Both the position numbers and the translations under genes were made by a program. Shown in pieces: positions 1-64,000 of a DNA stretch of 64,000 nt (within the stretch, counting starts at the first letter, position 1; the number at the start of each line of letters is the position of its first letter). Source of the stretch: Porphyridium purpureum. Its lineage: Eukaryota > Rhodophyta > Bangiophyceae > Porphyridiales > Porphyridiaceae. Where the stretch lies: NCBI GenBank assembly GCA_008690995.1, contig VRMN01000011.1, forward strand, positions 519,410-583,409, written 5' to 3'. The notes under the pieces are model-generated. The model saw only the letters and a program-made list of their open reading frames with translations. It searched no databases and had not been told where the DNA came from.

Positions 1-434
1 TGATTTCATTGGTCCTGGGAGCCGAGCTGGCGCCCGAGCTGCGTGATCGAATGGTGAAGATGGCACTTGTACACGACTTGGCCGAGGCGTTTGTTGGCGA
101 TATCACACCGCACTGCGGGGTGAGTGCGGAAGAAAAGCACCGCATGGAGCACGAAGCCATGCATCACATCGCATTTGACGTGTTGAAAGGCTCTAGTGTT
201 GGGCGCGAGATTTACGAGCTGTGGAATGAGTACGAGGCACGCGAAACACAGTGTGCGCGGTTCGTCATGGAGATCGATAAGTTTGAGATGATTGTCCAGG
301 CCCTAGAGTACGAGAGACAGCACGGCAAAACTCTGCAAGATTTTTTTGATTCCACGGCAAACAGCTTCCGGACTCCAGTCATGCAGGCGTGGGCCGAGCA
401 GGTGCGAAGCATGCGACCCACACAGCCAGAGTAG
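1..434 (+). CDS. HD-domain 5'-deoxynucleotidase, HDDC2/YfbR-like (5' end outside window)
   Basis: The frame is open to the left edge of the window, so the N-terminus is missing; the stop is TAG at 432-434. The visible part reads through an HD metal-binding motif (VHDLAEAFVGD), an acidic EEKHRMEHEA segment, ELWNEYE, and a distal Asp in VMEIDKFEM, ending in a QDFFDSTA-type tail. This order matches the HDDC2 family, close relatives of bacterial YfbR, which hydrolyse deoxynucleoside 5'-monophosphates in a metal-dependent way. The first metal-ligand His should lie just upstream of the window. The gene converges on the mutarotase gene, with about 140 bp between the stops. Family assignment is firm; substrate is inferred from the family. 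Confidence 0.85.
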   Translation, partial: ISLVLGAELAPELRDRMVKMALVHDLAEAFVGDITPHCGVSAEEKHRMEHEAMHHIAFDVLKGSSVGREIYELWNEYEARETQCARFVMEIDKFEMIVQALEYERQHGKTLQDFFDSTANSFRTPVMQAWAEQVRSMRPTQPE

Positions 435-575
435 ACGAGTCACAAAAAGTGATTTGGCCAGACACCGCATTCGTAATGCGATTGACTTTTTCCACCTCTT
501 CGAGAACGGCCTGTCGTTTACTGAATGCTCGCGCCTCCCACAATCTTTCTTTTCGCCCTCTACTTTGCAAATGAC

Positions 576-1589
576 TTATTCTGCACCAAGCAGCTGCCCG
601 CCGACCCATTCGGCGCCTGGGGCCAGCTTGACTGGGTCCTTGACTGCTGCGGGCTCCACGCAAATAAAGTTCTTCCAGCCCGGGTCACAGCCTTCCCCGC
701 CAAACGGGTTCCACAGCGTAGCATCCGGAAGCGAGGGTGTCTTCTTCATTTTGATCAGTCTGAGCGTGGACGTGTCCAGGAGGGCGAGCTCTTCGGGTGC
801 CCCGTAATAGATGCGGTCTGTTTCCTCCGTCACGTTCACACCAGCGCCCGAGTCATCATCCTCAAAGACGATGGCCTCGTTGGCCAGGCGATCCATATAG
901 TTGAGCTTGTCCAGACCGAACACCTTGGTCTGTGTGACATCCGAAATCTGGAAGTAGTTGTGCAGGGAAAATGTGAATGAGAAGGGCTTATCGCCGGTAT
1001 TCTTGACGCGCAGGGTCGTCTCGAGGCCCTCGCCGGACAGGATGACACTGTACTGCGCATCGAACGATGCTCCCGCCCAAGCTTTGACCAACTCGCTTTC
1101 GTTGCTGCTATCGAGGCCAAACGTGGCGCTTACCGAGCCGTCTGCCTCGGTAGATGTGCTGAGCACTTTCCACGTGACGTTCCTGGCAAAACCGTGCGTG
1201 GGCAGGGGCCCGTACGGCCCAAACTGTGGCCAGCAGATCGGAATGCCAGCACGGATTGGCTTGCTTCCGTCCCACGACGCCACTTTTGAGGTGAAAAAAT
1301 TCTCTTCCTTGCCCGATTTCCAGCTGGTGACGGTGGCACCCAGCGCGTACACCTCGACAGTCTGGTTGGACGTCTCGTGCGACAAGGTGACCTTTCCGAG
1401 ATCGCCATTGCCCTTTCCAACGAGCGCGTCCATCGTCAGGCGCGCGGCCGACGCGCGGCGCCGGCCACCAGCAGGGCGCACGAGCGCGCGCGAGAGCCGT
1501 GGCACGCACCGATCCGCGTGCGCGCTCCACGCCTGGCGCGCCGCCGCGTCTGAGCGCGCGAGCGCATATGCGCCTACAAACCCAGCCAT
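576..1589 (-). CDS. D-hexose-6-phosphate mutarotase (glucose-6-phosphate 1-epimerase)
   Basis: Aldose-1-epimerase fold enzyme that interconverts alpha and beta anomers of glucose-6-phosphate and related hexose phosphates. Visible signatures are GATVTSWKSG, the RAGIPICWPQFGP block, HGFARN with a conserved His, FSLHNYF, and WNPFGGEGCDPGWKNFICVEP near the C-terminus, all typical of the YeaD/Ymr099c type. The conserved core begins at a Met at 1433. A second in-frame ATG at 1589 adds about 52 residues (MAGFVGAYALARS..., Arg/Ala-rich, an early Phe), which look like a plastid transit peptide, so 1589 is chosen; a cytosolic form from 1433 is possible. The frame stays open to 1970, but that part is low complexity and unlikely to be translated. 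The stop is TAA. Confidence 0.88.
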   Translation of the reverse strand: MAGFVGAYALARSDAAARQAWSAHADRCVPRLSRALVRPAGGRRRASAARLTMDALVGKGNGDLGKVTLSHETSNQTVEVYALGATVTSWKSGKEENFFTSKVASWDGSKPIRAGIPICWPQFGPYGPLPTHGFARNVTWKVLSTSTEADGSVSATFGLDSSNESELVKAWAGASFDAQYSVILSGEGLETTLRVKNTGDKPFSFTFSLHNYFQISDVTQTKVFGLDKLNYMDRLANEAIVFEDDDSGAGVNVTEETDRIYYGAPEELALLDTSTLRLIKMKKTPSLPDATLWNPFGGEGCDPGWKNFICVEPAAVKDPVKLAPGAEWVGGQLLGAE

Positions 1590-3395
1590 GCCGCTTTGAA
1601 CTGGCGCCTGTTCGCTTCTGCCACCTCCACGTGCACGCACCAAATCACGCTCCCACAGCGTGTCACGGAGCGGTAGCGTTCCTCTTCTGCCGCACGCCAG
1701 ATCGGAACGGCGCAGTGCGGTGCCAGCCAACTCTCCAAATCCGCCGCGGCTTACACCGGGAGATTCGGTTTCACACGGTACCGCGCGCCGACTGTACTCC
1801 ACAACTGTACCGAATCTGAGCTGTTGTCGCACGCCGCTGCGGCGCAGCCTGTGAGCGCGCTGGATTTGGACGGGCGGAATTGCGACAACAGGTACAGCTC
1901 TTTCCTGCGGCATGTGCCAGCACGAGTGCATCTGTGTGTGTGTCTCTGTGTGTGTGTGTGTGTTTTGCATGGGTTTGCGTGTCTACGCTCTCAGAACGCG
2001 CGGCAGGCGGAGAGATTTCTGCTCGTGAGAACCAACCGTTTACCCACAAACCGCTTGGTTACCTTGAATCCCCAACACAACTACAACAAGTGTCCTAACC
2101 CTCCAACGATCACGCGCGACACTTTTGGCGTTCCTTTGTCCCGCGGTCTCTTACCATGGTGTCGGCTCTCCACGCACTGGCGTTCTCCCAGTCGATTCCT
2201 TCTCGGTTCGGTTCATCGGACGGTTCTCCGACCAAGCGCGTGTGTCGATAGATCGGCTGTTTACTCGCGTCTCATTGATTTTCCTTCCGATAAACCGCGC
2301 ACGGAGGAAGACCAGCGCGAGGGATCAAAAACCAGAACAAGGCACGTCAATGAGCACGACTGATTGGGCGAACTGTACCCCTGTGTTTCTATGTATTTGC
2401 GTGTGTGTTTTTGTATGCAGGAGGTGGTGATGGTCGTCATGAGGAGGGTTGTAGGGGTATGTGTGTTGTGTTGCTTAGGTGGACGCGGTTCATCGCATAA
2501 TGAACGCGGCGTTGCAAATCATGCAGAGCGACGATCTTACTATGACTGCGGCAGTGTGTGTCTGGCAGCACTTCGGGACGCTTGCGATGTACACGAACGC
2601 ACTGGATTCCGCTCTCTCTCTCTCTTGGTTTTTGTGCTGGCTAGCTAGTATGACGAAGGAGGGAAGCGCGGAAAGGACAATGGGCGAAGAGTGGGCGAGA
2701 GGGACAGTGAGAGACGGAGGGAGGGAGGGAAAGAGAGAGAGAGAGCGATAGAACGCGATACGCGTGGGGCGGCGGTGGAGAGGTGATAAAGGGGAAGGGT
2801 TGGGGGGAGAGAGAACAAGGGTGCGAAGAGGACGGATACGAAGGAGCGGGGCGGGAATTTGCGCTCGCAGAATCCGCGGCGCACGGAAGGGGGACACGCG
2901 GGGGAGAGGGAGCACGGAGTGAGGCTCTGGGTGCGCGGATCGGGCGTGTCGAACGCGTGGTGGGGCTCCGCACGACGCGTGCGCGCGGGGAGGGCGCAGC
3001 AGCATCGCGCGTTGCATACCCAGCCGAGTATGAATCGGGGTGTGTCGATCTCCCTCGAACTGCGGAGAGCGCGCGATTAAGCGGACGGACGTTGCCGGTA
3101 CGGGGTTACAGAGCGGGGGGCGCGCGACGCGCGGGGCGGCCTTGTCGCATCGTAGGGCATTCGGGCATCTGTGGATCGAATCCGGGAGCGGACCACGCGG
3201 CGAGGTTAGCGTTGGAATCCTTCCCGTGCAAGGAAGAGCACGAATCGTGGCGAATCAGGACGTTCAATCGCCCCGCGAGCCCGCCGTTTCTTCTTGCTGT
3301 CTTTGGTTGCTCCCGACTTTGTCGCCGTCTTCTGCTGTGCAAGCGGAGCGCGCGCACAGCGCGGAGGGTCCGTTGGCTCGTGGGCCGCCGACGTG
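1590..3395. other. Divergent intergenic region with microsatellites
   Basis: No convincing gene. This is the shared upstream region of the mutarotase (minus) and the ARM-repeat gene (plus). It holds a GT-rich microsatellite near 1931-1966, GA/AGAG-rich tracts around 2700-2760, and CTGTAC/GTACAG hexamers at 1805-1810, 1892-1897 and 2373-2378. Apparent ORFs here are low complexity and overlap on both strands. Confidence 0.6.
1931..1966. repeat. (GT)n microsatellite
   Basis: Imperfect dinucleotide repeat of TG, interrupted by TCTC, within the divergent promoter region. Confidence 0.85.
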
Positions 3396-5264
3396 ATGGC
3401 TTCAAATCCCACCGCAATTCATGCATCCACCGAGTACGTGGTGGGCGTGAGCCCGGATACGTCGAGCCATCCGGATCTTGTGTGGATATCTAGCGCGCTT
3501 GGGGATACTGCGGCCTCTAAACAAGGCGTCATGGATGCCCTAGATAGAATAAGAAAGTTCCCTGGGGAGCAGTTGGATTTGAACCTGTTCCTGGCGACGG
3601 GCGGTATGCGTCTGATGTGTGGGGCCACCGCGCGATTTATGGACGACGAATTAGTTCAGATTCATGCGGCAGAGATGCTAGAGACAGTCCTCGGAGAGGT
3701 TCGCAAGGCACCTGCTTATCTGCACGAAGCTGACGGCGTGCCCGTACTCATGCAAGCACTGTATGACTGGACGCGCTCACAGAAAGTGGTATCCCCATTG
3801 CTGGGCGCGCTTCGATATGCCACATTTCTGCGAGACAACCGGCCTGTCATGATCGATATGGGCGTGATCGAGAAAATCGCCTATTTGATGGGCGAGTTTG
3901 ATAGCAACGAGATCCGGTTGCGAGGCACGTATGTTTTGTCCAACGTGTCGTACGGCAACGTGGCGCTCAAGCAGCGTGTTGGTGACTCGGGCGTATTCTC
4001 CACCATGGTGAAAATGATGAATAGTACAGAAGTCGCACAGGTCTCAGAGGATCATATTGTTGCGTTATTCGCAGCAATTCGCAACCTTGTGTTTGGGTCC
4101 AAGAAGAACCAGAACACTATTTATGAGACCGGTGGAATTGGTGCCATGTGTGCTTGTGCGCAGGCCCACCTGGATCGCAGCGAGCTTGTAGACAATGCCT
4201 TTGCGGCCCTGGGAAACTCGCTGTTCGATAACGTTCCCAATGTGCGTGAATTTATTGACCAGCGCGGTGTAGAATTGATATTTAAGGGCGTGGAGGCGCA
4301 TCCAGCAGATCTGTCGCTGCGGGAAAATGCGTTTGTGTTGATCCTACTATGCGCACGAGCCAGTTCGTATTCCAACGCCGAGGTACTGGACGAAATTTTG
4401 AGACATGGGACCTTGAAGATGATCATGGAGACCGTGAGCAGCGAATCAAGCAGCTTACTTTTGAAGCAAAAGGCGCTGCTGGTGATTCCTCAGTTGTCCA
4501 CTTTGCTGGACGGTCTCAGGCAGGCTCGTGAAGTTGGTCTTCTCGAGGTTCTCGTGCTTGAACTGCGGAAAACTGTAGATAAACAGCCGGGTGAAGGGCA
4601 AGGTACACAGGGTGACAAGTTGCCGCTGGCGGTAGGCATTCTATCGGCGATGGCGTCTCTGATCCCAGGCGACGAGGAAAACAAGTCTGTATTGCTGCGC
4701 AACAAAGTGCTGGAGATCACTGTCGAATTTCTGGAACAGTACATTGATGATAAGGCCGCGGCCGCGCAATGCTTGCTACTTTACGATGCTTTATTTGATG
4801 ACGCCGAAATACGCTCTGACGCGGAAGAAAAGGTTATCGAACTCATCGTCAAGGCGATGCAGCTGCACAACACAGACGCGTCGATCCAGGAGCACGGATG
4901 TGGTGCTTTGTACAAGATCGGGATCTGGGGATCGGTCGATCCCAAGCTCTTATCCGCGCCCGAGGTAGTACAGGCAGTTGAATACGCGCGCGAGTCGAAT
5001 AAGGGCAGTTTTGCTGTCGAATCGGTCGCAAACCAGTTTTTGATGGTGCTTATTCAGGACTCGGACGCGAACCAGCGATCAGGGCGCAACCTGGGTGGTG
5101 GCGCCGGTGGGGCCGGCATGCGTTCACGCTCGCGCACACTCGGGCCAGGCAGCTCACGCTCACGGTCAAGGAGTGTCACGAAGAGTAGGTCGCCGCCGCG
5201 GACACGAACGCGACGAACCGAGATGGCCATGCCTCGCATCGTAGAGGAGCCCGACGAAAGTTAG
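3396..5264 (+). CDS. Armadillo-repeat protein with C-terminal Arg/Ser-rich tail
   Basis: About 622 residues. Almost the whole protein is helical repeats with the importin-alpha/beta-catenin ARM look, for example GALRYATFLRDNRPVMIDMG, RLRGTYVLSNVSYGN and DNAFAALGNSLFDNVPN. The last 60 residues switch to a Gly-rich linker followed by an SR/RS-rich basic tail (SRSRSRSVTKSRSPP), then MPRIVEEPDES. ARM solenoids bind peptides or proteins; the SR tail suggests phospho-regulated contact with RNA-processing factors, which is inference. There is no importin-beta-binding domain at the N-terminus, so it is not a classical importin alpha. The ATG at 3396 is chosen because the upstream 34 in-frame residues are low complexity; it sits in a fair start context. 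The exact orthologue is not recognised. Confidence 0.8.
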   Translation: MASNPTAIHASTEYVVGVSPDTSSHPDLVWISSALGDTAASKQGVMDALDRIRKFPGEQLDLNLFLATGGMRLMCGATARFMDDELVQIHAAEMLETVLGEVRKAPAYLHEADGVPVLMQALYDWTRSQKVVSPLLGALRYATFLRDNRPVMIDMGVIEKIAYLMGEFDSNEIRLRGTYVLSNVSYGNVALKQRVGDSGVFSTMVKMMNSTEVAQVSEDHIVALFAAIRNLVFGSKKNQNTIYETGGIGAMCACAQAHLDRSELVDNAFAALGNSLFDNVPNVREFIDQRGVELIFKGVEAHPADLSLRENAFVLILLCARASSYSNAEVLDEILRHGTLKMIMETVSSESSSLLLKQKALLVIPQLSTLLDGLRQAREVGLLEVLVLELRKTVDKQPGEGQGTQGDKLPLAVGILSAMASLIPGDEENKSVLLRNKVLEITVEFLEQYIDDKAAAAQCLLLYDALFDDAEIRSDAEEKVIELIVKAMQLHNTDASIQEHGCGALYKIGIWGSVDPKLLSAPEVVQAVEYARESNKGSFAVESVANQFLMVLIQDSDANQRSGRNLGGGAGGAGMRSRSRTLGPGSSRSRSRSVTKSRSPPRTRTRRTEMAMPRIVEEPDES

Positions 5265-6195
5265 TTAGTGTTGGTGTCATTGTAGACAACGCGCGCGTTT
5301 CTCAGTGCGCTTCACGTGCAGTGGATCTGAGTAGGTTTGTGCGTGGTGTGTACCAATATTCTCTTCTTATCTTTCATTTCTCTCTCTGTAGACCTTTTTG
5401 CACGTTGTCGTCCTGATCGTGTGTCCAGCGCGGCGGACCCTCGTTAGTAACAGAAACACGCCCGACGAGACTCCGTACGCCGCACGCGCCGGGGCGGGGG
5501 CTAGGAAATACGACTGCCAGGCAAGCACGCGGCACAGCTACCGCGCCGACTAGGCATTTTGTACCCTCACTCCAGGATTCCAAGCGCCATGTCTGACACC
5601 TACACACACGCGCCCACTGTCCCTTTGCGTACACCAACCGCGCACGCAGCCTATCATGACATCGATTACACCTCTCGTCGAACTGAACCCCTGCGATCCA
5701 ACACACACGCCAGCTGTACACCCACGCCCATCTACTCAAAGCAAAAGTGCGAAGCACGTGTCTGTGCGCCGATCGCGTGCAAAGGCCCCCTTTTGTGGTG
5801 CATACCAAAAGAGGCGTGTTTGGATAGACGCCGCGATCGCGCTGGGAAAAGGGGGCGTTGCGGGAAGAACGCGTGAGGAAGGAGAGGCGGTGTGCGTGCT
5901 GTGGGGGGTGGGGGTGAGTGGATGGGGGATAAGGTTTGTGCACTCGCGCAGCGGATCGGGCGTGGTCGTGCAGACAAGGACATAGGGGGGAGAGAGGGGT
6001 TGTGTGTGTGCATGTGTGTATGTGCGCTGAAGGTGTGGGACGGAGGGCGAGAGTGAGGGCAGGGGACACGCGCGCGGTTGGGGATCGCGTCGCGCGCGTG
6101 CATTGTGACGAGTGCACAGCGGAAGAGGCTGGGGGAGCCCCCACGCGGAATTACGAAGAGCGCGACTGCGCCGGGGTGCACGGGCGCCGCGCAAG
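5265..6195. other. Intergenic region, 3' of ARM gene and upstream of coatomer alpha
   Basis: About 930 bp. Overlapping ORFs on both strands are Pro/His/Thr-rich shadows without a recognisable motif. A GT-rich stretch near 5998-6030 may be part of the coatomer alpha promoter region. No RNA gene was seen. Confidence 0.55.
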
Positions 6196-9100
6196 ATGTT
6201 GACCAAGTTTGAGACGAAGAGTAACCGGGTCAAGGGGCTTGCGTTCCATCCCAAGCGGCCATGGGTGCTGTCCACGCTGCACAGCGGCTCGATCCAGCTG
6301 TGGGATTATCGCATGGGCACCCTGATCGACCGGTTTGAGGAGCACGAGGGGCCCGTCCGAGGGATCGACTTCCACCCGACGCAGCCCTTGTTTGTTTCTG
6401 GCGGCGATGATTACAAGATCAAGATATGGAACTACAAGCTGCGGCGGTGTCTGTTCACGCTGATGGGTCACTTGGACTACATCCGCACCGTTTACTTCCA
6501 CAAGGAACACCCTTGGATCGTTTCTGCGTCCGACGATCAGACCGTGCGCATCTGGAATTGGCAGAATCGCTCGTGCCTAGCTGTGCTGACGGGGCACAAC
6601 CATTACGTGATGTGCGCCTCGTTCCACCCGTACGAGGATCTTGTCGTTTCTGCCGCGCTAGACCAAACGCTACGCGTGTGGGACCTGTCCGCGCTGCGGC
6701 AAAAGTCGGTCAAGGCGCCCGGCGGCCCCGGTAGCTCGTCGGGAGGCGGCGGTGGCCTCGAGGGAATGAGCAACTCGATGCGTAGCCAGTTGCCCGCCGC
6801 CGTAAACGCCGACTTGTTCGGCAGCTCGGAAGTTACTGTCAAGTACGTTCTGGAAGGGCACAGCCGTGGTGTGAACTGGGCGCAATTCCACCCGACCTTG
6901 CCGTTGATCATCTCGGGCGCGGACGACCGTCTCATCAAGCTGTGGCGCATGTCCGAGACGAAGGCGTGGGAGGTGGACGTCTTCCGTGGCCACTTTAACA
7001 ATGTGTCGTGCGTGATGTTCCACCCCAAGCTCGATCTGGTCATCTCCAACTCGGAAGACAAGACAATCCGCGTGTGGGACCTGAATCGTCGCACATGCTT
7101 GTACACCTTCCGCCGCGACAGTGACCGCTTCTGGATCCTTGCAGTGCATCCGACACTGAACCTGATCGCCTCTGGCCACGATTCAGGTATGCTTGTTTTC
7201 AAGCTTGAACGTGAGCGGCCGGCGTTCAACGCGCTGTCTGATCGCCTCATTTACGTCAAAGACCGGTATGCGCGTGCGCTCGACTTTGACAATGGTCGCG
7301 ACACGCCGATGTTTGCGTTGGCCGGGAAGCAAGGCGGAGCTTCTGGGAGTGGCTCGGGTCTCGACTCGATGATGGGCGATTTTGGTGGGATGGTAAGTAG
7401 CGGAGGAGCGGCGCGGCCAATCAAGGCGCGCTCTATGAGCTATAACGCTCAAGAGAACGCGATCTTACTCAACTATGACGCTGAAGGTGGCTCGTACGAG
7501 CTGTACGTGGTGCCCAAGGGTAGCGGCTCGGGTGGCGAAAATGTGGTCGAGCCCCGACGTGGATTCGGATCATGCGCGGTTTTTGTGGGGCGCAACCGGT
7601 TTGCGAGCCTGGAGCAAGGAAAGACGGTGGTGGTTCGTGATTTGCACAATGAAGTAACAAAGCGCGTGCCTGTCATGCTGCCCGGAGCCGACATGATGTA
7701 TGTGGCGGGCCCCGGTTTTGTTCTGTTGCGTAATGAAGAGACAGTAGCGATGCAGGATCTCCAGCAACGCAAGATTACGGCACAAGTGTCTGCCAGCAGC
7801 GTTCGCTATGTGGTGTGGAGTGAGGATATGAACAGGGTCGCGCTGCTTGGTAAGCATGTGTTGCTGATCTGCTCGCGAAAACTGGAAGTACTGGCGACGA
7901 TCCACGAAAGCATCCGCATCAAATCTGCCGCGTGGGACGATTCAGGCGTGCTTCTGTACACGACATTGAACCACCTGAAGTACTGCCTCCCGAACGGAGA
8001 TAATGGCATCGTCAGTACGCTGGAAAACACGATATACATTACTCGAGTGCGTGGACCAGCAGTTTGCTACCTCGACCGAGAGGGCAACCCAGGGCTGATG
8101 CCGATTGATCCGTCTGAGTTTACGTTCAAGCTTTTGCTGCTGAGAAAACGGTACGACGATGTGAAGCGTATGATCGCAGAGTCGCGTCTGCCTGGGCAGG
8201 CTATCATTGCGTATTTGCAGAAAAAGGGATTTCCCGAGGTCGCGCTTCACTTTGTGCGAGACGAGACGACACGCTTCGCCTTGGCTGTGGATTCAGGCTC
8301 GGTCGAGGTAGCGCTTGAATCGGCCAAGGTGCTTGACCGCCCGGACGCTTGGAATCGGCTCGCAGACGTTGCGCTTGCGCAGGGTAACGTTGACGTGGTG
8401 GAAATGTGCCTCCAGAAGACGAAGAGTCTCGAAAAGTTGGCGTTCCTGTACGTGCTGCTGGGAGACTTTGAAAGACTTCGAAAAATGGCTCAGATCGCAG
8501 AAAACGCGGGCAACTACATGGCAGTTTTCCAGATCATGATGTATCTCGGGGACTATGAAGGCATGACGCGTGTGCTCGCAAGCTGCGCGCAGGTTCCCCT
8601 TGGCAAGCTCTGCGCACGCAGCCACGGGCTTGATGAGCTAGCGGACGAGCTGGTGGGTGAAGAAGGAGCTTCAATACCTCATGCTCCGCAGCAGCAACAG
8701 CTGATGATGCCTCCCATCCCGATTGGAGCCAGCGAAAATTGGCCCCTGCTGCAGATTTCGCGCGGCATGTTCAAGCGCGACCCCAACTCGCAGGGCGAGT
8801 TTGAGGAGCCGGCGCTCGATTACTACGAAGACGCAGCGACGTTTGCCGAGAGCGAGCGCGATGGCTTTCTGGACGACGAGAACTATGTTGGGAGAAAGAC
8901 CGCGACTGCCGCCCCGGTATTGGATCCATTTGCGAAAGAGTTGGAGCAGCAGGCCGCGACATCGAAGGCAGAAGGTGGTGGAGGTGGCTGGGGTGACGAT
9001 GACTTTGACCTTGATTTGCCAGTAGATCTCCCGGGAGCCGCCGCGCCCTCGCTGGGGGCGGAAGGGGATGGCCTGGAACCGCAGGAGGACGAGTACGGTC

Positions 9101-10071
9101 GAGTAGCAGACACAGAGACAGACCACTCCGTTTACTATGTTCCGCCGAAGGCAGGTGTAGGCATTGAGGCGCGCTGGACGCGCTCATCCAAGCTACCCGG
9201 TGAGTTGGTGGCGGCCGGCGCGTTTGACGAGGCAATGAAGTTACTGGCGCGGCAGGTTGGCGCGTGCATGTTTGGTCCAATGAAAGAGATTATGTCGTCG
9301 GTGTACTTGGGTTGCCGGGGTGCGACGCCGGCATCCATGAACACGCGTTCGAATGCACTGTTTGTCAAGTCTGCGCTGGGTCCTGATCGGCCGTACTGCA
9401 TGTTGACACTACCATTTGTCAAGGAGCGCTTTAGCGCCGGCGCGCAATTGTTCACACAGGGTAAGTTTTCTGATGCACTGGCTGTGTTTGCCAAGCTTCT
9501 TTTGTGCATTCCTCTGGTCGTTGTGGGGACAATGGAGGACGTGAACGAGGTGAAGGCAACTCTGGGTCTGTGCCGCGAGTATGTCATGGGCCTACTGCTA
9601 GAGCAGCAGCAGCGCAAAGCCAAGGCCGATGGCAACGCCGCGGCGCAAATGCAGCTCTCAGCGCTGTTTACGCACTGCAAGCTCGCGCCGGCGCACGCGC
9701 AGCTCACGCTCCGTGCCGCGATGGGCGCCGCATACTCCACGAAAAACTTCATTTTTGCATCGGGCTTTGCGCGGCGCCTGCTAGACTCTTCGCCCAAGCC
9801 AGACCTCGCGGCGTCTGCGCGCAAGATGATCCAGTTTTGCGATCAGAATATGAGTAACGCATGTGAAATCGATTATGATGACCGCCGCGATTTTGTCCTG
9901 AACATGGGCACGTTGCAGCCACTGTATACGGGTTCGCCGCGCGACGAGTGCCCGCTGTGCGCCGCGCAGTACTCGCCGGAGTTCAAGTCGACAGTTTGTG
10001 TAGTGTGCAAAGTCGCCAAAGTTGGCGCGAGCGCGGAAGGGTTGCGAATCAGTACTGTTCAGATGCGATGA
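6196..10071 (+). CDS. COPA: Coatomer subunit alpha (alpha-COP)
   Basis: About 1291 residues, full family length. It starts MLTKFETKSNRVKG, the canonical alpha-COP N-terminus, followed by WD40 repeats over residues 1 to about 330 (HSGSIQLWDYR, GGDDYKIKIWN, SASDDQTVRIWN, SGADDRLIKLWR, SNSEDKTIRVWD). A coatomer WD-associated helical region follows, then a Gly/acidic linker near 930-960, and the COPI C-terminal domain ending in paired CPLC and CVVC cysteine motifs. Alpha-COP is the scaffold of the COPI coat on Golgi-to-ER vesicles and reads KKxx retrieval signals through its beta-propeller. The p24 protein encoded at 13665-14378 is a predicted client of the same coat. The ORF extends 28 codons upstream, but the conserved start is unambiguous. 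Confidence 0.97.
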   Translation: MLTKFETKSNRVKGLAFHPKRPWVLSTLHSGSIQLWDYRMGTLIDRFEEHEGPVRGIDFHPTQPLFVSGGDDYKIKIWNYKLRRCLFTLMGHLDYIRTVYFHKEHPWIVSASDDQTVRIWNWQNRSCLAVLTGHNHYVMCASFHPYEDLVVSAALDQTLRVWDLSALRQKSVKAPGGPGSSSGGGGGLEGMSNSMRSQLPAAVNADLFGSSEVTVKYVLEGHSRGVNWAQFHPTLPLIISGADDRLIKLWRMSETKAWEVDVFRGHFNNVSCVMFHPKLDLVISNSEDKTIRVWDLNRRTCLYTFRRDSDRFWILAVHPTLNLIASGHDSGMLVFKLERERPAFNALSDRLIYVKDRYARALDFDNGRDTPMFALAGKQGGASGSGSGLDSMMGDFGGMVSSGGAARPIKARSMSYNAQENAILLNYDAEGGSYELYVVPKGSGSGGENVVEPRRGFGSCAVFVGRNRFASLEQGKTVVVRDLHNEVTKRVPVMLPGADMMYVAGPGFVLLRNEETVAMQDLQQRKITAQVSASSVRYVVWSEDMNRVALLGKHVLLICSRKLEVLATIHESIRIKSAAWDDSGVLLYTTLNHLKYCLPNGDNGIVSTLENTIYITRVRGPAVCYLDREGNPGLMPIDPSEFTFKLLLLRKRYDDVKRMIAESRLPGQAIIAYLQKKGFPEVALHFVRDETTRFALAVDSGSVEVALESAKVLDRPDAWNRLADVALAQGNVDVVEMCLQKTKSLEKLAFLYVLLGDFERLRKMAQIAENAGNYMAVFQIMMYLGDYEGMTRVLASCAQVPLGKLCARSHGLDELADELVGEEGASIPHAPQQQQLMMPPIPIGASENWPLLQISRGMFKRDPNSQGEFEEPALDYYEDAATFAESERDGFLDDENYVGRKTATAAPVLDPFAKELEQQAATSKAEGGGGGWGDDDFDLDLPVDLPGAAAPSLGAEGDGLEPQEDEYGRVADTETDHSVYYVPPKAGVGIEARWTRSSKLPGELVAAGAFDEAMKLLARQVGACMFGPMKEIMSSVYLGCRGATPASMNTRSNALFVKSALGPDRPYCMLTLPFVKERFSAGAQLFTQGKFSDALAVFAKLLLCIPLVVVGTMEDVNEVKATLGLCREYVMGLLLEQQQRKAKADGNAAAQMQLSALFTHCKLAPAHAQLTLRAAMGAAYSTKNFIFASGFARRLLDSSPKPDLAASARKMIQFCDQNMSNACEIDYDDRRDFVLNMGTLQPLYTGSPRDECPLCAAQYSPEFKSTVCVVCKVAKVGASAEGLRISTVQMR

Positions 10072-10327
10072 GGGGCATTTGCTTTCCTCGCTCTGAGCTT
10101 GCTCTCATGCCTCATGTGCAGAGTCAAATTACTAAAATCATGACTTTGTTTGTTGGGAACGTTTAATGATGCTCAGTTGCTCTTCTCTCGAAGGACAAGG
10201 GCTGGGCCGGGGATGCTCCCGTCACTTCGAGGACTCAATGACTGCGAACGACTATGCTATTAATAAAATCACCATCGCATGGTGACTGGACCTTTGGAGC
10301 GCGTGAATGCACGTTCGGCGCGGCAAA

Positions 10328-10831
10328 TCACTCATCCGGTGTTACAGTCGAGAAGATGCCCTGCGCGAGAATCTGAGAGCAGTAGTGTTCGGCCATTTCC
10401 TGCGGACTAATGATCACCAAACCCTGCCCTGTCTCGTGTGCGGTCTGCATGGCTGCGTACGCCCTCGAGAAGGTCAGGGTCGGGATCACCTTGAGCAGCG
10501 TCTGGATAACAAATTCGCGTGTGTTGAACGGGTCATTCAGGATATACAGGCGGTACATCTTGCCCTTATCCGTGACGTTCTCCTTGATTGTCACCTTCAC
10601 CTTTTCCTTGTCCAGCACGGTCGATGCGCGCACTGGCTCGCGCGCCACAGCACCAGCTACCGCAGCCAGTCGCGATGCGGCCACACCCGCACGCTTCGGC
10701 CATGCTTGCGCGGCCGTACGAACCAACGGACGCTCACACGCGCCACGCGCGCTCAGAGCTAGCGCTCCCGCGTCGCACGGCAACCGCCAGACCGCCGGCC
10801 GAATAAGTACAAATGCCGTGTCTGACGCCAT
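10328..10831 (-). CDS. clpS: ClpS-type adaptor of the Clp protease, plastid-targeted
   Basis: About 167 residues. The C-terminal 85 residues are a ClpS domain: YRLYILNDPFNTREFV, LLKVIPTLTFSRAYAAMQTAHETGQGLVI, and EHYCSQILAQGI. ClpS binds N-degron substrates and hands them to the Clp chaperone. NDPFNTREFV differs from the bacterial NDDxTP core, as in plant ClpS, so substrate choice may differ. The N-terminal 75 residues from Met 10831 (MASDTAFVLIRP..., Ala/Arg-rich) fit a plastid transit peptide with an early Phe. In-frame Mets further upstream exist but the sequence there is not conserved in style. The gene converges on coatomer alpha; an AATAAA-like signal lies near 10261. Confidence 0.9.
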   Translation of the reverse strand: MASDTAFVLIRPAVWRLPCDAGALALSARGACERPLVRTAAQAWPKRAGVAASRLAAVAGAVAREPVRASTVLDKEKVKVTIKENVTDKGKMYRLYILNDPFNTREFVIQTLLKVIPTLTFSRAYAAMQTAHETGQGLVIISPQEMAEHYCSQILAQGIFSTVTPDE

Positions 10832-11883
10832 GCTCGAATCGTTCCCCTGCAATCCGCGTGGACCGCGAATCGAGCCAAACAAGCCACCAAAACCAACGCA
10901 AACAAGAAGCACAGCGCGTGGCGGTTTTGCCGCGTATGCAAGGCACCCCTGTCTACCGCGCGCCTTTTCCTTTCTTTGGCCCGCTCTACTCCACCGTGCG
11001 TTGCTGCTTGCGCTCTTCAAACCCTTCAGCTCAGCCGCCACGACCTCCACCTTCTCGAGCTCGTCAACGTTTTTCCCAGTCGCCTTCACATCAAAATCAT
11101 AAAACGGCGCTCCCTTTCTATGAACATATCGAGCTGGGGAGAAAAATGCAACCAGCACGCCAATTTGCCTGTGATTTTCTGGCCCCTACCGAACACCACG
11201 CAGTACACACAACTGTACACGGATTACACTGTGAAAACTGTACTTGTAATCGCCGGGGTGTACAGTTCACGACGAAGCACGGACGGGCGGACAGACATTG
11301 GAAACCGTGAGAAATGAAAAGAGAAACATGTAACGGCTACTTGCCAAGAGTATGGTAAAACGGCGTTATTTCATTATGTTCTTTGGGCGGGCTGGTGAGC
11401 GACGCGGATTTGCTTTGAATGTGGAAAAGAAGAGTGTAGGCGGTGGACCTGCGCTCTGCGATAGAAGCGGACGGGCAGAGGGGCGACACCAGCAGACAGG
11501 CTGCGCGGCTTTGATTGATCAAGGTGGACAGCTCGATTTCTGTCGACGTGCGACCCTGGTGGTCTTTCTGAGTGGAAAGTGGGCAGCACGTGTCGCGGAT
11601 GTGAATCGTTCTCACCGAGAAACACAGGTTGGTGGTCAGGTTGTGCACGTCGCGAGAGTTTAGACTCCCTGTCTGGCGCGCTAGAGTCACGTTTTTCCCC
11701 ACGCTTGGTCGAGGCAGGTTCAGAAGAAGTAGCTCTTCAGTACCCTTTTTTGTTCTCGGGGAGGCAAGCAGACGGGTGGTCGCACGAGTGCGCGGAACGA
11801 CGTCTAGACAGGAACAATCGGCTACGACGCATTCGCGATTGCATTAGCAAGGTCGTCTGAAGAGAGGCCGCACAGAATACGGA
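10832..11883. other. Divergent intergenic region between clpS and the UBE2S gene
   Basis: About 1.05 kb. No supportable gene. It contains a cluster of CTGTAC/GTACAG hexamers at 11213-11218, 11238-11243 and 11260-11265, in the likely promoter zone between two divergent genes. Confidence 0.5.
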
Positions 11884-12483
11884 ATGGAAAATCTGGCGCC
11901 AAAAGTCGCTTCGCGAGTCATGCGTGAGCTCGCAGAACTCACGAATGAAAAGAGCGCCGTGGATGGAGTCAGCGTCTTTTTGCCTTCGGAGTCGAATCTT
12001 TGTGACATTCACGCCAAGATGGTCGGACCACAAGGTACACCATTTGAAGGTGGAATTTCCCATCTGCGGCTCGCTCTGAGTCGCGACTTTCCGCACGAGG
12101 CGCCCAAGGGGTACTTTCTGACGAAAATCTTCCATCCCAATGTGAGTCCGACTGGCGAAATCTGTGTAAACACGCTCAAGAAGGATTGGAGCCCAGAGTT
12201 GGGCCTGAAGCACGTGCTCACCGTGATCAAGTGCCTGCTTATCGACCCGAACCCAGAATCCGCGTTCAACGAGGATGCCGGCAAACTGCTCCTGGAAGAC
12301 TATGCGCAATTTGCTCAGACTGCGCGCATCTGGACAGATGTGTACGCCGAGGCTGCTGAGCGACCCGCTGAGTCCGCCGCGTCTGCTGACGGCGTGCCTG
12401 GCAGCAGTATGCCAGGTGACGGAAAGCCCAAGCCGTCCGATGCGAGCAGTAAGAGTAAGAAAAAGTCGCTCAAGCGACTCTGA
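11884..12483 (+). CDS. UBE2S: Ubiquitin-conjugating enzyme E2, UBE2S type (APC/C chain elongation)
   Basis: 199 residues. The UBC fold spans residues 1-155 with the HPN motif (FHPNVSP, residues 83-89) and the active-site Cys94 in GEICVNTLKKDW. GYFLTKIFHPN and CLLIDPNPESAFNEDAG are diagnostic of the UBE2S/E2-EPF branch. After a Ser/Ala/Pro-rich linker the protein ends in a Lys-rich tail, KKKSLKRL. In animals the Leu-Arg tail of UBE2S docks on the anaphase-promoting complex, where the enzyme builds Lys11-linked ubiquitin chains; the basic tail ending in RL is kept here. The ATG at 11884 gives the expected N-terminus (MENLAPKVASRV). Confidence 0.95.
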   Translation: MENLAPKVASRVMRELAELTNEKSAVDGVSVFLPSESNLCDIHAKMVGPQGTPFEGGISHLRLALSRDFPHEAPKGYFLTKIFHPNVSPTGEICVNTLKKDWSPELGLKHVLTVIKCLLIDPNPESAFNEDAGKLLLEDYAQFAQTARIWTDVYAEAAERPAESAASADGVPGSSMPGDGKPKPSDASSKSKKKSLKRL

Positions 12484-12559
12484 CATTCTCCAACCCCTAA
12501 ATCGCGCTGGAAGCGTGTCTTGAACAGTAAAGCAAGTGCACGAAAGAGTGTGGGGAAAA

Positions 12560-13642
12560 ATGGGGAGCGTGAACGGACAGGCCAGTGCTTTTTGCTCGTC
12601 GCCTCTTGTGTCTGGCACAGTGATTGTGGCCTCGCGTCCGCAAGGGGTGACTCGATGTGGCGCCATCTCGGCGTGGCAGAATCGTCGGCATAAGCGTTTT
12701 TCACGCGTACGTGGCGCGACTGCGCGCTCGAGCGACGGCTTGTGTATGGCGGCAGGAGCATCTCCGCAGCAGGAAATCTTTGACTGGATTGAGCAAAACA
12801 CCGAGTATGGCGCAGTGACGCGTTCGGCGGCTTCCGGCGCGTCCGGCTGGGCTTCGGCGTTCAAAGTTGAAACGCAGTCTGGCACGCCGCTGTTCGTCAA
12901 AATGTCGACGAGCGAACCGCTCAGTATGTTCCAAGGGGAGGCAGAAGGGCTGCGCGCGATGCATCAAACGCACACGATCCGCGTACCCAATGCCATTCAC
13001 TACGGCGAGCTCAGCGCGAGACCAGGCGCGACTTTTATTGTCATGGAGCATCTTGACATGCGAGGCCGCAGCTCACAGAAAGAGCTCGGTCTTGCGCTCG
13101 CAAAACTGCACCTCGCCGAGCCGGCTGTGCAGGAAGCCAAACAAGGCATGTTCGGTTTTCATGTGAACAACACGATCGGCGGCACATTCCAGCCGAACGA
13201 GTGGACCGACTCATGGGTGGACTTCTTCCGTGAGAAGCGTATCATGCACCAAATTAAGCTCGCCAAGTCGGCCGAATTGCGCAACTTGGCCACAAGGCTC
13301 TGCGATCGGTTGCCAAGCTACTTTGAGGGAATTACAGTCCAACCAAGCGTTTTGCACGGCGACCTCTGGAGCGGGAACATTGGCGCCGCGAACGGCGAGG
13401 TGGCGATTTTTGACCCCGCCACGTACTACGGCCACCACGAAGCAGAGTTCGGCATGTCTTGGTGCGCGGGATTTGGTCCAGAGTTTTGGGACGCATACCA
13501 TTCGCTCATTCCACGTGCGCCGGGCTTCAAAGAACGACACAAAATCTACACACTCTACCACTACCTGAATCACTACAATCTGTTTGGCGGCGGCTATTAC
13601 AATTCAGCCTACGCAATCCTTTCGGACCTTGTGGGTAAGTGA
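12560..13642 (+). CDS. Fructosamine/ketosamine-3-kinase family protein
   Basis: About 360 residues. The kinase domain starts near residue 70 (IFDWIEQN), with LFVKMS as the Lys-containing ATP-binding strand, FQGEAEGL, the catalytic loop HGDLWSGNIG, and the metal-binding IFDPATYYGHHEAEFGMS. These are the hallmarks of fructosamine-3-kinases, which phosphorylate ketosamines on glycated proteins so that they fall off. The first 65 residues are Ser/Arg/Ala-rich with an early Phe and no domain, which suggests a plastid transit peptide; plant homologues are also organellar. The frame opens at a GTG at 12536, but the first ATG is 12560. The P-loop Gly region is SGASGWASAFKV. The gene follows the UBE2S gene by about 75 bp on the same strand. 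Confidence 0.92.
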   Translation: MGSVNGQASAFCSSPLVSGTVIVASRPQGVTRCGAISAWQNRRHKRFSRVRGATARSSDGLCMAAGASPQQEIFDWIEQNTEYGAVTRSAASGASGWASAFKVETQSGTPLFVKMSTSEPLSMFQGEAEGLRAMHQTHTIRVPNAIHYGELSARPGATFIVMEHLDMRGRSSQKELGLALAKLHLAEPAVQEAKQGMFGFHVNNTIGGTFQPNEWTDSWVDFFREKRIMHQIKLAKSAELRNLATRLCDRLPSYFEGITVQPSVLHGDLWSGNIGAANGEVAIFDPATYYGHHEAEFGMSWCAGFGPEFWDAYHSLIPRAPGFKERHKIYTLYHYLNHYNLFGGGYYNSAYAILSDLVGK

Positions 13643-13664
13643 TTGAAGCAACTCCATGAGAGCG

Positions 13665-14378
13665 TCAGATTAGAGCACGTTTTTTCAGGAAAAACCCGAC
13701 GTAGAATGCCTCGAACGCGCCAACTAGCACCAAAATGACAATTGCTGTCCCGCTAAGCGCGGTTAGCTGCCTATTCAACCTCTCCGATTGCTCCTCCTGC
13801 TCCTGAAAGCGCCGATTGGCGCTGTGAAGCGTATCGACAAGCGTGTTCATGTAATCATTCAGATGCTCTGCGGTGGTTTGCAGGCGATCCATCTGCGTCT
13901 TGTCGGCAAGGCCCACGTCGGCAAGGTTAGGTTGGTGCAGGATTTCAAAATTGATTGTGACCTTTCGGAAGGAAGTGGTCATATCATCTTCCCTTCCAAG
14001 ATACTGGTGGTACACGCAAAAGTCGTACGATACTCGCTTTCCATTCGCCAGGTCCTCCGGCACGAGCGTGAAGACGCCGTGATCCGCGTCCGACTTGAAA
14101 ATCACCGGCCGTTTCTGCTCGGTCCCGCCATCCAGCGGCTTGATCCAGAAATTCACGGGCATTTCCTTGCCTTTCCCGCCGCCATGCACCACATACGTCA
14201 CCCTAACCGGCACGTGCGGCACCAGGCTCTCCTGCAGACATCGGTTATGGAACGGCCTGAGCTTGAACGTGTACGCGTCTGCGCCATCCCACGCCAGCGC
14301 CAACCACGCAACCACCACAAACACCACAGCACCGCACCATCCCGAAGGCACCCTCCACCGCGCGCCGTCCATGCCCAT
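13665..14378 (-). CDS. p24/TMED (emp24/gp25L) cargo receptor
   Basis: About 237 residues with the full p24 plan: signal peptide (VVFVVVAWLALAW, cleavage near ADA-YTF), a GOLD domain with the two conserved cysteines (NRCLQES and YDFCVYHQY), a coiled-coil stretch (RLQTTAEHLNDYMNTLVDTL to EEQSERLN), one transmembrane helix (AIVILVLVGAFEAFYVGFF), and a short cytosolic tail FFLKKRALI. p24 proteins cycle between ER and Golgi and take part in COPII and COPI sorting; the FF and KK pairs in the tail are coat-binding signals. Two possible starts are Met at 14378 and at 14372; the frame extends further to 14438. Convergent with the ketosamine-kinase gene, 22 bp between stops. Confidence 0.93.
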   Translation of the reverse strand: MGMDGARWRVPSGWCGAVVFVVVAWLALAWDGADAYTFKLRPFHNRCLQESLVPHVPVRVTYVVHGGGKGKEMPVNFWIKPLDGGTEQKRPVIFKSDADHGVFTLVPEDLANGKRVSYDFCVYHQYLGREDDMTTSFRKVTINFEILHQPNLADVGLADKTQMDRLQTTAEHLNDYMNTLVDTLHSANRRFQEQEEQSERLNRQLTALSGTAIVILVLVGAFEAFYVGFFLKKRALI

Positions 14379-14577
14379 CAAGCCTCTGATCGCGCCTCCT
14401 TGTCCTTCTCTTTCCTCCTCCGACACCCTCTTCCCCACCTGTGTCTCTCTTTCTCTCCCTCTTCAGCTGCACGCTCGCACAAAAGTTCCATCCGCACAGG
14501 ATTACGTTAGAATAAGCATTAATAAATATGTTAAATTTAAACGCCTTGTGAAATGAGACCGTTTTGTGATAACGTGC

Positions 14578-14614
14578 TTCTAGGGTTTCCAGGGCTTCTA
14601 GGGTTTCTAGGGTT
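14578..14614. repeat. Short telomere-like tandem repeat (TTCTAGGGT units)
   Basis: About four copies of a 9-10-bp unit of the TTCTAGGGTT type lie at the 3' end of the DXO gene, overlapping its last codons. The reverse complement contains AAACCCTAG, like plant telo-boxes. It may be chance low complexity or an interstitial telomeric trace. Confidence 0.5.
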
Positions 14615-15866
14615 TGACTTTGGCGTGCATTTGGAGTGCCAGGAGGTGGAAGTCTGGACTGGCGTGTGAGACCATGATGCAAGCACGATCGGGGATGAAC
14701 GAGAAGCGCAGACAAGGGATGGACGGTTCTGAAGGAGCCGCAGCATTTCTTTGCGACCGCTCGACCTCGAGCTCGAGCTCCGCACGCATAAAGCGCAGAA
14801 AGTCGTCCATGAACTGCAGGCAGACAAACTTGTCCCATGCCACATGCCGCAGCGGGCTGTTCGGACTCCGCGACGCCAGGCTTTGCGTGTTCATTTCTTC
14901 GATCCGCAGCAACATTCCGTTATCGTCCCGGAACCCGACGCGGATGGTTTGGACTCCCGCCAAGTAGCTCTGGATCCAATACTTGATCGCCTTGTACCGA
15001 TAGAAATTGTTGCGCTGCCGGTCATTTTCCATGACGCGCGACGTCTTCAGTTCTGTGTAATTTGCGCGCGAGCCCGCACCATGTCCTCTAACAATGCCGG
15101 TCTCCTTGCAATCTATCTCTGCCGCCAAGGCAATCCGCGCTTCTCGTAATCTGAAATTCACGATACTGCAGAATTCCTCGCCGTGCTGCGCATCCACGGT
15201 GTCGCCACGTTCTTCATGCTCTGACACTCGCGTGGTTGCAATTTGCTCGAAACGGTACCCGTAGTACTCAAACCTCAGCTGTGATGGCTGCGCATCTGGT
15301 TCAGGTAGCATGACAATCTGCAGAACCAAGGTGCGCTCAAGTAGACACGCGTCGATATGCCACGCATCGCGACTGTTGTATGGTGTGAGCCCGATTTTGT
15401 TGAGATTGTTGCGGTAGCTGATCACGTCAATGTTGGCGAGTGATTGGCTTCCGAGTCTTTCCAAGATGGCATCCAGTACATTCGACACGCACGCGTCCTT
15501 AGGTGCGCCGCGTGCGTCGGACACTGGTTCAGAACGATGACGATCCTTGATGTAATCGTCGAACCCGACATTCAAATCACACGGAAGTTCTCGCGGCGCA
15601 CAGTAGGTACGCAGCGCCGAGCGATCATTGAGCAAGTACGCAAATGACGCTGTGCGACTATAGCATGCGACTTCCCTGGGCTCTGAAATCAGCAGCCGCT
15701 GATCATTCATCATGTTGGACTTGCCCATATTCCGCCGGCGCCATCCCGCCACATCAAACGACGCCCGACTGTTGTCGACGTATCCGCTGGACAGTGACGA
15801 CGCAAATGGCCGTGGTCCCTTCATACCCATCTCAACCAACCCATGCACGAACGCGGAGCCTTTCAT
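14607..15866 (-). CDS. DXO/Rai1-family decapping and exoribonuclease
   Basis: About 419 residues. Family landmarks run in order: SFAYLLNDRSALRTYCAP and DLNVGFDDYIKD in the N-terminal half; AAEIDCKE, the acidic catalytic motif; YTELKTSRVM, the E-x-K active-site motif; and the long block YKAIKYWIQSYLAGVQTIRVGFRDDNGML. DXO/Rai1 enzymes remove incomplete or NAD caps from RNA and help clear it 5'-3'; Rai1 works with the Rat1/XRN2 nuclease in the nucleus. Acidic and Lys ligands appear intact. The frame runs on to a TTG at 15953, but the first ATG is 15866; ATGs at 15827 and nearby are alternatives. It is divergent from the seipin gene with 86 bp between start codons. Confidence 0.9.
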   Translation of the reverse strand: MKGSAFVHGLVEMGMKGPRPFASSLSSGYVDNSRASFDVAGWRRRNMGKSNMMNDQRLLISEPREVACYSRTASFAYLLNDRSALRTYCAPRELPCDLNVGFDDYIKDRHRSEPVSDARGAPKDACVSNVLDAILERLGSQSLANIDVISYRNNLNKIGLTPYNSRDAWHIDACLLERTLVLQIVMLPEPDAQPSQLRFEYYGYRFEQIATTRVSEHEERGDTVDAQHGEEFCSIVNFRLREARIALAAEIDCKETGIVRGHGAGSRANYTELKTSRVMENDRQRNNFYRYKAIKYWIQSYLAGVQTIRVGFRDDNGMLLRIEEMNTQSLASRSPNSPLRHVAWDKFVCLQFMDDFLRFMRAELELEVERSQRNAAAPSEPSIPCLRFSFIPDRACIMVSHASPDFHLLALQMHAKVKP

Positions 15867-15952
15867 CGGCTGTGACCTGCTGGTCCGTTCTGTCGCTCGA
15901 GACAGCAGTTTCGGGCACGAGGCGTCATTGGGAATGGAGGCAAAGAGGGACA

Positions 15953-17197
15953 ATGGCGTTTGATTGGTACAAGTACATACGGATGGGTCTTGTCGGGCTC
16001 TATCTGTGGTTTCTTTTCTGCACGAGCCTTGCGGTGATCTCCTTGCTTGCTCAGCTGCTCATTTGGACGCTGATTCCGTCCAATATTCGCGTTCCCGTCC
16101 AGTTCATGTCGTCCTCGGCAGCTGTTCACGGCCACGCGACGCATGTGCAAGCACTACGAGCAAGGCACCTTGGCTTCGAAGATGGCCGTCTGGAAGCCGT
16201 GGTTGAGCTGCCGCATGCACGCTCATGGTGGACATGTATGGACGCTGAGCTGGAGTTGGAACTAGCCGAGACAATGGAAAATCTAGAGCACTCTGCTTTC
16301 ACAGTACATGCTACTGCCGGTGTTCGCGTGGCGAATTCCTTGAGCTACGATGAAGATGCATTTTCCACTGCTTGTGCGTGGTCTTTGGACACCAGCGCGA
16401 CCATGTTGTACAAGTCTCGCGCATCCATCACAATCCAAGCGATCGTGTACGCATTGCCCCTGCTACTTGGTCTGCGCTCCGAGTATCAGCGCGTGTATGT
16501 GCCCTTTACGGATTCTTGCTGCCTGAGGCCAATCGACATGCTTGTATGTTTGGAACAGAATCAGAAGAACACTTCTACTTTTATTCCTTGTCGATGTGAC
16601 CAGTGGCCTGAGCCGTCCGTCGATGCGATTTCCTCGGAGACTGGTGCTTCTGGCTGGCAAGCAGCGACCCACATGAAGATCAGCATCAGCCCAACGGTGG
16701 TCGCACCGGCACGCGCTTGGCTGAGAATGACAGGGACACGGCCGTGGCTGTGGAGCTCGTCGCCACTCGGCACCGCTCGCAAAATCGCGTTTGGGGCTGT
16801 GATCATACTCTGGTACGTCTCTGCGCTTTCGTCACTGATACTGGCGTGGTGCGTCGGGTTCTCCATCAAAAGCGTGCTTGAAACTTTATTCAAGAAAGGT
16901 ACCGGTCATCGCGCTACAAGTGAACTGCAAGCGAACTCGAATCAGCATGCGCCTCGGGACCAGCGCACCACGCAATCGAGCAATCCCAGGACACGAACCG
17001 ATGCGGAAGATGTGATGTCACTTCTGAGTGGCACATCAGAAGCTCATCAAAGGACCGAACCCCGGCCCACGCCTGAAGGCGACCGCGACCGCGGACACCT
17101 CACCGATGAAAGCATCACCTTCTCTGGAGGCTTGCGTCGTCGAAAAAGTCGATCTCGCTCCAGAGCAGTGAGTGAGACAACACACAGTGCCGAATAG
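15953..17197 (+). CDS. Seipin-family ER lipid-droplet protein
   Basis: About 414 residues. It has the seipin layout: a short N-terminus, TM1 (MGLVGLYLWFLFCTSLAVIS...), a luminal beta-rich domain beginning LIPSNIRVPVQF, the segment LYKSRASITIQAIVYALPLLLGLRSEYQRVYVPF that matches the membrane-facing helix and the conserved region of BSCL2/seipin, TM2 (AFGAVIILWYVSALSSLILAW), and a disordered Ser/Arg-rich C-terminus. Seipin forms rings at ER-lipid droplet contacts and governs droplet assembly. The ATG at 15953 is preferred over the 103-codon upstream extension, which overlaps the divergent DXO gene. The motif match is by eye, so confidence is moderate to good. Confidence 0.8.
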   Translation: MAFDWYKYIRMGLVGLYLWFLFCTSLAVISLLAQLLIWTLIPSNIRVPVQFMSSSAAVHGHATHVQALRARHLGFEDGRLEAVVELPHARSWWTCMDAELELELAETMENLEHSAFTVHATAGVRVANSLSYDEDAFSTACAWSLDTSATMLYKSRASITIQAIVYALPLLLGLRSEYQRVYVPFTDSCCLRPIDMLVCLEQNQKNTSTFIPCRCDQWPEPSVDAISSETGASGWQAATHMKISISPTVVAPARAWLRMTGTRPWLWSSSPLGTARKIAFGAVIILWYVSALSSLILAWCVGFSIKSVLETLFKKGTGHRATSELQANSNQHAPRDQRTTQSSNPRTRTDAEDVMSLLSGTSEAHQRTEPRPTPEGDRDRGHLTDESITFSGGLRRRKSRSRSRAVSETTHSAE

Positions 17198-17291
17198 ACT
17201 CATCTGGGTACTTACGGAAACGCACACGCGATATGTTTTAGAAATGTCAATGCGGTAGCGCGTCGTGGCTAATCTGTCTACATCTTTGTCA

Positions 17292-18329
17292 TCATCCAAG
17301 CGCGAGCTTAACATCGTTGATTGCGCTTTGAATGCATTCCACATCGAGCACGAGCGCGACCGTCATTGGCGACATGCTAGCGCCATCTTGATCAGCGCCA
17401 TTCCCACTGCATACTTGTGAACTGATTGCGCGCTCATACAAGGCTTGGTCCTCCTGATGCATGAAGTGCAGTTGCAATCGATCGGTGCCTTCAGAAGTCG
17501 AAGGCTGCGATGTTTTCCGCTTCTTCTTCTGCTTTTTCAGTGAGGGGAGCACAATTGAGTATGCTTCACAGATGTACGCAATGCGCATTGCTTTGGCTGC
17601 ACGCTCACCGACAGCGCCTGTGAGCTCGGAAACAAAGCACTCCAGCAGCGGAGGGATCAGCTGAACGGGCAAATTGACCAGTCGCTCAATCAACAAGACG
17701 TTCATGTGCTTGGTCAGTTCCTCCTCCGAACGACCTCCCAGCGCAGACATGAACGACTCGTTTCCCGCTTTACCAATCAGAGATGCAAACGCCGAAAGCA
17801 GCCGCGCATGCTTCTCGCACCCATTTTGCAGGATACCGATCAGACCAATGGCGTCGTCGTTCGCACCATCAGCGTGAGCTTCACTCACAGTCTTAGTGGC
17901 ATCCACAACTTCGAGATCAGTGGACTTGATCAGAGAGCACAACGCGTCGCGGTCGTTGCACAACACATCGGCACACGCGTCGGCGAACATCGAGACTCCG
18001 GAAGCCGCGTTACGGCCGCTCCTGTTGCCTTCGGTACTCTCTAGAAGCTTCTGTGCACGCTTCAGCAGGACGCGCACCGACATGACATCGTGCTCGCGCG
18101 CGTCGAAGATTTCAAACTGTGCCTGCACAAAGCCTTCACTCTCATCCGCTTCCCACATTGACTTGCCCCCGCCGTGTCTATCGTCCGACGACGACTCGGA
18201 CGACGACGAGGACGACGACGAGGACGACGCCTCAGAACCGCCTTCTCTACCCTTCCCATGGTCCGGCGCGGCCTCGGGCTGTGCGGTCGCGTCAACAGGG
18301 CGGCGCGGTGCCTGCTTATTCCTTGCCAT
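17292..18329 (-). CDS. BCCIP/Bcp1-family nuclear protein
   Basis: About 345 residues. The N-terminus has a poly-Ser tract followed by an acidic stretch (SSSESSSDD), then FVQAQFEIFDAREHDVMSVRVLLKR, the signature opening of the BCCIP/Bcp1 domain. The core holds IGLIGILQNG and RLVNLPVQLIPPLLECF, also typical of the family, and a basic KKQKKKRK segment near residue 260. Bcp1 in yeast chaperones ribosomal protein uL14 and aids nuclear export of Mss4; BCCIP in animals also links to BRCA2 and p21. The ATG at 18329 gives the usual basic start. The Ser/Asp tract is encoded by a (TCG/GAC)-rich trinucleotide repeat at about 18180-18230. It ends 94 bp from the convergent seipin gene. Confidence 0.85.
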   Translation of the reverse strand: MARNKQAPRRPVDATAQPEAAPDHGKGREGGSEASSSSSSSSSSESSSDDRHGGGKSMWEADESEGFVQAQFEIFDAREHDVMSVRVLLKRAQKLLESTEGNRSGRNAASGVSMFADACADVLCNDRDALCSLIKSTDLEVVDATKTVSEAHADGANDDAIGLIGILQNGCEKHARLLSAFASLIGKAGNESFMSALGGRSEEELTKHMNVLLIERLVNLPVQLIPPLLECFVSELTGAVGERAAKAMRIAYICEAYSIVLPSLKKQKKKRKTSQPSTSEGTDRLQLHFMHQEDQALYERAISSQVCSGNGADQDGASMSPMTVALVLDVECIQSAINDVKLALG

Positions 18330-18361
18330 GTTGCTGCTTCCTCCCTTTCCCCCGTGACGCA

Positions 18362-19390
18362 ATGAACGAGTTGGCCCGCGGCGATGAGTGTTGGCCAAAT
18401 CGTTACGGCCACGATGCGCGTGTGAGCAGGAGATGTGCACACGTTGTGCGAACGTTCAAACCAGGGAACAGCCAAGCGATGGGTCAAGAAGGAGTAGCGC
18501 TGCGCGTCGGAGGCGTTCCGGAACACTTTAATCTGCCGTGGAAGGATGCCGCGGAGGTCTCGGACAAGTTTGTGTTTGTGGATGTGCCAGAAGGGTCCGG
18601 GCGCATGGTGTCGGGTCTTCTGAGTGGCGAGTTTGATGCCATTGTTGTTCTGACCGAGTGCGTGGTGGCCGAGATTGAAAAGCGTGCGCCAATCAAGTTG
18701 ATCGGCACGTACGTTGCGTCGCCGCTCCTATGGGGTGTGCACGTGAACCCAGCGGCGCACATCAGCGCCACTGACGACCTGCGCGGCAAGGTGTTCGGCG
18801 TTTCGCGTTACGGATCTGGTTCGCATGTGATGGCGAGCGTCATGGCCGAGATGCGTGGCTGGAACAAGGACCGAGCTGTGGGATCCCAATCGACAGAAAG
18901 CATGCATTTCAAAGTGTGCCATAACTTCGCCGGCTTACGAGATGCCTTGGCGAAGAACGACATTGATGTATTTTTGTGGGAAAAGTTCATGACCAAACCC
19001 TTCCATGACGCCAAAGACTGTGCCTTGATCACAATTGATACTGTGCCAACGCCATGGCCGTGTTTTGTCGTCGCTATGCGTGCAGACGCGAGTCCTGAAA
19101 GCGTTCGCACAGCAGAGGAATCGCTGAGTTTGGCGTTGCTCCACGCCAAGGAATTTTGCGACGACCAGACGCGCAGCGCAAGCGCAGAGCGCATTGCTCA
19201 GACCTTCAAACTTTCCCCCGAAGACGCAGCCGCGTGGTTGCAGCAGGTCGCGTACGCAGAGGCAGAGAATCCGTCCGTTTCGCATGACGTACTTGAGCAG
19301 AGCCGAAAGGCGCTTCTCAGTGCCGGCGTCCTAGAACATGAGACCGCAGCGAACAGCCTCTCTCTTGCAAACTACTTTTTTGAATCCTGA
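18362..19390 (+). CDS. Periplasmic-binding-protein-like (PBP2, Ca3427/NMT1-type) protein
   Basis: About 343 residues from the ATG at 18362, or 304 from the ATG at 18479. The fold is the type 2 periplasmic binding protein of the nitrate/sulfonate/taurine and NMT1/THI5-like group: LRVGGVPEHFNLPW, VDVPEGSGRMVSGLLSGEFDAIVVLTE, GTYVASPLLWGVHV, LRGKVFGVSRYGSGSHVMA, and DVFLWEKFMTKP. The nearest group recalled is the fungal Ca3427-like proteins, whose ligand is unknown. There is no signal peptide or lipobox and no permease nearby, so it is unlikely to be a transport component; a soluble sensor or enzyme role is possible. It starts 32 or 149 bp from the divergent BCCIP gene. Bacterial origin by transfer is plausible but untested. 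Confidence 0.75.
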   Translation: MNELARGDECWPNRYGHDARVSRRCAHVVRTFKPGNSQAMGQEGVALRVGGVPEHFNLPWKDAAEVSDKFVFVDVPEGSGRMVSGLLSGEFDAIVVLTECVVAEIEKRAPIKLIGTYVASPLLWGVHVNPAAHISATDDLRGKVFGVSRYGSGSHVMASVMAEMRGWNKDRAVGSQSTESMHFKVCHNFAGLRDALAKNDIDVFLWEKFMTKPFHDAKDCALITIDTVPTPWPCFVVAMRADASPESVRTAEESLSLALLHAKEFCDDQTRSASAERIAQTFKLSPEDAAAWLQQVAYAEAENPSVSHDVLEQSRKALLSAGVLEHETAANSLSLANYFFES

Positions 19391-19557
19391 AACATCCTCA
19401 TTCTTTGAGCGCGGCCTTCATGCGTCTGGTCTCAACCTGCTGACATTTGAACCATTCCCTTCCGCACGGAACACAAAGAGCTGTACGAGCCAGTGTATGC
19501 TTGCTTCCAAGCCTCGGCTTTGACAATAAAACCAGGGCAGGAACACAGCAGCTTCCA

Positions 19558-20760
19558 TCAGAAGCATCCAGTGGCCCAGCGCGGGATGGCAGGAGCTGCA
19601 GCACCGGATGCTGTTGGAGGGAAAGGCGGTGCGCCCTCCGCGTGCAAGGCAAAGCGTTCCATGAACACGTGGTGATAAAAGGCGGCCATTCCGTTGCAGC
19701 AGTGCTTATCAATCTCTCCATTTGCACAGACCAAATGAACCAAAAGATTGCATCGGCCTGCTTTACCGTCCGGGCCACCGGCTGCAGTATCGCAAGCTGG
19801 TGTGTCATCCCATAATGCGCGCCCCTTACTCAGCTCAAGACTTGCGCTGCTTCGTGGCTCATACTTGAGAAGCCTTTTGCTGTCTGGATACGGATCAAGA
19901 ATCTGCTGCTCCACCAGCAAGACGTGCGGGTTGACTTTGAGAAGGGCCACGACGGCAGGGTCAAACGAATCACGCGCCGCGTCTATCTTGTATGTACGCA
20001 ATGTATCTTCCAAGAAGTCGCGGGCCTGCGGGGAGGTACGCACAAGCATGACAGCAGGGCTTATCCCTTCATCTTCGGCTTTTCGCCTGCGCAACGCATT
20101 CATTGCCAAGATCACACACGGAGGCTCTGTTGCGGCATCCGGCGCTCCACCAGCCATGTCAAGAAGAAATTGCAAATCCTGATCTGGGTTGGTGAATAGC
20201 ACATCACTGTCTGCCCAAAGAAGCCACTCAGCCTCGTCCCATCGTGCCAACAACGCGTTTGCGATGCGGTCCGTCGACGAATGAAATTCCCCATCTGATG
20301 GCGTCCCCTGGAAGAAGTAAGCGTATCCGTGCATGGCGGCGTACTTGGCTTTCGTGTCAGAGGCCAGTTCCTGAATCACGTCATGCGCTGAGGACATGTA
20401 GGCGGATACAAGCGCGACTTGCGGGCGCTCGCGCTCATTTCGTTCGTTTGGAGCGTCAATCACATCCTGCTCGTGCATCTGATTCTGCGAGCCGTGTCCT
20501 TCGGAACCCTCGGGCTGAAAGTCAACCCACCGTGCGTACTGGCGCGCGCGATCCTCTACACGCCGCACTTGTTCGCTGCTACGTACGATGAGACCCAGGT
20601 TCTTCGCATGGTCGTGGCGATGTCGGCTACGTCGCACTCCTGACGCACGCCCGTGCAAAAATCCAACGACAAACGATACGAAAAGAATCAGGCATGAACC
20701 GAACACAATGCGCCACCACGCGCGCCGTAAGCTTGTCTTCATATCTGTATCTGACGCCAT
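19558..20760 (-). CDS. Type II membrane glycosyltransferase, GT34-like (GT-A fold)
   Basis: About 400 residues. A short basic cytosolic tail precedes one N-terminal signal anchor (IVFGSCLILFVSFVVGFL), then a stem, then a catalytic domain starting VALVSAYMSSA. KYAAMHGYAYFFQG and WDEAEWLLWADSDVLFTNPDQ match the galactosyl/xylosyl/mannosyl-transferase (GMA12/MNN10, GT34) layout, with DSD as the metal-binding DxD. Such enzymes act in the Golgi on N-glycans or cell-wall polysaccharides; a role in the sulfated exopolysaccharide of red algae is a guess. Later Cys residues (ACDTAAGG..., CNLLVHLVCANG, HCCNG) suggest disulfides. The ATG at 20760 lies 38 bp from the divergent lipase start. Confidence 0.75.
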   Translation of the reverse strand: MASDTDMKTSLRRAWWRIVFGSCLILFVSFVVGFLHGRASGVRRSRHRHDHAKNLGLIVRSSEQVRRVEDRARQYARWVDFQPEGSEGHGSQNQMHEQDVIDAPNERNERERPQVALVSAYMSSAHDVIQELASDTKAKYAAMHGYAYFFQGTPSDGEFHSSTDRIANALLARWDEAEWLLWADSDVLFTNPDQDLQFLLDMAGGAPDAATEPPCVILAMNALRRRKAEDEGISPAVMLVRTSPQARDFLEDTLRTYKIDAARDSFDPAVVALLKVNPHVLLVEQQILDPYPDSKRLLKYEPRSSASLELSKGRALWDDTPACDTAAGGPDGKAGRCNLLVHLVCANGEIDKHCCNGMAAFYHHVFMERFALHAEGAPPFPPTASGAAAPAIPRWATGCF

Positions 20761-20798
20761 CTTGCTGCCCTCCCTTCGTCCGTCAAACGCTTTCACAC

Positions 20799-21842
20799 AT
20801 GTCCGACTGCGGTGTCGAGCCCGTTGCGTACAAACATCTAGCGCACGACCTCGGCTGTCATGCCAGAATGGCGTGGGTAAGCCAAACTGTGGTCAATGTA
20901 GGGAGTCGCCTGAAGCGAGTCATTCACAGAGGCCGCGTCTGTCGTCAAAGGAGCCACACAACATGTGCTCACGGCGCGCTGGAGCGGCGCACGGTGCGCG
21001 CGATTTCGTTTCCGGGCGGCGGGATTTTGTTCTGGTGGCAGCTGGGCGTGGTGCAGTCGCTGCGCAGCGAATATGAGAGAAGCGGTGCACAGATTCCGCT
21101 GGTGGGAGCGTCATGCGGCGCCTTCAGCGCCCTCATGCTTGCTTGCGGTGTGGATGCGTTCGATGCGTACGACAGTGTCTGCGATCTGGTCAAACGCCAC
21201 AATGTGCTTGAGCGCGGACCGCTTGGTCTGTATGGCATTTGGTCGCGCTTGATTGAAGAGTGGCTAGACGAGCTTTTAGCTTCGCGGAACGATGTGGAGG
21301 CGAGGCTCGCAAGCGCCAATATGGAGATTCGCGTGCTGCACCTGCTCGATTTGTCACGCGCGCGGGGATCCTCAGCACAGTATCATGTCTTGAGGCGTGT
21401 TGCAGGCGGAATGTTCACAGAGCGCGCCGTGTCTCATTTTGTCGACCGCCACGACGCGATCCAGGCGTGTCTGGCTAGCGCGCATATCCCCTTCTTTATC
21501 GACGGACAGCCGCTGAAACGCTTTCGATCTGATCTGTGGACAATAGATGCGTACGCATTCCAGCATCCATTTGCTGTAACATGGAGCGGGACTACTCATT
21601 CGCATGTCGGGGAAACAGCGCAGGTGCTTGCAATTCCACGCAGAGACACCTTGTTCATTCACCATGAGCTTGACGGCGCACTCGCGCACGAAATCAAGAA
21701 GCAGAATCGATATGGAGCCAGCGTGCTGATGTCCGACGACCAATTGCAATTTGTGCACTTGCTTATCGCGTCTGGCATGGAGTACGGCACGCGCTTGAAG
21801 CAAACCATCTCTTTTGAAATAGATGAAGCGTATTGTTCGTGA
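20799..21842 (+). CDS. Patatin-like phospholipase family protein
   Basis: About 347 residues. The patatin core begins near residue 65: ISFPGGGILFWWQLGVVQSL is the Gly-rich oxyanion loop, VGASCGAFSA is the G-x-S-x-G nucleophile elbow, and IDAYAF after AHIPFFIDGQPL sits where the catalytic Asp is expected, although the usual DGG/DGA is changed to DAY. Patatin-like enzymes hydrolyse acyl chains from membrane lipids or storage fat using a Ser-Asp dyad. The first 60 residues are not conserved in style and could be a targeting sequence; another ATG at 20868 is possible. The altered Asp motif leaves activity uncertain. Confidence 0.78.
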   Translation: MSDCGVEPVAYKHLAHDLGCHARMAWVSQTVVNVGSRLKRVIHRGRVCRQRSHTTCAHGALERRTVRAISFPGGGILFWWQLGVVQSLRSEYERSGAQIPLVGASCGAFSALMLACGVDAFDAYDSVCDLVKRHNVLERGPLGLYGIWSRLIEEWLDELLASRNDVEARLASANMEIRVLHLLDLSRARGSSAQYHVLRRVAGGMFTERAVSHFVDRHDAIQACLASAHIPFFIDGQPLKRFRSDLWTIDAYAFQHPFAVTWSGTTHSHVGETAQVLAIPRRDTLFIHHELDGALAHEIKKQNRYGASVLMSDDQLQFVHLLIASGMEYGTRLKQTISFEIDEAYCS

Positions 21843-22165
21843 CAAATCACCGAACGACGGACTCTCAGTATCTGAAGGTCCACCGGCTAGTTCCCTTGAT
21901 AGATTTTTTGCCCGCTTGCTTGCAGCTGGATCGCATGGTTGACTAATTTACCTTCTGACTTGCGCATTGTGATACGCAATACATCTCCAGGTGAGAGAAT
22001 AGCGCTGAGTTTTGCGCACACGGAAGAGCTACTTGGCGCGATGCCTAAATTTATGAGATTACATTCGGAACACGATACAGCCTATACAACAATTCTTCAT
22101 TGTGTCGCTCAACGATACTCGGTGATGGTGATGTATCGCTTCAGTTGCTCTTTTTTTTTTTTTGT
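21843..22165. other. Convergent 3' intergenic region
   Basis: Between the patatin-like gene and the unrecognised membrane-protein gene. AT-richer than its surroundings, with a poly-T run at about 22148-22161. No gene seen. Confidence 0.5.
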
Positions 22166-23905
22166 TTACACTAGCTCATCGCCCACGGCCACGCCAAGCA
22201 CCTTTTCTCGCGACTCAAACATGCGTGATGAGTCGTATACTGCTGGTGAACTGAACATCTTGATGATTGGAATACTGGCATGCTTTTGCTGGATCTTGAC
22301 GTGAGTTCGGCCGTACCGCTCCGCGATGTCGCCGACGCCCACATGACCACCAGCTTCCACGTCAACGACAGGCGCGCTGGTCTTGGATCGTGTCACATGG
22401 CTCATGGCAACAAGTTTCTCGAAGAAGCGGTCGGCCAACTTTGTGCCTGGCGACGCAGCAGCGCGCGACGATGAGGTACTGCGTGTTATGAAAGACATTA
22501 CATCAAAGCTCGGCCATGGCTTTTCGGCGCCATGGCTGCTGCGCTCCTCCATCAGGACACTGCCACTCGGCTCGCTCCTTAAGTGCTCCGACAGAAGCTG
22601 CACGTATTCATGCTCTTCCATGCCCATCTCCATGCAATTCTCCCTCAACGCTTCGGCATCCATCTGCGCTCGTGCCTTGGTCACTGCAGCCATGTATCGC
22701 TGCTTGAATGGAAGCACCATAAGCGCCGGGACAAGTAAGCCTACAATAAACACCATAAGACCGGCCAACGCCATCAGCCACCTATTGTGCCTTAACGCGG
22801 CCTCCACTGACGAGTGCCACGACATCGAGCCCACCAATATGACGGCGTCCTTGCGCGGAAATCCGACCGCGCGCGAATTCACCATCTTGCGTCCGTTGCT
22901 GAATGTGTCTGCTGTCAGCAGCACCGGCTTCTTATCACCGTTCACGCTCTTCATCGCGTGGACCACATGGCTGTCCTTGGCTGACGCCAGCGTCTGCCTG
23001 AATGTCTGTGGCGACTTCTTGGAAGATGCAAGTGTCTCCTTGAACGTCTTGTGAGACGCAGTTCGAACCGGGTCTGGGTTGACTGACCTGGCGTATGTGA
23101 TTGCCTTCTCATTCGGATCCAAGTTGGTCATAATTAGTCTGCGCTTGAGGTGCGTGCCGGTGGTACCATGCATCGCTGCAGAAATGGCCGCGGCTTCCTG
23201 CGCGTTTGAACGGGTCACCTGCTGGGTGCTTTCATCGGCCAAACTCTCAATTTTGGTGTCCATGGCATCGTCCGTGATGGACGAATGTGACTGTGCAATG
23301 GATTCCAATTTAGATGCATAGTCATCGGCAAGCACTTGCCGATTCCGCGCGTACGTCTCGCGAGCTTCTTGTGAATGCGCCGCCCCTCTGGAAAGATCCA
23401 CAGAAGGGGTCGCCGGTCTCACGAGACGGACCATGTAATCTGTAATGATGTGCTGTGTTGCGGCGAGGTGCTCGGCCACTGATGTTGCGGGACTTTGTTC
23501 ATTCACGAGGCGCGCTTCATAGTCGAGCTGCAGTTCCGACTTGACTCGCTCCGGCTTAGTCGGCATACGTGTGTTTCCGCTGAGATGCAGTCGTGACTTG
23601 ACGTTCTGGAAGTTTTCCGAAACAATTTCAGTCTCCTTGCTCATACTATCTGTCAAACTGCGACTGAGCAACTCGCCATCATACGGGACCACACCAACGA
23701 GTCTGCGGCCATGGAACTTGCGCGGCTTATAAGCGTTTTTCAGATCCTCCACCGACACATCAAGTATACTCGCCACGTGTATACCAGACGCTTGTACTTG
23801 CTTTGGATGCGCCGCAGCCACCAAGACCAACACAACGCCCAAGACCCGCACCACGAGCGCTAAAGAGAAGCGCCTGCTCGATTGACGAGAGCTGCAAGAA
23901 GTCAT
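22166..23905 (-). CDS. Unrecognised secretory-pathway membrane protein
   Basis: About 579 residues, not recognised. A hydrophobic N-terminal segment (LALVVRVLGVVLVLVAAAHP, cleavage likely near VQASG) looks like a signal peptide. A long Ser/Thr/Lys-rich soluble region follows, rich in short helices, with a weak internal repeat (FKETLASSKKS and FRQTLASAKDS). A strong transmembrane helix lies near residue 375-400 (WLMALAGLMVFIVGLLVPALMVLPF), followed by a predicted cytosolic tail with an acidic coiled-coil-like part (AQMDAEALRENCMEMGMEEHEYVQLL) and a basic Ser-rich part. This is a type I membrane topology. Codon use resembles neighbouring host genes, so it is probably real and lineage-specific. 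The start is the first ATG at 23905; a TTG lies upstream in frame. Confidence 0.75.
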   Translation of the reverse strand: MTSCSSRQSSRRFSLALVVRVLGVVLVLVAAAHPKQVQASGIHVASILDVSVEDLKNAYKPRKFHGRRLVGVVPYDGELLSRSLTDSMSKETEIVSENFQNVKSRLHLSGNTRMPTKPERVKSELQLDYEARLVNEQSPATSVAEHLAATQHIITDYMVRLVRPATPSVDLSRGAAHSQEARETYARNRQVLADDYASKLESIAQSHSSITDDAMDTKIESLADESTQQVTRSNAQEAAAISAAMHGTTGTHLKRRLIMTNLDPNEKAITYARSVNPDPVRTASHKTFKETLASSKKSPQTFRQTLASAKDSHVVHAMKSVNGDKKPVLLTADTFSNGRKMVNSRAVGFPRKDAVILVGSMSWHSSVEAALRHNRWLMALAGLMVFIVGLLVPALMVLPFKQRYMAAVTKARAQMDAEALRENCMEMGMEEHEYVQLLSEHLRSEPSGSVLMEERSSHGAEKPWPSFDVMSFITRSTSSSRAAASPGTKLADRFFEKLVAMSHVTRSKTSAPVVDVEAGGHVGVGDIAERYGRTHVKIQQKHASIPIIKMFSSPAVYDSSRMFESREKVLGVAVGDELV

Positions 23906-25237
23906 ATTTGCATCCAACTATTTCAAACAAACGCGCCAGCCCGTACAAAACAGACACTCGCTGATGAATCGATGCCTCTTCCCCTCCTCCTTCGACGAAC
24001 AACCATACACCACCAATCTGAACTCTTTCACGTTGTCTCGCTGGCACCGCAGTCCTTACTTGAAGAGCTCCGCCTGCAAGTCCTTACTCTGCTCCTCTCC
24101 TCAATCTCCCGCTCTGCTCCATGCCCTGCGATGTGGCCGGAGCGACGCCTATTATATATCACATGCTGCGTCACCCGGGCGAAGGACCGTACGCACATCC
24201 GGTTGGCGTTACTGCGCGCACATCCTTTCCTGCCAGAGATCAATTGCGCTTCCGAAGCATATCCATCTACCGCCGTGAGGCGCAATGCTGCTGCTCAATG
24301 TCTTGCATGTCTCACTTGTCATCTGCAGCTGTCAGGACCCTCCTCATCAAGGCTGCCACACACGCACACTCTCACACCTGCGTCCGCCAGTCGGAACCCA
24401 CTCAACTGCCACAAACCCGCAGCTCGCGCAAAATTGTCGCGCAAACCGAGTCTTAAACCACCGCAGTACCTACACACTGTACACTATAAAAACAGCCCAG
24501 TTTTACCAGGACCCACTTCCCCCCTTCTTCTTACACATTTCTTTGCAAACCGGGTCGAGCTGGCGTGTACCTAAAAAGGCGGCGTTTTGGGGAAGGGTGT
24601 ACAGTGGTTGTGACGGCGGCGAGACGGACGGATGGACATTGCGAAGGGCACGCAGGTTTGGCGGCGGGTGTGTGTGTGTGCCTGCCGGCCGCGCTTGGTC
24701 GTGGGATCGGGATGGGAATTCACCTGCCCATGTTCCTTGTCGCCGCAAGGCACGCAGCTCCAGAAGGCTTGTGAATTCGCGCTTCAGCAGTTAAAATCGC
24801 TTCTCCTTACAAAACCGCACAGCCAGAGAAATGGACGCAAATGCGAAGAAAGTCCGCCACTCCACAAGCGCAGCGCTGTGCTTGGGGAAAGGGAGCGTCC
24901 CGAACAAAACATGAGGGCACTGCCACTTGCTTGGGAACCGCATACAGTATCATGACACGGAACTGCACGGCGCAAAACACGTACTTTACGTTTCTACTTG
25001 ACCACTCTCTTGCGCACTCAAACATACTTCCATTCGGGCGTCAAACCCCTTGCGCAAAGGTCACACCCAAGCGCCGTTCGCCATTGCATACCGGCATGCA
25101 GCGCTCGCAATAACGCACAGACTGGTCAAGGCATGCTTAATGCGTGGCAACATGCCTCTTCCAGTGCGGTCCCGCGGGAGCGACCCTCTGATTCCATCTC
25201 GCCTAGCTCCACCATGAATCGCACGACGTGCACCTGA
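23906..25237. other. Intergenic region with possible promoter
   Basis: About 1.3 kb with no gene I can support. TATAAAAA at 24485-24492 follows CTGTAC at 24477-24482, and GTACAG lies at 24599-24604. These look like a plus-strand core promoter with no obvious ORF downstream, so an unannotated noncoding or spliced transcript is possible. Confidence 0.45.
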
Positions 25238-26044
25238 CTAGACAAGCTCCTTTCGAGGCGGCATCAAGAATTTGCCAGATACCTTGGTCTCGATGACCTC
25301 ATCGATGATCCCATATTCCTTCGCCTCCGCCGGCGTCATGAAAAAGTCGCGGTCGGTGTCCTTCTCGATTTGCTGCAGTTCCTTGCCGGTGTACTCGGAC
25401 ATGTACATGTTGAGCACTTCCTTGATCCACAGGATTTCCTTGGCCTGAATTTCAATATCGGCGGCCTGACCCTGCGCGCCACCAAGCGGCTGGTGGATCA
25501 TGATGCGCGCGTTTGGCAGGCTCTTTCGCTTACCCTTTGCGCCTGCACCCAACAGGAACGCACCCATGGACGCAGCAGTTCCGAAGCAGATCGTCTGCAC
25601 GTCGCACGGAATGTACTGCATAGTATCGTAGATGGCAAGACCCGCCGACACGCTCCCTCCGGGTGAGTTGATGTACAGCGTGATATCCTTGCTCGGGTCA
25701 TCCGCAGCCAAGTATAGCATCTGAGCGACAAGGGCGTTGGCGACCTCGTCGTCCACCTGCCTGCCCAGCAGAAGGATTCTGTCCTTGGCGAGGCGCGAGA
25801 AGACGTCCATCTGCCCCTCGCCCATCGCGACCATGGGCATAGGGAACGGAGCCTTGCTCGGCTCCTCACGTCCTGGCGGCGCGACGGGCGTGTCCGGCGG
25901 CATCATGAACGGGTTTTCGCGGTGATTGCTGCTTCCGCCGGCGCCGGCGGCCATCACCACACCTGCCGCGCGGCGCGTGCACATCGCCGGGCGCGACCCC
26001 GCGCGCACCTGTGCGCCCATCCCGGAAGATCCAATGAACGCCAT
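25238..26044 (-). CDS. clpP: ATP-dependent Clp protease proteolytic subunit, plastid type
   Basis: About 268 residues. The ClpP core begins near residue 78 ([16 protein letters not shown]). The catalytic triad is present: Ser159 in GTAASMGAF, His184 in MIHQPLGG, and the Asp in [29 protein letters not shown] is the usual substrate-binding strand. The N-terminal 75 residues ([10 protein letters not shown]..., Ala/Arg/Gly-rich) are a transit peptide with Phe at position 3, the red-lineage plastid signature. ClpP forms the 14-subunit barrel that degrades proteins fed by Hsp100 chaperones; the ClpS adaptor encoded at 10328-10831 would serve the same system. The ORF has an earlier Met at 26101, but MAFIG is favoured by the Phe motif. 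Confidence 0.96.
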
Positions 26045-29015
26045 TCTTCCTGCGTCCCTAACCTCAGCACCCGTTTCTGTCCCCTTCCCTCTCCACGCCA
26101 ATACAATCCGTCACCTTCCTTGCGTCGCCCGTCCACTAGACTGAGCAATCACCCTCCACTTTTCCTTCCGTCACAGCCAGGCAGGATCTGCCCAGGTCAG
26201 AAATTAGAGCCTTGTGAAAGGGAAGAGTCGGAGCAAGGTCGCATGGCACAACCAGCGTGACGGGCACGCCAGTGGCGTCCGTTTGCCGTCTATCGGCCGA
26301 CCTGTCGATGCTTCTAGATCTCGATCGCATCCGTGCGGACTGTAGGTACGTGAAGCTTTGAACTCCAGCACAGCTCAGAGTTCGTTCGATGTTCCAAGGA
26401 AGAGAGTCTTTATTTGCACGTCAGTCCGACGTGCTTCTTGCAGTGGATCATGCGTCCGGTTCGCCGTGGCGATCGTGATTCGCGCGGGAAGCCATGAGGA
26501 TAAGCACCGCAAGTACTGAGGAACGAGGTCAGATGACTATGCACATGGACCTCGTCATGCCAAATGCACGGGGTTGGACGCGAGGGAATGTGTAGTTAGA
26601 TCGAAGGCGACCAGAAGGAAAAGAAGAAAGAGCGAAGAGAACTCCCAGTCGCTCAGTTTGCTAACACGAAGATTCACTCTGTGCTCTCGTCCCGCAGCCA
26701 CACCGCGCCACACACCGCGCAACCGAGAGAAGCAAGGCTCAGATTCGTTCCCCAAGGAGTGAGGCGACGCAATGAAAAGCGCGGCCTTGCTCCTCAGTAC
26801 TTGGTTTATTCTTCAATAATAATCGGCCGACAATGAGCATCAATGCATCATAAATATAAAGCCTCGATCTTCCGAGGACGCAGTCAAGTTTGGTCCAATG
26901 GTTGGCTCTCTATACAGTTCAAAGGTCAATTGTGTCGGTCTCTTCTTGCCGGGTAGAAGCTTCACGAACAGCCGAGGCTAAGGCTTGCTTCACTGATACA
27001 TCGCCGCGGCTCACCTTCGAGCTGCGGCACGTCCTTATCTTTCATCACATCCTCCCGCTCGCCCACTCCATGAACCGGCACGGGTTCACACGAGCCCGCC
27101 TCGTCGATACTCTGCTGGATCTTCCTCGAGCGGTGCTCGCGTACCTTGAGTGCGAGGTCGCCCAGCTCAGCCACCGACTTGGAGCCACACTTCAGAATAA
27201 TCATGCTTCAGTCCTCCGCCGCTTCGCGTCCGCACCGTCAGACAATCAGCGTGCCTATCTCCCTCTGCGTTTGCTTTCCCTCAAACGAGTCGCTTCACTT
27301 TGTGACACGCCGCCAATCATCGCCGGAGAATCTGGTGGCTTCCGCAGCGCACGTCCTTTATATACAGCGGCCCATCCTTCCATCCATCCACATTCTTTTC
27401 TCCTTCTTGACCTGATGCTGTAACCCACTCTCTCTCTCTCTCACACACACACACCGCGACTGATTCACGCAGCCGGATGGTTGAAAATGACGCGCCGTAA
27501 TTTCCCGGTTGCACGTTGCCGCCGCTCTCATGGCTCTCATCGCCAGCGTCGCTGGCGTTGGTAGTGTCGCTCCCCTCTCTAACCTTGCAAGCCCTGTCAC
27601 ACAACCAACACCCACCACCCGCCGCAGTTGCCTACCACACCCGCAAAACACATACACACACACACACACGCAGATCGATGACACGAAAACATAGAAGCAT
27701 CGGACGACGATATGTAAGTGCGTGCGTGGCGTGGTGTGGCCCGAACGCTCGTTCCGGCACTTGTTACATGCCACTTACGCCACTTACGCACCGTGAGCCA
27801 CTTGCGCGACTCCTCCTGCTGTTACTGCTGCTGCTCCTTCTACTCCTTCTACCCCTTCTCGTCTCTTTGGTGTCTGTGCAAGAGCCGATGTACAGACATG
27901 CACCGTGCCCACGTCGCATGTCCAGCCTCCCAACGCCCGCCACACAATCGATCCGGACATGCAAGCGGCATGTAAGCATCGCCCTCTTTCTATCACAAAC
28001 GCGCCGCCTTCTGTCAGACACGTAAAATGCAATCAGCACGGCGAGTGTACACACACTGTACGTCCAAGTCGCTCGGTCATTGCCGCTTACACAGCTTATC
28101 GGTAAGTGGAAGTCGTGCTCATGTGGAAAAGTAATACGAAAAATTGGAAGCCACCACGCCGGTGTACACTGGATGTACAGCGCTCGTGTTGCGCGTGTCC
28201 CGCTCGGGACTCGGGACGCGCTGGCGTCTTGTTCTGGTCACCCGGCGCGAGCAGCACGAACGCATGATGCCGATATAAGAGGATGTGAGTCCTGAGGAGT
28301 CGCCAGGGCTGGCGCTTGCCTGTCCGGTAATCCATGTGTCTGTCTGACGTGGAAGGGCACGATGTCCGCCTTGCACAGGCCCGCGGGTTCAGACGCTGCG
28401 TGACGTCGTCGCCGAATGGCACGTCGCACCCGCGCAAGATTGGGCCATGCCTTTCGCTTGAGAAGCTTACGCGTCGTCTGACTCTTGCTTCTTCGTGAGC
28501 AGGTTTCGCGCCAGTGCTGGGCGACAACCGTCGAGCAGGTTACTTCGCGATGCATTTTGCGACTTTCATCTCACACGCAGATGCAGCACCGTTTCTTTTT
28601 GTCTTCCCACCCGCACATTCATCTGCGAGCCCTTGCAGCATCCATGCCATCTCACGTGGCCCGCCAGCTTCCTTGTGGCTTAACATCAAGGAATGCTCCA
28701 ATCGCGCGCAAGAACTAAGCTTACGCCACGGCGTCCACTCTGCGCAATTGCACACGTGCACATTCGCGACCCGAGTTCACACACACACACGCACTCTCTC
28801 TCAGTCTGTCTCACCCTCTCTCTAACCCTTTCTGTAACCTTTCTCGAACCTCGGGACAAGCCTGACATGCACTCGCGTGCAGAGCAAGAACGCCGCACAT
28901 CGAGGTGAGTCCTCAGACTTTCGAGCTCGTGCGCCGGCGAGAGATTAATCGCGGTGTAGCAGACGAGTGGCTCAGCTTCGGGTGCGGGGTTTGATCGCGA
29001 CGGGGGAAGAACACC
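26045..29015. other. Long intergenic region, microsatellite-rich
   Basis: Nearly 3 kb between clpP (minus) and CNOT9 (plus). No confident gene. It holds (CT)n then (CA)n near 27430-27455, (CA)n near 27651-27670, (CTG/CTC)-rich repeats near 27806-27860, (CA)n near 28778-28795, and CTGTAC/GTACAG at 28056-28061 and 28175-28180. A short minus-strand ORF at 26962-27204 has a splice-donor-like CAAG/GTACGC at 27144, and a CTCAG acceptor-like site lies at 26516, but I could not assemble a convincing protein. Confidence 0.5.
27430..27455. repeat. (CT)n/(CA)n microsatellite
   Basis: Adjacent CT and CA dinucleotide runs in the long intergenic region. Confidence 0.85.
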
Positions 29016-29960
29016 ATGGCGATGATGGGGGGTGGAGTAGGGGTGGTGGGCGGCGGCGGCGGCGGCGGCAGCGGGGGAGGGAGAGGGTATGGCGCAAGCG
29101 GACTCGCGGGTGCGGGGATGGGAGGAATGATGGGGTCGAGCGACGAGCGCGTGTTGCGACTGGTGCAAGAGCTGTCGGTGCCGGAGCAGCGCGAAATGGC
29201 GCTGTTGGAGCTCAGCAAAAAGAGAGAGACATTCTCCGACCTCGCGCCGCTGATATGGAACTCGTACGGCACAATTGCATCCTTGTTGGAGGAAATCGTC
29301 GCTATTTATCCATTGCTTAGTCCACCTGCGCTTACGGCTCACGCGTCAAACCGTGTGTGCAACGCGCTTGCTCTGCTGCAGTGCGTCGCTTCGCACAGCG
29401 AGACGCGCGGGAATTTTTTGCAAGGGCATATCCCTTTGTTTTTGTATCCCTTTCTGAACACGGTTTCAAAGACGCGCCCGTTCGAGTACCTGCGTCTCAC
29501 CTCGCTGGGTGTGATTGGTGCTCTCGTGAAGATGGACGACCCCGATGTGATCAGCTTTCTACTATCGACAGAAATCATTCCGCTGTGTTTGCGCATCATG
29601 GAGACCGGCTCGGAGCTTTCCAAAACGGTCGCAACGTTTATTGTGCAGAAAATCTTACTCGATGAGCACGGGCTCAACTACATTTGTGCCACCGCAGAGC
29701 GCTTCTATGCTGTCTCTACTGTGCTCAGCAGCATGGTTGAAGCGTTACGAGAAGCACCGAGCAGTCGGCTGCTCAAGCATATTGTGCGCTGTTATTTGCG
29801 CTTAAGCGACAACCCACGCGCACGTGAGGCCCTTCGTATCTGCCTCCCGGAACCGCTGAGAAACCAAACCTTTTCCCCGATTCTCGAAGAGGACACGGCA
29901 ACTCGCAAGTGGCTGACGACGCTATTGTACGCATTGGGTGGCGAGCAGAATCCATCGTAA
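29016..29960 (+). CDS. CNOT9: CCR4-NOT complex subunit 9 (Rcd1/CAF40)
   Basis: About 314 residues. After a 40-residue Gly/Met-rich start, the whole Rcd1 armadillo domain is present: [105 protein letters not shown] and [10 protein letters not shown]-like [17 protein letters not shown]. It is one of the most conserved subunits of CCR4-NOT, the main cytoplasmic deadenylase; it binds GW182-type Trp motifs and RNA. The ATG sits in a good context (ACACCATGG). The poly-Gly stretch is encoded by a (GGC)n run at about 29049-29075. With DXO/Rai1 this is the second mRNA-decay gene in the window. Confidence 0.97.
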
Positions 29961-30386
29961 GCAACTGCTCGAGTTGGGTTCTCAAGAGAGAGCCAAAGTC
30001 GAACACTTGCACACGAGAATAGAGGCTCAACCACAAGAACATAGGGTTTGATTTTGTGCTGTAGAATACGGAAGTGCGGCCGAGCGGCCGTAGCGTGGCA
30101 TCATTGACGCCATGGCACAAGGGTTGCCGAAGGCTTGGGGCATGCACATAAGATCTCACTCTGGGAGGGCTGCGTGTCGGACCACCGCTGAATTTCGCGC
30201 CTGTGATAAGGCCGCGTCGCAATCCGGAGCTTGGAAATTCTAAATCTATGCCTCTCGCAGCTGCCGTTGAAAGCGGGAACGGTCGTGATTAGTTGTAGAC
30301 ATCGAGTTTCCATCCAGCAAGCAGAAATAGGGAAACGAACACGAGATCTGTGCTTTACAAGCGTACTACTTTTCCAGACGCACTGC
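29961..30386. other. Convergent 3' intergenic region
   Basis: Between CNOT9 and the TPR gene. No gene seen. A GC-rich inverted patch (GCGGCCGAGCGGCCG) near 30075-30090 resembles part of a class II tRNA but lacks a T-arm. Confidence 0.45.
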
Positions 30387-31340
30387 CTACAGCCTACTGC
30401 CAAACAGTATGACCAGCATTAGCGCGCAGCTCCCAATAACGAGTACCGCCATTTTGTTGTCACTGGTCTCTTGCTTGGGTGTACGCTGTGCTAGGAACCA
30501 TTCAACCGAGTACTTCTCCGGCCCCTTCTCCATGACCGCGTAGGCTGCCTTGCCAGTTCCATACCCTCGTGACATTTTTGACTTGGCCTTGGGCTTGTTG
30601 TGCAGCTCTTCGCTAAGCTCACCAATCTGGATGAGGCTGGTTTCGTCAAGTAGCAGTTTCGGCGCCTGCAGAATATACAGCAATTCGTCGGCCACTTTCT
30701 TCACATCCTTGTCCGGGTGTACTTTGAGCGTACCCAAGAGCTGTCGCGCTGCCGGCTTATCCCCAAGCGCATCATAAGCCTGCGCAAGCCATAACCCTGC
30801 CTCGCCTCCAAACCGTGAGCCCGTCCCCACATTTTCAATCACAGCACGAAAGAGTCCGACAGATTCCCGGTAACGCCCTCGATTGTACAGGTCGACACCG
30901 CGCTGAAAGGAACGCTGCTCAATTTCCTCAATCGAATCCGAGGAGCCTCTCGGTCCCGCTGACGACTTCATGACCTTTCTACCCGCTGTCTGCTCGTCCA
31001 ACCAGGCGCCAAACATGTAAACTTTGCCCTCGTTTTCTGGAGACTTGTTCGTTGCCATTGCCTCGATCTCATCGAGTTCCTGCTCCAGTGTTTTCTCCGC
31101 ACGCAGAGTGTCTCCAAGCTCATACCCACTTTTGCTCTCTTCCCCAGGCATTTGCCTCATCTCACACCGCACAGAAGCTCGCCGCCAAACGCGCGCCAGT
31201 CGTGTCGGCACATCATCCGGTTTCTCTCTGCTCTCGCGCAGCGCGCACACCGGCACCATTTTCGCGCGCTCCGCATGATGCAGACCAGCTTCGCCGGCTT
31301 GTGCGGCGGGCGCGAAACAGCAAGCGAAGGACGATGCCAT
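30387..31340 (-). CDS. Plastid TPR-domain tail-anchored protein
   Basis: About 317 residues. The N-terminus MASSFACCFAPAAQ is Ala/Cys-rich with Phe at position 5, like a red algal plastid transit peptide. After an acidic segment (LEQELDEIEAMATN), TPR-like helices appear at about 145-215: FQRGVDLYNRGRYRESVGLFRAVIEN, GGEAGLWLAQAYDALGDKPAARQLLGTLK, HPDKDVKKVADELLYILQAP. The C-terminus is one hydrophobic helix (MAVLVIGSCALMLVILFG) with a two-residue tail. This layout, TPR plus C-terminal membrane anchor, matches conserved plant and algal thylakoid or envelope TPR proteins of unknown role. The start ATG at 31340 is clear. Confidence 0.75.
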   Translation of the reverse strand: MASSFACCFAPAAQAGEAGLHHAERAKMVPVCALRESREKPDDVPTRLARVWRRASVRCEMRQMPGEESKSGYELGDTLRAEKTLEQELDEIEAMATNKSPENEGKVYMFGAWLDEQTAGRKVMKSSAGPRGSSDSIEEIEQRSFQRGVDLYNRGRYRESVGLFRAVIENVGTGSRFGGEAGLWLAQAYDALGDKPAARQLLGTLKVHPDKDVKKVADELLYILQAPKLLLDETSLIQIGELSEELHNKPKAKSKMSRGYGTGKAAYAVMEKGPEKYSVEWFLAQRTPKQETSDNKMAVLVIGSCALMLVILFGSRL

Positions 31341-31539
31341 GTTTCACAGACAGTAGACGAGTATTCCCAGCCAGACGCGCGTCGTTCAGCCTCTCCGACC
31401 TTGTCCAAACCCTTTTTCTCGCGCGCGCGCAACAGTTCGATCTTTTTCCAGCACTGTACACGCGCCGCGTAGCTTACAGCTTCTTTAATATTAAACAAAT
31501 GATTTTTTAATATTACAAAGCTATAGGGGGAAATGTTTC

Positions 31540-31574
31540 GCGGTACAGCTTCGGTTTGGGCTGAGCTGTACCGC
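31540..31574. promoter_or_regulatory. Perfect 11-bp inverted repeat containing GTACAG/CTGTAC
   Basis: Arms 31540-31550 (GCGGTACAGCT) and 31564-31574 are exact reverse complements with a 13-base loop. It lies between the stop of the transporter gene and the start of the TPR gene, both on the minus strand. It could be a palindromic protein-binding site or an RNA hairpin at the transporter 3' end. Confidence 0.55.
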
Positions 31575-31595
31575 ATGAGATGCGGGAAAGTCAAT

Positions 31596-33002
31596 TCATT
31601 GGATGATGGCCAGGATGCCCACCGTGGTGCCGGTGAGAATGAATGGCGCCAGAATGTACTGGAAGAGCAGGATTGCTGACGCAGCGGCTTGGCTGTGTCC
31701 TGCGAGCTCGCTCATCGCCACTACATTGTTGGCAGACGGCATGGAGAACTCGAGCAAGATGGCGAGCTGCTTGATCCGGTCGTCTTGCGCGTTCTGCGGG
31801 AGCCAGCCCACGCGCTGCAGCGCGACGTAGCCCGAGATGAGCGTGGCTGGAACAAGAATGAGTCGCACTAGAGCAATGCTGACCAAGAGAAACATGCTGG
31901 CGCCAGTGTTGCCAAACCCGCGAACGTATGCAAAGTAGAGGTTGCCGCCCACAAGCAGGCTGCTCAGGGTCAGCGTCGAGTAGCCAAGCGCGTACTGTGC
32001 CTCGAGGATGAGCCGGAGCGGGGCCTCCTGGTTCAAAATAATTGGACCCAAGTGGGGTAGCTGCGCGAGCACGATCGCGAGCAGAATGGCCGCCGTGGGT
32101 GGGGTACCGCGCACAGAATTCAGCACGGCCCACACGGTGCTCCTGACCAAATGCAATGCACCCGCGTCGTCCGACATGGCTTGCGCTCCCACGGGAGACA
32201 CAACAGAGTCTGACTCTGACTTTGGGGTGGTAACTTGTTGCTCGGGCCGCCCCGCGTGCGATTTGTACCTGGTCAGCGAGCCAAGCAAGTCGGCATCGGC
32301 TGAGTATGCTGTCGACTGCACTGCTGCTTGTGCCCCCTCGTGATGTGAAGAGTGAGCTGTATCGCCAGACCCAGAGTCGCTCTGCACAGATGCCGGTACG
32401 CTTGCGTACCCCGCAGGCGATGGCAACACATGGTGGCTGCCTGCATCGCCATCCGCGCGTGCATTGGCTATGAACGGCATACCCACGCTCCAGCACACGA
32501 CGCTCCAGACCAACAGCATGAGGGAGGTGAAACCCGTAGCCTTTTGCAGACATCCTATTTCTCCTTGGAGTGGCTCATAAAAGCTGCACAATGCTGAGAT
32601 AAACAGGATGGGAAGCTGATTCGCGTTGCAAAATACGCATGCGACAACGGCGGTGCGCCAGATCCGATCGGTGAGCGCGCCGGCGACGCGCTGGACGGCC
32701 CATAGCGCCACCACGCCAATAAGCAAGCTCGCAGTCAGGTTGATTACAGCGCCTAACGGCAGACTCCACAGCTCGCCAAAAGACAGGTCCACCAATGACT
32801 CGAGAAGCGACGCGAACAGGAGGCACGGCAGCAGCAAGTGGAAAATGAGTTTCGAGAGCAGTTTTGTGCCGCCCGGGTCAAGCACTTGCAGATATGCCAA
32901 GTAAAAACCGGCGAATGTCATAAGAAACACTTCCAGAATGCCCTTGAGCGCCGCCACTGTCACGTTCCACAGCAATGCCGCATGGTCGCCCGGCGCGACC
33001 AT
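31596..33002 (-). CDS. Auxin-efflux-carrier/PILS-like membrane transporter
   Basis: About 468 residues. There are ten predicted transmembrane helices in two bundles of five, separated by a hydrophilic loop of about 100 residues (HHVLPSPAGYASVPASV to MSDDAGALHLV). Family landmarks are LLSKLIFHLLLPCLLFASLLESL, VFCNANQLPILFISALC (the CNxxQLP-like helix break of PIN/PILS proteins), and FSMPSANNVVAMSELAG (the second crossover). These proteins are bile-acid/Na symporter-fold carriers; PILS members sit in the ER and move auxin or related weak acids. The substrate in a red alga is unknown. The start ATG at 33002 gives MVAPGDHAALLWN. Confidence 0.88.
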   Translation of the reverse strand: MVAPGDHAALLWNVTVAALKGILEVFLMTFAGFYLAYLQVLDPGGTKLLSKLIFHLLLPCLLFASLLESLVDLSFGELWSLPLGAVINLTASLLIGVVALWAVQRVAGALTDRIWRTAVVACVFCNANQLPILFISALCSFYEPLQGEIGCLQKATGFTSLMLLVWSVVCWSVGMPFIANARADGDAGSHHVLPSPAGYASVPASVQSDSGSGDTAHSSHHEGAQAAVQSTAYSADADLLGSLTRYKSHAGRPEQQVTTPKSESDSVVSPVGAQAMSDDAGALHLVRSTVWAVLNSVRGTPPTAAILLAIVLAQLPHLGPIILNQEAPLRLILEAQYALGYSTLTLSSLLVGGNLYFAYVRGFGNTGASMFLLVSIALVRLILVPATLISGYVALQRVGWLPQNAQDDRIKQLAILLEFSMPSANNVVAMSELAGHSQAAASAILLFQYILAPFILTGTTVGILAIIQ

Positions 33003-33610
33003 GGCGTTGCGCGCTCACACAGATACTACCCCTCCGCCGTCGCGCCGACAACGGCGTCCTTCGTTGTGCTTGCGCCAGGCACACTGTGCGCATCAGGAGC
33101 AGTCACGTCTGGCACGATCTGCCGGCCTCACCGACGTCCATTCCCGCCTCCAACCACCTACGTTCAAGCCTGTTCCAACGTCGACTCCCATGCAGTCACG
33201 ACATGCCGATGCACTTTGCATCACGGTACAGTTGTCCATGAGGTACACTGAGTACAGTACATGAAATGCGGTCCCGAGCGACTGCGGCAGCGCGTGTGCT
33301 GCACTGGCGGAGCGACCTGGACAGTGGCGCGCTGGTTGCGAGGGATTTTGGAGGCAGCGTCTCTGCCTCAAGGCAAGAACGCGCGAGACACACAGTCGGC
33401 TTACGCGGCGTCATTACTGGAAGAATGGCGCCCGTCTCTTTTTCTCTCACTCCGCTGTGGAGCGCGCGTGGTCTGAAGCCGTGCTCCGTGAGGTTGGCGA
33501 CAGGGAAGTGCTGGGCGCGCATTCGTGTCACACGCACATAAATCTATCCGGCGCACAAGTGTCCCTGGTTTTTTTTTTTCTTTCGCGAAAGTACTCTCTC
33601 TTCAGAGAAT
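33003..33610. other. Upstream region of the transporter gene
   Basis: No gene seen. GTACAG at 33226-33231 and 33252-33257 and a poly-T run near 33569-33581. Confidence 0.45.
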
Positions 33611-33733
33611 GTGTGAGGCGGAATTTTGTCGTGGGAAGAAGGGGGACCGTGGTTGTGCCGCAAAGGGCGCTGGTTTCCGTGTGCCATCGTGAACCGTCCG
33701 TGTGACCCGTGCAGCAGTTGACTCGCCCCATGA

Positions 33734-34060
33734 ATAGGCTCCGTGAGCGACAAGGCCGACCGCAAGTCTGTCTGTCCAGTCCCAGAAGCGTTCGACCTGC
33801 TGCAGCGCCGAAACGTGAGTACCCAGCTCAAAGATTGCTTCGCGCACCGGAAGCGCCACCACTTGGCGAATCAAACACAAAGAGCTGTGGCGCCAAAACC
33901 AACAGGCAGACAGAATCACGTACACAGCCTACTGCTCTTTGGAACCGGAGCCGGGGCCATGTGGTTTGGTCGAGTCATGATCTTTCGCTTTTCGGGATAT
34001 GCCCGCTTTGATTTCAAGTCCGCACTGATTTTGAAAACATTCCCCTTCGTCCTCACTTGA
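33734..34060 (+). CDS. Possible small membrane protein, last exon of a spliced gene
   Basis: An open frame of about 108 codons with host-like codon use (strong C/G at third positions) but no ATG near its start; it opens just after TGAATAG at 33736, which could be a splice acceptor. An upstream ATG at 33610 (AATGTGTGAGG) with a GTGAGG donor would give a four-base first exon and keep the frame. The protein is basic, with QLKDCFAHRKRHH early and one hydrophobic helix (HSLLLFGTGAGAMWFGRVMIF) near residue 65-85, then a short aromatic tail, a size and shape common among small mitochondrial membrane-complex subunits. Not recognised. If real it is one of very few introns in the window. Confidence 0.4.
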   Translation: MGSVSDKADRKSVCPVPEAFDLLQRRNVSTQLKDCFAHRKRHHLANQTQRAVAPKPTGRQNHVHSLLLFGTGAGAMWFGRVMIFRFSGYARFDFKSALILKTFPFVLT

Positions 34061-34913
34061 ATTGGAGAGGCACTGAGATAGGCGACAGGGCAGAGCCAAA
34101 GCCATGCAGCGTGCGTGCACGCGTCGTGCGCGCGTGTGGAAGTGCAAGCCAGGCGCTTATTTTGAAAGCGTGGGGGTGAAATGAGCTGGAAATTCAAAGG
34201 GGCCGGTAGTGGTCTTGTGTGGAGGGGGCGTGGGTGCATCCGCCAATGCGGTCCACCTATCCGCCGGTCGTGTCATGTCGTACACGCGCGTGTTGTACTA
34301 GTGTCCTGCGGTCGAATTCTCGTGCGTCGAATTCTTGCGTGGGGTTTCCGTGTTAACTTGACACCGAACCATGTGCACGAAGAGCCGCAGCACCAGCTGT
34401 ACCCTATCAAAACAGTGCTGCTGTGCTATGAAGAATGCGTGTACCGCCGCTCTTCCGTTTTCCTCCCTCCCTCCAGCGTTCGCTACACGCCCCGAAAATT
34501 CAAAACAAAGCCAAGGGGTACAGCGAAGCGTCAAGACTATTTCGAGCAGTGAGGTGTAACGCGTCTGGCGGGGTGTTATGCTTACGCGGCGAAAAAGCCG
34601 ATAGCGCATGCTCTGCGTGTGGCGGGAGTGATTCGGTGATGATGGGGCTGCGGCCCGAAAAATCCGCGGGACAACCGCTCGGTCGCGCAACCCTTTGGTT
34701 ACGTCCTCCTGATGGTGTATTCCGCATGGAACGGAAGTCTGACGTGCACGGCGCTATATAAAGTGCGGCCAGGCCTGGCGTATTCGCGAATGGAAACAGG
34801 TCGTCAAACGCTGTTCGTGCAAGGACGAGACATCAACATACACTTGCTGAATATATCAAGGCAGGACGGACGTCCAACTACGAGCGACGTTCGAGGCGCA
34901 CAGACAAGCAGGC
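34061..34913. other. Upstream region of the cyclin gene
   Basis: No gene seen. CTGTAC at 34397-34402 and GTACAG at 34518-34523 lie upstream of the TATA box at 34755-34763. Confidence 0.5.
34755..34763 (+). promoter_or_regulatory. TATA box of the cyclin gene
   Basis: TATATAAAG lies 151 bp upstream of the cyclin ATG at 34914, on the same strand, in a spacing suited to a short 5' leader. Confidence 0.6.
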
Positions 34914-35624
34914 ATGGACGGCATTTTCGACTTTTCGGGGATGGAGTTTGGCGCCGACATGAGCGATTTCTCGAGCAAGGCCAGCGTGGAGGCGAAAGAG
35001 CACGTGCAGGAGGCAAAGCAGCCGTGCGGCATGGTGCAGAGGGCTGCGAGCATAAAGCAGGCCGTGGTTGGCTTCCAACGCTTGAATTCCATAGACTCGG
35101 TGATGAGCGAGACCACCCAGTTTGATTCGGTGGAGCTCACGCTGGAAGAGAAGGAGCAGCTGCTGGACAACATTGCCGACAGCCTGCGGGAGCAGTGCGA
35201 GCTGAACGACCCGTATGCGACGTTGCCGGCGCGGTCGGACCCAACTGCCATCTTTTTCTCAGAGGTGCCGAGCAACATCGACATTCGCTTTTACGCCACG
35301 CGATTAGTCAAGTACTTGGACATTTCGCCGGCTGCGTTTGTTGCTGCGATGGTGTACTTGGCGCAACTGAGAAGTACGGATGCCATCCGCATCAACTCGT
35401 ACAACGTGCACCGACTACTGCTGAGTGCGGTCAACGTGGGCATGAAATACACCGAGGATGTGTGCTACAGCGCGCGCAGCATTGCGCGCGTCGGCGGTAT
35501 TAGCGACAGCAAGGAAGTCAGCCGGCTTGAGCGACAAATGCTCGCGCTGCTCAACTTTGAACTCTTCATTGACACCAAGCGCTTTACCGAGTCGCGCGCC
35601 TATTTGCTCCTGTCGCACAAATAG
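34914..35624 (+). CDS. PHO80-like / U-type (P-type) cyclin
   Basis: About 236 residues. The N-terminal 95 residues are acidic and low in structure. The cyclin box runs from about residue 110: FFSEVPSNIDIRFYATRLVKYLDISPAAFVAAMVYLAQL, INSYNVHRLLLSAVNVGMKYTEDVCYSARSIARVGGIS, and EVSRLERQMLALLNFELFI. This is the Pfam cyclin/PHO80-like pattern. Partners are CDKs of the PHO85/CDKA type, and plant P-type cyclins link phosphate or nutrient status to the cell cycle. The short C-terminus after the cyclin box (DTKRFTESRAYLLLSHK) is normal for the family. The ATG is the first after a clear TATA box. Confidence 0.92.
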   Translation: MDGIFDFSGMEFGADMSDFSSKASVEAKEHVQEAKQPCGMVQRAASIKQAVVGFQRLNSIDSVMSETTQFDSVELTLEEKEQLLDNIADSLREQCELNDPYATLPARSDPTAIFFSEVPSNIDIRFYATRLVKYLDISPAAFVAAMVYLAQLRSTDAIRINSYNVHRLLLSAVNVGMKYTEDVCYSARSIARVGGISDSKEVSRLERQMLALLNFELFIDTKRFTESRAYLLLSHK

Positions 35625-36105
35625 ACGCTTCAAAGGCGCTTGTCCCGCCTGTCTCGCTTGTCTCGCGCACGAACTTTACACACAAGTTTATTTATGCTAT
35701 CATTATTTCTTCTTCCTCTAAACCAGAGATTCCAAACTAACAAGCAGCCAAAGTGAGCCAACCAGCCCCTCTCGAACTTCCCGTCCCGCCACGAATTGCT
35801 ACAACATGTCACATGTCGCTCATGTCGCCTGTGCCGCTTCTGTCGCCCATGTCCCGCCTACTTTGCGTCCCGCCCGCTCGCGCGGTGGCTCAAAAATACG
35901 AATAAAAAACCGGGTGAAAAATAAGCTTAAAATTAAAATACTGAGAGGTACAGTATCACAGTACTTCTCGGCGCGTTGAACATGTGTGGCAAAATGTGGA
36001 AGCAGATCGACGTTGGACGCGTCACTGAACGGTCACGAAACGTCTTCCGTCGTGGACTCTCTTGCGGCATTGGCTGCTGGAACACGACGCGCGCGCCCAC
36101 GTGGG
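35625..36105. other. Intergenic region upstream of the desaturase gene
   Basis: About 480 bp. GTACAG at 35948-35953. AT-rich from 35890 to 35940. No gene seen. Confidence 0.5.
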
Positions 36106-37449
36106 ATGAGCGGCGCGATGTGTGGTCGGAGAGATGGTGCGGCAATGGGGCTGGACGCGGCGGAACACGAAGGCTCGCACGCGGCGCGGCGGCGAGGCGC
36201 GCACGATGCACAGCACGGGCCCCGATGGCGTGGGGAACGCGCCGCCCTCGCACGTGAACACACGCTCGCACACGTGGACGCCAAGTTGCACGATGCGGCG
36301 ACTCTTCCGCAAGCGCATCAGGAGAGCGTTTTGCAACGGTCTGGCGCGAAAATGAGCCGCCCGCAGAGCTTGTCGTGGATCGAACTGATGACTTCGTTCA
36401 ATGTGTTGGTGTTCTTCGGCGTCCACGTGGGCTCGCTCATCGCGTTCTGGTTCTCTCCTTCGACACCCGGCACACTCGATCGGCGGCAGAATCTTGCACT
36501 CGCGCTGGTGAATTACTGCGTGCGCATGTTTGGCATCACGGCAGGCTATCATCGCTTCTTTGCCCATCGCTCGTACAAGACGTCGCGCGTGTTCCAATTT
36601 ATTCTTGCCGTGGTGGGGGCCGCATCGTGGCAAAAGGGCGTATTATGGTGGGCCTCATGGCATCGCCATCACCATCGCACGGCAGACACACAAGAGGACG
36701 CGCACACGCCCAAGAAGGGCTTCTGGTGGTCGCATTTCGGCTGGTTCTTGTTTTCGAATGAGTATTCTGAGATCAAGTGGGAGCTCATTCCCGACCTCGC
36801 AGCCTATCCGGAACTTCGACTGCTCGAGAAGCTGCACTTTGTGCCCGGGCTTGTCCTGGCTGCTGCCTGCTTTTGCTATGGTGGCATCCGTGCATTTCTG
36901 TGGGGCTTCTGCGTGTCCACCACGCTACTCTGGCACGCCACCTTCACCATTAACTCGCTGAGCCACATGTACGGCTCTCAGAGATACAAGTGTGAGTTTC
37001 ACTCGGAATGCGACGCGCGAAACAATGCGTTTCTGGCGCTGATCACGCTGGGTGAGGGCTGGCACAATAACCACCATTCCTCGATGGGCAGCGTAAGGCA
37101 GGGCCTTGCGTGGTACGAGTTTGATGTGAGCTTTTACACGCTGTCCATTCTTCGGATGGTGGGCTTGGTTTTTGGCTTCCGTGATCCGCCATACGAGGAG
37201 CTGGAGCGGCGAAGATTACGTCCAGGTGCGGTTGCGGATGGCCAAAAGCCACCGTGCGTTCTGCAAGGCACAGAGCAGACGTCGAAACCATCGACACATG
37301 ATCGATTACGTGCCCCCGGTCGTGGAATCGCATCGCAAAATGCTGATCAGCTCAAGCTCGTTGGTCTCCACGATATTTGTGACCTGGATCTTCTCGAGTG
37401 TTCACCAATGACGTCCTGCGACTCTGTACCTGAGTCGGCTCCGCTGTGA
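36106..37449 (+). CDS. Delta-9 fatty-acid desaturase (acyl-CoA/acyl-lipid type)
   Basis: About 447 residues from the ATG at 36106; later ATGs at 36118, 36145 and 36352 are also possible. The three His boxes of membrane desaturases are intact: HRFFAH in AGYHRFFAHRSYKT, HRHHHR in WASWHRHHHRTAD, and EGWHNNHH in LITLGEGWHNNHHSS. Hydrophobic pairs flank them (FNVLVFFGVHVGSLIAFWF, FVPGLVLAAACFCYGGIRAFLWGF), as in di-iron ER enzymes. The family puts the first double bond at C9 of stearoyl or palmitoyl chains using cytochrome b5 or a fused domain; no b5 domain is present here. The first 80 residues are Arg/Ala/His-rich and of unclear role; they may target a plastid or be untranslated. The C-terminal 90 residues are unstructured. 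Confidence 0.93.
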   Translation: MSGAMCGRRDGAAMGLDAAEHEGSHAARRRGAHDAQHGPRWRGERAALAREHTLAHVDAKLHDAATLPQAHQESVLQRSGAKMSRPQSLSWIELMTSFNVLVFFGVHVGSLIAFWFSPSTPGTLDRRQNLALALVNYCVRMFGITAGYHRFFAHRSYKTSRVFQFILAVVGAASWQKGVLWWASWHRHHHRTADTQEDAHTPKKGFWWSHFGWFLFSNEYSEIKWELIPDLAAYPELRLLEKLHFVPGLVLAAACFCYGGIRAFLWGFCVSTTLLWHATFTINSLSHMYGSQRYKCEFHSECDARNNAFLALITLGEGWHNNHHSSMGSVRQGLAWYEFDVSFYTLSILRMVGLVFGFRDPPYEELERRRLRPGAVADGQKPPCVLQGTEQTSKPSTHDRLRAPGRGIASQNADQLKLVGLHDICDLDLLECSPMTSCDSVPESAPL

Positions 37450-37806
37450 TGCGCGGCTGCCCATCTTTTTCTATTTAGCATTGTCCCATGGACCGTGACT
37501 TTTTACAGGGTTCAGTCTGTGTGCGGTTTTATTCTCCCCTTCTCGTTCGTTCTCTCTCTTTCTCTGTTTTGTTTCAAAAGCGCATATATACAGACCGTGA
37601 CCGTGATCGAGACCACGACTGGGAAACGCCCGCACGTCGGGCACACGAGTCAAAGAATCCATGTATCCTCCACATAAAGAAGGGAAACGTTACTGCATGA
37701 GCCTCCCTTCGGCAGTAGTCCGGGCAGTTTTGCTTCTCGCAGCGGCGAGATCAAGACAGTGGGTCTGCCTCGGGACCGTAGAGTACCTCTCTGCATCTCA
37801 AGAAGC
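37450..37806. other. Convergent 3' intergenic region
   Basis: Between the desaturase and bL36 stops. No gene seen. Confidence 0.5.
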
Positions 37807-38205
37807 CTAGCCCGTGCCCCGATTGGCCTTTGGTAGGCGGAAGCGCTTCTTGTGCCTGCTCCCAAACTTGCACGCCTCAACTCCTCCTTGCCGCTGTTTG
37901 TGCCGCGGATTCTCGTCGCACCGGACGTACAGAATCTTACCTTTCCTGCCGAGCCTGCAGTGCGGGCACCGAAACTTCAACGCCGAAACATGCTTCATCC
38001 CCCGTGTCTGATCGACTCGCCACCCGGCACCGGCACAGAGCCCATGCCACTTGGATAGGGCGCTCGCAGACAGGACACCCAAGCCACTAGCGCCCACCCC
38101 TCCGCGCGTTTCGAGCGTCCACGCGGAAGAAGCCATCGTCATGGCCGGCCGTCCGACCGCGCATGCGTGGCTGAACAGCGACGCCGCCGTCCGTATCCAC
38201 GCCAT
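37807..38205 (-). CDS. Organellar ribosomal protein bL36
   Basis: About 132 residues from the first ATG at 38205; the core is the 38-residue bL36 module MKHVSALKFRCPHCRLG...ILYVRCDENPRHKQRQG. The zinc ligands C-P-H-C, C and H are in the bacterial spacing, and ENPRHKQRQG is the universal C-terminal signature. The N-terminal 75 residues (MAWIRTAASLFSHACAVGRPAM...) are Arg/Ala/Ser-rich and suit a mitochondrial presequence; plastid bL36 is normally plastid-encoded in red algae, so the mitochondrion is favoured. A C-terminal extension (FGSRHKKRFRLPKANRGTG) is typical of mitochondrial forms. It is divergent from the Sec14 gene with 90 bp between starts. Confidence 0.93.
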   Translation of the reverse strand: MAWIRTAASLFSHACAVGRPAMTMASSAWTLETRGGVGASGLGVLSASALSKWHGLCAGAGWRVDQTRGMKHVSALKFRCPHCRLGRKGKILYVRCDENPRHKQRQGGVEACKFGSRHKKRFRLPKANRGTG

Positions 38206-38295
38206 GGTTCGTAGGAACTTGCTGTCCACCACTCACACACCACTCGCTCCACTCTTTCGCAGCAGAGGCGCTGAGAGGCTCAGGTGGGAGATGTA

Positions 38296-39096
38296 ATGAT
38301 GGCGTCTGTGACCGCTTCTGATGTGGCTGCGCTGCGCGGCGTGATCACAGCAGACTGCGTTAGAGCCAGTTCTCCGGAGCGCGCATGCGACAATGAAGGA
38401 TCGGCGTGCGTATGTGAGTTGGATGACGCGGACCTGCAGCGGTTTCTGGTCGCCAGGCGTCGTGATGTGGATGCTGCGACAGAGCTGGTGCGGCAGGAGC
38501 GCACGTGGAAAAGCAAGTACCTTCCCGTCATGCGGACTGCGTCGCTGGAAGCGCTGCTCGCCAAACACAAAGTCGTGCACGGTGGGCGCACGGCGAATGG
38601 TGACGCGGTCGTCGTGGTGTATGTGCGGAAACATGACAAGAACGAGGAAGATTGCGTGCATCTCAACACGCAACTGGCGGTCGTGGCCATTGAGGCGGGC
38701 ATGGCTCGCTCAGAATCAGGCCAACTGCTTGCCGTCATGGACATGAGCGAGTTTGGCTGGGCACAGACCGACCTGGCCATGGCCAAGCGTATCATCTACC
38801 TGCTTTCGATTGCGTACCCGGAACGGCTGTCCAAAATGATTCTGTTCCGCGCATGGCTTCCCTTTCGCAGCTTTTACGCGCTGGTCAGCCCCTTCGTAGA
38901 CGAACGCTCCAAGCGTAAAGTCCATTTCGCGTCCGAGCTCAGCGAGCTGGAATCGCTTCACGCACTCACGCTTTCCGACCTCCCGGTGGAACTTGGCGGT
39001 ACGCTGGACACTGCTACTGACTCAGATTCGGGCTGTTGGTGGGACGCCCTCGACCGCTCTGTCCTCCTTCACCAAGCCACCGACGCCGATAAATGA
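38296..39096 (+). CDS. CRAL-TRIO/Sec14-domain lipid-transfer protein
   Basis: About 266 residues. The CRAL-TRIO N-terminal helices (DDADLQRFLVARRRDVDAATELVRQERTWKSKYLP) lead into the Sec14 domain: VVVVYVRKHDKNEEDCV, LAVMDMSEFGWAQTDLAMAKRIIYLLSIAYPERLSKMILFRAWLPFRSFYALVSPFVDERSKRKV. Sec14 proteins bind phosphatidylinositol, phosphatidylcholine or other hydrophobic ligands and present or transfer them between membranes. No GOLD or other second domain is attached. The start is the ATG at 38296; an adjacent ATG at 38299 is equivalent. It ends 114 bp before the HEAT-repeat gene on the same strand. Confidence 0.88.
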   Translation: MMASVTASDVAALRGVITADCVRASSPERACDNEGSACVCELDDADLQRFLVARRRDVDAATELVRQERTWKSKYLPVMRTASLEALLAKHKVVHGGRTANGDAVVVVYVRKHDKNEEDCVHLNTQLAVVAIEAGMARSESGQLLAVMDMSEFGWAQTDLAMAKRIIYLLSIAYPERLSKMILFRAWLPFRSFYALVSPFVDERSKRKVHFASELSELESLHALTLSDLPVELGGTLDTATDSDSGCWWDALDRSVLLHQATDADK

Positions 39097-39210
39097 TTAC
39101 GCATATAAAGCTGACTGCGAGACAACTTTCAGGTACGTCTGGACTTCGAACGATCGGCAGCGGAGGCGACGACGAAGAATTTTTATGTGGGGATTGGTTG
39201 GGTTGGCAGT

Positions 39211-41388
39211 ATGGCGGATATTCGTCTTCAGGCGGTGCACTCCGTGCCTGCCTCCGGGCCGCGGGGCGCTGGCACTTCCGATGGTGGGGCGCTTGACATG
39301 GCAGACTTGCTGGCGGGGCTGGGTGACGAGAAGCAGCTGATGCGCGAGCGTGCGCTTCTGGCGCTTCGCAAGTGGTTGGGAAGCAGTGGCGCCAACGAGG
39401 ATCTTGGGACGGTTGTGGATGCGTTGCTTGGCGCGCTGGAGAAAGAGGCCGGGGCGGGGCAGGCGGAGGAACAGATGTGGCAGCTACGATGCGGCCTACT
39501 TTTGGCGCTTCGCGACGTCGTGCTGTATTTGGAAACACATCGTGTGGATCCTGCGAACGGAAAGGACGTGAGTGCGGTCTTAAAGCCGCAGGACGAGGAG
39601 AGGATGGTCCAGCAGGCCATGATCGGGGTGGGCCGCGCAGAGCTGCGAGAGAGGCAGGCCGGTGCCCAGCTGCTCGGCGCAATGGCCAAGCTTCGCGGTG
39701 CGATTGTTTGGCGACAGACGGGTGACGCTCTGCTAGGGAGCGTCGAGGCGTCGTTTGAGCTGGACGAGAAGCAGCGCTCGCAGGAGAGTGCCGAGCTAGT
39801 GAAGCGTACCGCAAACGACTCAGCTCTGCAAAAGTCCGGCACGCAGCTGCTGCATGACACGGAAGGCTGGCGGAATCTTGAGACAAGCCTCAGCGCGGTG
39901 CGCTGCATTTTCGAGGCGTGCGGTGCGCAGATCTTTATGATGGCTCATTCCGAGTCGCCGGCTTTGGACGATAATGTTCACGCGCGGCTTCTCCCACTTG
40001 TGCTGCGCGCGCGCGAACACACCAACCGATTTGTGCGTGACACGGCGCTGTTTGTGCTGACGGCGCTGGTGGTGGGCGCGTCTGAATGTGATCGTGCGAA
40101 GAAAGATGAACAAGACACGTCCCCACTGGCCCTTACCGAGCGTGTGGCCGAGTCCATTGCGCGCGGGCTCGATGACAACTGGACCCACGTGCGCTTTGCA
40201 GGCTGTGTTTGTGCGCGCGAGTTCATGTCGCGACTGGATCCTTCGCGCCGCGAGGCATTCTACCCGCTTCTGCTGGCGCGCATGTGCTTGAACCGCCATT
40301 ATGAGGCGGAGGGCGTGCGGTTGTACTCGCAGACGACCTGGAAGCTTTTGATGGGTTTGCAGGGACGTCAAACGCTCACAGAATACATTGCGAATGTCGT
40401 GGCATATTATACGACGCAGTGTGATGCAGACAACCACGCGGTGCGCGAGGCAGCTTGTCAGGCCTTTTCTGAGCTCGCCACGCAGCTTCCGGACGAGGCG
40501 GCCGTTATTCCGTTCATCCCAAGCATGCTTGGCGCACTTGTCAACTGCTTCAAGGATGAGAGTTGGTCAGTGCGCGACTGTGCGTGCACGGCGAGCGCGC
40601 AAATCGTGTCGCGCTTTGGCGCTTTGTCTGAAAATGGCGGCGCTGAGGCGTGCGCGTCGTCCTTACCAGAGCTGCACAGCCTTTGGGTGGCGCATCTAGC
40701 CGACAACGTTTCGACTATTCGTGCCAACTCGGCACGCGCGCTCGCGGAGCTTGCCGCAGTATTTGATGGGGATCATGCGCTTTGTGGGGCGAAGCGCGCT
40801 GTTGCAGAATGCCGTGCGCTGCTGCCGCGCGTACATGAGCAGCCGCGCGACTCGAAGAGATACGCTGCCACACAGGACACACAGTTTGGCGCTTCGCACA
40901 AGCTGGCGCGCGATAATGACCCCCAGTTGCACGAGAACCAAACCATGTATTCGTGTTGTTCGCCAGCACCAAAGCTAAAGCGCGGTGGCGGGTGCATGGA
41001 CCACGGTTTTGCGCGCCACAAGCAGCCATGGGAGGAAACCGACGGAGCTCTGCGCCTGTTTGGCGCACTCCACCGCGTACAAAATAAGAACATCCACCCA
41101 TGCGCCGAGCTGCTCGGCGACTTTGTGCAGCTCGCAGCTCAGATGAACACTGAATTTGCGCACGCGCCGTACCTGATCGAAGCCTTATGGCTCTCGCTGA
41201 TCGAAGCGCTGCCAGCCATCTCGAAGGAGCAGCTCGAGCCTTTCGTTGCGGCACTGCTGCCGCCGCTGCACGCGGCGGAAAAGTGTAATCATCCGTTGGC
41301 TGAGAACGCGGCGCGCAGCGCGGGCACGAAACTTCGTTCCAAACTTGGCTTCACGACGTGGAAGCAGGCAAGCGAAGCCGAACACTAG
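39211..41388 (+). CDS. HEAT-repeat protein (TTI2/importin-like solenoid)
   Basis: About 725 residues, almost wholly HEAT/ARM helical pairs (RERALLALRKWLG, LSAVRCIFEACGAQIFMMA, RFVRDTALFVLTALVVG, HVRFAGCVCAREFMSRLD, AVREAACQAFSELATQLPDEAA, SVRDCACTASAQIV, TIRANSARALAELAAVF). Near residue 585-615 a Cys/Gly-rich insertion (MYSCCSPAPKLKRGGGCMDHGF) breaks the solenoid; the same kind of insertion is recalled in an uncharacterised green-plant HEAT family. Such solenoids act as scaffolds, for example nuclear import receptors or TTT-complex subunits; no precise orthologue is named. The ATG at 39211 is the first in frame. It is the last host gene before the transposon cluster. Confidence 0.75.
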   Translation: MADIRLQAVHSVPASGPRGAGTSDGGALDMADLLAGLGDEKQLMRERALLALRKWLGSSGANEDLGTVVDALLGALEKEAGAGQAEEQMWQLRCGLLLALRDVVLYLETHRVDPANGKDVSAVLKPQDEERMVQQAMIGVGRAELRERQAGAQLLGAMAKLRGAIVWRQTGDALLGSVEASFELDEKQRSQESAELVKRTANDSALQKSGTQLLHDTEGWRNLETSLSAVRCIFEACGAQIFMMAHSESPALDDNVHARLLPLVLRAREHTNRFVRDTALFVLTALVVGASECDRAKKDEQDTSPLALTERVAESIARGLDDNWTHVRFAGCVCAREFMSRLDPSRREAFYPLLLARMCLNRHYEAEGVRLYSQTTWKLLMGLQGRQTLTEYIANVVAYYTTQCDADNHAVREAACQAFSELATQLPDEAAVIPFIPSMLGALVNCFKDESWSVRDCACTASAQIVSRFGALSENGGAEACASSLPELHSLWVAHLADNVSTIRANSARALAELAAVFDGDHALCGAKRAVAECRALLPRVHEQPRDSKRYAATQDTQFGASHKLARDNDPQLHENQTMYSCCSPAPKLKRGGGCMDHGFARHKQPWEETDGALRLFGALHRVQNKNIHPCAELLGDFVQLAAQMNTEFAHAPYLIEALWLSLIEALPAISKEQLEPFVAALLPPLHAAEKCNHPLAENAARSAGTKLRSKLGFTTWKQASEAEH

Positions 41389-41740
41389 ACCTAAATACTG
41401 TGGAAAATCCAACAGGCCCGGACCCACAGGTACAACTGCTCCACTATAAGCAAACGCCACTGTTCCGAGAGGCCTTCTTTATGATACCAAGTATTTCGAT
41501 GCTAAATGCTGAAGCCTCTATGTCAAAACTTTGGAGTTTCTCCTACAAAACTGTACTTCCACTGTGCAAGGTTAAATATTTCATGCAGGTAGCTGCCTCT
41601 TGCAGCTGTCGCAGACGGCGTCGTGGGGCGTACAGCACAGCCTCACCTCGTGCGTAAATAGCGCGCCCCACTTTCGAGGTGCGCCGTGCGGTGCGAAGGT
41701 TAGAAGTAGACATTAGCGTGGAGAATAGACAATACTAAAA
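41389..41740. other. 3' flank of the last host gene
   Basis: No gene seen. CTGTAC at 41551-41556 and GTACAG at 41630-41635. Confidence 0.45.
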
Positions 41741-41741
41741 G

Positions 41742-42052
41742 TTTGTTGTGCTAAAAAGTGCCAAGGGGCGGAGAAGCTACCTCCTGCGAAGCCGACCGCG
41801 CGTACGCTGTGGGAATCCCATTGGCGGCCGCGTAGCAGCCTTCTCCGCGCTGTGTAGGTCTCTCCGGGGTTGCTCACACCCCGTGAAACCAGTTAGAAAA
41901 AGCGACACTCGAACTCTAAAGACAGGCCAATCCTGCTCCGCGCTGCTGCACCAGCCCTTTATATAGAGCAGCCGCGAGGGCTGGGACCATCGCACCCTCC
42001 GCGCGAACGTCCGGCCGGGTCGCTCTCGCCCCGGATACCGGTCGTGTCGACC
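41742..42052 (-). repeat. Probable solo or 3' LTR of the minus-strand copia relic
   Basis: The interval begins TGTTGTGC and ends GTCGACCA, giving TG...CA ends. It contains a minus-strand TATATAAAG at 41957-41965 and directly abuts the stop of the RNase H fragment. Boundaries are by eye, and a second copy is not in the window, so this is tentative. Confidence 0.4.
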
Positions 42053-42053
42053 A

Positions 42054-43096
42054 CTAGCTGATCAGCAGGTCGTACGCTCGCTCGCGCCCCCTCAATTGAG
42101 CATCCTCGGGCGAGTTCGCTTTTTCAACACGCCCCCTCAAACTAGCGTCGGTTAAATGTCTGCGAAATGAATCCGCGCTTAGATGTTTCGTCAGCATGTC
42201 AGCCATATTGTCTTTCGTGCCCACCTTGTCCAGCTCCGTATCTCCGCGACAATAAAGATTGTGTAGCATACTCACACTGATCCCATGATACTTCAAGGAG
42301 GCACGCAGACGTGCGGAACAACCTTTTCGGATGGTCGAGATGACGGCCGCGTTGTCCGTGAGGGTCTTCCCACAGACGCTCTTCCCCAGGGAGCTTTCCA
42401 TTAATTCGAGGGAAGGCACCATGGAATGATTAGTCGCTTCGTTCAGCACAATAATCTCGGCTTCCGTCGTACTGTCCGCTGTCGTCCGTTGCAACTAACT
42501 TCTCCAACCTAGTATGCCCACACGCCTTTGCCCCTGAACTGAGTCTTGAACCTCATAAAACGTTACCCATCCACTCGTGGACTTCCTCGTTGTGGCGCAC
42601 CCCCCGCGATCTGCATCTAGTAACATGACCACGCATGCCCTGCTTGATTCTTCTGCATTGTGTGTGACGGACGTAATTTGAGACTGTGTCTGCGTTGGAC
42701 AACAACGTCGCCGATGGCGGATGCGTGCACGATCAGTCTGTTCGCCATGCGGATGGATTCCTTTCATAGGCGCGGATCCATGAGGGCTTCGAAGTTGTTG
42801 GTCATGTGGCTGGATGCCCCTGAGTCCAAAACCCAGCCGTCGTTCCGGTCTGCGCGCACGACGTCGGCCCAAGTCCGCCCTTCAGTCCGTGTGTTAAAAT
42901 ATGAGGAAGGTACAGTCCTGGCCAAGATGTTTGCAACACCCTCATAAAAAGTGAAATTCGTGTAAAAGTGAAGAATCTTGATAGGCAAGGGCATGTTTTG
43001 AGCACGCCACTCGATCGCGCGTCCCAAGAAACACTGGGGCGCGTCCAACCGGGAGGGAAAGGCAAGGAAAGAGCGGGTGGGCAATGGAGACAGCAA
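42054..43096 (-). pseudogene. Decayed Ty1/copia Pol relic (protease and RNase H fragments)
   Basis: Reading on the minus strand, the fragment from 43096 to 42764 ends with DGWVLDSGASSHMTNNF, the aspartic-protease motif of copia Pol. Further left, in other frames, come DADRGGCATTRKSTSGWVTF (42650-42540) and STTEAEIIVL, TDNAAVIS, KYHGISVSMLHNLYCRG, GTKDNMADMLTKHL (42494-42054), the RNase H region and its C-terminal end. The integrase and reverse transcriptase are absent, and at least two frameshifts and one stop separate the pieces, so this is an internally deleted, dead copy. Its protein sequence differs clearly from the copia element at 44466-62588, so it is another lineage. Confidence 0.85.
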
Positions 43097-44430
43097 AAAG
43101 GGGGTATTGGCGAGCGGCGCAGGTTTTGGAATGTGAGAAAGAAAACACGAAGATCAAGAAGGATGAGACTTTAGTACTTGGTGTGGTGGCCGCGCGCGTC
43201 CAGTACAGCTTGAAGACGGCGAGGCATGGACTCTAAAAGTGGAACTACGTACTTTTGGGCCTCGGTCGCCCACGCCGCAAGGACGGCAGCCTTAAGTTCT
43301 GCGACGCGTGCGAACTGGCGGCCTTTTTGGTAAACCACGCGCGGCAAGACGCCCCAAATGTTTTCAATTGGGTTAAGGTCCAGAGACCTTGCAGGCCACG
43401 GCAGCACAGTGACGCCGAGTGCGTCGAGCCACGCCTTGGTCGAGTTGGCCGTATGTGCCGGGGCATTGTCTTGCTGGAAAGTGAAATTGAAGTCATACAT
43501 TTCCAGGCCGAACGGAAGCAAGGCTTCCAGCAAGACTTGTTGATACTTCACGGCATTCAAGCCACCCTCGACGAAGACGGCCATTGTTAGGCCGCGCAGG
43601 GACATACCGGCCCACATGTGAACCTTGCCACCTCCAGATTGCTGGCGCCTGGCGTACGAACTTGACTTGGCGCGACAGTCGACCCATCGCTGTGAGGAGC
43701 CGAACGGGCCATCGCAGCTCCAAATCTTCTCGTCTGAAAAGATCACTTGATGCCAGAAAGCCATTGGTTTCGCAATGAATGCGGTGGCAAACGCCAATCG
43801 CTTGCTGGTGTTGTCAGACGACAGCGAAGGTTTCCGCGAGACTCGCTTGTAGCGAAGAAAGCCTGCTGCTTGAAGCGTCCGACGCACTGTCCTGGCCGAG
43901 CACTGCAAGTGCAGCTCGTGAACCACCTGTCCGGACGTCAGTGCATCAACAGATACGGCGCGAATGGTGCGGCGTTCCGATTTGCGACTCAAAAGCCGTT
44001 TCGGACCTGGCTTCTTGCGGACGATCCGGTGCCCCGTTGGCACAAGAAAATGACTGACAGTTGCATAGGATGGCCGCGAGCGATCTGGGCGCGTCATGAA
44101 GCCTTCGCAATTGCTCGTGCCGACAGCTCCTGGCCCGCAAGGGCGTCGATCTGCCCTTTTTCGTGTTCCGACAGTCACGGCGCCATCGTTCGGCCGTTGC
44201 GCGCTCAATTTCGATCTGGAGACTCTCCACTTGCGCACGACGAGATGGATCAGCGAGCGAAGATCCTTTGAGCACCTTCTGATGGTCTGGGGAAAACAAA
44301 AACGCGCGCGCCGCGCCTTGGTTCATCGTCATGCTCGATGTGAACAATGTTAAAAAAGAGTTAAAAATAAGCTTTCTATTAAAATGGGCTATTTTACTAT
44401 AAGATCCATTTTTTGGACCAAAATGCAGGT
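42913..44430 (-). mobile_element. Tc1/mariner-type element, degenerate
   Basis: Holds the frameshifted transposase at 43171-44300. On the left a TA (42911-42912) is followed by CAGTCCTGGCCAAGATG, which looks like a Tc1-type terminal repeat. The right end is uncertain: no good reverse-complement copy is found, only a weak TTGGACCA...GGTATA similarity near 44410-44435. The right boundary is a guess. Confidence 0.55.
43171..44300 (-). pseudogene. Tc1/mariner transposase, frameshifted
   Basis: The main frame (43171-44238) has the catalytic D, D34-type E core: VIFSDEKIWSCDG, FQQDNAPAHTANSTKAWLDALG and SLDLNPIENIWG, which is the DD34E signature of Tc1 elements, preceded by a paired-like DNA-binding region (SGQVVHELHLQCSARTVRRTLQAAGF). 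The first helix-turn-helix (SEHEKGQIDALAGQELSARA) is in a different frame, so one frameshift near 44110 breaks the gene. No ATG joins both parts. The DDE residues themselves look intact, so the loss may be fairly recent. Confidence 0.88.
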
Positions 44431-44465
44431 ATAAACAGTTAATTTCTGTCTCCGCAAACGGTTTA

Positions 44466-44661
44466 TGTCGCTACCGAGGTATGTGGGTACAGTTGCCTGC
44501 GATATAAGATAGCGGCCGGTCTGGCAAACCTGTGGCGACAGTGGTGGAGAGAGAGAGAGTGGACAGAGAGTAGTAAAGAGGACTTATAGTTCCCGGCCCA
44601 TGGTAGCGGGTGAGAGCCCCCCAAAGCTGACTACTCGTCCACACGGAAGATAGCAACAGCA
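44466..44661 (+). repeat. 5' LTR of the copia retrotransposon
   Basis: 196 bp. Contains GTACAG at 44487-44492 followed by TATAAG at 44503-44508, a plausible promoter, and a GA-rich tract. 195 of 196 positions match the 3' copy by eye. The base after the LTR begins TTGAATTCAATCCG; the primer-binding site tRNA is not recognised. Confidence 0.92.
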
Positions 44662-44774
44662 TTGAATTCAATCCGTTGCGTGGATTGTCTTCGGGGAGAA
44701 GGAAGGAATATTCCTATCACAATGAGAAAACAAAGAGAACTTTCGCCCTCTGGGCAGGCCTGTGTAGGCACAGG

Positions 44775-45070
44775 ATGTCTCAGTTAAGCGGATCGGCTCT
44801 ATCCACCCGCGTGCTAGAGGCACGCGAGTTGACGGAAGAGTACAAAGCACAAATGGCAGACAAGGACACGGCGGAGATCTTGGAGTCCCTTCAGGTTATG
44901 TTCACCGGCGAGATCATCAAGAATCTGGGGCCTGTCGGCCAGTTCTCATTCTACAGGTGGCTTGTAGACAAAGGAGTCACGATTCCTGAGAAAGACCATG
45001 GTGGGAACATAATCCCTGTTCTTTTCCGCCTTTTACCATTGTTGTCAGTCAGCCAGCGGGATCCGGGATC
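44775..45070 (+). pseudogene. Copia Gag, N-terminal part, cut by the DNA transposon
   Basis: Begins at the ATG 44775 (MSQLSGSALSTRVLEARELT) and runs about 99 codons to the insertion point. The frame stays open for a further 11 codons inside the transposon end and then stops at 45104. Its reading phase matches the Gag-Pol frame that resumes at 57924, so the two were once one ORF. It is helical and acidic with FYRWLVDKG; no domain is recognised. The frame is also open upstream to 44676 but without ATG. Confidence 0.8.
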
Positions 45071-45239
45071 CAGTCCGTGTGTTGAATATTTGCCCGTACT
45101 TTGAGAACCGAATACACCCAGGAAAAACTGACCGAAAAACTGACCGAAAAACTGAAATAAAGTGTAAGCAGGCCAAGATCAGCTTTTCGGTCAGTTTTTC
45201 GGTCAGTTTTTCGGCCAGTTTTTCGGTCAGTTTTTCGGT
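45071..45239. repeat. Left terminal and subterminal repeat array of the DNA transposon
   Basis: CAGTCCGTG at 45071-45079, then three direct GAAAAACTGACC units at 45122-45154, a 26-base spacer, and five units in the opposite orientation (CAGTTTTTCGGT) at 45181-45239. The two blocks could fold into a long hairpin. CACTA elements carry comparable 10-12-bp subterminal motifs bound by their transposase. Confidence 0.85.
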
Positions 45240-45388
45240 TACGCCCATTACATTTAAGCATTACCCATTTATAAATTACTTTCTTAGACATTACCAGATT
45301 TTAGAAATTACGTTTCGCGACATTACCAGACTTTGAAACCGGAATCTTTATCGGTTCACTTTTATTTCAAATTTGAGTCCTTACTTTT

Positions 45389-48040
45389 TTAGAAAAACGC
45401 ATCCACACAGTCGTCGTCGTTGATCTGTCGATTCGCATCTTGTGCAAGATGGAGGTTAATCTTTTTGTCCGTCAGGATGTTGATCAATGAAGATTTACCG
45501 TATGCAATCACTGCCTCCCACAATCCGCGGCGCAACTCGACAATGTTGTCTGTATCCGTGTTGATATGTACCATCGTACTGTCCGAAAGTATACGAGGCA
45601 TTGAAGCGACAATATTCTGGATGTAAATTTTGAGGCACTTCGCATCCGACAAAAGTTTACGCTGCTCCATCATCCGGGTCATGCTGTCGTTGACTAAGCA
45701 TGGATCGAACTCGTCACTTCTCAATCCGGATCTGTACAACATCGTCGACATCGGAAACGGCTTCCCCCACTGACCAGGTAAAGATCCGAAGTTGATTCTC
45801 TTCAGCGCTTCATTGAGACTCGTCCCCTCTCCGAATGTACGAAGAAAGTCGATGATGTTTCCGTGTTCATCAGTGAAACGTTTTGTCGATTTCGGATGAA
45901 GAATGTAGTTGGTACGCTCTTTCGACTTCAGCATTCGGTAATGTGTGACAAGTCGCCGTGTTCGTAGATTCTGTGCACTGCATGTGACTTGAGCTCCATA
46001 TATGGAACAATCCGGATTGTCTGAATCATGTGTACAGGAAAGCATATACGATAAAACTGTCGTTACGGCTTGCTCAAAGTTTCGATTGTCCTGACACTCG
46101 GTGATCAATACATCTTCGAAGTCATTCGCTGTCCAGGCAACTGATACGGATTGACGAGTAGGCGTCCTTCCGGATCGAAGCGAACGCATTGTAGCGTAGA
46201 GTAGTGCGTAAATCCGAAGTCCAGTTGCGATAAGCTCAACAAATATCCCTGAATTCGCATCTTCGAAATCGTCGAGTCTGAGAATGTTGAGATCTTTCAG
46301 CGGCCTTGGGATGTGCTTGCAGACGAATGTTGCTGGATTCAGGAATACCGGCCACACTTGATGTCCGATTACGCATCGTGTCACATGGCGAAGAAGCAGG
46401 ATGGATTTTTGATCGGATGATAAGTTTGTCTCACCGAGAGATTGAAGAAATGCGTATGTGGTTTCGTCATTAGCATGTGCATTGTTTGGTAAGTGCGCAT
46501 CGCTGTTTCGCACGTCGAATGTATGCGACAGCAGAATATTTCCAGCCTTCGGTGACTTGAGCGACAAGCCGACGAACAAGTTCTTTCGTATCGTCGTATA
46601 TATCAGGTTCAATGATCGCTCGCGTGCGGCTCTCAATTCGACGACTTGAATCGTACTCAGCTTTGTCATATCCGTAGGAATGTATGAGTTACACAAATCA
46701 CCAATCGTGTCTGATGTATTATTCGAATAGTATGCATTGTACCACGCACCGCTCTTTTGCGTGATTGGTTTTGTCAAACCTTCGTCGAGCTTTGATGTGG
46801 ATGAGCATGCCTTGGATTTGGATCGCTGTCTCATCGAATGTTCTGCATACGCTGGTTCGGATACCTTGCGGTTGTCGTCTTCATTTCTGCTATGCGCATC
46901 GAGTGCAGCCAAACATTCTTCGGTGATAGTCAGTGGTACGAGTGGTGCCGCTCCACTTCGAAAAAATGCGAGAAGATCCAAATCACAAATGCTGCCTGGA
47001 GTGTATGGTTTAATTCGCGACGTGTTTCGCATCTTCAGTTTAGACTTCTGCTTGAACTGTGAACGGGTATTCGATAACGTGAGCGCGACCGTTGCATCTG
47101 AGTTGGTCATTGTTATTGTCGCAGCGCCGTCGAATACCGGAGTAGGACGATGAGTCTCAAAAACTGCGTCATTCGCTTGATCCGGATACGTATTATTCGG
47201 ATTATCATCGCATAATACGTTTGCCTGTGATGGACTTTCATCCTTGTCCATCGGCGACTGCATTACTTCGGTCTCACTTTCGCGAAGTGGTGGTAGCATC
47301 GGATGTTGCGGATCAACAGTCTGAGGAAGACCAGTGCATTCAATCGCAGCATATGGTGGGAAACCAGCATCGAGAAGAGTCAATGACTCATACGGTTCGT
47401 CATCTGTACTCGCAGAATTCGTTGGTTTGTGTTTGATCCGAGCAGCCGTTGTCGTCGGTGCCCGTGTTTCCGTGTGAAGCTGTTGAATCCGCGTGGTATT
47501 TGTGTTCGTTCTTGTTGCCAGGTTCGCGGATTTCTTTCGACACTTGCGCTTATTCGGATGGTTGAAGGGCGAGTCATTGTCTGTATCGTCAATCCTTTGT
47601 GTTGCATTCTTTTCTGTTTCGGCGAATGTATCATATGTGTGGTCAGCGCATGTATTTTTGCCGAACAATTTCAATGCAGCACAGGTCGTATGCATCGTCT
47701 TTTGGCATCCATCTGCTAGACATGTGATTGTGTCGTACTGGTCGTCGTCGGATGCGATTGTATTCGACGAATTCAAACGACTGCATTCTCCGGATATGTG
47801 AACTGCGAAACACGGTTGCCGATCACTGGCGGTAGTGGGTTGAAGAATCGCATCGGTCGACGCCTTGATGTACCGCTTTCTTTGAGCTGCCTTCCCGGTC
47901 TTGCTCGTTATCTTCTCCAAATCCGTGTTCCCTAGCAATGACGGTGCGTCAGCCTTTGACAGACATCCGGATCTTCCGCGCCCTTTACGCCGCCCTGAAT
48001 CCACAGTTTCTTTGTACATCCTTTTACCGATTCCGCGCAT
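45389..48040 (-). CDS. Transposon-borne protein of unknown function with PHD-like zinc finger
   Basis: 883 residues, not recognised. Residues 77-134 form a Cys/His cluster: C77, C86, C107, C112, H117, C120, C131, H134; the C-x4-C-x4-H-x2-C core has PHD-finger spacing. Residues 140-420 are polar and disordered with acidic patches. The C-terminal half (about 470-870) looks folded and helical (LSSDQKSILLLRHVTRCVIGHQVWPVFLNPATFVCKHI, GIFVELIATGLRIYALLYATMRSL, FLRTFGEGTSLNEALKRINFGSLPGQWGKPFPM). It ends DDDCVDAFF. The ORF is intact and ATG-started. A chromatin-reading role is suggested by the finger only. It is transcribed towards the left end of the element and is divergent from the 318-aa gene. 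Confidence 0.75.
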   Translation of the reverse strand: MRGIGKRMYKETVDSGRRKGRGRSGCLSKADAPSLLGNTDLEKITSKTGKAAQRKRYIKASTDAILQPTTASDRQPCFAVHISGECSRLNSSNTIASDDDQYDTITCLADGCQKTMHTTCAALKLFGKNTCADHTYDTFAETEKNATQRIDDTDNDSPFNHPNKRKCRKKSANLATRTNTNTTRIQQLHTETRAPTTTAARIKHKPTNSASTDDEPYESLTLLDAGFPPYAAIECTGLPQTVDPQHPMLPPLRESETEVMQSPMDKDESPSQANVLCDDNPNNTYPDQANDAVFETHRPTPVFDGAATITMTNSDATVALTLSNTRSQFKQKSKLKMRNTSRIKPYTPGSICDLDLLAFFRSGAAPLVPLTITEECLAALDAHSRNEDDNRKVSEPAYAEHSMRQRSKSKACSSTSKLDEGLTKPITQKSGAWYNAYYSNNTSDTIGDLCNSYIPTDMTKLSTIQVVELRAARERSLNLIYTTIRKNLFVGLSLKSPKAGNILLSHTFDVRNSDAHLPNNAHANDETTYAFLQSLGETNLSSDQKSILLLRHVTRCVIGHQVWPVFLNPATFVCKHIPRPLKDLNILRLDDFEDANSGIFVELIATGLRIYALLYATMRSLRSGRTPTRQSVSVAWTANDFEDVLITECQDNRNFEQAVTTVLSYMLSCTHDSDNPDCSIYGAQVTCSAQNLRTRRLVTHYRMLKSKERTNYILHPKSTKRFTDEHGNIIDFLRTFGEGTSLNEALKRINFGSLPGQWGKPFPMSTMLYRSGLRSDEFDPCLVNDSMTRMMEQRKLLSDAKCLKIYIQNIVASMPRILSDSTMVHINTDTDNIVELRRGLWEAVIAYGKSSLINILTDKKINLHLAQDANRQINDDDCVDAFF

Positions 48041-48594
48041 TCTCCAAATCCCTCCGCGTTGTCAATATCCGCGTTGACCTCATGCGCATAGACCTTTGTC
48101 TTGTTCACCCGGATCCGCGTGCCACCCCGTCAGCGCTTTGTCCCTTCCGTCCCCTCCGCCTTCTCCGCTCCCTCCATCCCCTTCGCTCCTGTCTTTCTTC
48201 AGCCGGAATCTACATAGTCCCTCCCGCCCTCTGGTCTGCAGATTAGTTTCCTCGCTTGGCTTAATTTGCGCGCGCTCAGGCAATAAATCATCAAATGATG
48301 TTGTTTTATTATAATTTTGAATATGCATGAAAAGTCATCGAATTGTGATGAGGTATCCGGTTCATACTCAAATAGCTCTTTTTCATCCATAGCCATTCCT
48401 GACTTTGATGTGCATGGCTCACTTCGTTCGTGTGACGAAGTCGAGCATGGGCGTGGATCGTATGAAGGTGTCGAGGTTCGGGCTCTCTGTGCTTGTGTGT
48501 CAGAGGTGACGTTGCGCATGCGAATTGTCGGGCTACAACACACGGATAGGAACTGATACGCGGATATGCTGCCGTCTTACTCCTAAGCCCAGCA
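48041..48594. promoter_or_regulatory. Divergent promoter region inside the DNA transposon
   Basis: About 550 bp between two divergent transposon genes. A CCTCCG/CCCTCC-rich part (48140-48230) is followed by an AT-rich part (48285-48330). No ORF of note. Confidence 0.45.
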
Positions 48595-49551
48595 ATGTCG
48601 GATAGTGAAGAAGTCGATCGACTGCGAACGCAACTCGCTTTGGCGCTTAGTTCGAATATCATTGCTCAGAATACTACCGAATTGAAGGCACGAGAATATG
48701 CGCTTTATTCGATGATCACCGAGTCCAAGCTCATGAGCGTTGAAAAGGAAATTCAAGGTCTGCGGCGTGATATCGACGAGATAATCCGAATGCTCCGCGA
48801 ACGCGAACGAGATCGTATCGCGGATCCGATTGCTGTGCGGGAACCGAGAAGTGGTGAAAACATACAGGGTGCAGGCTTCAATACGGACGTTATCTGGATG
48901 CGTACGTCTATGATCAATGCACAGCGCAATTTATCCGAGTTTCTGTCGCGGATCAATTGCCGTTACATGGCGTGCCAGAATTCGCATGTGGTTCCCGAAT
49001 TGGTCATGGTGGATTGGCCAGTGCAACATTCGGATGGATGGCCTGCCAAGATCGAACGCATTGATGATTTGCAGTATCCAATTCCTGAACATGTTTTGTT
49101 AGAGCATCCGGCATTCGGTGTACGACAGAAGAGCAAGATTCAGCGTATAAGTCGAGTATACGTTCATTTCCAAGGTCAAGCGTTGACAAGCGATCTGTTG
49201 AAGTTCCATCCTCATCCGGATGCATCTACTGTCTGGTCCAATCTTTTATCGTATATTCTGGTTTGCTGGAATGTCACGGGGAGCCGTCGGTATCCGTGGG
49301 AGAACTTTTCGTGGGTGACAAAGGAAAAGATCCGTGGGGTTTTCGAATGCTACGAATCGACATACGGCTCTGCCTGTCTTCGTTTCTGTCATTTGTACGG
49401 GTTCGATGAGGTGGACACGGATCCTCCCATAGCGTGCTCTCGCGCATGTACACAAGGTTGCCTTCGTAGGCGTGGAAGAACCTTGCATGATTTCGCGACT
49501 GACTGTAAACGCATGCACGATACGTTGATCCGTATGAAATGTAGCCTTTAA
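48595..49551 (+). CDS. Transposon-borne coiled-coil protein of unknown function
   Basis: 318 residues, not recognised. The first 80 residues form a heptad-rich coiled coil (EEVDRLRTQLALALSS, SVEKEIQGLRRDIDEIIRMLRERERDR). The remainder looks globular and rich in Trp and aromatic residues (VIWMRTSMINAQRNLSEFLSRINCRYMACQNS, VMVDWPVQHSDGWPAKI, STVWSNLLSYILVCWNVTGSRRYPWENFSWV). The C-terminus is Cys-rich: CLRFCHLYGFDEVD, then ACSRACTQGCLRRRG and a final KRMHDTLIRMKCSL, which could bind metal. A coiled coil plus folded domain suggests an oligomer, perhaps a helper of the transposase. Intact ORF, ATG start. Confidence 0.7.
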   Translation: MSDSEEVDRLRTQLALALSSNIIAQNTTELKAREYALYSMITESKLMSVEKEIQGLRRDIDEIIRMLRERERDRIADPIAVREPRSGENIQGAGFNTDVIWMRTSMINAQRNLSEFLSRINCRYMACQNSHVVPELVMVDWPVQHSDGWPAKIERIDDLQYPIPEHVLLEHPAFGVRQKSKIQRISRVYVHFQGQALTSDLLKFHPHPDASTVWSNLLSYILVCWNVTGSRRYPWENFSWVTKEKIRGVFECYESTYGSACLRFCHLYGFDEVDTDPPIACSRACTQGCLRRRGRTLHDFATDCKRMHDTLIRMKCSL

Positions 49552-49615
49552 TAAAACATCTTGGACGAAATCTAGGTCTACTTCACATTAAAATGTATGC
49601 TCATATCGGATCATT

Positions 49616-50650
49616 TCACTCGATCGAATGCGAGTCGTTGTCCAGCATTGCCATATCTTCAGCCAAAGTATCCGCCTCTTTATACGATTCCGCTGCTGCA
49701 TTCCATTCGTCCCTGCACTGGTCGTGGGCAAGCGTGAACGCTTCAAAGCTTCCGGATGAAGGTACAAGAACACAATCCTGGATTATCTTTTTCAATGCAA
49801 TGTTCGACCTGCTGTAGCGCGTGCCCGGCGCGAGCTCTGCACGGATGACCTGGAGTATGCGGTGCTTGAATCCGATGAAACTCTTATTATGCTCCTCGGC
49901 CAATTCGAAATACTTGCTGGCAAGCTCCGTTCGGAGCTTGCGATTCATCTGACCGATCCTCATCGAGGTCTCTTCCCCCGTATGCCGCATTCTTGACCAT
50001 GTCGTTGTTCTACGCGAAATGAGTCCATCCGGTTCGAAGAGAATTCGAAGCTTGATCAGTTCATCCGATATCGTGCGCACTTGTCCGTAGTCAGCGTATT
50101 CGGACATAGCGTCAATATCAGGATCTCTCATACGTTGCTGAAAACCATTGTTGCTCAGATCCTTGGGCTCGACGAGGATCTGCCACGAATGCAAGAAATG
50201 TGGCGTCGGATTCAACCACATCAATACTTCTGGCACATTTGCAAATATCGCAGCCGTACAAGAATCCGTATGCATCGTCCTAGTGATTGAATCAATGTAT
50301 CCGGGTGAGAGCCATACGCGCGGTGGCATTTCCCATGGTCTTGCCGACGTTCGACGGCGACGCGAACCCACCTTGTATTCGTCTTCGTCATCTTCCACCG
50401 GATTCTCAGCACGACGAAATAGATCCCATGTAAATTCGACAATCGCTGGAACTGCACGAACGAAGTATTCGATGATATCATTCATTGCCGGATCATGCTT
50501 TTCGTAGTCCTTGAATACATATCGGCTCTGAAACTGGTCCACGATCTGCCGCGTGATACGAATTTGAGCTGCAAAGTAATGCCATGCGATGTGATAGCGT
50601 GCGACCCACAGTCGTGCATGAAGTTCGCTGAATCGATTATACTGGTCCAT
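49616..50650 (-). CDS. Transposon-borne protein of unknown function
   Basis: 344 residues, not recognised. Starts MDQYNRFSELHARLWVARYHIAWHYF and reads as a mostly helical protein with aromatic-rich first 120 residues, a basic patch SRRRRTSARPWEMPPRVWLSP at about 98-118, SWQILVEPKDLSNNG, and a helical C-terminal half (MRIGQMNRKLRTELASKYFELAEEHNKSFIGFKHRILQVIRAELAPG). No membrane segment or zinc cluster. It starts 24 bp past the stop of the 865-aa gene on the same strand, so the two may be co-transcribed or overlap in UTRs. Confidence 0.7.
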   Translation of the reverse strand: MDQYNRFSELHARLWVARYHIAWHYFAAQIRITRQIVDQFQSRYVFKDYEKHDPAMNDIIEYFVRAVPAIVEFTWDLFRRAENPVEDDEDEYKVGSRRRRTSARPWEMPPRVWLSPGYIDSITRTMHTDSCTAAIFANVPEVLMWLNPTPHFLHSWQILVEPKDLSNNGFQQRMRDPDIDAMSEYADYGQVRTISDELIKLRILFEPDGLISRRTTTWSRMRHTGEETSMRIGQMNRKLRTELASKYFELAEEHNKSFIGFKHRILQVIRAELAPGTRYSRSNIALKKIIQDCVLVPSSGSFEAFTLAHDQCRDEWNAAAESYKEADTLAEDMAMLDNDSHSIE

Positions 50651-50674
50651 TCGAAAGCTCCTTCCGTGTTTATC

Positions 50675-53272
50675 CTAATCAGCGTGATGGCGCGTTACAT
50701 CGAATACAGGCCATTGCCTCCTCCATTCAATCACACTTTCTACTCGCACCTGGAACGACGGCCAGTAGGCACAGATCTCATGGAATGCAGTAATCGTATG
50801 CACGCTCGATAGGTACGAACCACTCGGATAACCATTCATTGTATCCATTTCTGGCGAGAAGCTCGTGGAGGTATCCGAATATTTTCTGAGCACCTGGTCA
50901 TACGCGAAAACATCAATTTCCTTTGTTTCAGCGAGCAACATTCGCCGCGTCACTTGATTCCGACCGAATCCAACCCTGGCATCCATCGACCGTTTGTAAT
51001 ACGCATGTTCATATGCTGCTTCGATGCATCGTTGTTCTTGATCACCCCCCATCGTTTTCTTCCGGCACAACAAGAATCGATGTGCGTATCGGATGCCACG
51101 CAGCACATCCTGAAGAGGATGAACCGGAAGGCGCTCCACAGTGCCAATCGGATTCGTATACACATCTTCGTAAGAGAAATCATCGCATGAACATCCGTAT
51201 CGAGAATCACATTTGTTTCCCATCGAAGCCGTATGCGTGTATCGACATGGTCTGTATGCCATACAGGCAAGCGCGCCTTGGACTGCGCAAGTCACCGCAT
51301 ACCATTCGTTGGCTAGAGATTCAAAGTGACCTAAGGCATCAAATCCACGTCGCATCTCCGCTGGTTGCATTAATTCCGTATTATCCATCGGATGTGCAAA
51401 TCGGAGCCTTGCGTACGCATTATTCATATTCAAGGCATTGATACGGATTAGATCCCAGAGCATTGCTGTATCTCTCAGCATCCATGAAAACATGCCGCTA
51501 TCCGCTATCGTGAAGCCGGTTGGGTCTGATGGATGATTCATCACCCGAATAATATAATCCTCGGATGCAAACTTTCGTCCTCGGTAACCCGTCGTCTTCT
51601 TCGTCGCCAGGTGGGGTACCTCCTGAATGAGGTACGCACCGATATCCGCGTGCAGGAATTGACAGTCATCCGAAGTAAACGCGAATTCATCCGTAAAGTA
51701 TTCGTCTACTGTGTAGTTGCTGAACAGCAGCGCATTCGGAAGCTCTGCACCGTTATAGTCTTCGCGTGGAGAGTCTTCGCACGGAGTGACTTCGAAAAAT
51801 TCGAGCCCGGTCAGACCGTCGGTGAAGTTCTGATGCGGATCTTTGTTCTCGAACGACCATGCCGTAAGCATTCGCATGTAGAAGTCGACGTTCAGAATCA
51901 CATCCAAAAGATGCAGACCCACCTTGTCATTTTCCTTGGCCTCTATGTGAATGGCCTTATACGTATTCTCACTTGCATCCTTGTACATCGCACTGAATCG
52001 ATCTATGATGTCGTAATGCGAAAAGCCTCGTCTGATGGACTTAGGTTGCTGCATCGGATGACTGCTTCGACCGAGAGTGCACGTATCTGTCCGTGCACGC
52101 TTCGGATCCTGACGTGAAGCAAATATCCCAGGCACATTTCGGATATCACTTCGAATTTCTCCTCGGATATAGCTAGGTCCCGGATCGTCTTCGCGGCTGT
52201 ATGAAGCCGTGTCATACTTGACATTCCCATATCCGCGGGGAATCTGTCCCGGGCGCGGGAGCGAACTGCTTCCTCGCCTTTCGAATGGCGCACGGTACGT
52301 TCCGGATCCAGAACCACTTGGCATATCGATTCTACCATACCCAGGCGGGCCTCGTAGCGTTTTCTGGGTATTCGGATTCAGCGCAGCGGCCCCAAGTCGC
52401 AGCGAACTCGCCGAATTACTACGGATGAGTCCACCACGAATGCGACGGCTGCGCTCATCAGCATCCGATGCTTCACTACTTTCGATCGAATCTGACATTC
52501 GTCGTTTCCCTTTGTCAACAGTCGAGACCCTTTTCGATCGCCGAGTATTCGGATTTACGTCAGACTCAGCATGCTGTCCTGAAGGTGCGTTCGAATCACG
52601 CAAATTCGTTTCAGGCGTTCTCTTGACACGCATATCCGTATCCATTTTCGCAGCGTCCAACGAATCTCCGGATGCATATTTCTCTGCACCAGCACCTGCT
52701 GCAGGTAGTCCGGTATCCGCTGGAACGTGTCCGCGCAATGCTCTTGCCGACACACTCTGCGAATCCGACGACACAGAAACCGCGCGAATCGGAGATCGAC
52801 GGCCAACACTGGACATGGGTGTGGTCGACTTCTTCGCAGTATCCGAAGCCTTTCCCACGATATCGGACGGTTTCGCACCGACGTCCTTCACTGGATCCTC
52901 CTTCGGATTTGCACCGACGTCCTTCACTAGATCCTCCTTCGGATTCGTCTCCGCGTCCGCGCATTTCGCACCAATCGGATCACCTACTGCAACCGTCTCA
53001 GCTGAAGCCGTAGCTGGCGCGGACTCCGACGGCATTTTTTCCACATCCCTCTCAACTTCATCATTCGGATGACCTCTGACGGCTGCCTTCAGTTTCGACG
53101 ATGCTCCACGCACTGCCGAACCCTGACCCGCACCGGACGCACGCCCAGGCTCCACCTTTTTCGTCGCCGCCGGATTCGTCGCTTTACCCCCCTTGCCCTG
53201 CGCACTTCCGGATACCACTTTCCTTCCTTTCGACGGATTCGGATCCGCCACTTTCTTCCCGGTGTTCTCCAT
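50675..53272 (-). CDS. Transposon-borne large protein of unknown function, disordered N-terminus
   Basis: About 865 residues from the first ATG at 53272; the frame opens at a GTG at 53296. Residues 1-400 are disordered: Lys/Gly/Ala-rich, with an imperfect direct repeat (NPKEDLVKDVGA, NPKEDPVKDVGA), basic nuclear-signal-like patches (TRRSKRVSTVDKGKRRM), and Ser-rich segments (RSNSASSLRLG). The C-terminal 450 residues look folded: FSHYDIIDRFSAMYKDASENTYKAIHI, LLDVILNVDFYMRMLTAWSFENKDP, a tight Cys stretch CDSRYGCSCDD, VHPLQDVLRGIRYAHRFLLC. A basic disordered tail plus a folded domain suggests nucleic-acid or chromatin binding. Function unknown. Confidence 0.7.
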   Translation of the reverse strand: MENTGKKVADPNPSKGRKVVSGSAQGKGGKATNPAATKKVEPGRASGAGQGSAVRGASSKLKAAVRGHPNDEVERDVEKMPSESAPATASAETVAVGDPIGAKCADAETNPKEDLVKDVGANPKEDPVKDVGAKPSDIVGKASDTAKKSTTPMSSVGRRSPIRAVSVSSDSQSVSARALRGHVPADTGLPAAGAGAEKYASGDSLDAAKMDTDMRVKRTPETNLRDSNAPSGQHAESDVNPNTRRSKRVSTVDKGKRRMSDSIESSEASDADERSRRIRGGLIRSNSASSLRLGAAALNPNTQKTLRGPPGYGRIDMPSGSGSGTYRAPFERRGSSSLPRPGQIPRGYGNVKYDTASYSREDDPGPSYIRGEIRSDIRNVPGIFASRQDPKRARTDTCTLGRSSHPMQQPKSIRRGFSHYDIIDRFSAMYKDASENTYKAIHIEAKENDKVGLHLLDVILNVDFYMRMLTAWSFENKDPHQNFTDGLTGLEFFEVTPCEDSPREDYNGAELPNALLFSNYTVDEYFTDEFAFTSDDCQFLHADIGAYLIQEVPHLATKKTTGYRGRKFASEDYIIRVMNHPSDPTGFTIADSGMFSWMLRDTAMLWDLIRINALNMNNAYARLRFAHPMDNTELMQPAEMRRGFDALGHFESLANEWYAVTCAVQGALACMAYRPCRYTHTASMGNKCDSRYGCSCDDFSYEDVYTNPIGTVERLPVHPLQDVLRGIRYAHRFLLCRKKTMGGDQEQRCIEAAYEHAYYKRSMDARVGFGRNQVTRRMLLAETKEIDVFAYDQVLRKYSDTSTSFSPEMDTMNGYPSGSYLSSVHTITAFHEICAYWPSFQVRVESVIEWRRQWPVFDVTRHHAD

Positions 53273-53703
53273 CTCGTCCCGCTCACCACCACTCACGCAC
53301 CCGCACTGTCCACCGCGCTACCGCCCTCTCCGCCTTGTCCGCCTTCCCAGCGCTTCCCACCTTCGCACAACCCACCTTCTCCGGATCACACCAACTTCCC
53401 CACACGATCTGCTCTTCGCCCCACGGCCACTGCGGCCTGCGCGTTTGACTTGTATCGAATTTGATGGACCCAAATGAAAAAAATGGCAGAATTGAATGGC
53501 ATGTGGGGTTTTGTCGGGAAAATTACGCATTCACAGAGAGAAAGCTTTATATTAACTACCTCTTTGGCTTGCCGTGGTACAAACGCTACGCCTGCGTCCA
53601 GGAAAGACGCGTGCGTCGGATTGACGGAAGGCTTTGGAGGCGGAACGGATACAGCGTGACGTGCGCGAAAACATACGGATAGGAAGACTTCCCCAAACCG
53701 CGA
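53273..53703. promoter_or_regulatory. Divergent promoter region of the transposase gene
   Basis: About 430 bp between the 865-aa gene and the transposase. Left part is CCTCC/CACCACC-rich; right part is AT-richer. A short plus-strand ORF around 53461-53680 is not convincing. Confidence 0.45.
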
Positions 53704-56700
53704 ATGGACAGACAGCAAGGCCTCGAGAGCAACGCTTGGCATCGACGTAGAAACAAACGTATCCGATGCGATGGGACCCGATGCGACTTCACCGTACCAG
53801 AGGATGAGGGATTGACTTACTCCACGCGACTTCACATGATGCAGTCACACAAGCGCAAGTGTAAACTTCGCATGCATCCGAATCGACTCCCGTATACGCA
53901 GGCCTACTTATTTGATGCGGACGACGGTAGTTTGCAGAGGGAGGACAGTCCGGATGATACGGGAAGCGCAAATACAGAAACGCGGACTGGACGAGGCAGT
54001 GAGCTTCCTGATATCCGGATGGATGACGAGGACCCGGAAATGCAATTTCATTCGGATCGTGACATTGACAGCGGTTGCGAGAGCTTGCATGCAAACCTGA
54101 CACAGGATGCGGAAATGTATCTAAGACCGATGGAGCCGGTGCGTGGCGGAGAAGAAGGAGAAGAGCAAGTCGAATATATCTTAGGTCCGTATGCCAAGCA
54201 CTTTAATGCGTTATTAAACCAAAAGACTTTACGAGAGCGCTTGCAAGATCGTGACGACGAGATGTCAAAATTCGTACGGAGTCTGACAGGCGCGGGTGAA
54301 ATGGAAGATGTTGATCTGGATGAAGCAATCGAGATGATACGATTTAAAAACGACCAGGAAGTATTCATCCAGAAGCATGGGATATCCGTACGTCATGCCA
54401 CGGACTTAAAGTCGATTGAAGCCAAACTCTTACGAATTGCTATCCGTATGACTCTGCGCCAAGTAAGCCAGCTGACAAAACACTCATTTACCATGTTGAA
54501 AAGGTATCCGTTAAACCACGAGGCGTCTCGAATCGACGCTGTATACGCTGCATTACAAAGCAAATTGAACATAGCTTCCTCTCACGTGCTGAAACGAGCA
54601 ACAAAACTTCTTTTCACATTCAGATCTTCGAAGCGGATGTCTTCGCTTCTTGGCAATCCGAGTATTAAACCTGTTGAGACGTACGTCGAGTATGGTCGCG
54701 GAATCCGACTGAGACGAAACACCCTACGCCGGAACGTGAAGCAAACGATCCGATTTCGTGAACCGATGGACATCGTCATGCGTTCAGCTGCAGCTATTAT
54801 TGATGAATACGGATTGGAGCCATTCGTTATCGACTTATTCAAAACCCGGGATCGCGAAATAGTGATGCATCCGCAGGATGGAAACCTCTGCATCAGCGCA
54901 GCCCGTCGGATAGAATTTGAAGTGAATCGAAAACATGGACCGGATCCACCTCAGGTTGTAATTCTTCCAATACAGATATTTGCGGATGAGTCCCATATGA
55001 CCCAGAATGGACGACACACAGTGACGCCACTGAAGATACGAATAGTACATCGAAGGCTGTTTGATACACACTCTTCCCGTATTCCTCAAGTCGTCGCATA
55101 CTTACCACCTGTGGATACCCGAAGTATTGCACGAGCATTTGGTGAGGAAACAAGTATCCGCATTGATCCGAAGCTAGCCAAAAGAGAGCTCGAATCGTCC
55201 ATGTACCATGCAATTATGAATAAGGCATTCCACCATCTCATGATCGCGAATAAATTCGGAGTGCCAGTCCTGTGGAATCATCGCCGCTTGCTTCTTTTTC
55301 CTATTGCATACAAGTTGTCAATGGACATGCCGATGATCTCAAAATGCTCATTTACGAAAGCTTCTTTTGTATCCGGATCCCGTGCTCGAACCATGCCATG
55401 CCATCAATGCATGGTGATAGCGCCAGAGGCCACAACTCGAGCAGTCGAAGCAGGACCAAATTCGGATGCATCCAAGGCAGAAGAGTTCTGGATTACGCGT
55501 ATTCCTCTGCAATATCGCTGTGAGAAGCAGGTTGAACCTTTCATCACGCAGAATTTATCTGCATGGGGCACGCTACAGAGAAAAGAACAATCTCTCCACT
55601 TTCTCGGTGACTCAGCGGCTATCGGATGGAATCGATTTGATGATGACGATGACGTTGCATTCAATGCAACGATATCCGCATTCAAACACAAAATACATCT
55701 GCGCAACCGCGGGAGATTTCAACTGACAGGCATAGATGGCTTGCACGGATTCCTTGCATTTTGGCTTCGAGGTATCACAATCGCTGGTCTCAAAGCATTG
55801 CTGAGCAAACCGAATACTGTACACGAGGTAGGCCTCGTCGCTGAGAGACTCACGGAAGCGCAGCAGCGAGCTACGCGACACTTGAACGAAGTAGAACATT
55901 CGGATTTTCCACGCATGTGGGCTTCACTCGATTTCGATGAACAAAGACATGGAAGTGCATCCGAAGATACCAGTGGCGATGATTCAGAGTCGCATGACGA
56001 ATACTCTTCGGATGATGACATTGTCCGCGCGAATGAAAGAAATTCGTCACAAACGAATACACGTCAAAGACCAAAGGCCAAAGCAAAGACGAACGACTCT
56101 CACATCAATCCGAGGAGGGCAGAGTCCAACAGAAAGGGCAGCGTATCTGACCAACTTCGAGGTATCATCGACTCAGCAGCAGGTAAAGCTTGGAACCAAA
56201 TTGCGACGGAGATAACGGATGAGGCGAGGTTCCGGCGACCAGCGACATACTCTCCGATACGATTATCTTCGTTTTTATCCGACTTACCCAAATTCGCAGA
56301 ACAATCATATTCGCTGGGCTTTCTACTTCAAATGATTGTTCTTGTACACCAGGAGCATTTACTCTCGGATCGTACACGTGAAAGCTTTACCGAACTTGCA
56401 ACCAGATGTATCCGACTGTATGGCGTACTATACAAAGAAAAGCTGCGTCGACCATGGCTTGAACTCATCCCAAGGCTCACATCCGACTTGCAATCCCGAC
56501 TCGATTCATACAAGCGGCAGATCAATCTACGTTGGAATGCTCCGAAAATACATGCACTGTCTCACTTCGGGGACAACTTGACGGATCTGGGACCGATAAA
56601 GTTTTGGGATACTACGGATGGAGAGAAATCGTTTCAAATCGACAAGGCGTGGTTCAAATCACTGGTCAGCGCAGATACGAATATCCCACATAATGTCATG

Positions 56701-57570
56701 CTGCAGCGCGCAGAGGTGTTCGAAATCGGATCTTCTTCTTCGTACTGGTTTGATAAGCTTGCAAGGAACAAGGATTCGAATGCAATTGCATACACACACG
56801 AACAAGTATCCGATGAAGCATACACACATACACGAGAATCGGATGCCGCTCGAGCGTGGTACCGGCACCGCTCGTCTTCTGTGAACTGTTCATCGATCCT
56901 TTTCGGAATCTGGCAGAACGCGTGCACTACTCTGAGGTACAGCAGCGAATCCGGATTCGAGGCTGCCCCTTCATGGCGACCAACATCGTGGAACCCTTCT
57001 ATATCATTCGAATCCGCTGATGACGAAGAAACGAACATGCTCTGGTTGCACACGGATACGGCTTTGAAGACGTATGCATCCGAGAAACTCCAAACGGCTG
57101 TGAATGATGGTACTGCAACCTTCCAAGCTTTCAGACAAGTTCAACTGAAAAAGCCTCGCGACGAAGCCGAATGCATTGTTGCACATCCGAATCACTATCG
57201 TTCTCCGAGATGGGACATTCTCGAATACGCACTACAAACTGGTCACCCTGAACGCCACGGATATGGAAAATGCATCCTAATTGTCCGGATCAAATTACAG
57301 GGACCTTACGACGAATCCTTTGACGTGGTGGTGATACAAGATTTAGAGGCGCACGATGGAGAAATCGAAAAGTCAGAGTGCAAATGCAAATGCAAGCGCC
57401 TAGATCCGGTGTTTCATCATTACCGACTCAGTAATAATTCGGTAAAAGTATTGGACACAGAAACGATAACCGGGCGAGTGACAGCATTCAAGGATATCCG
57501 CATGAAGGACAGCCGATGGTACTACCTTTTAAACCCAAGCACATTCGAAGGCGTACTAGAATACAATTAA
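53704..57570 (+). CDS. DDE transposase of the DNA transposon, Plavaka/CACTA-like
   Basis: 1288 residues, intact. An N-terminal C2H2/BED-like finger (C22, C27, H44, H49). The catalytic core is read from motifs recalled from Plavaka elements: VVILPIQIFADESHMTQNGR (Asp428) followed by PLKIRI and later YLPP; a cysteine pair MPCHQCMV (C566, C569); GIDGLHGFLAF (Asp678, His681); and the C-terminal block WNAPKIHALSHFGDNL...GPIKFWDTTDGEKSFQIDK (Glu974) ending in NVMLQRAEVFE, which parallels the IH...H...FG...TE...E..H..K region of Plavaka and the lGPv...ER..g..K region of plant TNP2. Which residues form the DDE triad cannot be fixed by eye. The last 230 residues are of unknown role. Confidence 0.75.
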   Translation: MDRQQGLESNAWHRRRNKRIRCDGTRCDFTVPEDEGLTYSTRLHMMQSHKRKCKLRMHPNRLPYTQAYLFDADDGSLQREDSPDDTGSANTETRTGRGSELPDIRMDDEDPEMQFHSDRDIDSGCESLHANLTQDAEMYLRPMEPVRGGEEGEEQVEYILGPYAKHFNALLNQKTLRERLQDRDDEMSKFVRSLTGAGEMEDVDLDEAIEMIRFKNDQEVFIQKHGISVRHATDLKSIEAKLLRIAIRMTLRQVSQLTKHSFTMLKRYPLNHEASRIDAVYAALQSKLNIASSHVLKRATKLLFTFRSSKRMSSLLGNPSIKPVETYVEYGRGIRLRRNTLRRNVKQTIRFREPMDIVMRSAAAIIDEYGLEPFVIDLFKTRDREIVMHPQDGNLCISAARRIEFEVNRKHGPDPPQVVILPIQIFADESHMTQNGRHTVTPLKIRIVHRRLFDTHSSRIPQVVAYLPPVDTRSIARAFGEETSIRIDPKLAKRELESSMYHAIMNKAFHHLMIANKFGVPVLWNHRRLLLFPIAYKLSMDMPMISKCSFTKASFVSGSRARTMPCHQCMVIAPEATTRAVEAGPNSDASKAEEFWITRIPLQYRCEKQVEPFITQNLSAWGTLQRKEQSLHFLGDSAAIGWNRFDDDDDVAFNATISAFKHKIHLRNRGRFQLTGIDGLHGFLAFWLRGITIAGLKALLSKPNTVHEVGLVAERLTEAQQRATRHLNEVEHSDFPRMWASLDFDEQRHGSASEDTSGDDSESHDEYSSDDDIVRANERNSSQTNTRQRPKAKAKTNDSHINPRRAESNRKGSVSDQLRGIIDSAAGKAWNQIATEITDEARFRRPATYSPIRLSSFLSDLPKFAEQSYSLGFLLQMIVLVHQEHLLSDRTRESFTELATRCIRLYGVLYKEKLRRPWLELIPRLTSDLQSRLDSYKRQINLRWNAPKIHALSHFGDNLTDLGPIKFWDTTDGEKSFQIDKAWFKSLVSADTNIPHNVMLQRAEVFEIGSSSSYWFDKLARNKDSNAIAYTHEQVSDEAYTHTRESDAARAWYRHRSSSVNCSSILFGIWQNACTTLRYSSESGFEAAPSWRPTSWNPSISFESADDEETNMLWLHTDTALKTYASEKLQTAVNDGTATFQAFRQVQLKKPRDEAECIVAHPNHYRSPRWDILEYALQTGHPERHGYGKCILIVRIKLQGPYDESFDVVVIQDLEAHDGEIEKSECKCKCKRLDPVFHHYRLSNNSVKVLDTETITGRVTAFKDIRMKDSRWYYLLNPSTFEGVLEYN

Positions 57571-57662
57571 AAGACAAAGTCCGATGAAGTCTCATCTTCT
57601 CATGATTGAAATTATTCGCTACCACCCATCTCGCAAACTTTAAAGTTGCAGACAGTATCGAG

Positions 57663-57923
57663 CAGTTTTTCGGGCAGTTTTTCGGGCACTTGATTTTGCA
57701 GCCTTTCTTTATTGCCTAGTAAATCGCTGTACGCACGGAAAGTCTACTGTACCTACAGTTTTTCGATCAGTTTTTCGATCAGTTTTTCGACACTTCAGTA
57801 TGACAGTTTTTCGAACGCTGCGAGAGAGGTACAGCAAATAGCTGTACTTTACATGCTTACATCAATTTCAGTTTTTCGTTTAGTTTTTCGGTCAGTTTTT
57901 CGCTCCATTTGTGTCACGGACTG
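57663..57923. repeat. Right terminal and subterminal repeat array of the DNA transposon
   Basis: Nine CAGTTTTTCGnn units: two at 57663-57686, three at about 57756-57791, one at 57803, and three at 57869-57905 next to the terminal CACGGACTG (57915-57923). The units here vary more in the last two bases (GG, AT, AC, AA, TT, CT) than those of the left end. A small palindrome GTACAG...CTGTAC lies at 57829-57846. Confidence 0.85.
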
Positions 57924-59993
57924 TCCACTTCTAATGTGCAGGCTACATTCGAGGTGGGGAGTATGGAAATCCAATCTGACAACGACAGGTCCGACGTGCC
58001 ATACACTGATGGTACATCTCAAGGAGCGCGCGTTGCTATGAGCAAAAGCGAGGAAACCTTCATGAGACGCTACAGTGCATTCACCAAGGCATATCAGAGT
58101 GTAGATTCAAAGTTCTACGGTACCGACGAGGAAAATTTCGCCGCATGGCGAATGCAACTCGTAAATCATTTAGCTCTACACAATCTGGATGATCAGTACA
58201 CTGCACAGGTGATCCAAGCCTGTCTCGCAGGCGATGCTCTGACGTTTTATCTTGGGACGTATGTTGACGAAGATTTGACAAAGTTCACCATAGCAGATGT
58301 TCTGGTGGGCTTAAGGGACCACTTTTACACCATCGAGAAGCTTGAACGCCTGCAGGAGCAGTGGGAAAAGGCAAACTTCGCGGAATTCCAGGCTAACAAT
58401 TCCAATATCTCTGAAGTGGAAAATTGTAAGTCTTTGACCCAAAGACTCAAAAGAATCCAGCCAAATTTGAAAAAACCATACAGATCCCATGAAATGCTAC
58501 GTGACAAGTATAAGCAAATCATGTTCAGACATCCCGTATACGAGCGCCTCGTCATGACCCCGCTGCCAACATCGGCTGACGCACTATGCAGCAAAATTGA
58601 AGCCTTGCTTCTGCATATGCAACCCAGTACAGTCTCGCCCAAGCCGCAGCTTGCTTTCACTGCGCAGCAGACGTCAAGGGCACCTATGGCTCAGCCGAAT
58701 CACTCGGTGACTCTGTATCAAGAGCGATACAGGCGTTCGCGTGCAAAACCGCAGGCTAATCGGGCAAGATCTACTCCTCGACCGATTAGCATCGCATCCG
58801 CCAGCAATCCTCGTACGGCAAACGGCACACAGCTTCTTTGCGACATTTGCCAATCCGAAAAACATTTTCGGCGGTTCTGCCCCGACAAGGAAGCCAAAAG
58901 GAAATTTTATACTGCAAATTCAAACTACATGGTGGCAGATTTTCTAGGCTCCGACTCTTCTTCGGGTGCAGACGCAAGCGACAGCACCGACGATGTCACT
59001 CACACAGACCTCGTTTGGCTTTCGCCAAGTCTTGTTCTTTTTCAACATGACACCGCTTTTGTTATTGTCGACAGCGGCGCTAGCGGTGGAAACTTAGTGG
59101 GTGAACGATTCTGTCAAGCCCGACAAACCGTCCAAGTTACAGCCCCGCCAAGACGCGTAAAAATGGGCACAAGTGTCTTCGACACTCGCGGTCAAGCCAA
59201 AATTGTCATGCTAGACATAGGTGGAGCAAAGCTCGAATTCTTTGCTGATGTCATACAACTTGACATCCCACCACTTCTTGGATGGCGCGAGCAAAAGGCG
59301 CGACACATGACAGTGGACGCGGGCGCCGGCATATTAACGGCCCTTGCCGACAGCGAACAGCTCAAATTTAGGGTCCACACAATTGCTGGTCTCCCTTGCA
59401 TTTTACTTCCAAATCCAGAAAATCCAGATTCGGTCAAAGAGCAACGTGATGATATAGTCCTGTTCACTGCTACAGAATTGCGCAGATTACACGTGCACTT
59501 TGGGCACGCACATCTCGACAAAATCCGCGATCTGTTGCAGCGCAGTGGTCAACGTCTGACTTCTGCCGAAATTCGCTGGTATGCAGATATCGTACAGAAG
59601 TGCAAAGCTTGCCAATTCTACGCGGATGTACCACGGCGCCCCATTGTGGCCATGCCAGTCAACCCTTTCTTCAACCGCGATATCGCCATAGACACTGTAT
59701 ACTTCGACGGCCTCGCTGTGCTACACATTGTGTGCAAAGGAACCAAATATGCCAGGAATCCTATTTTACGACGCACGGATGCGGTAACCGTCATCAGTAC
59801 GTTCTATACTTCTTGGATCACCATCTTCGGCATTCCGGCCACATTATCCATGGACCGCGGTACTGAGTTTCTGAATGCAGCTTTACTCGAATTCTGTGAT
59901 GGACTCGGCATTGTGATGCGTCCAGCCGCGACTGCAGCAGCCTGGTCGATAGGTATCGTGGAACGACACCATAAGCCCCTGAAAACTGTGTAA
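57924..59993 (+). pseudogene. Copia Gag-Pol: Gag remainder, zinc knuckle, protease, integrase (ends at in-frame stop)
   Basis: Continues the gag frame from 45070. First comes the capsid-like helical part (DEENFAAWRMQLVNHLALHNLDDQY, ACLAGDALTFYLG), then a CCHC knuckle CDICQSEKHFRRFC, the protease FVIVDSGASGGNLV, the integrase zinc region (LRRLHVHFGHAHLDKIRDLLQ, CKACQF) and core DIAIDTVYFDG, SMDRGTEFLN, then a stop TAA at 59991-59993. The frame continues uninterrupted immediately afterwards, so the stop is a single nonsense codon within integrase rather than a domain boundary. Confidence 0.9.
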
Positions 59994-61961
59994 TTCCGCT
60001 TGAAAACAACATTCCCAGACCGCGATTGCGAATTATTGCTCGCACAAGCAGAATTTGCACTGAATGCCACGCTTGGCAACCGTGACACATGTCCATTTTT
60101 ACTGGTCTTCGGTCAATTACCCGTGTTCACGCTTGGCACAGTCCAGGACCAACACAAAATGACTACAGACCGCCATATGGCTATGGAAGTCGCGCGTAGA
60201 ACGACCGAAGGTATCATTGCTACCAGGCGCATTCGCGAGGCAACGCACATAAGCGTTTCAAAAAGCGCACCAGCTTTGCTGAGCCGTGGAGACCGGGTGC
60301 TGTTCTGGCGCCCAAGTGAGAGAGCTTGGGTCGGACCCGCGACCGTGGTCCATGTACACGGAGATGCGAAAACGGTAAAAGTTGAATACAAAACGCGGAA
60401 CTACCACCCAGCTCTCCACCAAGTCAAATTGTTCGTCGCGGATCAAGTGCTATGGGCCGACGAGACTGAGACTTTCTCCAAGATTCTGCAAGTATCAGAA
60501 CATTCACTCAGAAGAAAATGTGACTTTACGATATCGCGCGCCAAAGAAATCGATGGATGGCATGCAAAGGGCGTAGTGGAAGCCGTTCGCACGACAGAGC
60601 GCGCGAATCTAGACACGCGGTGGGTGGACTCCATCAAACTTTCAGATGGAAAAGAGTTCCCGAAATCACGTCTCGCCTTGCGAGAGTTTGCAAAATCGCA
60701 ACCACATGGTTCCATGCTTCGAGACTCACCTACGACATCACGATGGACTGTGCGCGTTCTGCTCTCAGTAGCACTTAATCAATCATGGTCCATATCATCC
60801 TCGGACGTCGAACAAGCCTTTCTTCAGAGCCAGCCTCTGAAACGTCGCGTTTTGGTGCAACCTCCAAAAGAAGCTGGTCTACCATCTGGTGTCCTCTGGC
60901 TTCTGAAGAAAGCCGCCTACGGTCTGGTGGATGCTGCGTACATCTGGTACGAGTCTCTCCGCGACGTGCTCGTCAACAAAATGCAAATGAAAGAGTCCAT
61001 GGTAGACCCGTGCTTGTTTGTTGCGAACGAGGGTGCATGCACAACCCAAGTCGACGATATCTTAACCGTGGGCACGCCCCAATTTCTCGAAGCTCAAAAA
61101 GAAATTCGCAAGTATCTACAGCTCCATCGAGAAAAACGTGACAAGTTCATTTTCAACGGAGCCCAGCTCACAGTCAAGGAGAACTGTGTCAGTATTGATT
61201 TACGAGCGTATATCGAGAAATCTCGCATTGTGGCAGTGAGAATCACCACTTATAGTGACTTCCAGCGCTTCCGCGGCCAACTGCTATGGCTTGCTGCCAA
61301 TTCGAGACCAGACTTAGCGTATCCTGCTGCACAACTCTCGCAAATCTCACAAGACATGTTCGACCATAAGGTGTACAAAGAGTTAGTAGACCAAGCGCGG
61401 GGTGCAGTCTGCACAATGCCATATTTGCACTTCAACCGCCTTCACGGCACCGTGGCAATTCAAGTATTTGCGGACGCCAGTTTCGCAAACAATGTTGACT
61501 TGAGCAGCCAGCTCGGCTTTATCATCTGTCTCGCGGACAGCCAAGGCCATTATAATATTGTGCACTGGCGCTCGGGAAAATCCCGCCGTGTTGTCAAATC
61601 GACTCTCGCAGCCGAGACGCTCGCAGTCATCGACGCATTCGACCACGCCGGTGCAGTGAAGCATATGCTCCAGGAACTAGGAATTCCCAGCCCGGAAGTT
61701 ATTCTTTACACGGACAATCGATCCGTATTTGACGCCATGTCCAAGCGCACGGCCTGCACCGAGAAAGCCGTACAGATATCTGTCGCCATCCTGCGACAAG
61801 CATTGCAAGAAGCAGCGCTCACCAAAATCGGACTTCTGTTGTCTGCTGACAATCCAGCCGATGCATTGACCAAAGCGCGCGGCAACTCTGAGCTAGACTC
61901 GCTCCTGCGTGCTGAAGTCTATCACCCTAAGGTTGTGGAATGGTTTGAAGTGAAAAAGTAA
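59994..61961 (+). pseudogene. Copia Pol: integrase C-terminus, reverse transcriptase, RNase H
   Basis: Same frame as the upstream part. It begins with the integrase tail (LLLAQAEFALNATLGNRDTCPFLLVFGQLP), then reverse transcriptase: SISSSDVEQAFLQSQPLKRRVLVQPPKEAGLP, LLKKAAYGLVDAAYIWYESL, and TTQVDDILTVG, where the usual YVDD is QVDD. The thumb and RNase H follow: LLWLAANSRPDLAYPAAQLSQ, VFADASFAN, RRVVKSTLAAETLAVIDAF, LYTDNRSVFDAMSK, LLSADNPADALTKARG. The stop is TAA at 61959-61961. Catalytic Asp residues look complete, so apart from the nonsense codon and the nested insertion the copy looks young. Confidence 0.9.
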
Positions 61962-62392
61962 AGTACACTGCACTTTATGGGTGTTCACTTACACACCAAT
62001 ATAGATTCTGACGGAAATTGAACTGTTCCGTGGGTCTGAAGGAAGGTGAACAGGAAGCAACAGTTTTCGTCGATTACGCTGTCTGTCGTCGTGTCCCACG
62101 CGGTGGTTACGTGTTACAAGCCAAATGCGCTTCGCCCACAAGCTTGTGCGGGCATGAAGGGCAACGCGTGAGGGTTTGATGTTTTATTCTTTTTCTTTGT
62201 TTGTTTGAGTCTGTTGAATTCAGCAATTTTCGAGTGCGTGTTTTTGTCCTGAGAAGGTTTTTCCGCCGTGCTGATTTGAATTTGTTTCTTCTGTTCTAAG
62301 AACTCCATTTCGTTGTCCAAGACTCACGTTGATGTAACAATTCCGTGTCGCCTCGGTTGATGCGCTCATGCCACAAAAGGAAAAGGGTTGTG
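61962..62392. other. 3' untranslated part of the copia element
   Basis: AT-richer spacer between pol and the 3' LTR, with the polypurine tract at 62375-62387. No ORF of note. Confidence 0.6.
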
Positions 62393-62588
62393 TGTCGCTA
62401 CCGAGGTATGTGGGTACAGTTGCCTGCGATATAAGATAGCGGCCGGTCTGGCAAACCTGTGGCGACAGTGGTGGAGAGAGAGAGAGTGGACAGAGAGTAG
62501 TAAAGAGGACTTATAGTTCCCGGCCCATGGTAGCGGGTGAGAGCCCCCCAAAGCTGACTACTCGTCCACACGGAAGATAGCAACAACA
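62393..62588 (+). repeat. 3' LTR of the copia retrotransposon
   Basis: 196 bp, matches the 5' LTR except at 62586. Followed by the target duplication GTTTA at 62589-62593. Confidence 0.92.
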
Positions 62589-62981
62589 GTTTACTAGCTT
62601 ATCTTCTATCATTTTGGCAGAAAATAATTTGAAAGCGAAAATCATTTCTAGGTACTGTGATAGTAAAAATCATCTGTTTTCCTATGAAATTTACTTATCG
62701 CGTCGCTTCGTGTAAAGTTGAAAACTATTGTCTGTGGAAATGATAGAAGATAATTTACATATGCCAATCTCCTGTTTTATAAGTAAGACGTTACCATCAC
62801 TCTTTTGGGTTGCGATTAAGCAAGTCAAGCAAGTGCCAAGCATTGAGAGAAAAAAGAGGCGAGTGGGCGAGCCTGTGTGAGGCGAAGTGCGCCCTTTGTT
62901 TTTGTGTTTGAAGCGAATCGCGGTGAGAGTAGACGAAGTGGTGCGAGTTGATTGCCGCAGAAGAGCGAACTGGGCGGCGCC
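62589..62981. other. Flank upstream of the tyrosine-recombinase gene
   Basis: AT-rich; contains a short dispersed inverted similarity (ATCTTCTATCATTT at about 62599 and its reverse near 62740), which may be part of the recombinase-element end. No ORF. Confidence 0.4.
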
Positions 62982-64000
62982 ATGGACTTGAACGAAAGCG
63001 CGGCATTGATCAACGCGCTCGTTGAGCAAGAAGAAACCGTCGACAACGACTGGATACAGGATGCTCAAGAGTATGCGAGAGCGAGGATAGGCGAAAGTTC
63101 GAGGAAAACTTATAAGACGTACTGGAAGCGCCTCTCTGACTTTTTAGTCCAGCATTATGCGAATACTGGCGCTATCAGCCTTACTGATGAACGAGGCTCT
63201 GCTGAGACGCACTTTGGTATCCAAGCCGGCGCATTGACGAAAGAAATGGTTACAAGATTCCTCGTGACTCTCAAGAAGAGCAAGTCAGGTGCTCCTATCG
63301 GCCCTGATGGCCTAGCATCCGCAAAGTCGGCTTTGCGAGCACTATTCGCCGATCAAAAAGTCGCAGTGCGTGTCTTCTTCAAGACAGAAATCAGCCAGCT
63401 GGCGCGCGGAATGAAGAAAAAGAGGTTGCAGGACAAACATAAGGGAAAAGAAAAGGATGACGACGGTAAAATGTACCTGGCGTACTCTTTGTATGTTTTC
63501 CTTTGCTCTTTCTTAATCTCTAACGTCTCCACCCCCGCGCGGGCCGCAGGTCAGAAGGGCAGAGCATCAGGCTCCAGTGATACAACAACTGCTCCGTTTA
63601 CTCACTTGTTCTCCATTCTCTGTTGGAATCTGATGTGCCGAGGAGATAGTACGTAAGACGTTACATTCAGACACCTTCATTGGGCGGGCGATGCTCTTGG
63701 TGTCCATTTTACAACGGCCAAAAATGATACGGACGGAGAAGGCCTCGCACGGGAGACAAAACACGTTTATGCAAACCCGACCGAACCACGGATCTGCGCA
63801 ATCCTTTCGCTGGCGATATACTGCGTGCGCGGGCTAACCGCAACCGGCGTCGAACTATTTCCTGGAAGTCATCAAGCCGAGCGCGTCCGTAGAGGCATGC
63901 AAGATGCATTTTCAAGCCCTTCTTGCTCTATCCTTCTTTCGACATTGGGCACAAAACCGAAGGAGTTTGGACTTCACTCATTGCGAAAAGGTGCAGCAAT
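62982..64000 (+). pseudogene. Tyrosine recombinase of a Crypton/DIRS-like element, in-frame stop, cut by window edge
   Basis: Starts ATG 62982 (MDLNESAALINALVEQEE). A core-binding (SAM-like) domain follows (SSRKTYKTYWKRLSDFLVQHY), then the catalytic domain from about 63470: LYVFLCSFLI, FTHLFSILCWNLMCRGD with the first catalytic Arg, HLHWAGDALGVHFTTAKND, HVYANPTEPRICAILSLAIY, and KEFGLHSLRKGAA with the H-x-x-R box at the window edge. These match the tyrosine recombinases of mobile elements in algae and oomycetes. One stop codon, TAA at 63654-63656, breaks the frame between the Arg motif and HLHW. The Tyr nucleophile lies outside the window. Exact element class cannot be fixed. Confidence 0.8.

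Follow-up and report, generated by a model that had tools for sequence, protein, structure and literature searches.

The final 64 kb of contig C18 in the Porphyridium purpureum assembly (22.16 Mb, 46 contigs) contain a segment of some 12.85 kb with matched inverted ends, in which a large transposase gene is accompanied by several other large open reading frames (ORFs). Is this segment a single mobile element, to which kind of transposon does it belong, and do its additional genes take part in transposition or are they simply carried along? We call the whole 64,000-nt stretch that was analysed the window, and the segment element A. Our analysis shows that element A is a real, precisely bounded mobile DNA element of this single-celled red alga.

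Boundaries and mobility of element A

Element A is 12,853 bp long (window positions 45071-57923), starting with CAGTCCGTG and finishing with CACGGACTG. The left terminal inverted repeat, CAGTCCGTG, lies at 45071..45079 on the forward strand and its complement, the right terminal inverted repeat, at 57915..57923 on the reverse strand. A TC dinucleotide directly adjoins each end (45069..45070 on the left, 57924..57925 on the right). When the two flanks were joined with one TC and compared with the genome, nine matches were obtained, seven of them half-matches at occupied copies and two full-length matches to empty sites, C20:83484-83981 and C18:301061-301558, each 100% identical over 498 nt and each with a single TC. 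Because the joined flanks match at 100%, the boundaries of A and its 2-bp target-site duplication are exact and the site exists in an empty state, which also means that the whole unit is bounded as one. An earlier note on this DNA had proposed a 12.85-kb element with matched inverted ends, and the terminal repeats, the TC duplication and the two exact empty sites confirm it. Insertion is the natural reading of these sites, although excision could in principle leave one too, and the identical flanks together with the empty sites suggest that the event was recent. To the right of A lies a retrotransposon of the Ty1/copia type (weak Pfam rve match, E 0.0049; the ORF that follows matches RVT_2, E 7.8e-15).

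Next to both termini are arrays of a short motif. On the left (45122..45240), units of about 12 bp with the core AGTTTTTC occur in both orientations; on the right, arrays of AGTTTTTC units run from 57658 to 57903 on the forward strand. Counted on both strands, the octamer is present seven times in the left 330 bp and nine times in the right 353 bp of A, compared with none in the 12,170 bp between them and one in the 51,147 bp that the window contains outside A. Simulated ends (1000 Markov simulations each) contained on average 0.11 and 0.12 copies, with maxima of 2 and 3. The subterminal repeat arrays previously suggested for this element are thus borne out by the counts.

The transposase of A was found at about 100% identity on four contigs (C18, C19, C39 and C40), all these copies lying on short contigs or close to the end of a contig; C40 begins within the element. 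Their left flank is the same as that of the window over 1,179 nt (C19) and 1,190 nt (C39), the full length compared, and their right flank over 1,144 nt (C19 and C39 alike) and over 502 nt to the first difference (C40). Since the flanks compared are common to them, these four copies represent a single insertion that was multiplied when the host segment was duplicated or when the genome was assembled, and four separate jumps are ruled out. The other A-type copies are partial: that on C13 extends from element base 4,632 on, that on C30 from 3,510 on, without 6,332-11,177, and those on C34 and C38 from 10,884 on. The latter two have 40 nt past the right end in common and carry 16 exact CAGTTTTTCG units apiece, grouped differently. 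No second full-length insertion in which all the genes had moved together was found among the A-type copies in the genome.

The mobility of this kind of element is demonstrated by a second family, B, whose transposase is 51% identical to that of A and whose five copies (C25, C11, C13, C45 and C8) occupy five sites with differing flanks and the same kind of ends. On the transposase side, their DNA is 98-99% identical, and the match stops at most 2 nt (right) or 6 nt (left) from the CAGTCCG end. Elements of both families are bounded by CAGTCCG..CGGACTG, so that the ends of A do recur elsewhere in the genome. The five B copies are flanked by 2-bp duplications (AT, TC, CG, TC and CC), which brings the count to 6/6 for the A and B insertions with both ends read. 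For the copy on C11 (C11:303522-312899, 9,378 bp), the joined flanks gave 15 rows, two of which are the occupied site itself and 13 of which are unoccupied places matching at 98-100%, 11 of them over the whole 400 nt and two from base 5 on. The copy on C13 sits inside the transposase frame of another lineage, F, and the F copy on C8 is unoccupied at that place; the two flank matches to this empty copy overlap by 2 bp. The octamer AGTTTTTC is found three and four times at the ends of B and is absent from 5,381 and 3,370 bp of its interior, with simulated means for A and B together of 0.07-0.12 and maxima of 2-3. Two families that have only about half of their transposase residues in common have thus retained the octamer at either end. 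Two of the five B copies (C25 and C11) have no stop in the transposase or in either of the two accessory genes shared with A, p318 and p883; elsewhere, stops occur in the transposase (C13, C45), in p318 (C45) and in p883 (C13, C8, C45). Expressed as rows, 4 out of 10 for transposase and p318, and 3 out of 5 for p883, are not all intact.

A transposase with the CMCT residue order

The transposase of A (53704..57570, forward strand) is an intact ORF of 1288 residues. Its key residues are D428, D541, C566/C569, D678/H681, H950/H954 and E974, and its N-terminus has a Cys/His stretch that, by eye, resembles a zinc finger. Besides families A and B, the genome harbours a family C, whose transposase is 37% identical, and the more distant lineages D (on C1, C11 and C3), E (on C11, C40 and C12) and F (on C8, with fragments on C13 and C1). 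In an alignment of the six lineages, D541, C566, C569, D678, H681, H950, H954 and E974 are invariant and the spacing from H954 to E974 is 20 in 6/6 sequences. The first D is conserved in 5/6, the exception being the C1 copy of lineage D, which has E there; the C11 and C3 copies of the same lineage have D. Apart from this one copy, the order D-D-C(2)C-H(3)H-E is thus kept in all six lineages. From order and conservation, we presume that D428, D541 and E974 are catalytic and that C566/C569 and H950/H954 are zinc ligands.

The same order, together with CA..TG ends and duplications of 2-5 bp, characterizes the CACTA/Mirage/Chapaev/Transib (CMCT) clade as delineated in a recent account of these transposons (Kojima, 2025; PMC12730594). 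All three features are seen here: the residue order, the CAGTCCG..CGGACTG ends and a 2-bp duplication backed by empty sites. Judging from the sequences, element A is probably a member of a varied group of CMCT-type lineages in P. purpureum. Some of these lineages comprise near-identical copies: two of the D copies are 99.5% identical (the third, 76%), and identity among the three E copies is 99.6-99.9% for the DNA compared. The family C copies on C19, C39 and C40 have their right flank in common. At the apparent end of the match between the two close D copies, the sequence reads CAGTCTGTG; as the comparison extends just four bases further, this sequence hints at a boundary without defining one.

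The protein had been described as Plavaka/CACTA-like, and the profile search against transposase families proposed as a check gave no significant Pfam match: none at E<=1 for the copy in the window and, for the five remaining lineages, none at E<=10. The Plavaka profile PF18759 had no match in the genome at E<=10, in a search whose 14 controls yielded a sub-threshold Thermotoga match and no positive control. Likewise, a PDB profile search with the transposase alignment returned no credible chain, and an AlphaFold2 model of the transposase core was unusable (mean pLDDT 30) and gave no support for an RNase H fold. What stands of the description is the order of the catalytic residues; an assignment to Plavaka proper is not supported, given the missing profile match and the different ends.

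Accessory genes of the element

Four further large ORFs accompany the transposase, as the earlier note had stated: p883 (45389..48040, reverse strand, 883 residues), p318 (48595..49551, forward strand, 318 residues), an ORF of 344 residues (49616..50650, reverse strand) and one of 873 residues, or 865 from the first ATG (50675..53296, reverse strand). Their reading as four separate genes fares less well. The 873 and 344 ORFs share a reading frame, in which a single stop separates them, and in both A-type relatives spanning this position (C13 and C30) a sense codon takes the place of the stop, so that three extra genes are likelier than four. The two ORFs are probably the N- and C-terminal parts, respectively, of one gene of about 1.2 thousand residues, which would be interrupted in this copy unless the stop is read through or spliced out.

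The p318 gene occurs in families A, B and C and in relics, with 34-54% identity across the three families. Twelve of its 13 places in the genome lie within about 7.5 kb of an A, B or C transposase, and the thirteenth, on C43, adjoins p883. In family C, the homologue has 383 residues, and an ORF that by eye looks copia-like separates it from the transposase. For p883, 12 rows at 11 loci were obtained: nine in A or B elements, the relic on C43 next to p318, and on C22 a weak match some 2 kb away from a fragment of a transposase. Both p318 and p883 are present in family B, arranged as in A and at about 45-54% identity (45-49% for p883). Whether other copies contain the same genes had been put forward as a check on the element, and the answer is divided: the A-type copies are partial, and family B retains p318 and p883. 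Neither gene was found in lineages D, E or F by genome-wide single-sequence searches, which leaves three of the six lineages without detectable partners; nor was a partner gene seen in the one flank read beside one D and one F copy, the other side being covered to 1.5 kb. The 873 and 344 ORFs had no match in family B in the genome searches. Adjoining the family C transposase is a stretch of 132 residues that is 26% identical to the 344 ORF (E 7e-5 within the loci compared), a weak hint of relationship.

The genome searches did not reveal p318 or p883 as a stand-alone host gene, and their recurrence with diverged transposases is not what would be expected of host passengers. More generally, comparison of the additional ORFs with the genome, another check proposed beforehand, matched element copies or relics, with one clear exception, a weak match of the 873 ORF at C3:43330 (24% identity, three stops).

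No recognized DNA-binding or enzyme domain was detected in p318 or p883 by Pfam and profile searches, and PDB searches with their alignments gave no credible match. The C-terminal half of p318 has conserved Trp and Cys residues, and helices appear at its N-terminus in an AlphaFold2 model of low confidence (mean pLDDT 38), unusable as a structure. A PHD-like stretch in p883 was discarded (Pfam PHD_NSD, E 0.4, below threshold and outside the part that matches family B). A PWWP domain in p318, considered from a resemblance by eye, is unsupported (hhalign probability 3% over 19 columns, both profiles being tiny), and so is the chromatin role proposed earlier.

We estimated dN/dS by the Nei-Gojobori method, leaving out stops and reporting ratios without a significance test; decay of the copies compared shifts these ratios towards 1. 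Against the decayed copy on C30, the values were 0.21 for p318 (299 codons, 3 stops), 0.51 for the 344 ORF (342 codons, 2 stops), 0.59 for the 873 ORF (230 codons, 1 stop) and 0.68 for the transposase (424 codons, 3 stops). Against C13, they were 0.62 for the transposase, 0.46 for the 344 ORF and 0.33 for the 873 ORF; the transposase gave 1.06 against C34 and 0.68 against C38. The 873 and 344 ORFs are under mild constraint only, as measured against C30. Between A and the B copy on C11, silent sites are at or near saturation and dN is 0.35-0.46.

Interpretation and comparison with known systems

The reading that we regard as probable is that A is a cut-and-paste element of the CMCT type whose partner proteins bind the subterminal arrays or regulate the element, by analogy with TNPA in En/Spm. 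The transposase, through the presumed residues D428, D541 and E974, would cut at CAGTCCG and join the ends to target strands with a 2-bp stagger. The protein p318, present in A, B and C, or else p883, may bind the AGTTTTTC arrays, bringing the ends together or repressing transcription, and both are candidate TNPA-like factors. The split 873+344 gene, of which family C may hold a distant relative, could supply family A with an additional factor, and is interrupted by a stop in this insertion. Against this reading, one can note that the transposase lacks a significant Pfam or PDB match, that no DNA-binding domain was recognized in p318 or p883, that three of the six lineages show neither partner, that constraint on the 873 and 344 ORFs is mild and that the longest partner gene is interrupted in this copy.

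The strongest rival holds that the transposase alone suffices and that the extra genes are cargo or anti-silencing factors acting outside cutting and end binding. The absence of detectable p318 and p883 from D, E and F, including the D and F flanks without a partner, and the lack of a match to the 873 or 344 ORF in family B speak in its favour, as do the fungal CMCT elements for which TET/JBP genes likely to counter silencing have been described (PMC12730594). On the other hand, p318 has been kept in A, B and C despite their divergence and p883 in A, B and relics, the transposase being absent at one place only, and neither protein shows an enzyme domain; we consider this rival unlikely, if the most serious one. 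Far less credible is the proposal that the additional ORFs were captured from the host or are passenger sequence. Uptake of host DNA can occur in large elements, and no function has been assigned to these ORFs, but their genome matches are to element copies or relics, bar the weak stretch at C3:43330, and family B has p318 and p883, diverged by about half, in the same arrangement. That the 12.85-kb unit would be a segmental duplication or an assembly artefact, and not mobile, might be suspected from the common flanks of the four copies and from their location, close to contig ends or on contigs that are short. This last proposal has practically no credit left, as it is refuted for boundaries and mobility by the two exact empty sites with one TC and by family B, which occupies five distinct sites and has ends of the same kind; the four copies nevertheless remain one insertion multiplied.

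Beyond the preferred CMCT reading, it is possible, and we propose this tentatively, that these elements form a separate branch of superfamily level within CMCT, so far known from one red alga, in which some families use a multi-protein complex of a RAG1-like transposase, p318 and p883, joined in family A by a third protein about 1.2 thousand residues long. No relatives of these four proteins were found beyond P. purpureum in the protein database, a result that weighs little since the profile search also missed the C, D, E and F proteins of the same genome. The element adds a deeply diverged, recently mobile branch with several genes to the transposon type from which RAG1 arose. With two sister families, a shared end octamer and co-inherited partners, the number of proteins required in a CACTA-type transposition complex becomes testable. 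The elements account for some of the 'hypothetical protein' models of P. purpureum (FVE85_2738, FVE85_4214, FVE85_2427 and FVE85_4586). The published hybrid assembly of this alga, of 22.1 Mbp, is reported to contain 14% repeats, with LTR elements the most abundant and some repeats classed as 'unknown', and the string 'transpos' does not occur in the main text of that paper (PMC6811547). The suspicion that the element might be undescribed holds among the literature matches listed, none of which describes element A, Repbase being outside this scope.

Several known systems resemble A in part. According to the CMCT account, Plavaka elements have a transposase of the order D-D-C(2)C-H(3-4)H-E, a 2-bp duplication in PlavakaA and an accessory gene in some members, and fungal Plavaka and EnSpm elements carry TET/JBP genes (PMC12730594). 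However, Plavaka ends are TGT..ACA or CATCA..TGATG, unlike the CAGTCCG..CGGACTG of A and B, the accessory genes here are p318 and p883, the host is a red alga and PF18759, in a search lacking a positive control, is unmatched in the genome. Like the CACTA elements En/Spm of maize and Tgmt* of soybean, A is large, has CA..TG ends, carries subterminal arrays built from a short motif and encodes a second protein. In En/Spm, the subterminal repeats are bound by TNPA, which is required along with TNPD (PMC2613891). The CACTA/EnSpm group differs in its CAC..GTG ends and 3-bp duplication, as opposed to CAGTC ends and 2 bp here, and in the splice products of a single En/Spm gene, where A has separate candidate ORFs on both strands; moreover, Pfam lists no transposase family for the element described here. 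The spacing of catalytic and Cys/His residues in RAG1 is similar to that in A, and Transib makes a duplication of 5 bp, compared with 2 bp here. Transib and RAG1 share the order of these residues with A (PMC12730594), although no PDB chain matched our transposase by profile. The KDZ elements (Kyakuja, Dileera and Zisupton) are likewise eukaryotic DNA transposons able to carry an extra gene, but the same account gives them duplications of 7-8 bp (PMC12730594), as against 2 bp for A. Overall, there is good support for the view that element A functions in the manner of a CMCT element, but not for calling it a Plavaka.

Surroundings of element A

To its right, the CACTA-like element A is adjoined by a Ty1/copia-type retrotransposon on the forward strand (window 57909-61961), with a weak match to rve and a clearer one to RVT_2 (E = 7.8e-15). 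Exact unoccupied counterparts of the insertion site of element A were found on contig C20 and at C18:301061. On the left side, 0.8 kb from the element, a Tc1/mariner-like transposase is encoded on the reverse strand (window 43171-44238, equivalent to L053:7263-8330; DDE_3, E = 2.4e-11). As judged by eye, a closely similar ORF adjoins the family C homologue of the accessory gene p318.

Recurring elements of families A and C

At the end of C18, on C19, on C39 and at the start of C40, element A recurs with a member of family C. The distance between the two transposases, computed by hand, is nearly constant (19,028 bp on C39 and 19,046 bp on C40), which suggests a duplicated or tandem segment that is split between contigs.

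Mosaic and nested relatives

Measured against element A, the A-type copy on C30 (L021/L054) has a silent divergence of 0.08 across its transposase region but of 0.26-0.28 across the accessory genes. The C30 copy reads as a mosaic relative, as if it had been produced by recombination between copies. On C13 (L051/L016), elements are nested: the transposase gene of an F-lineage element is interrupted by a family B insertion, and a broken A-type copy lies within about 10 kb of it. The family B copy on C25 has a 417-nt repeat of 91% identity common to both flanks (L014 780-1178, L049 546-962), and its insertion site may lie within repeated sequence. Among the lineage D transposases (L028, L030 and L034, on C1, C11 and C3, respectively), the first presumed catalytic Asp is replaced by Glu only in the C1 copy.
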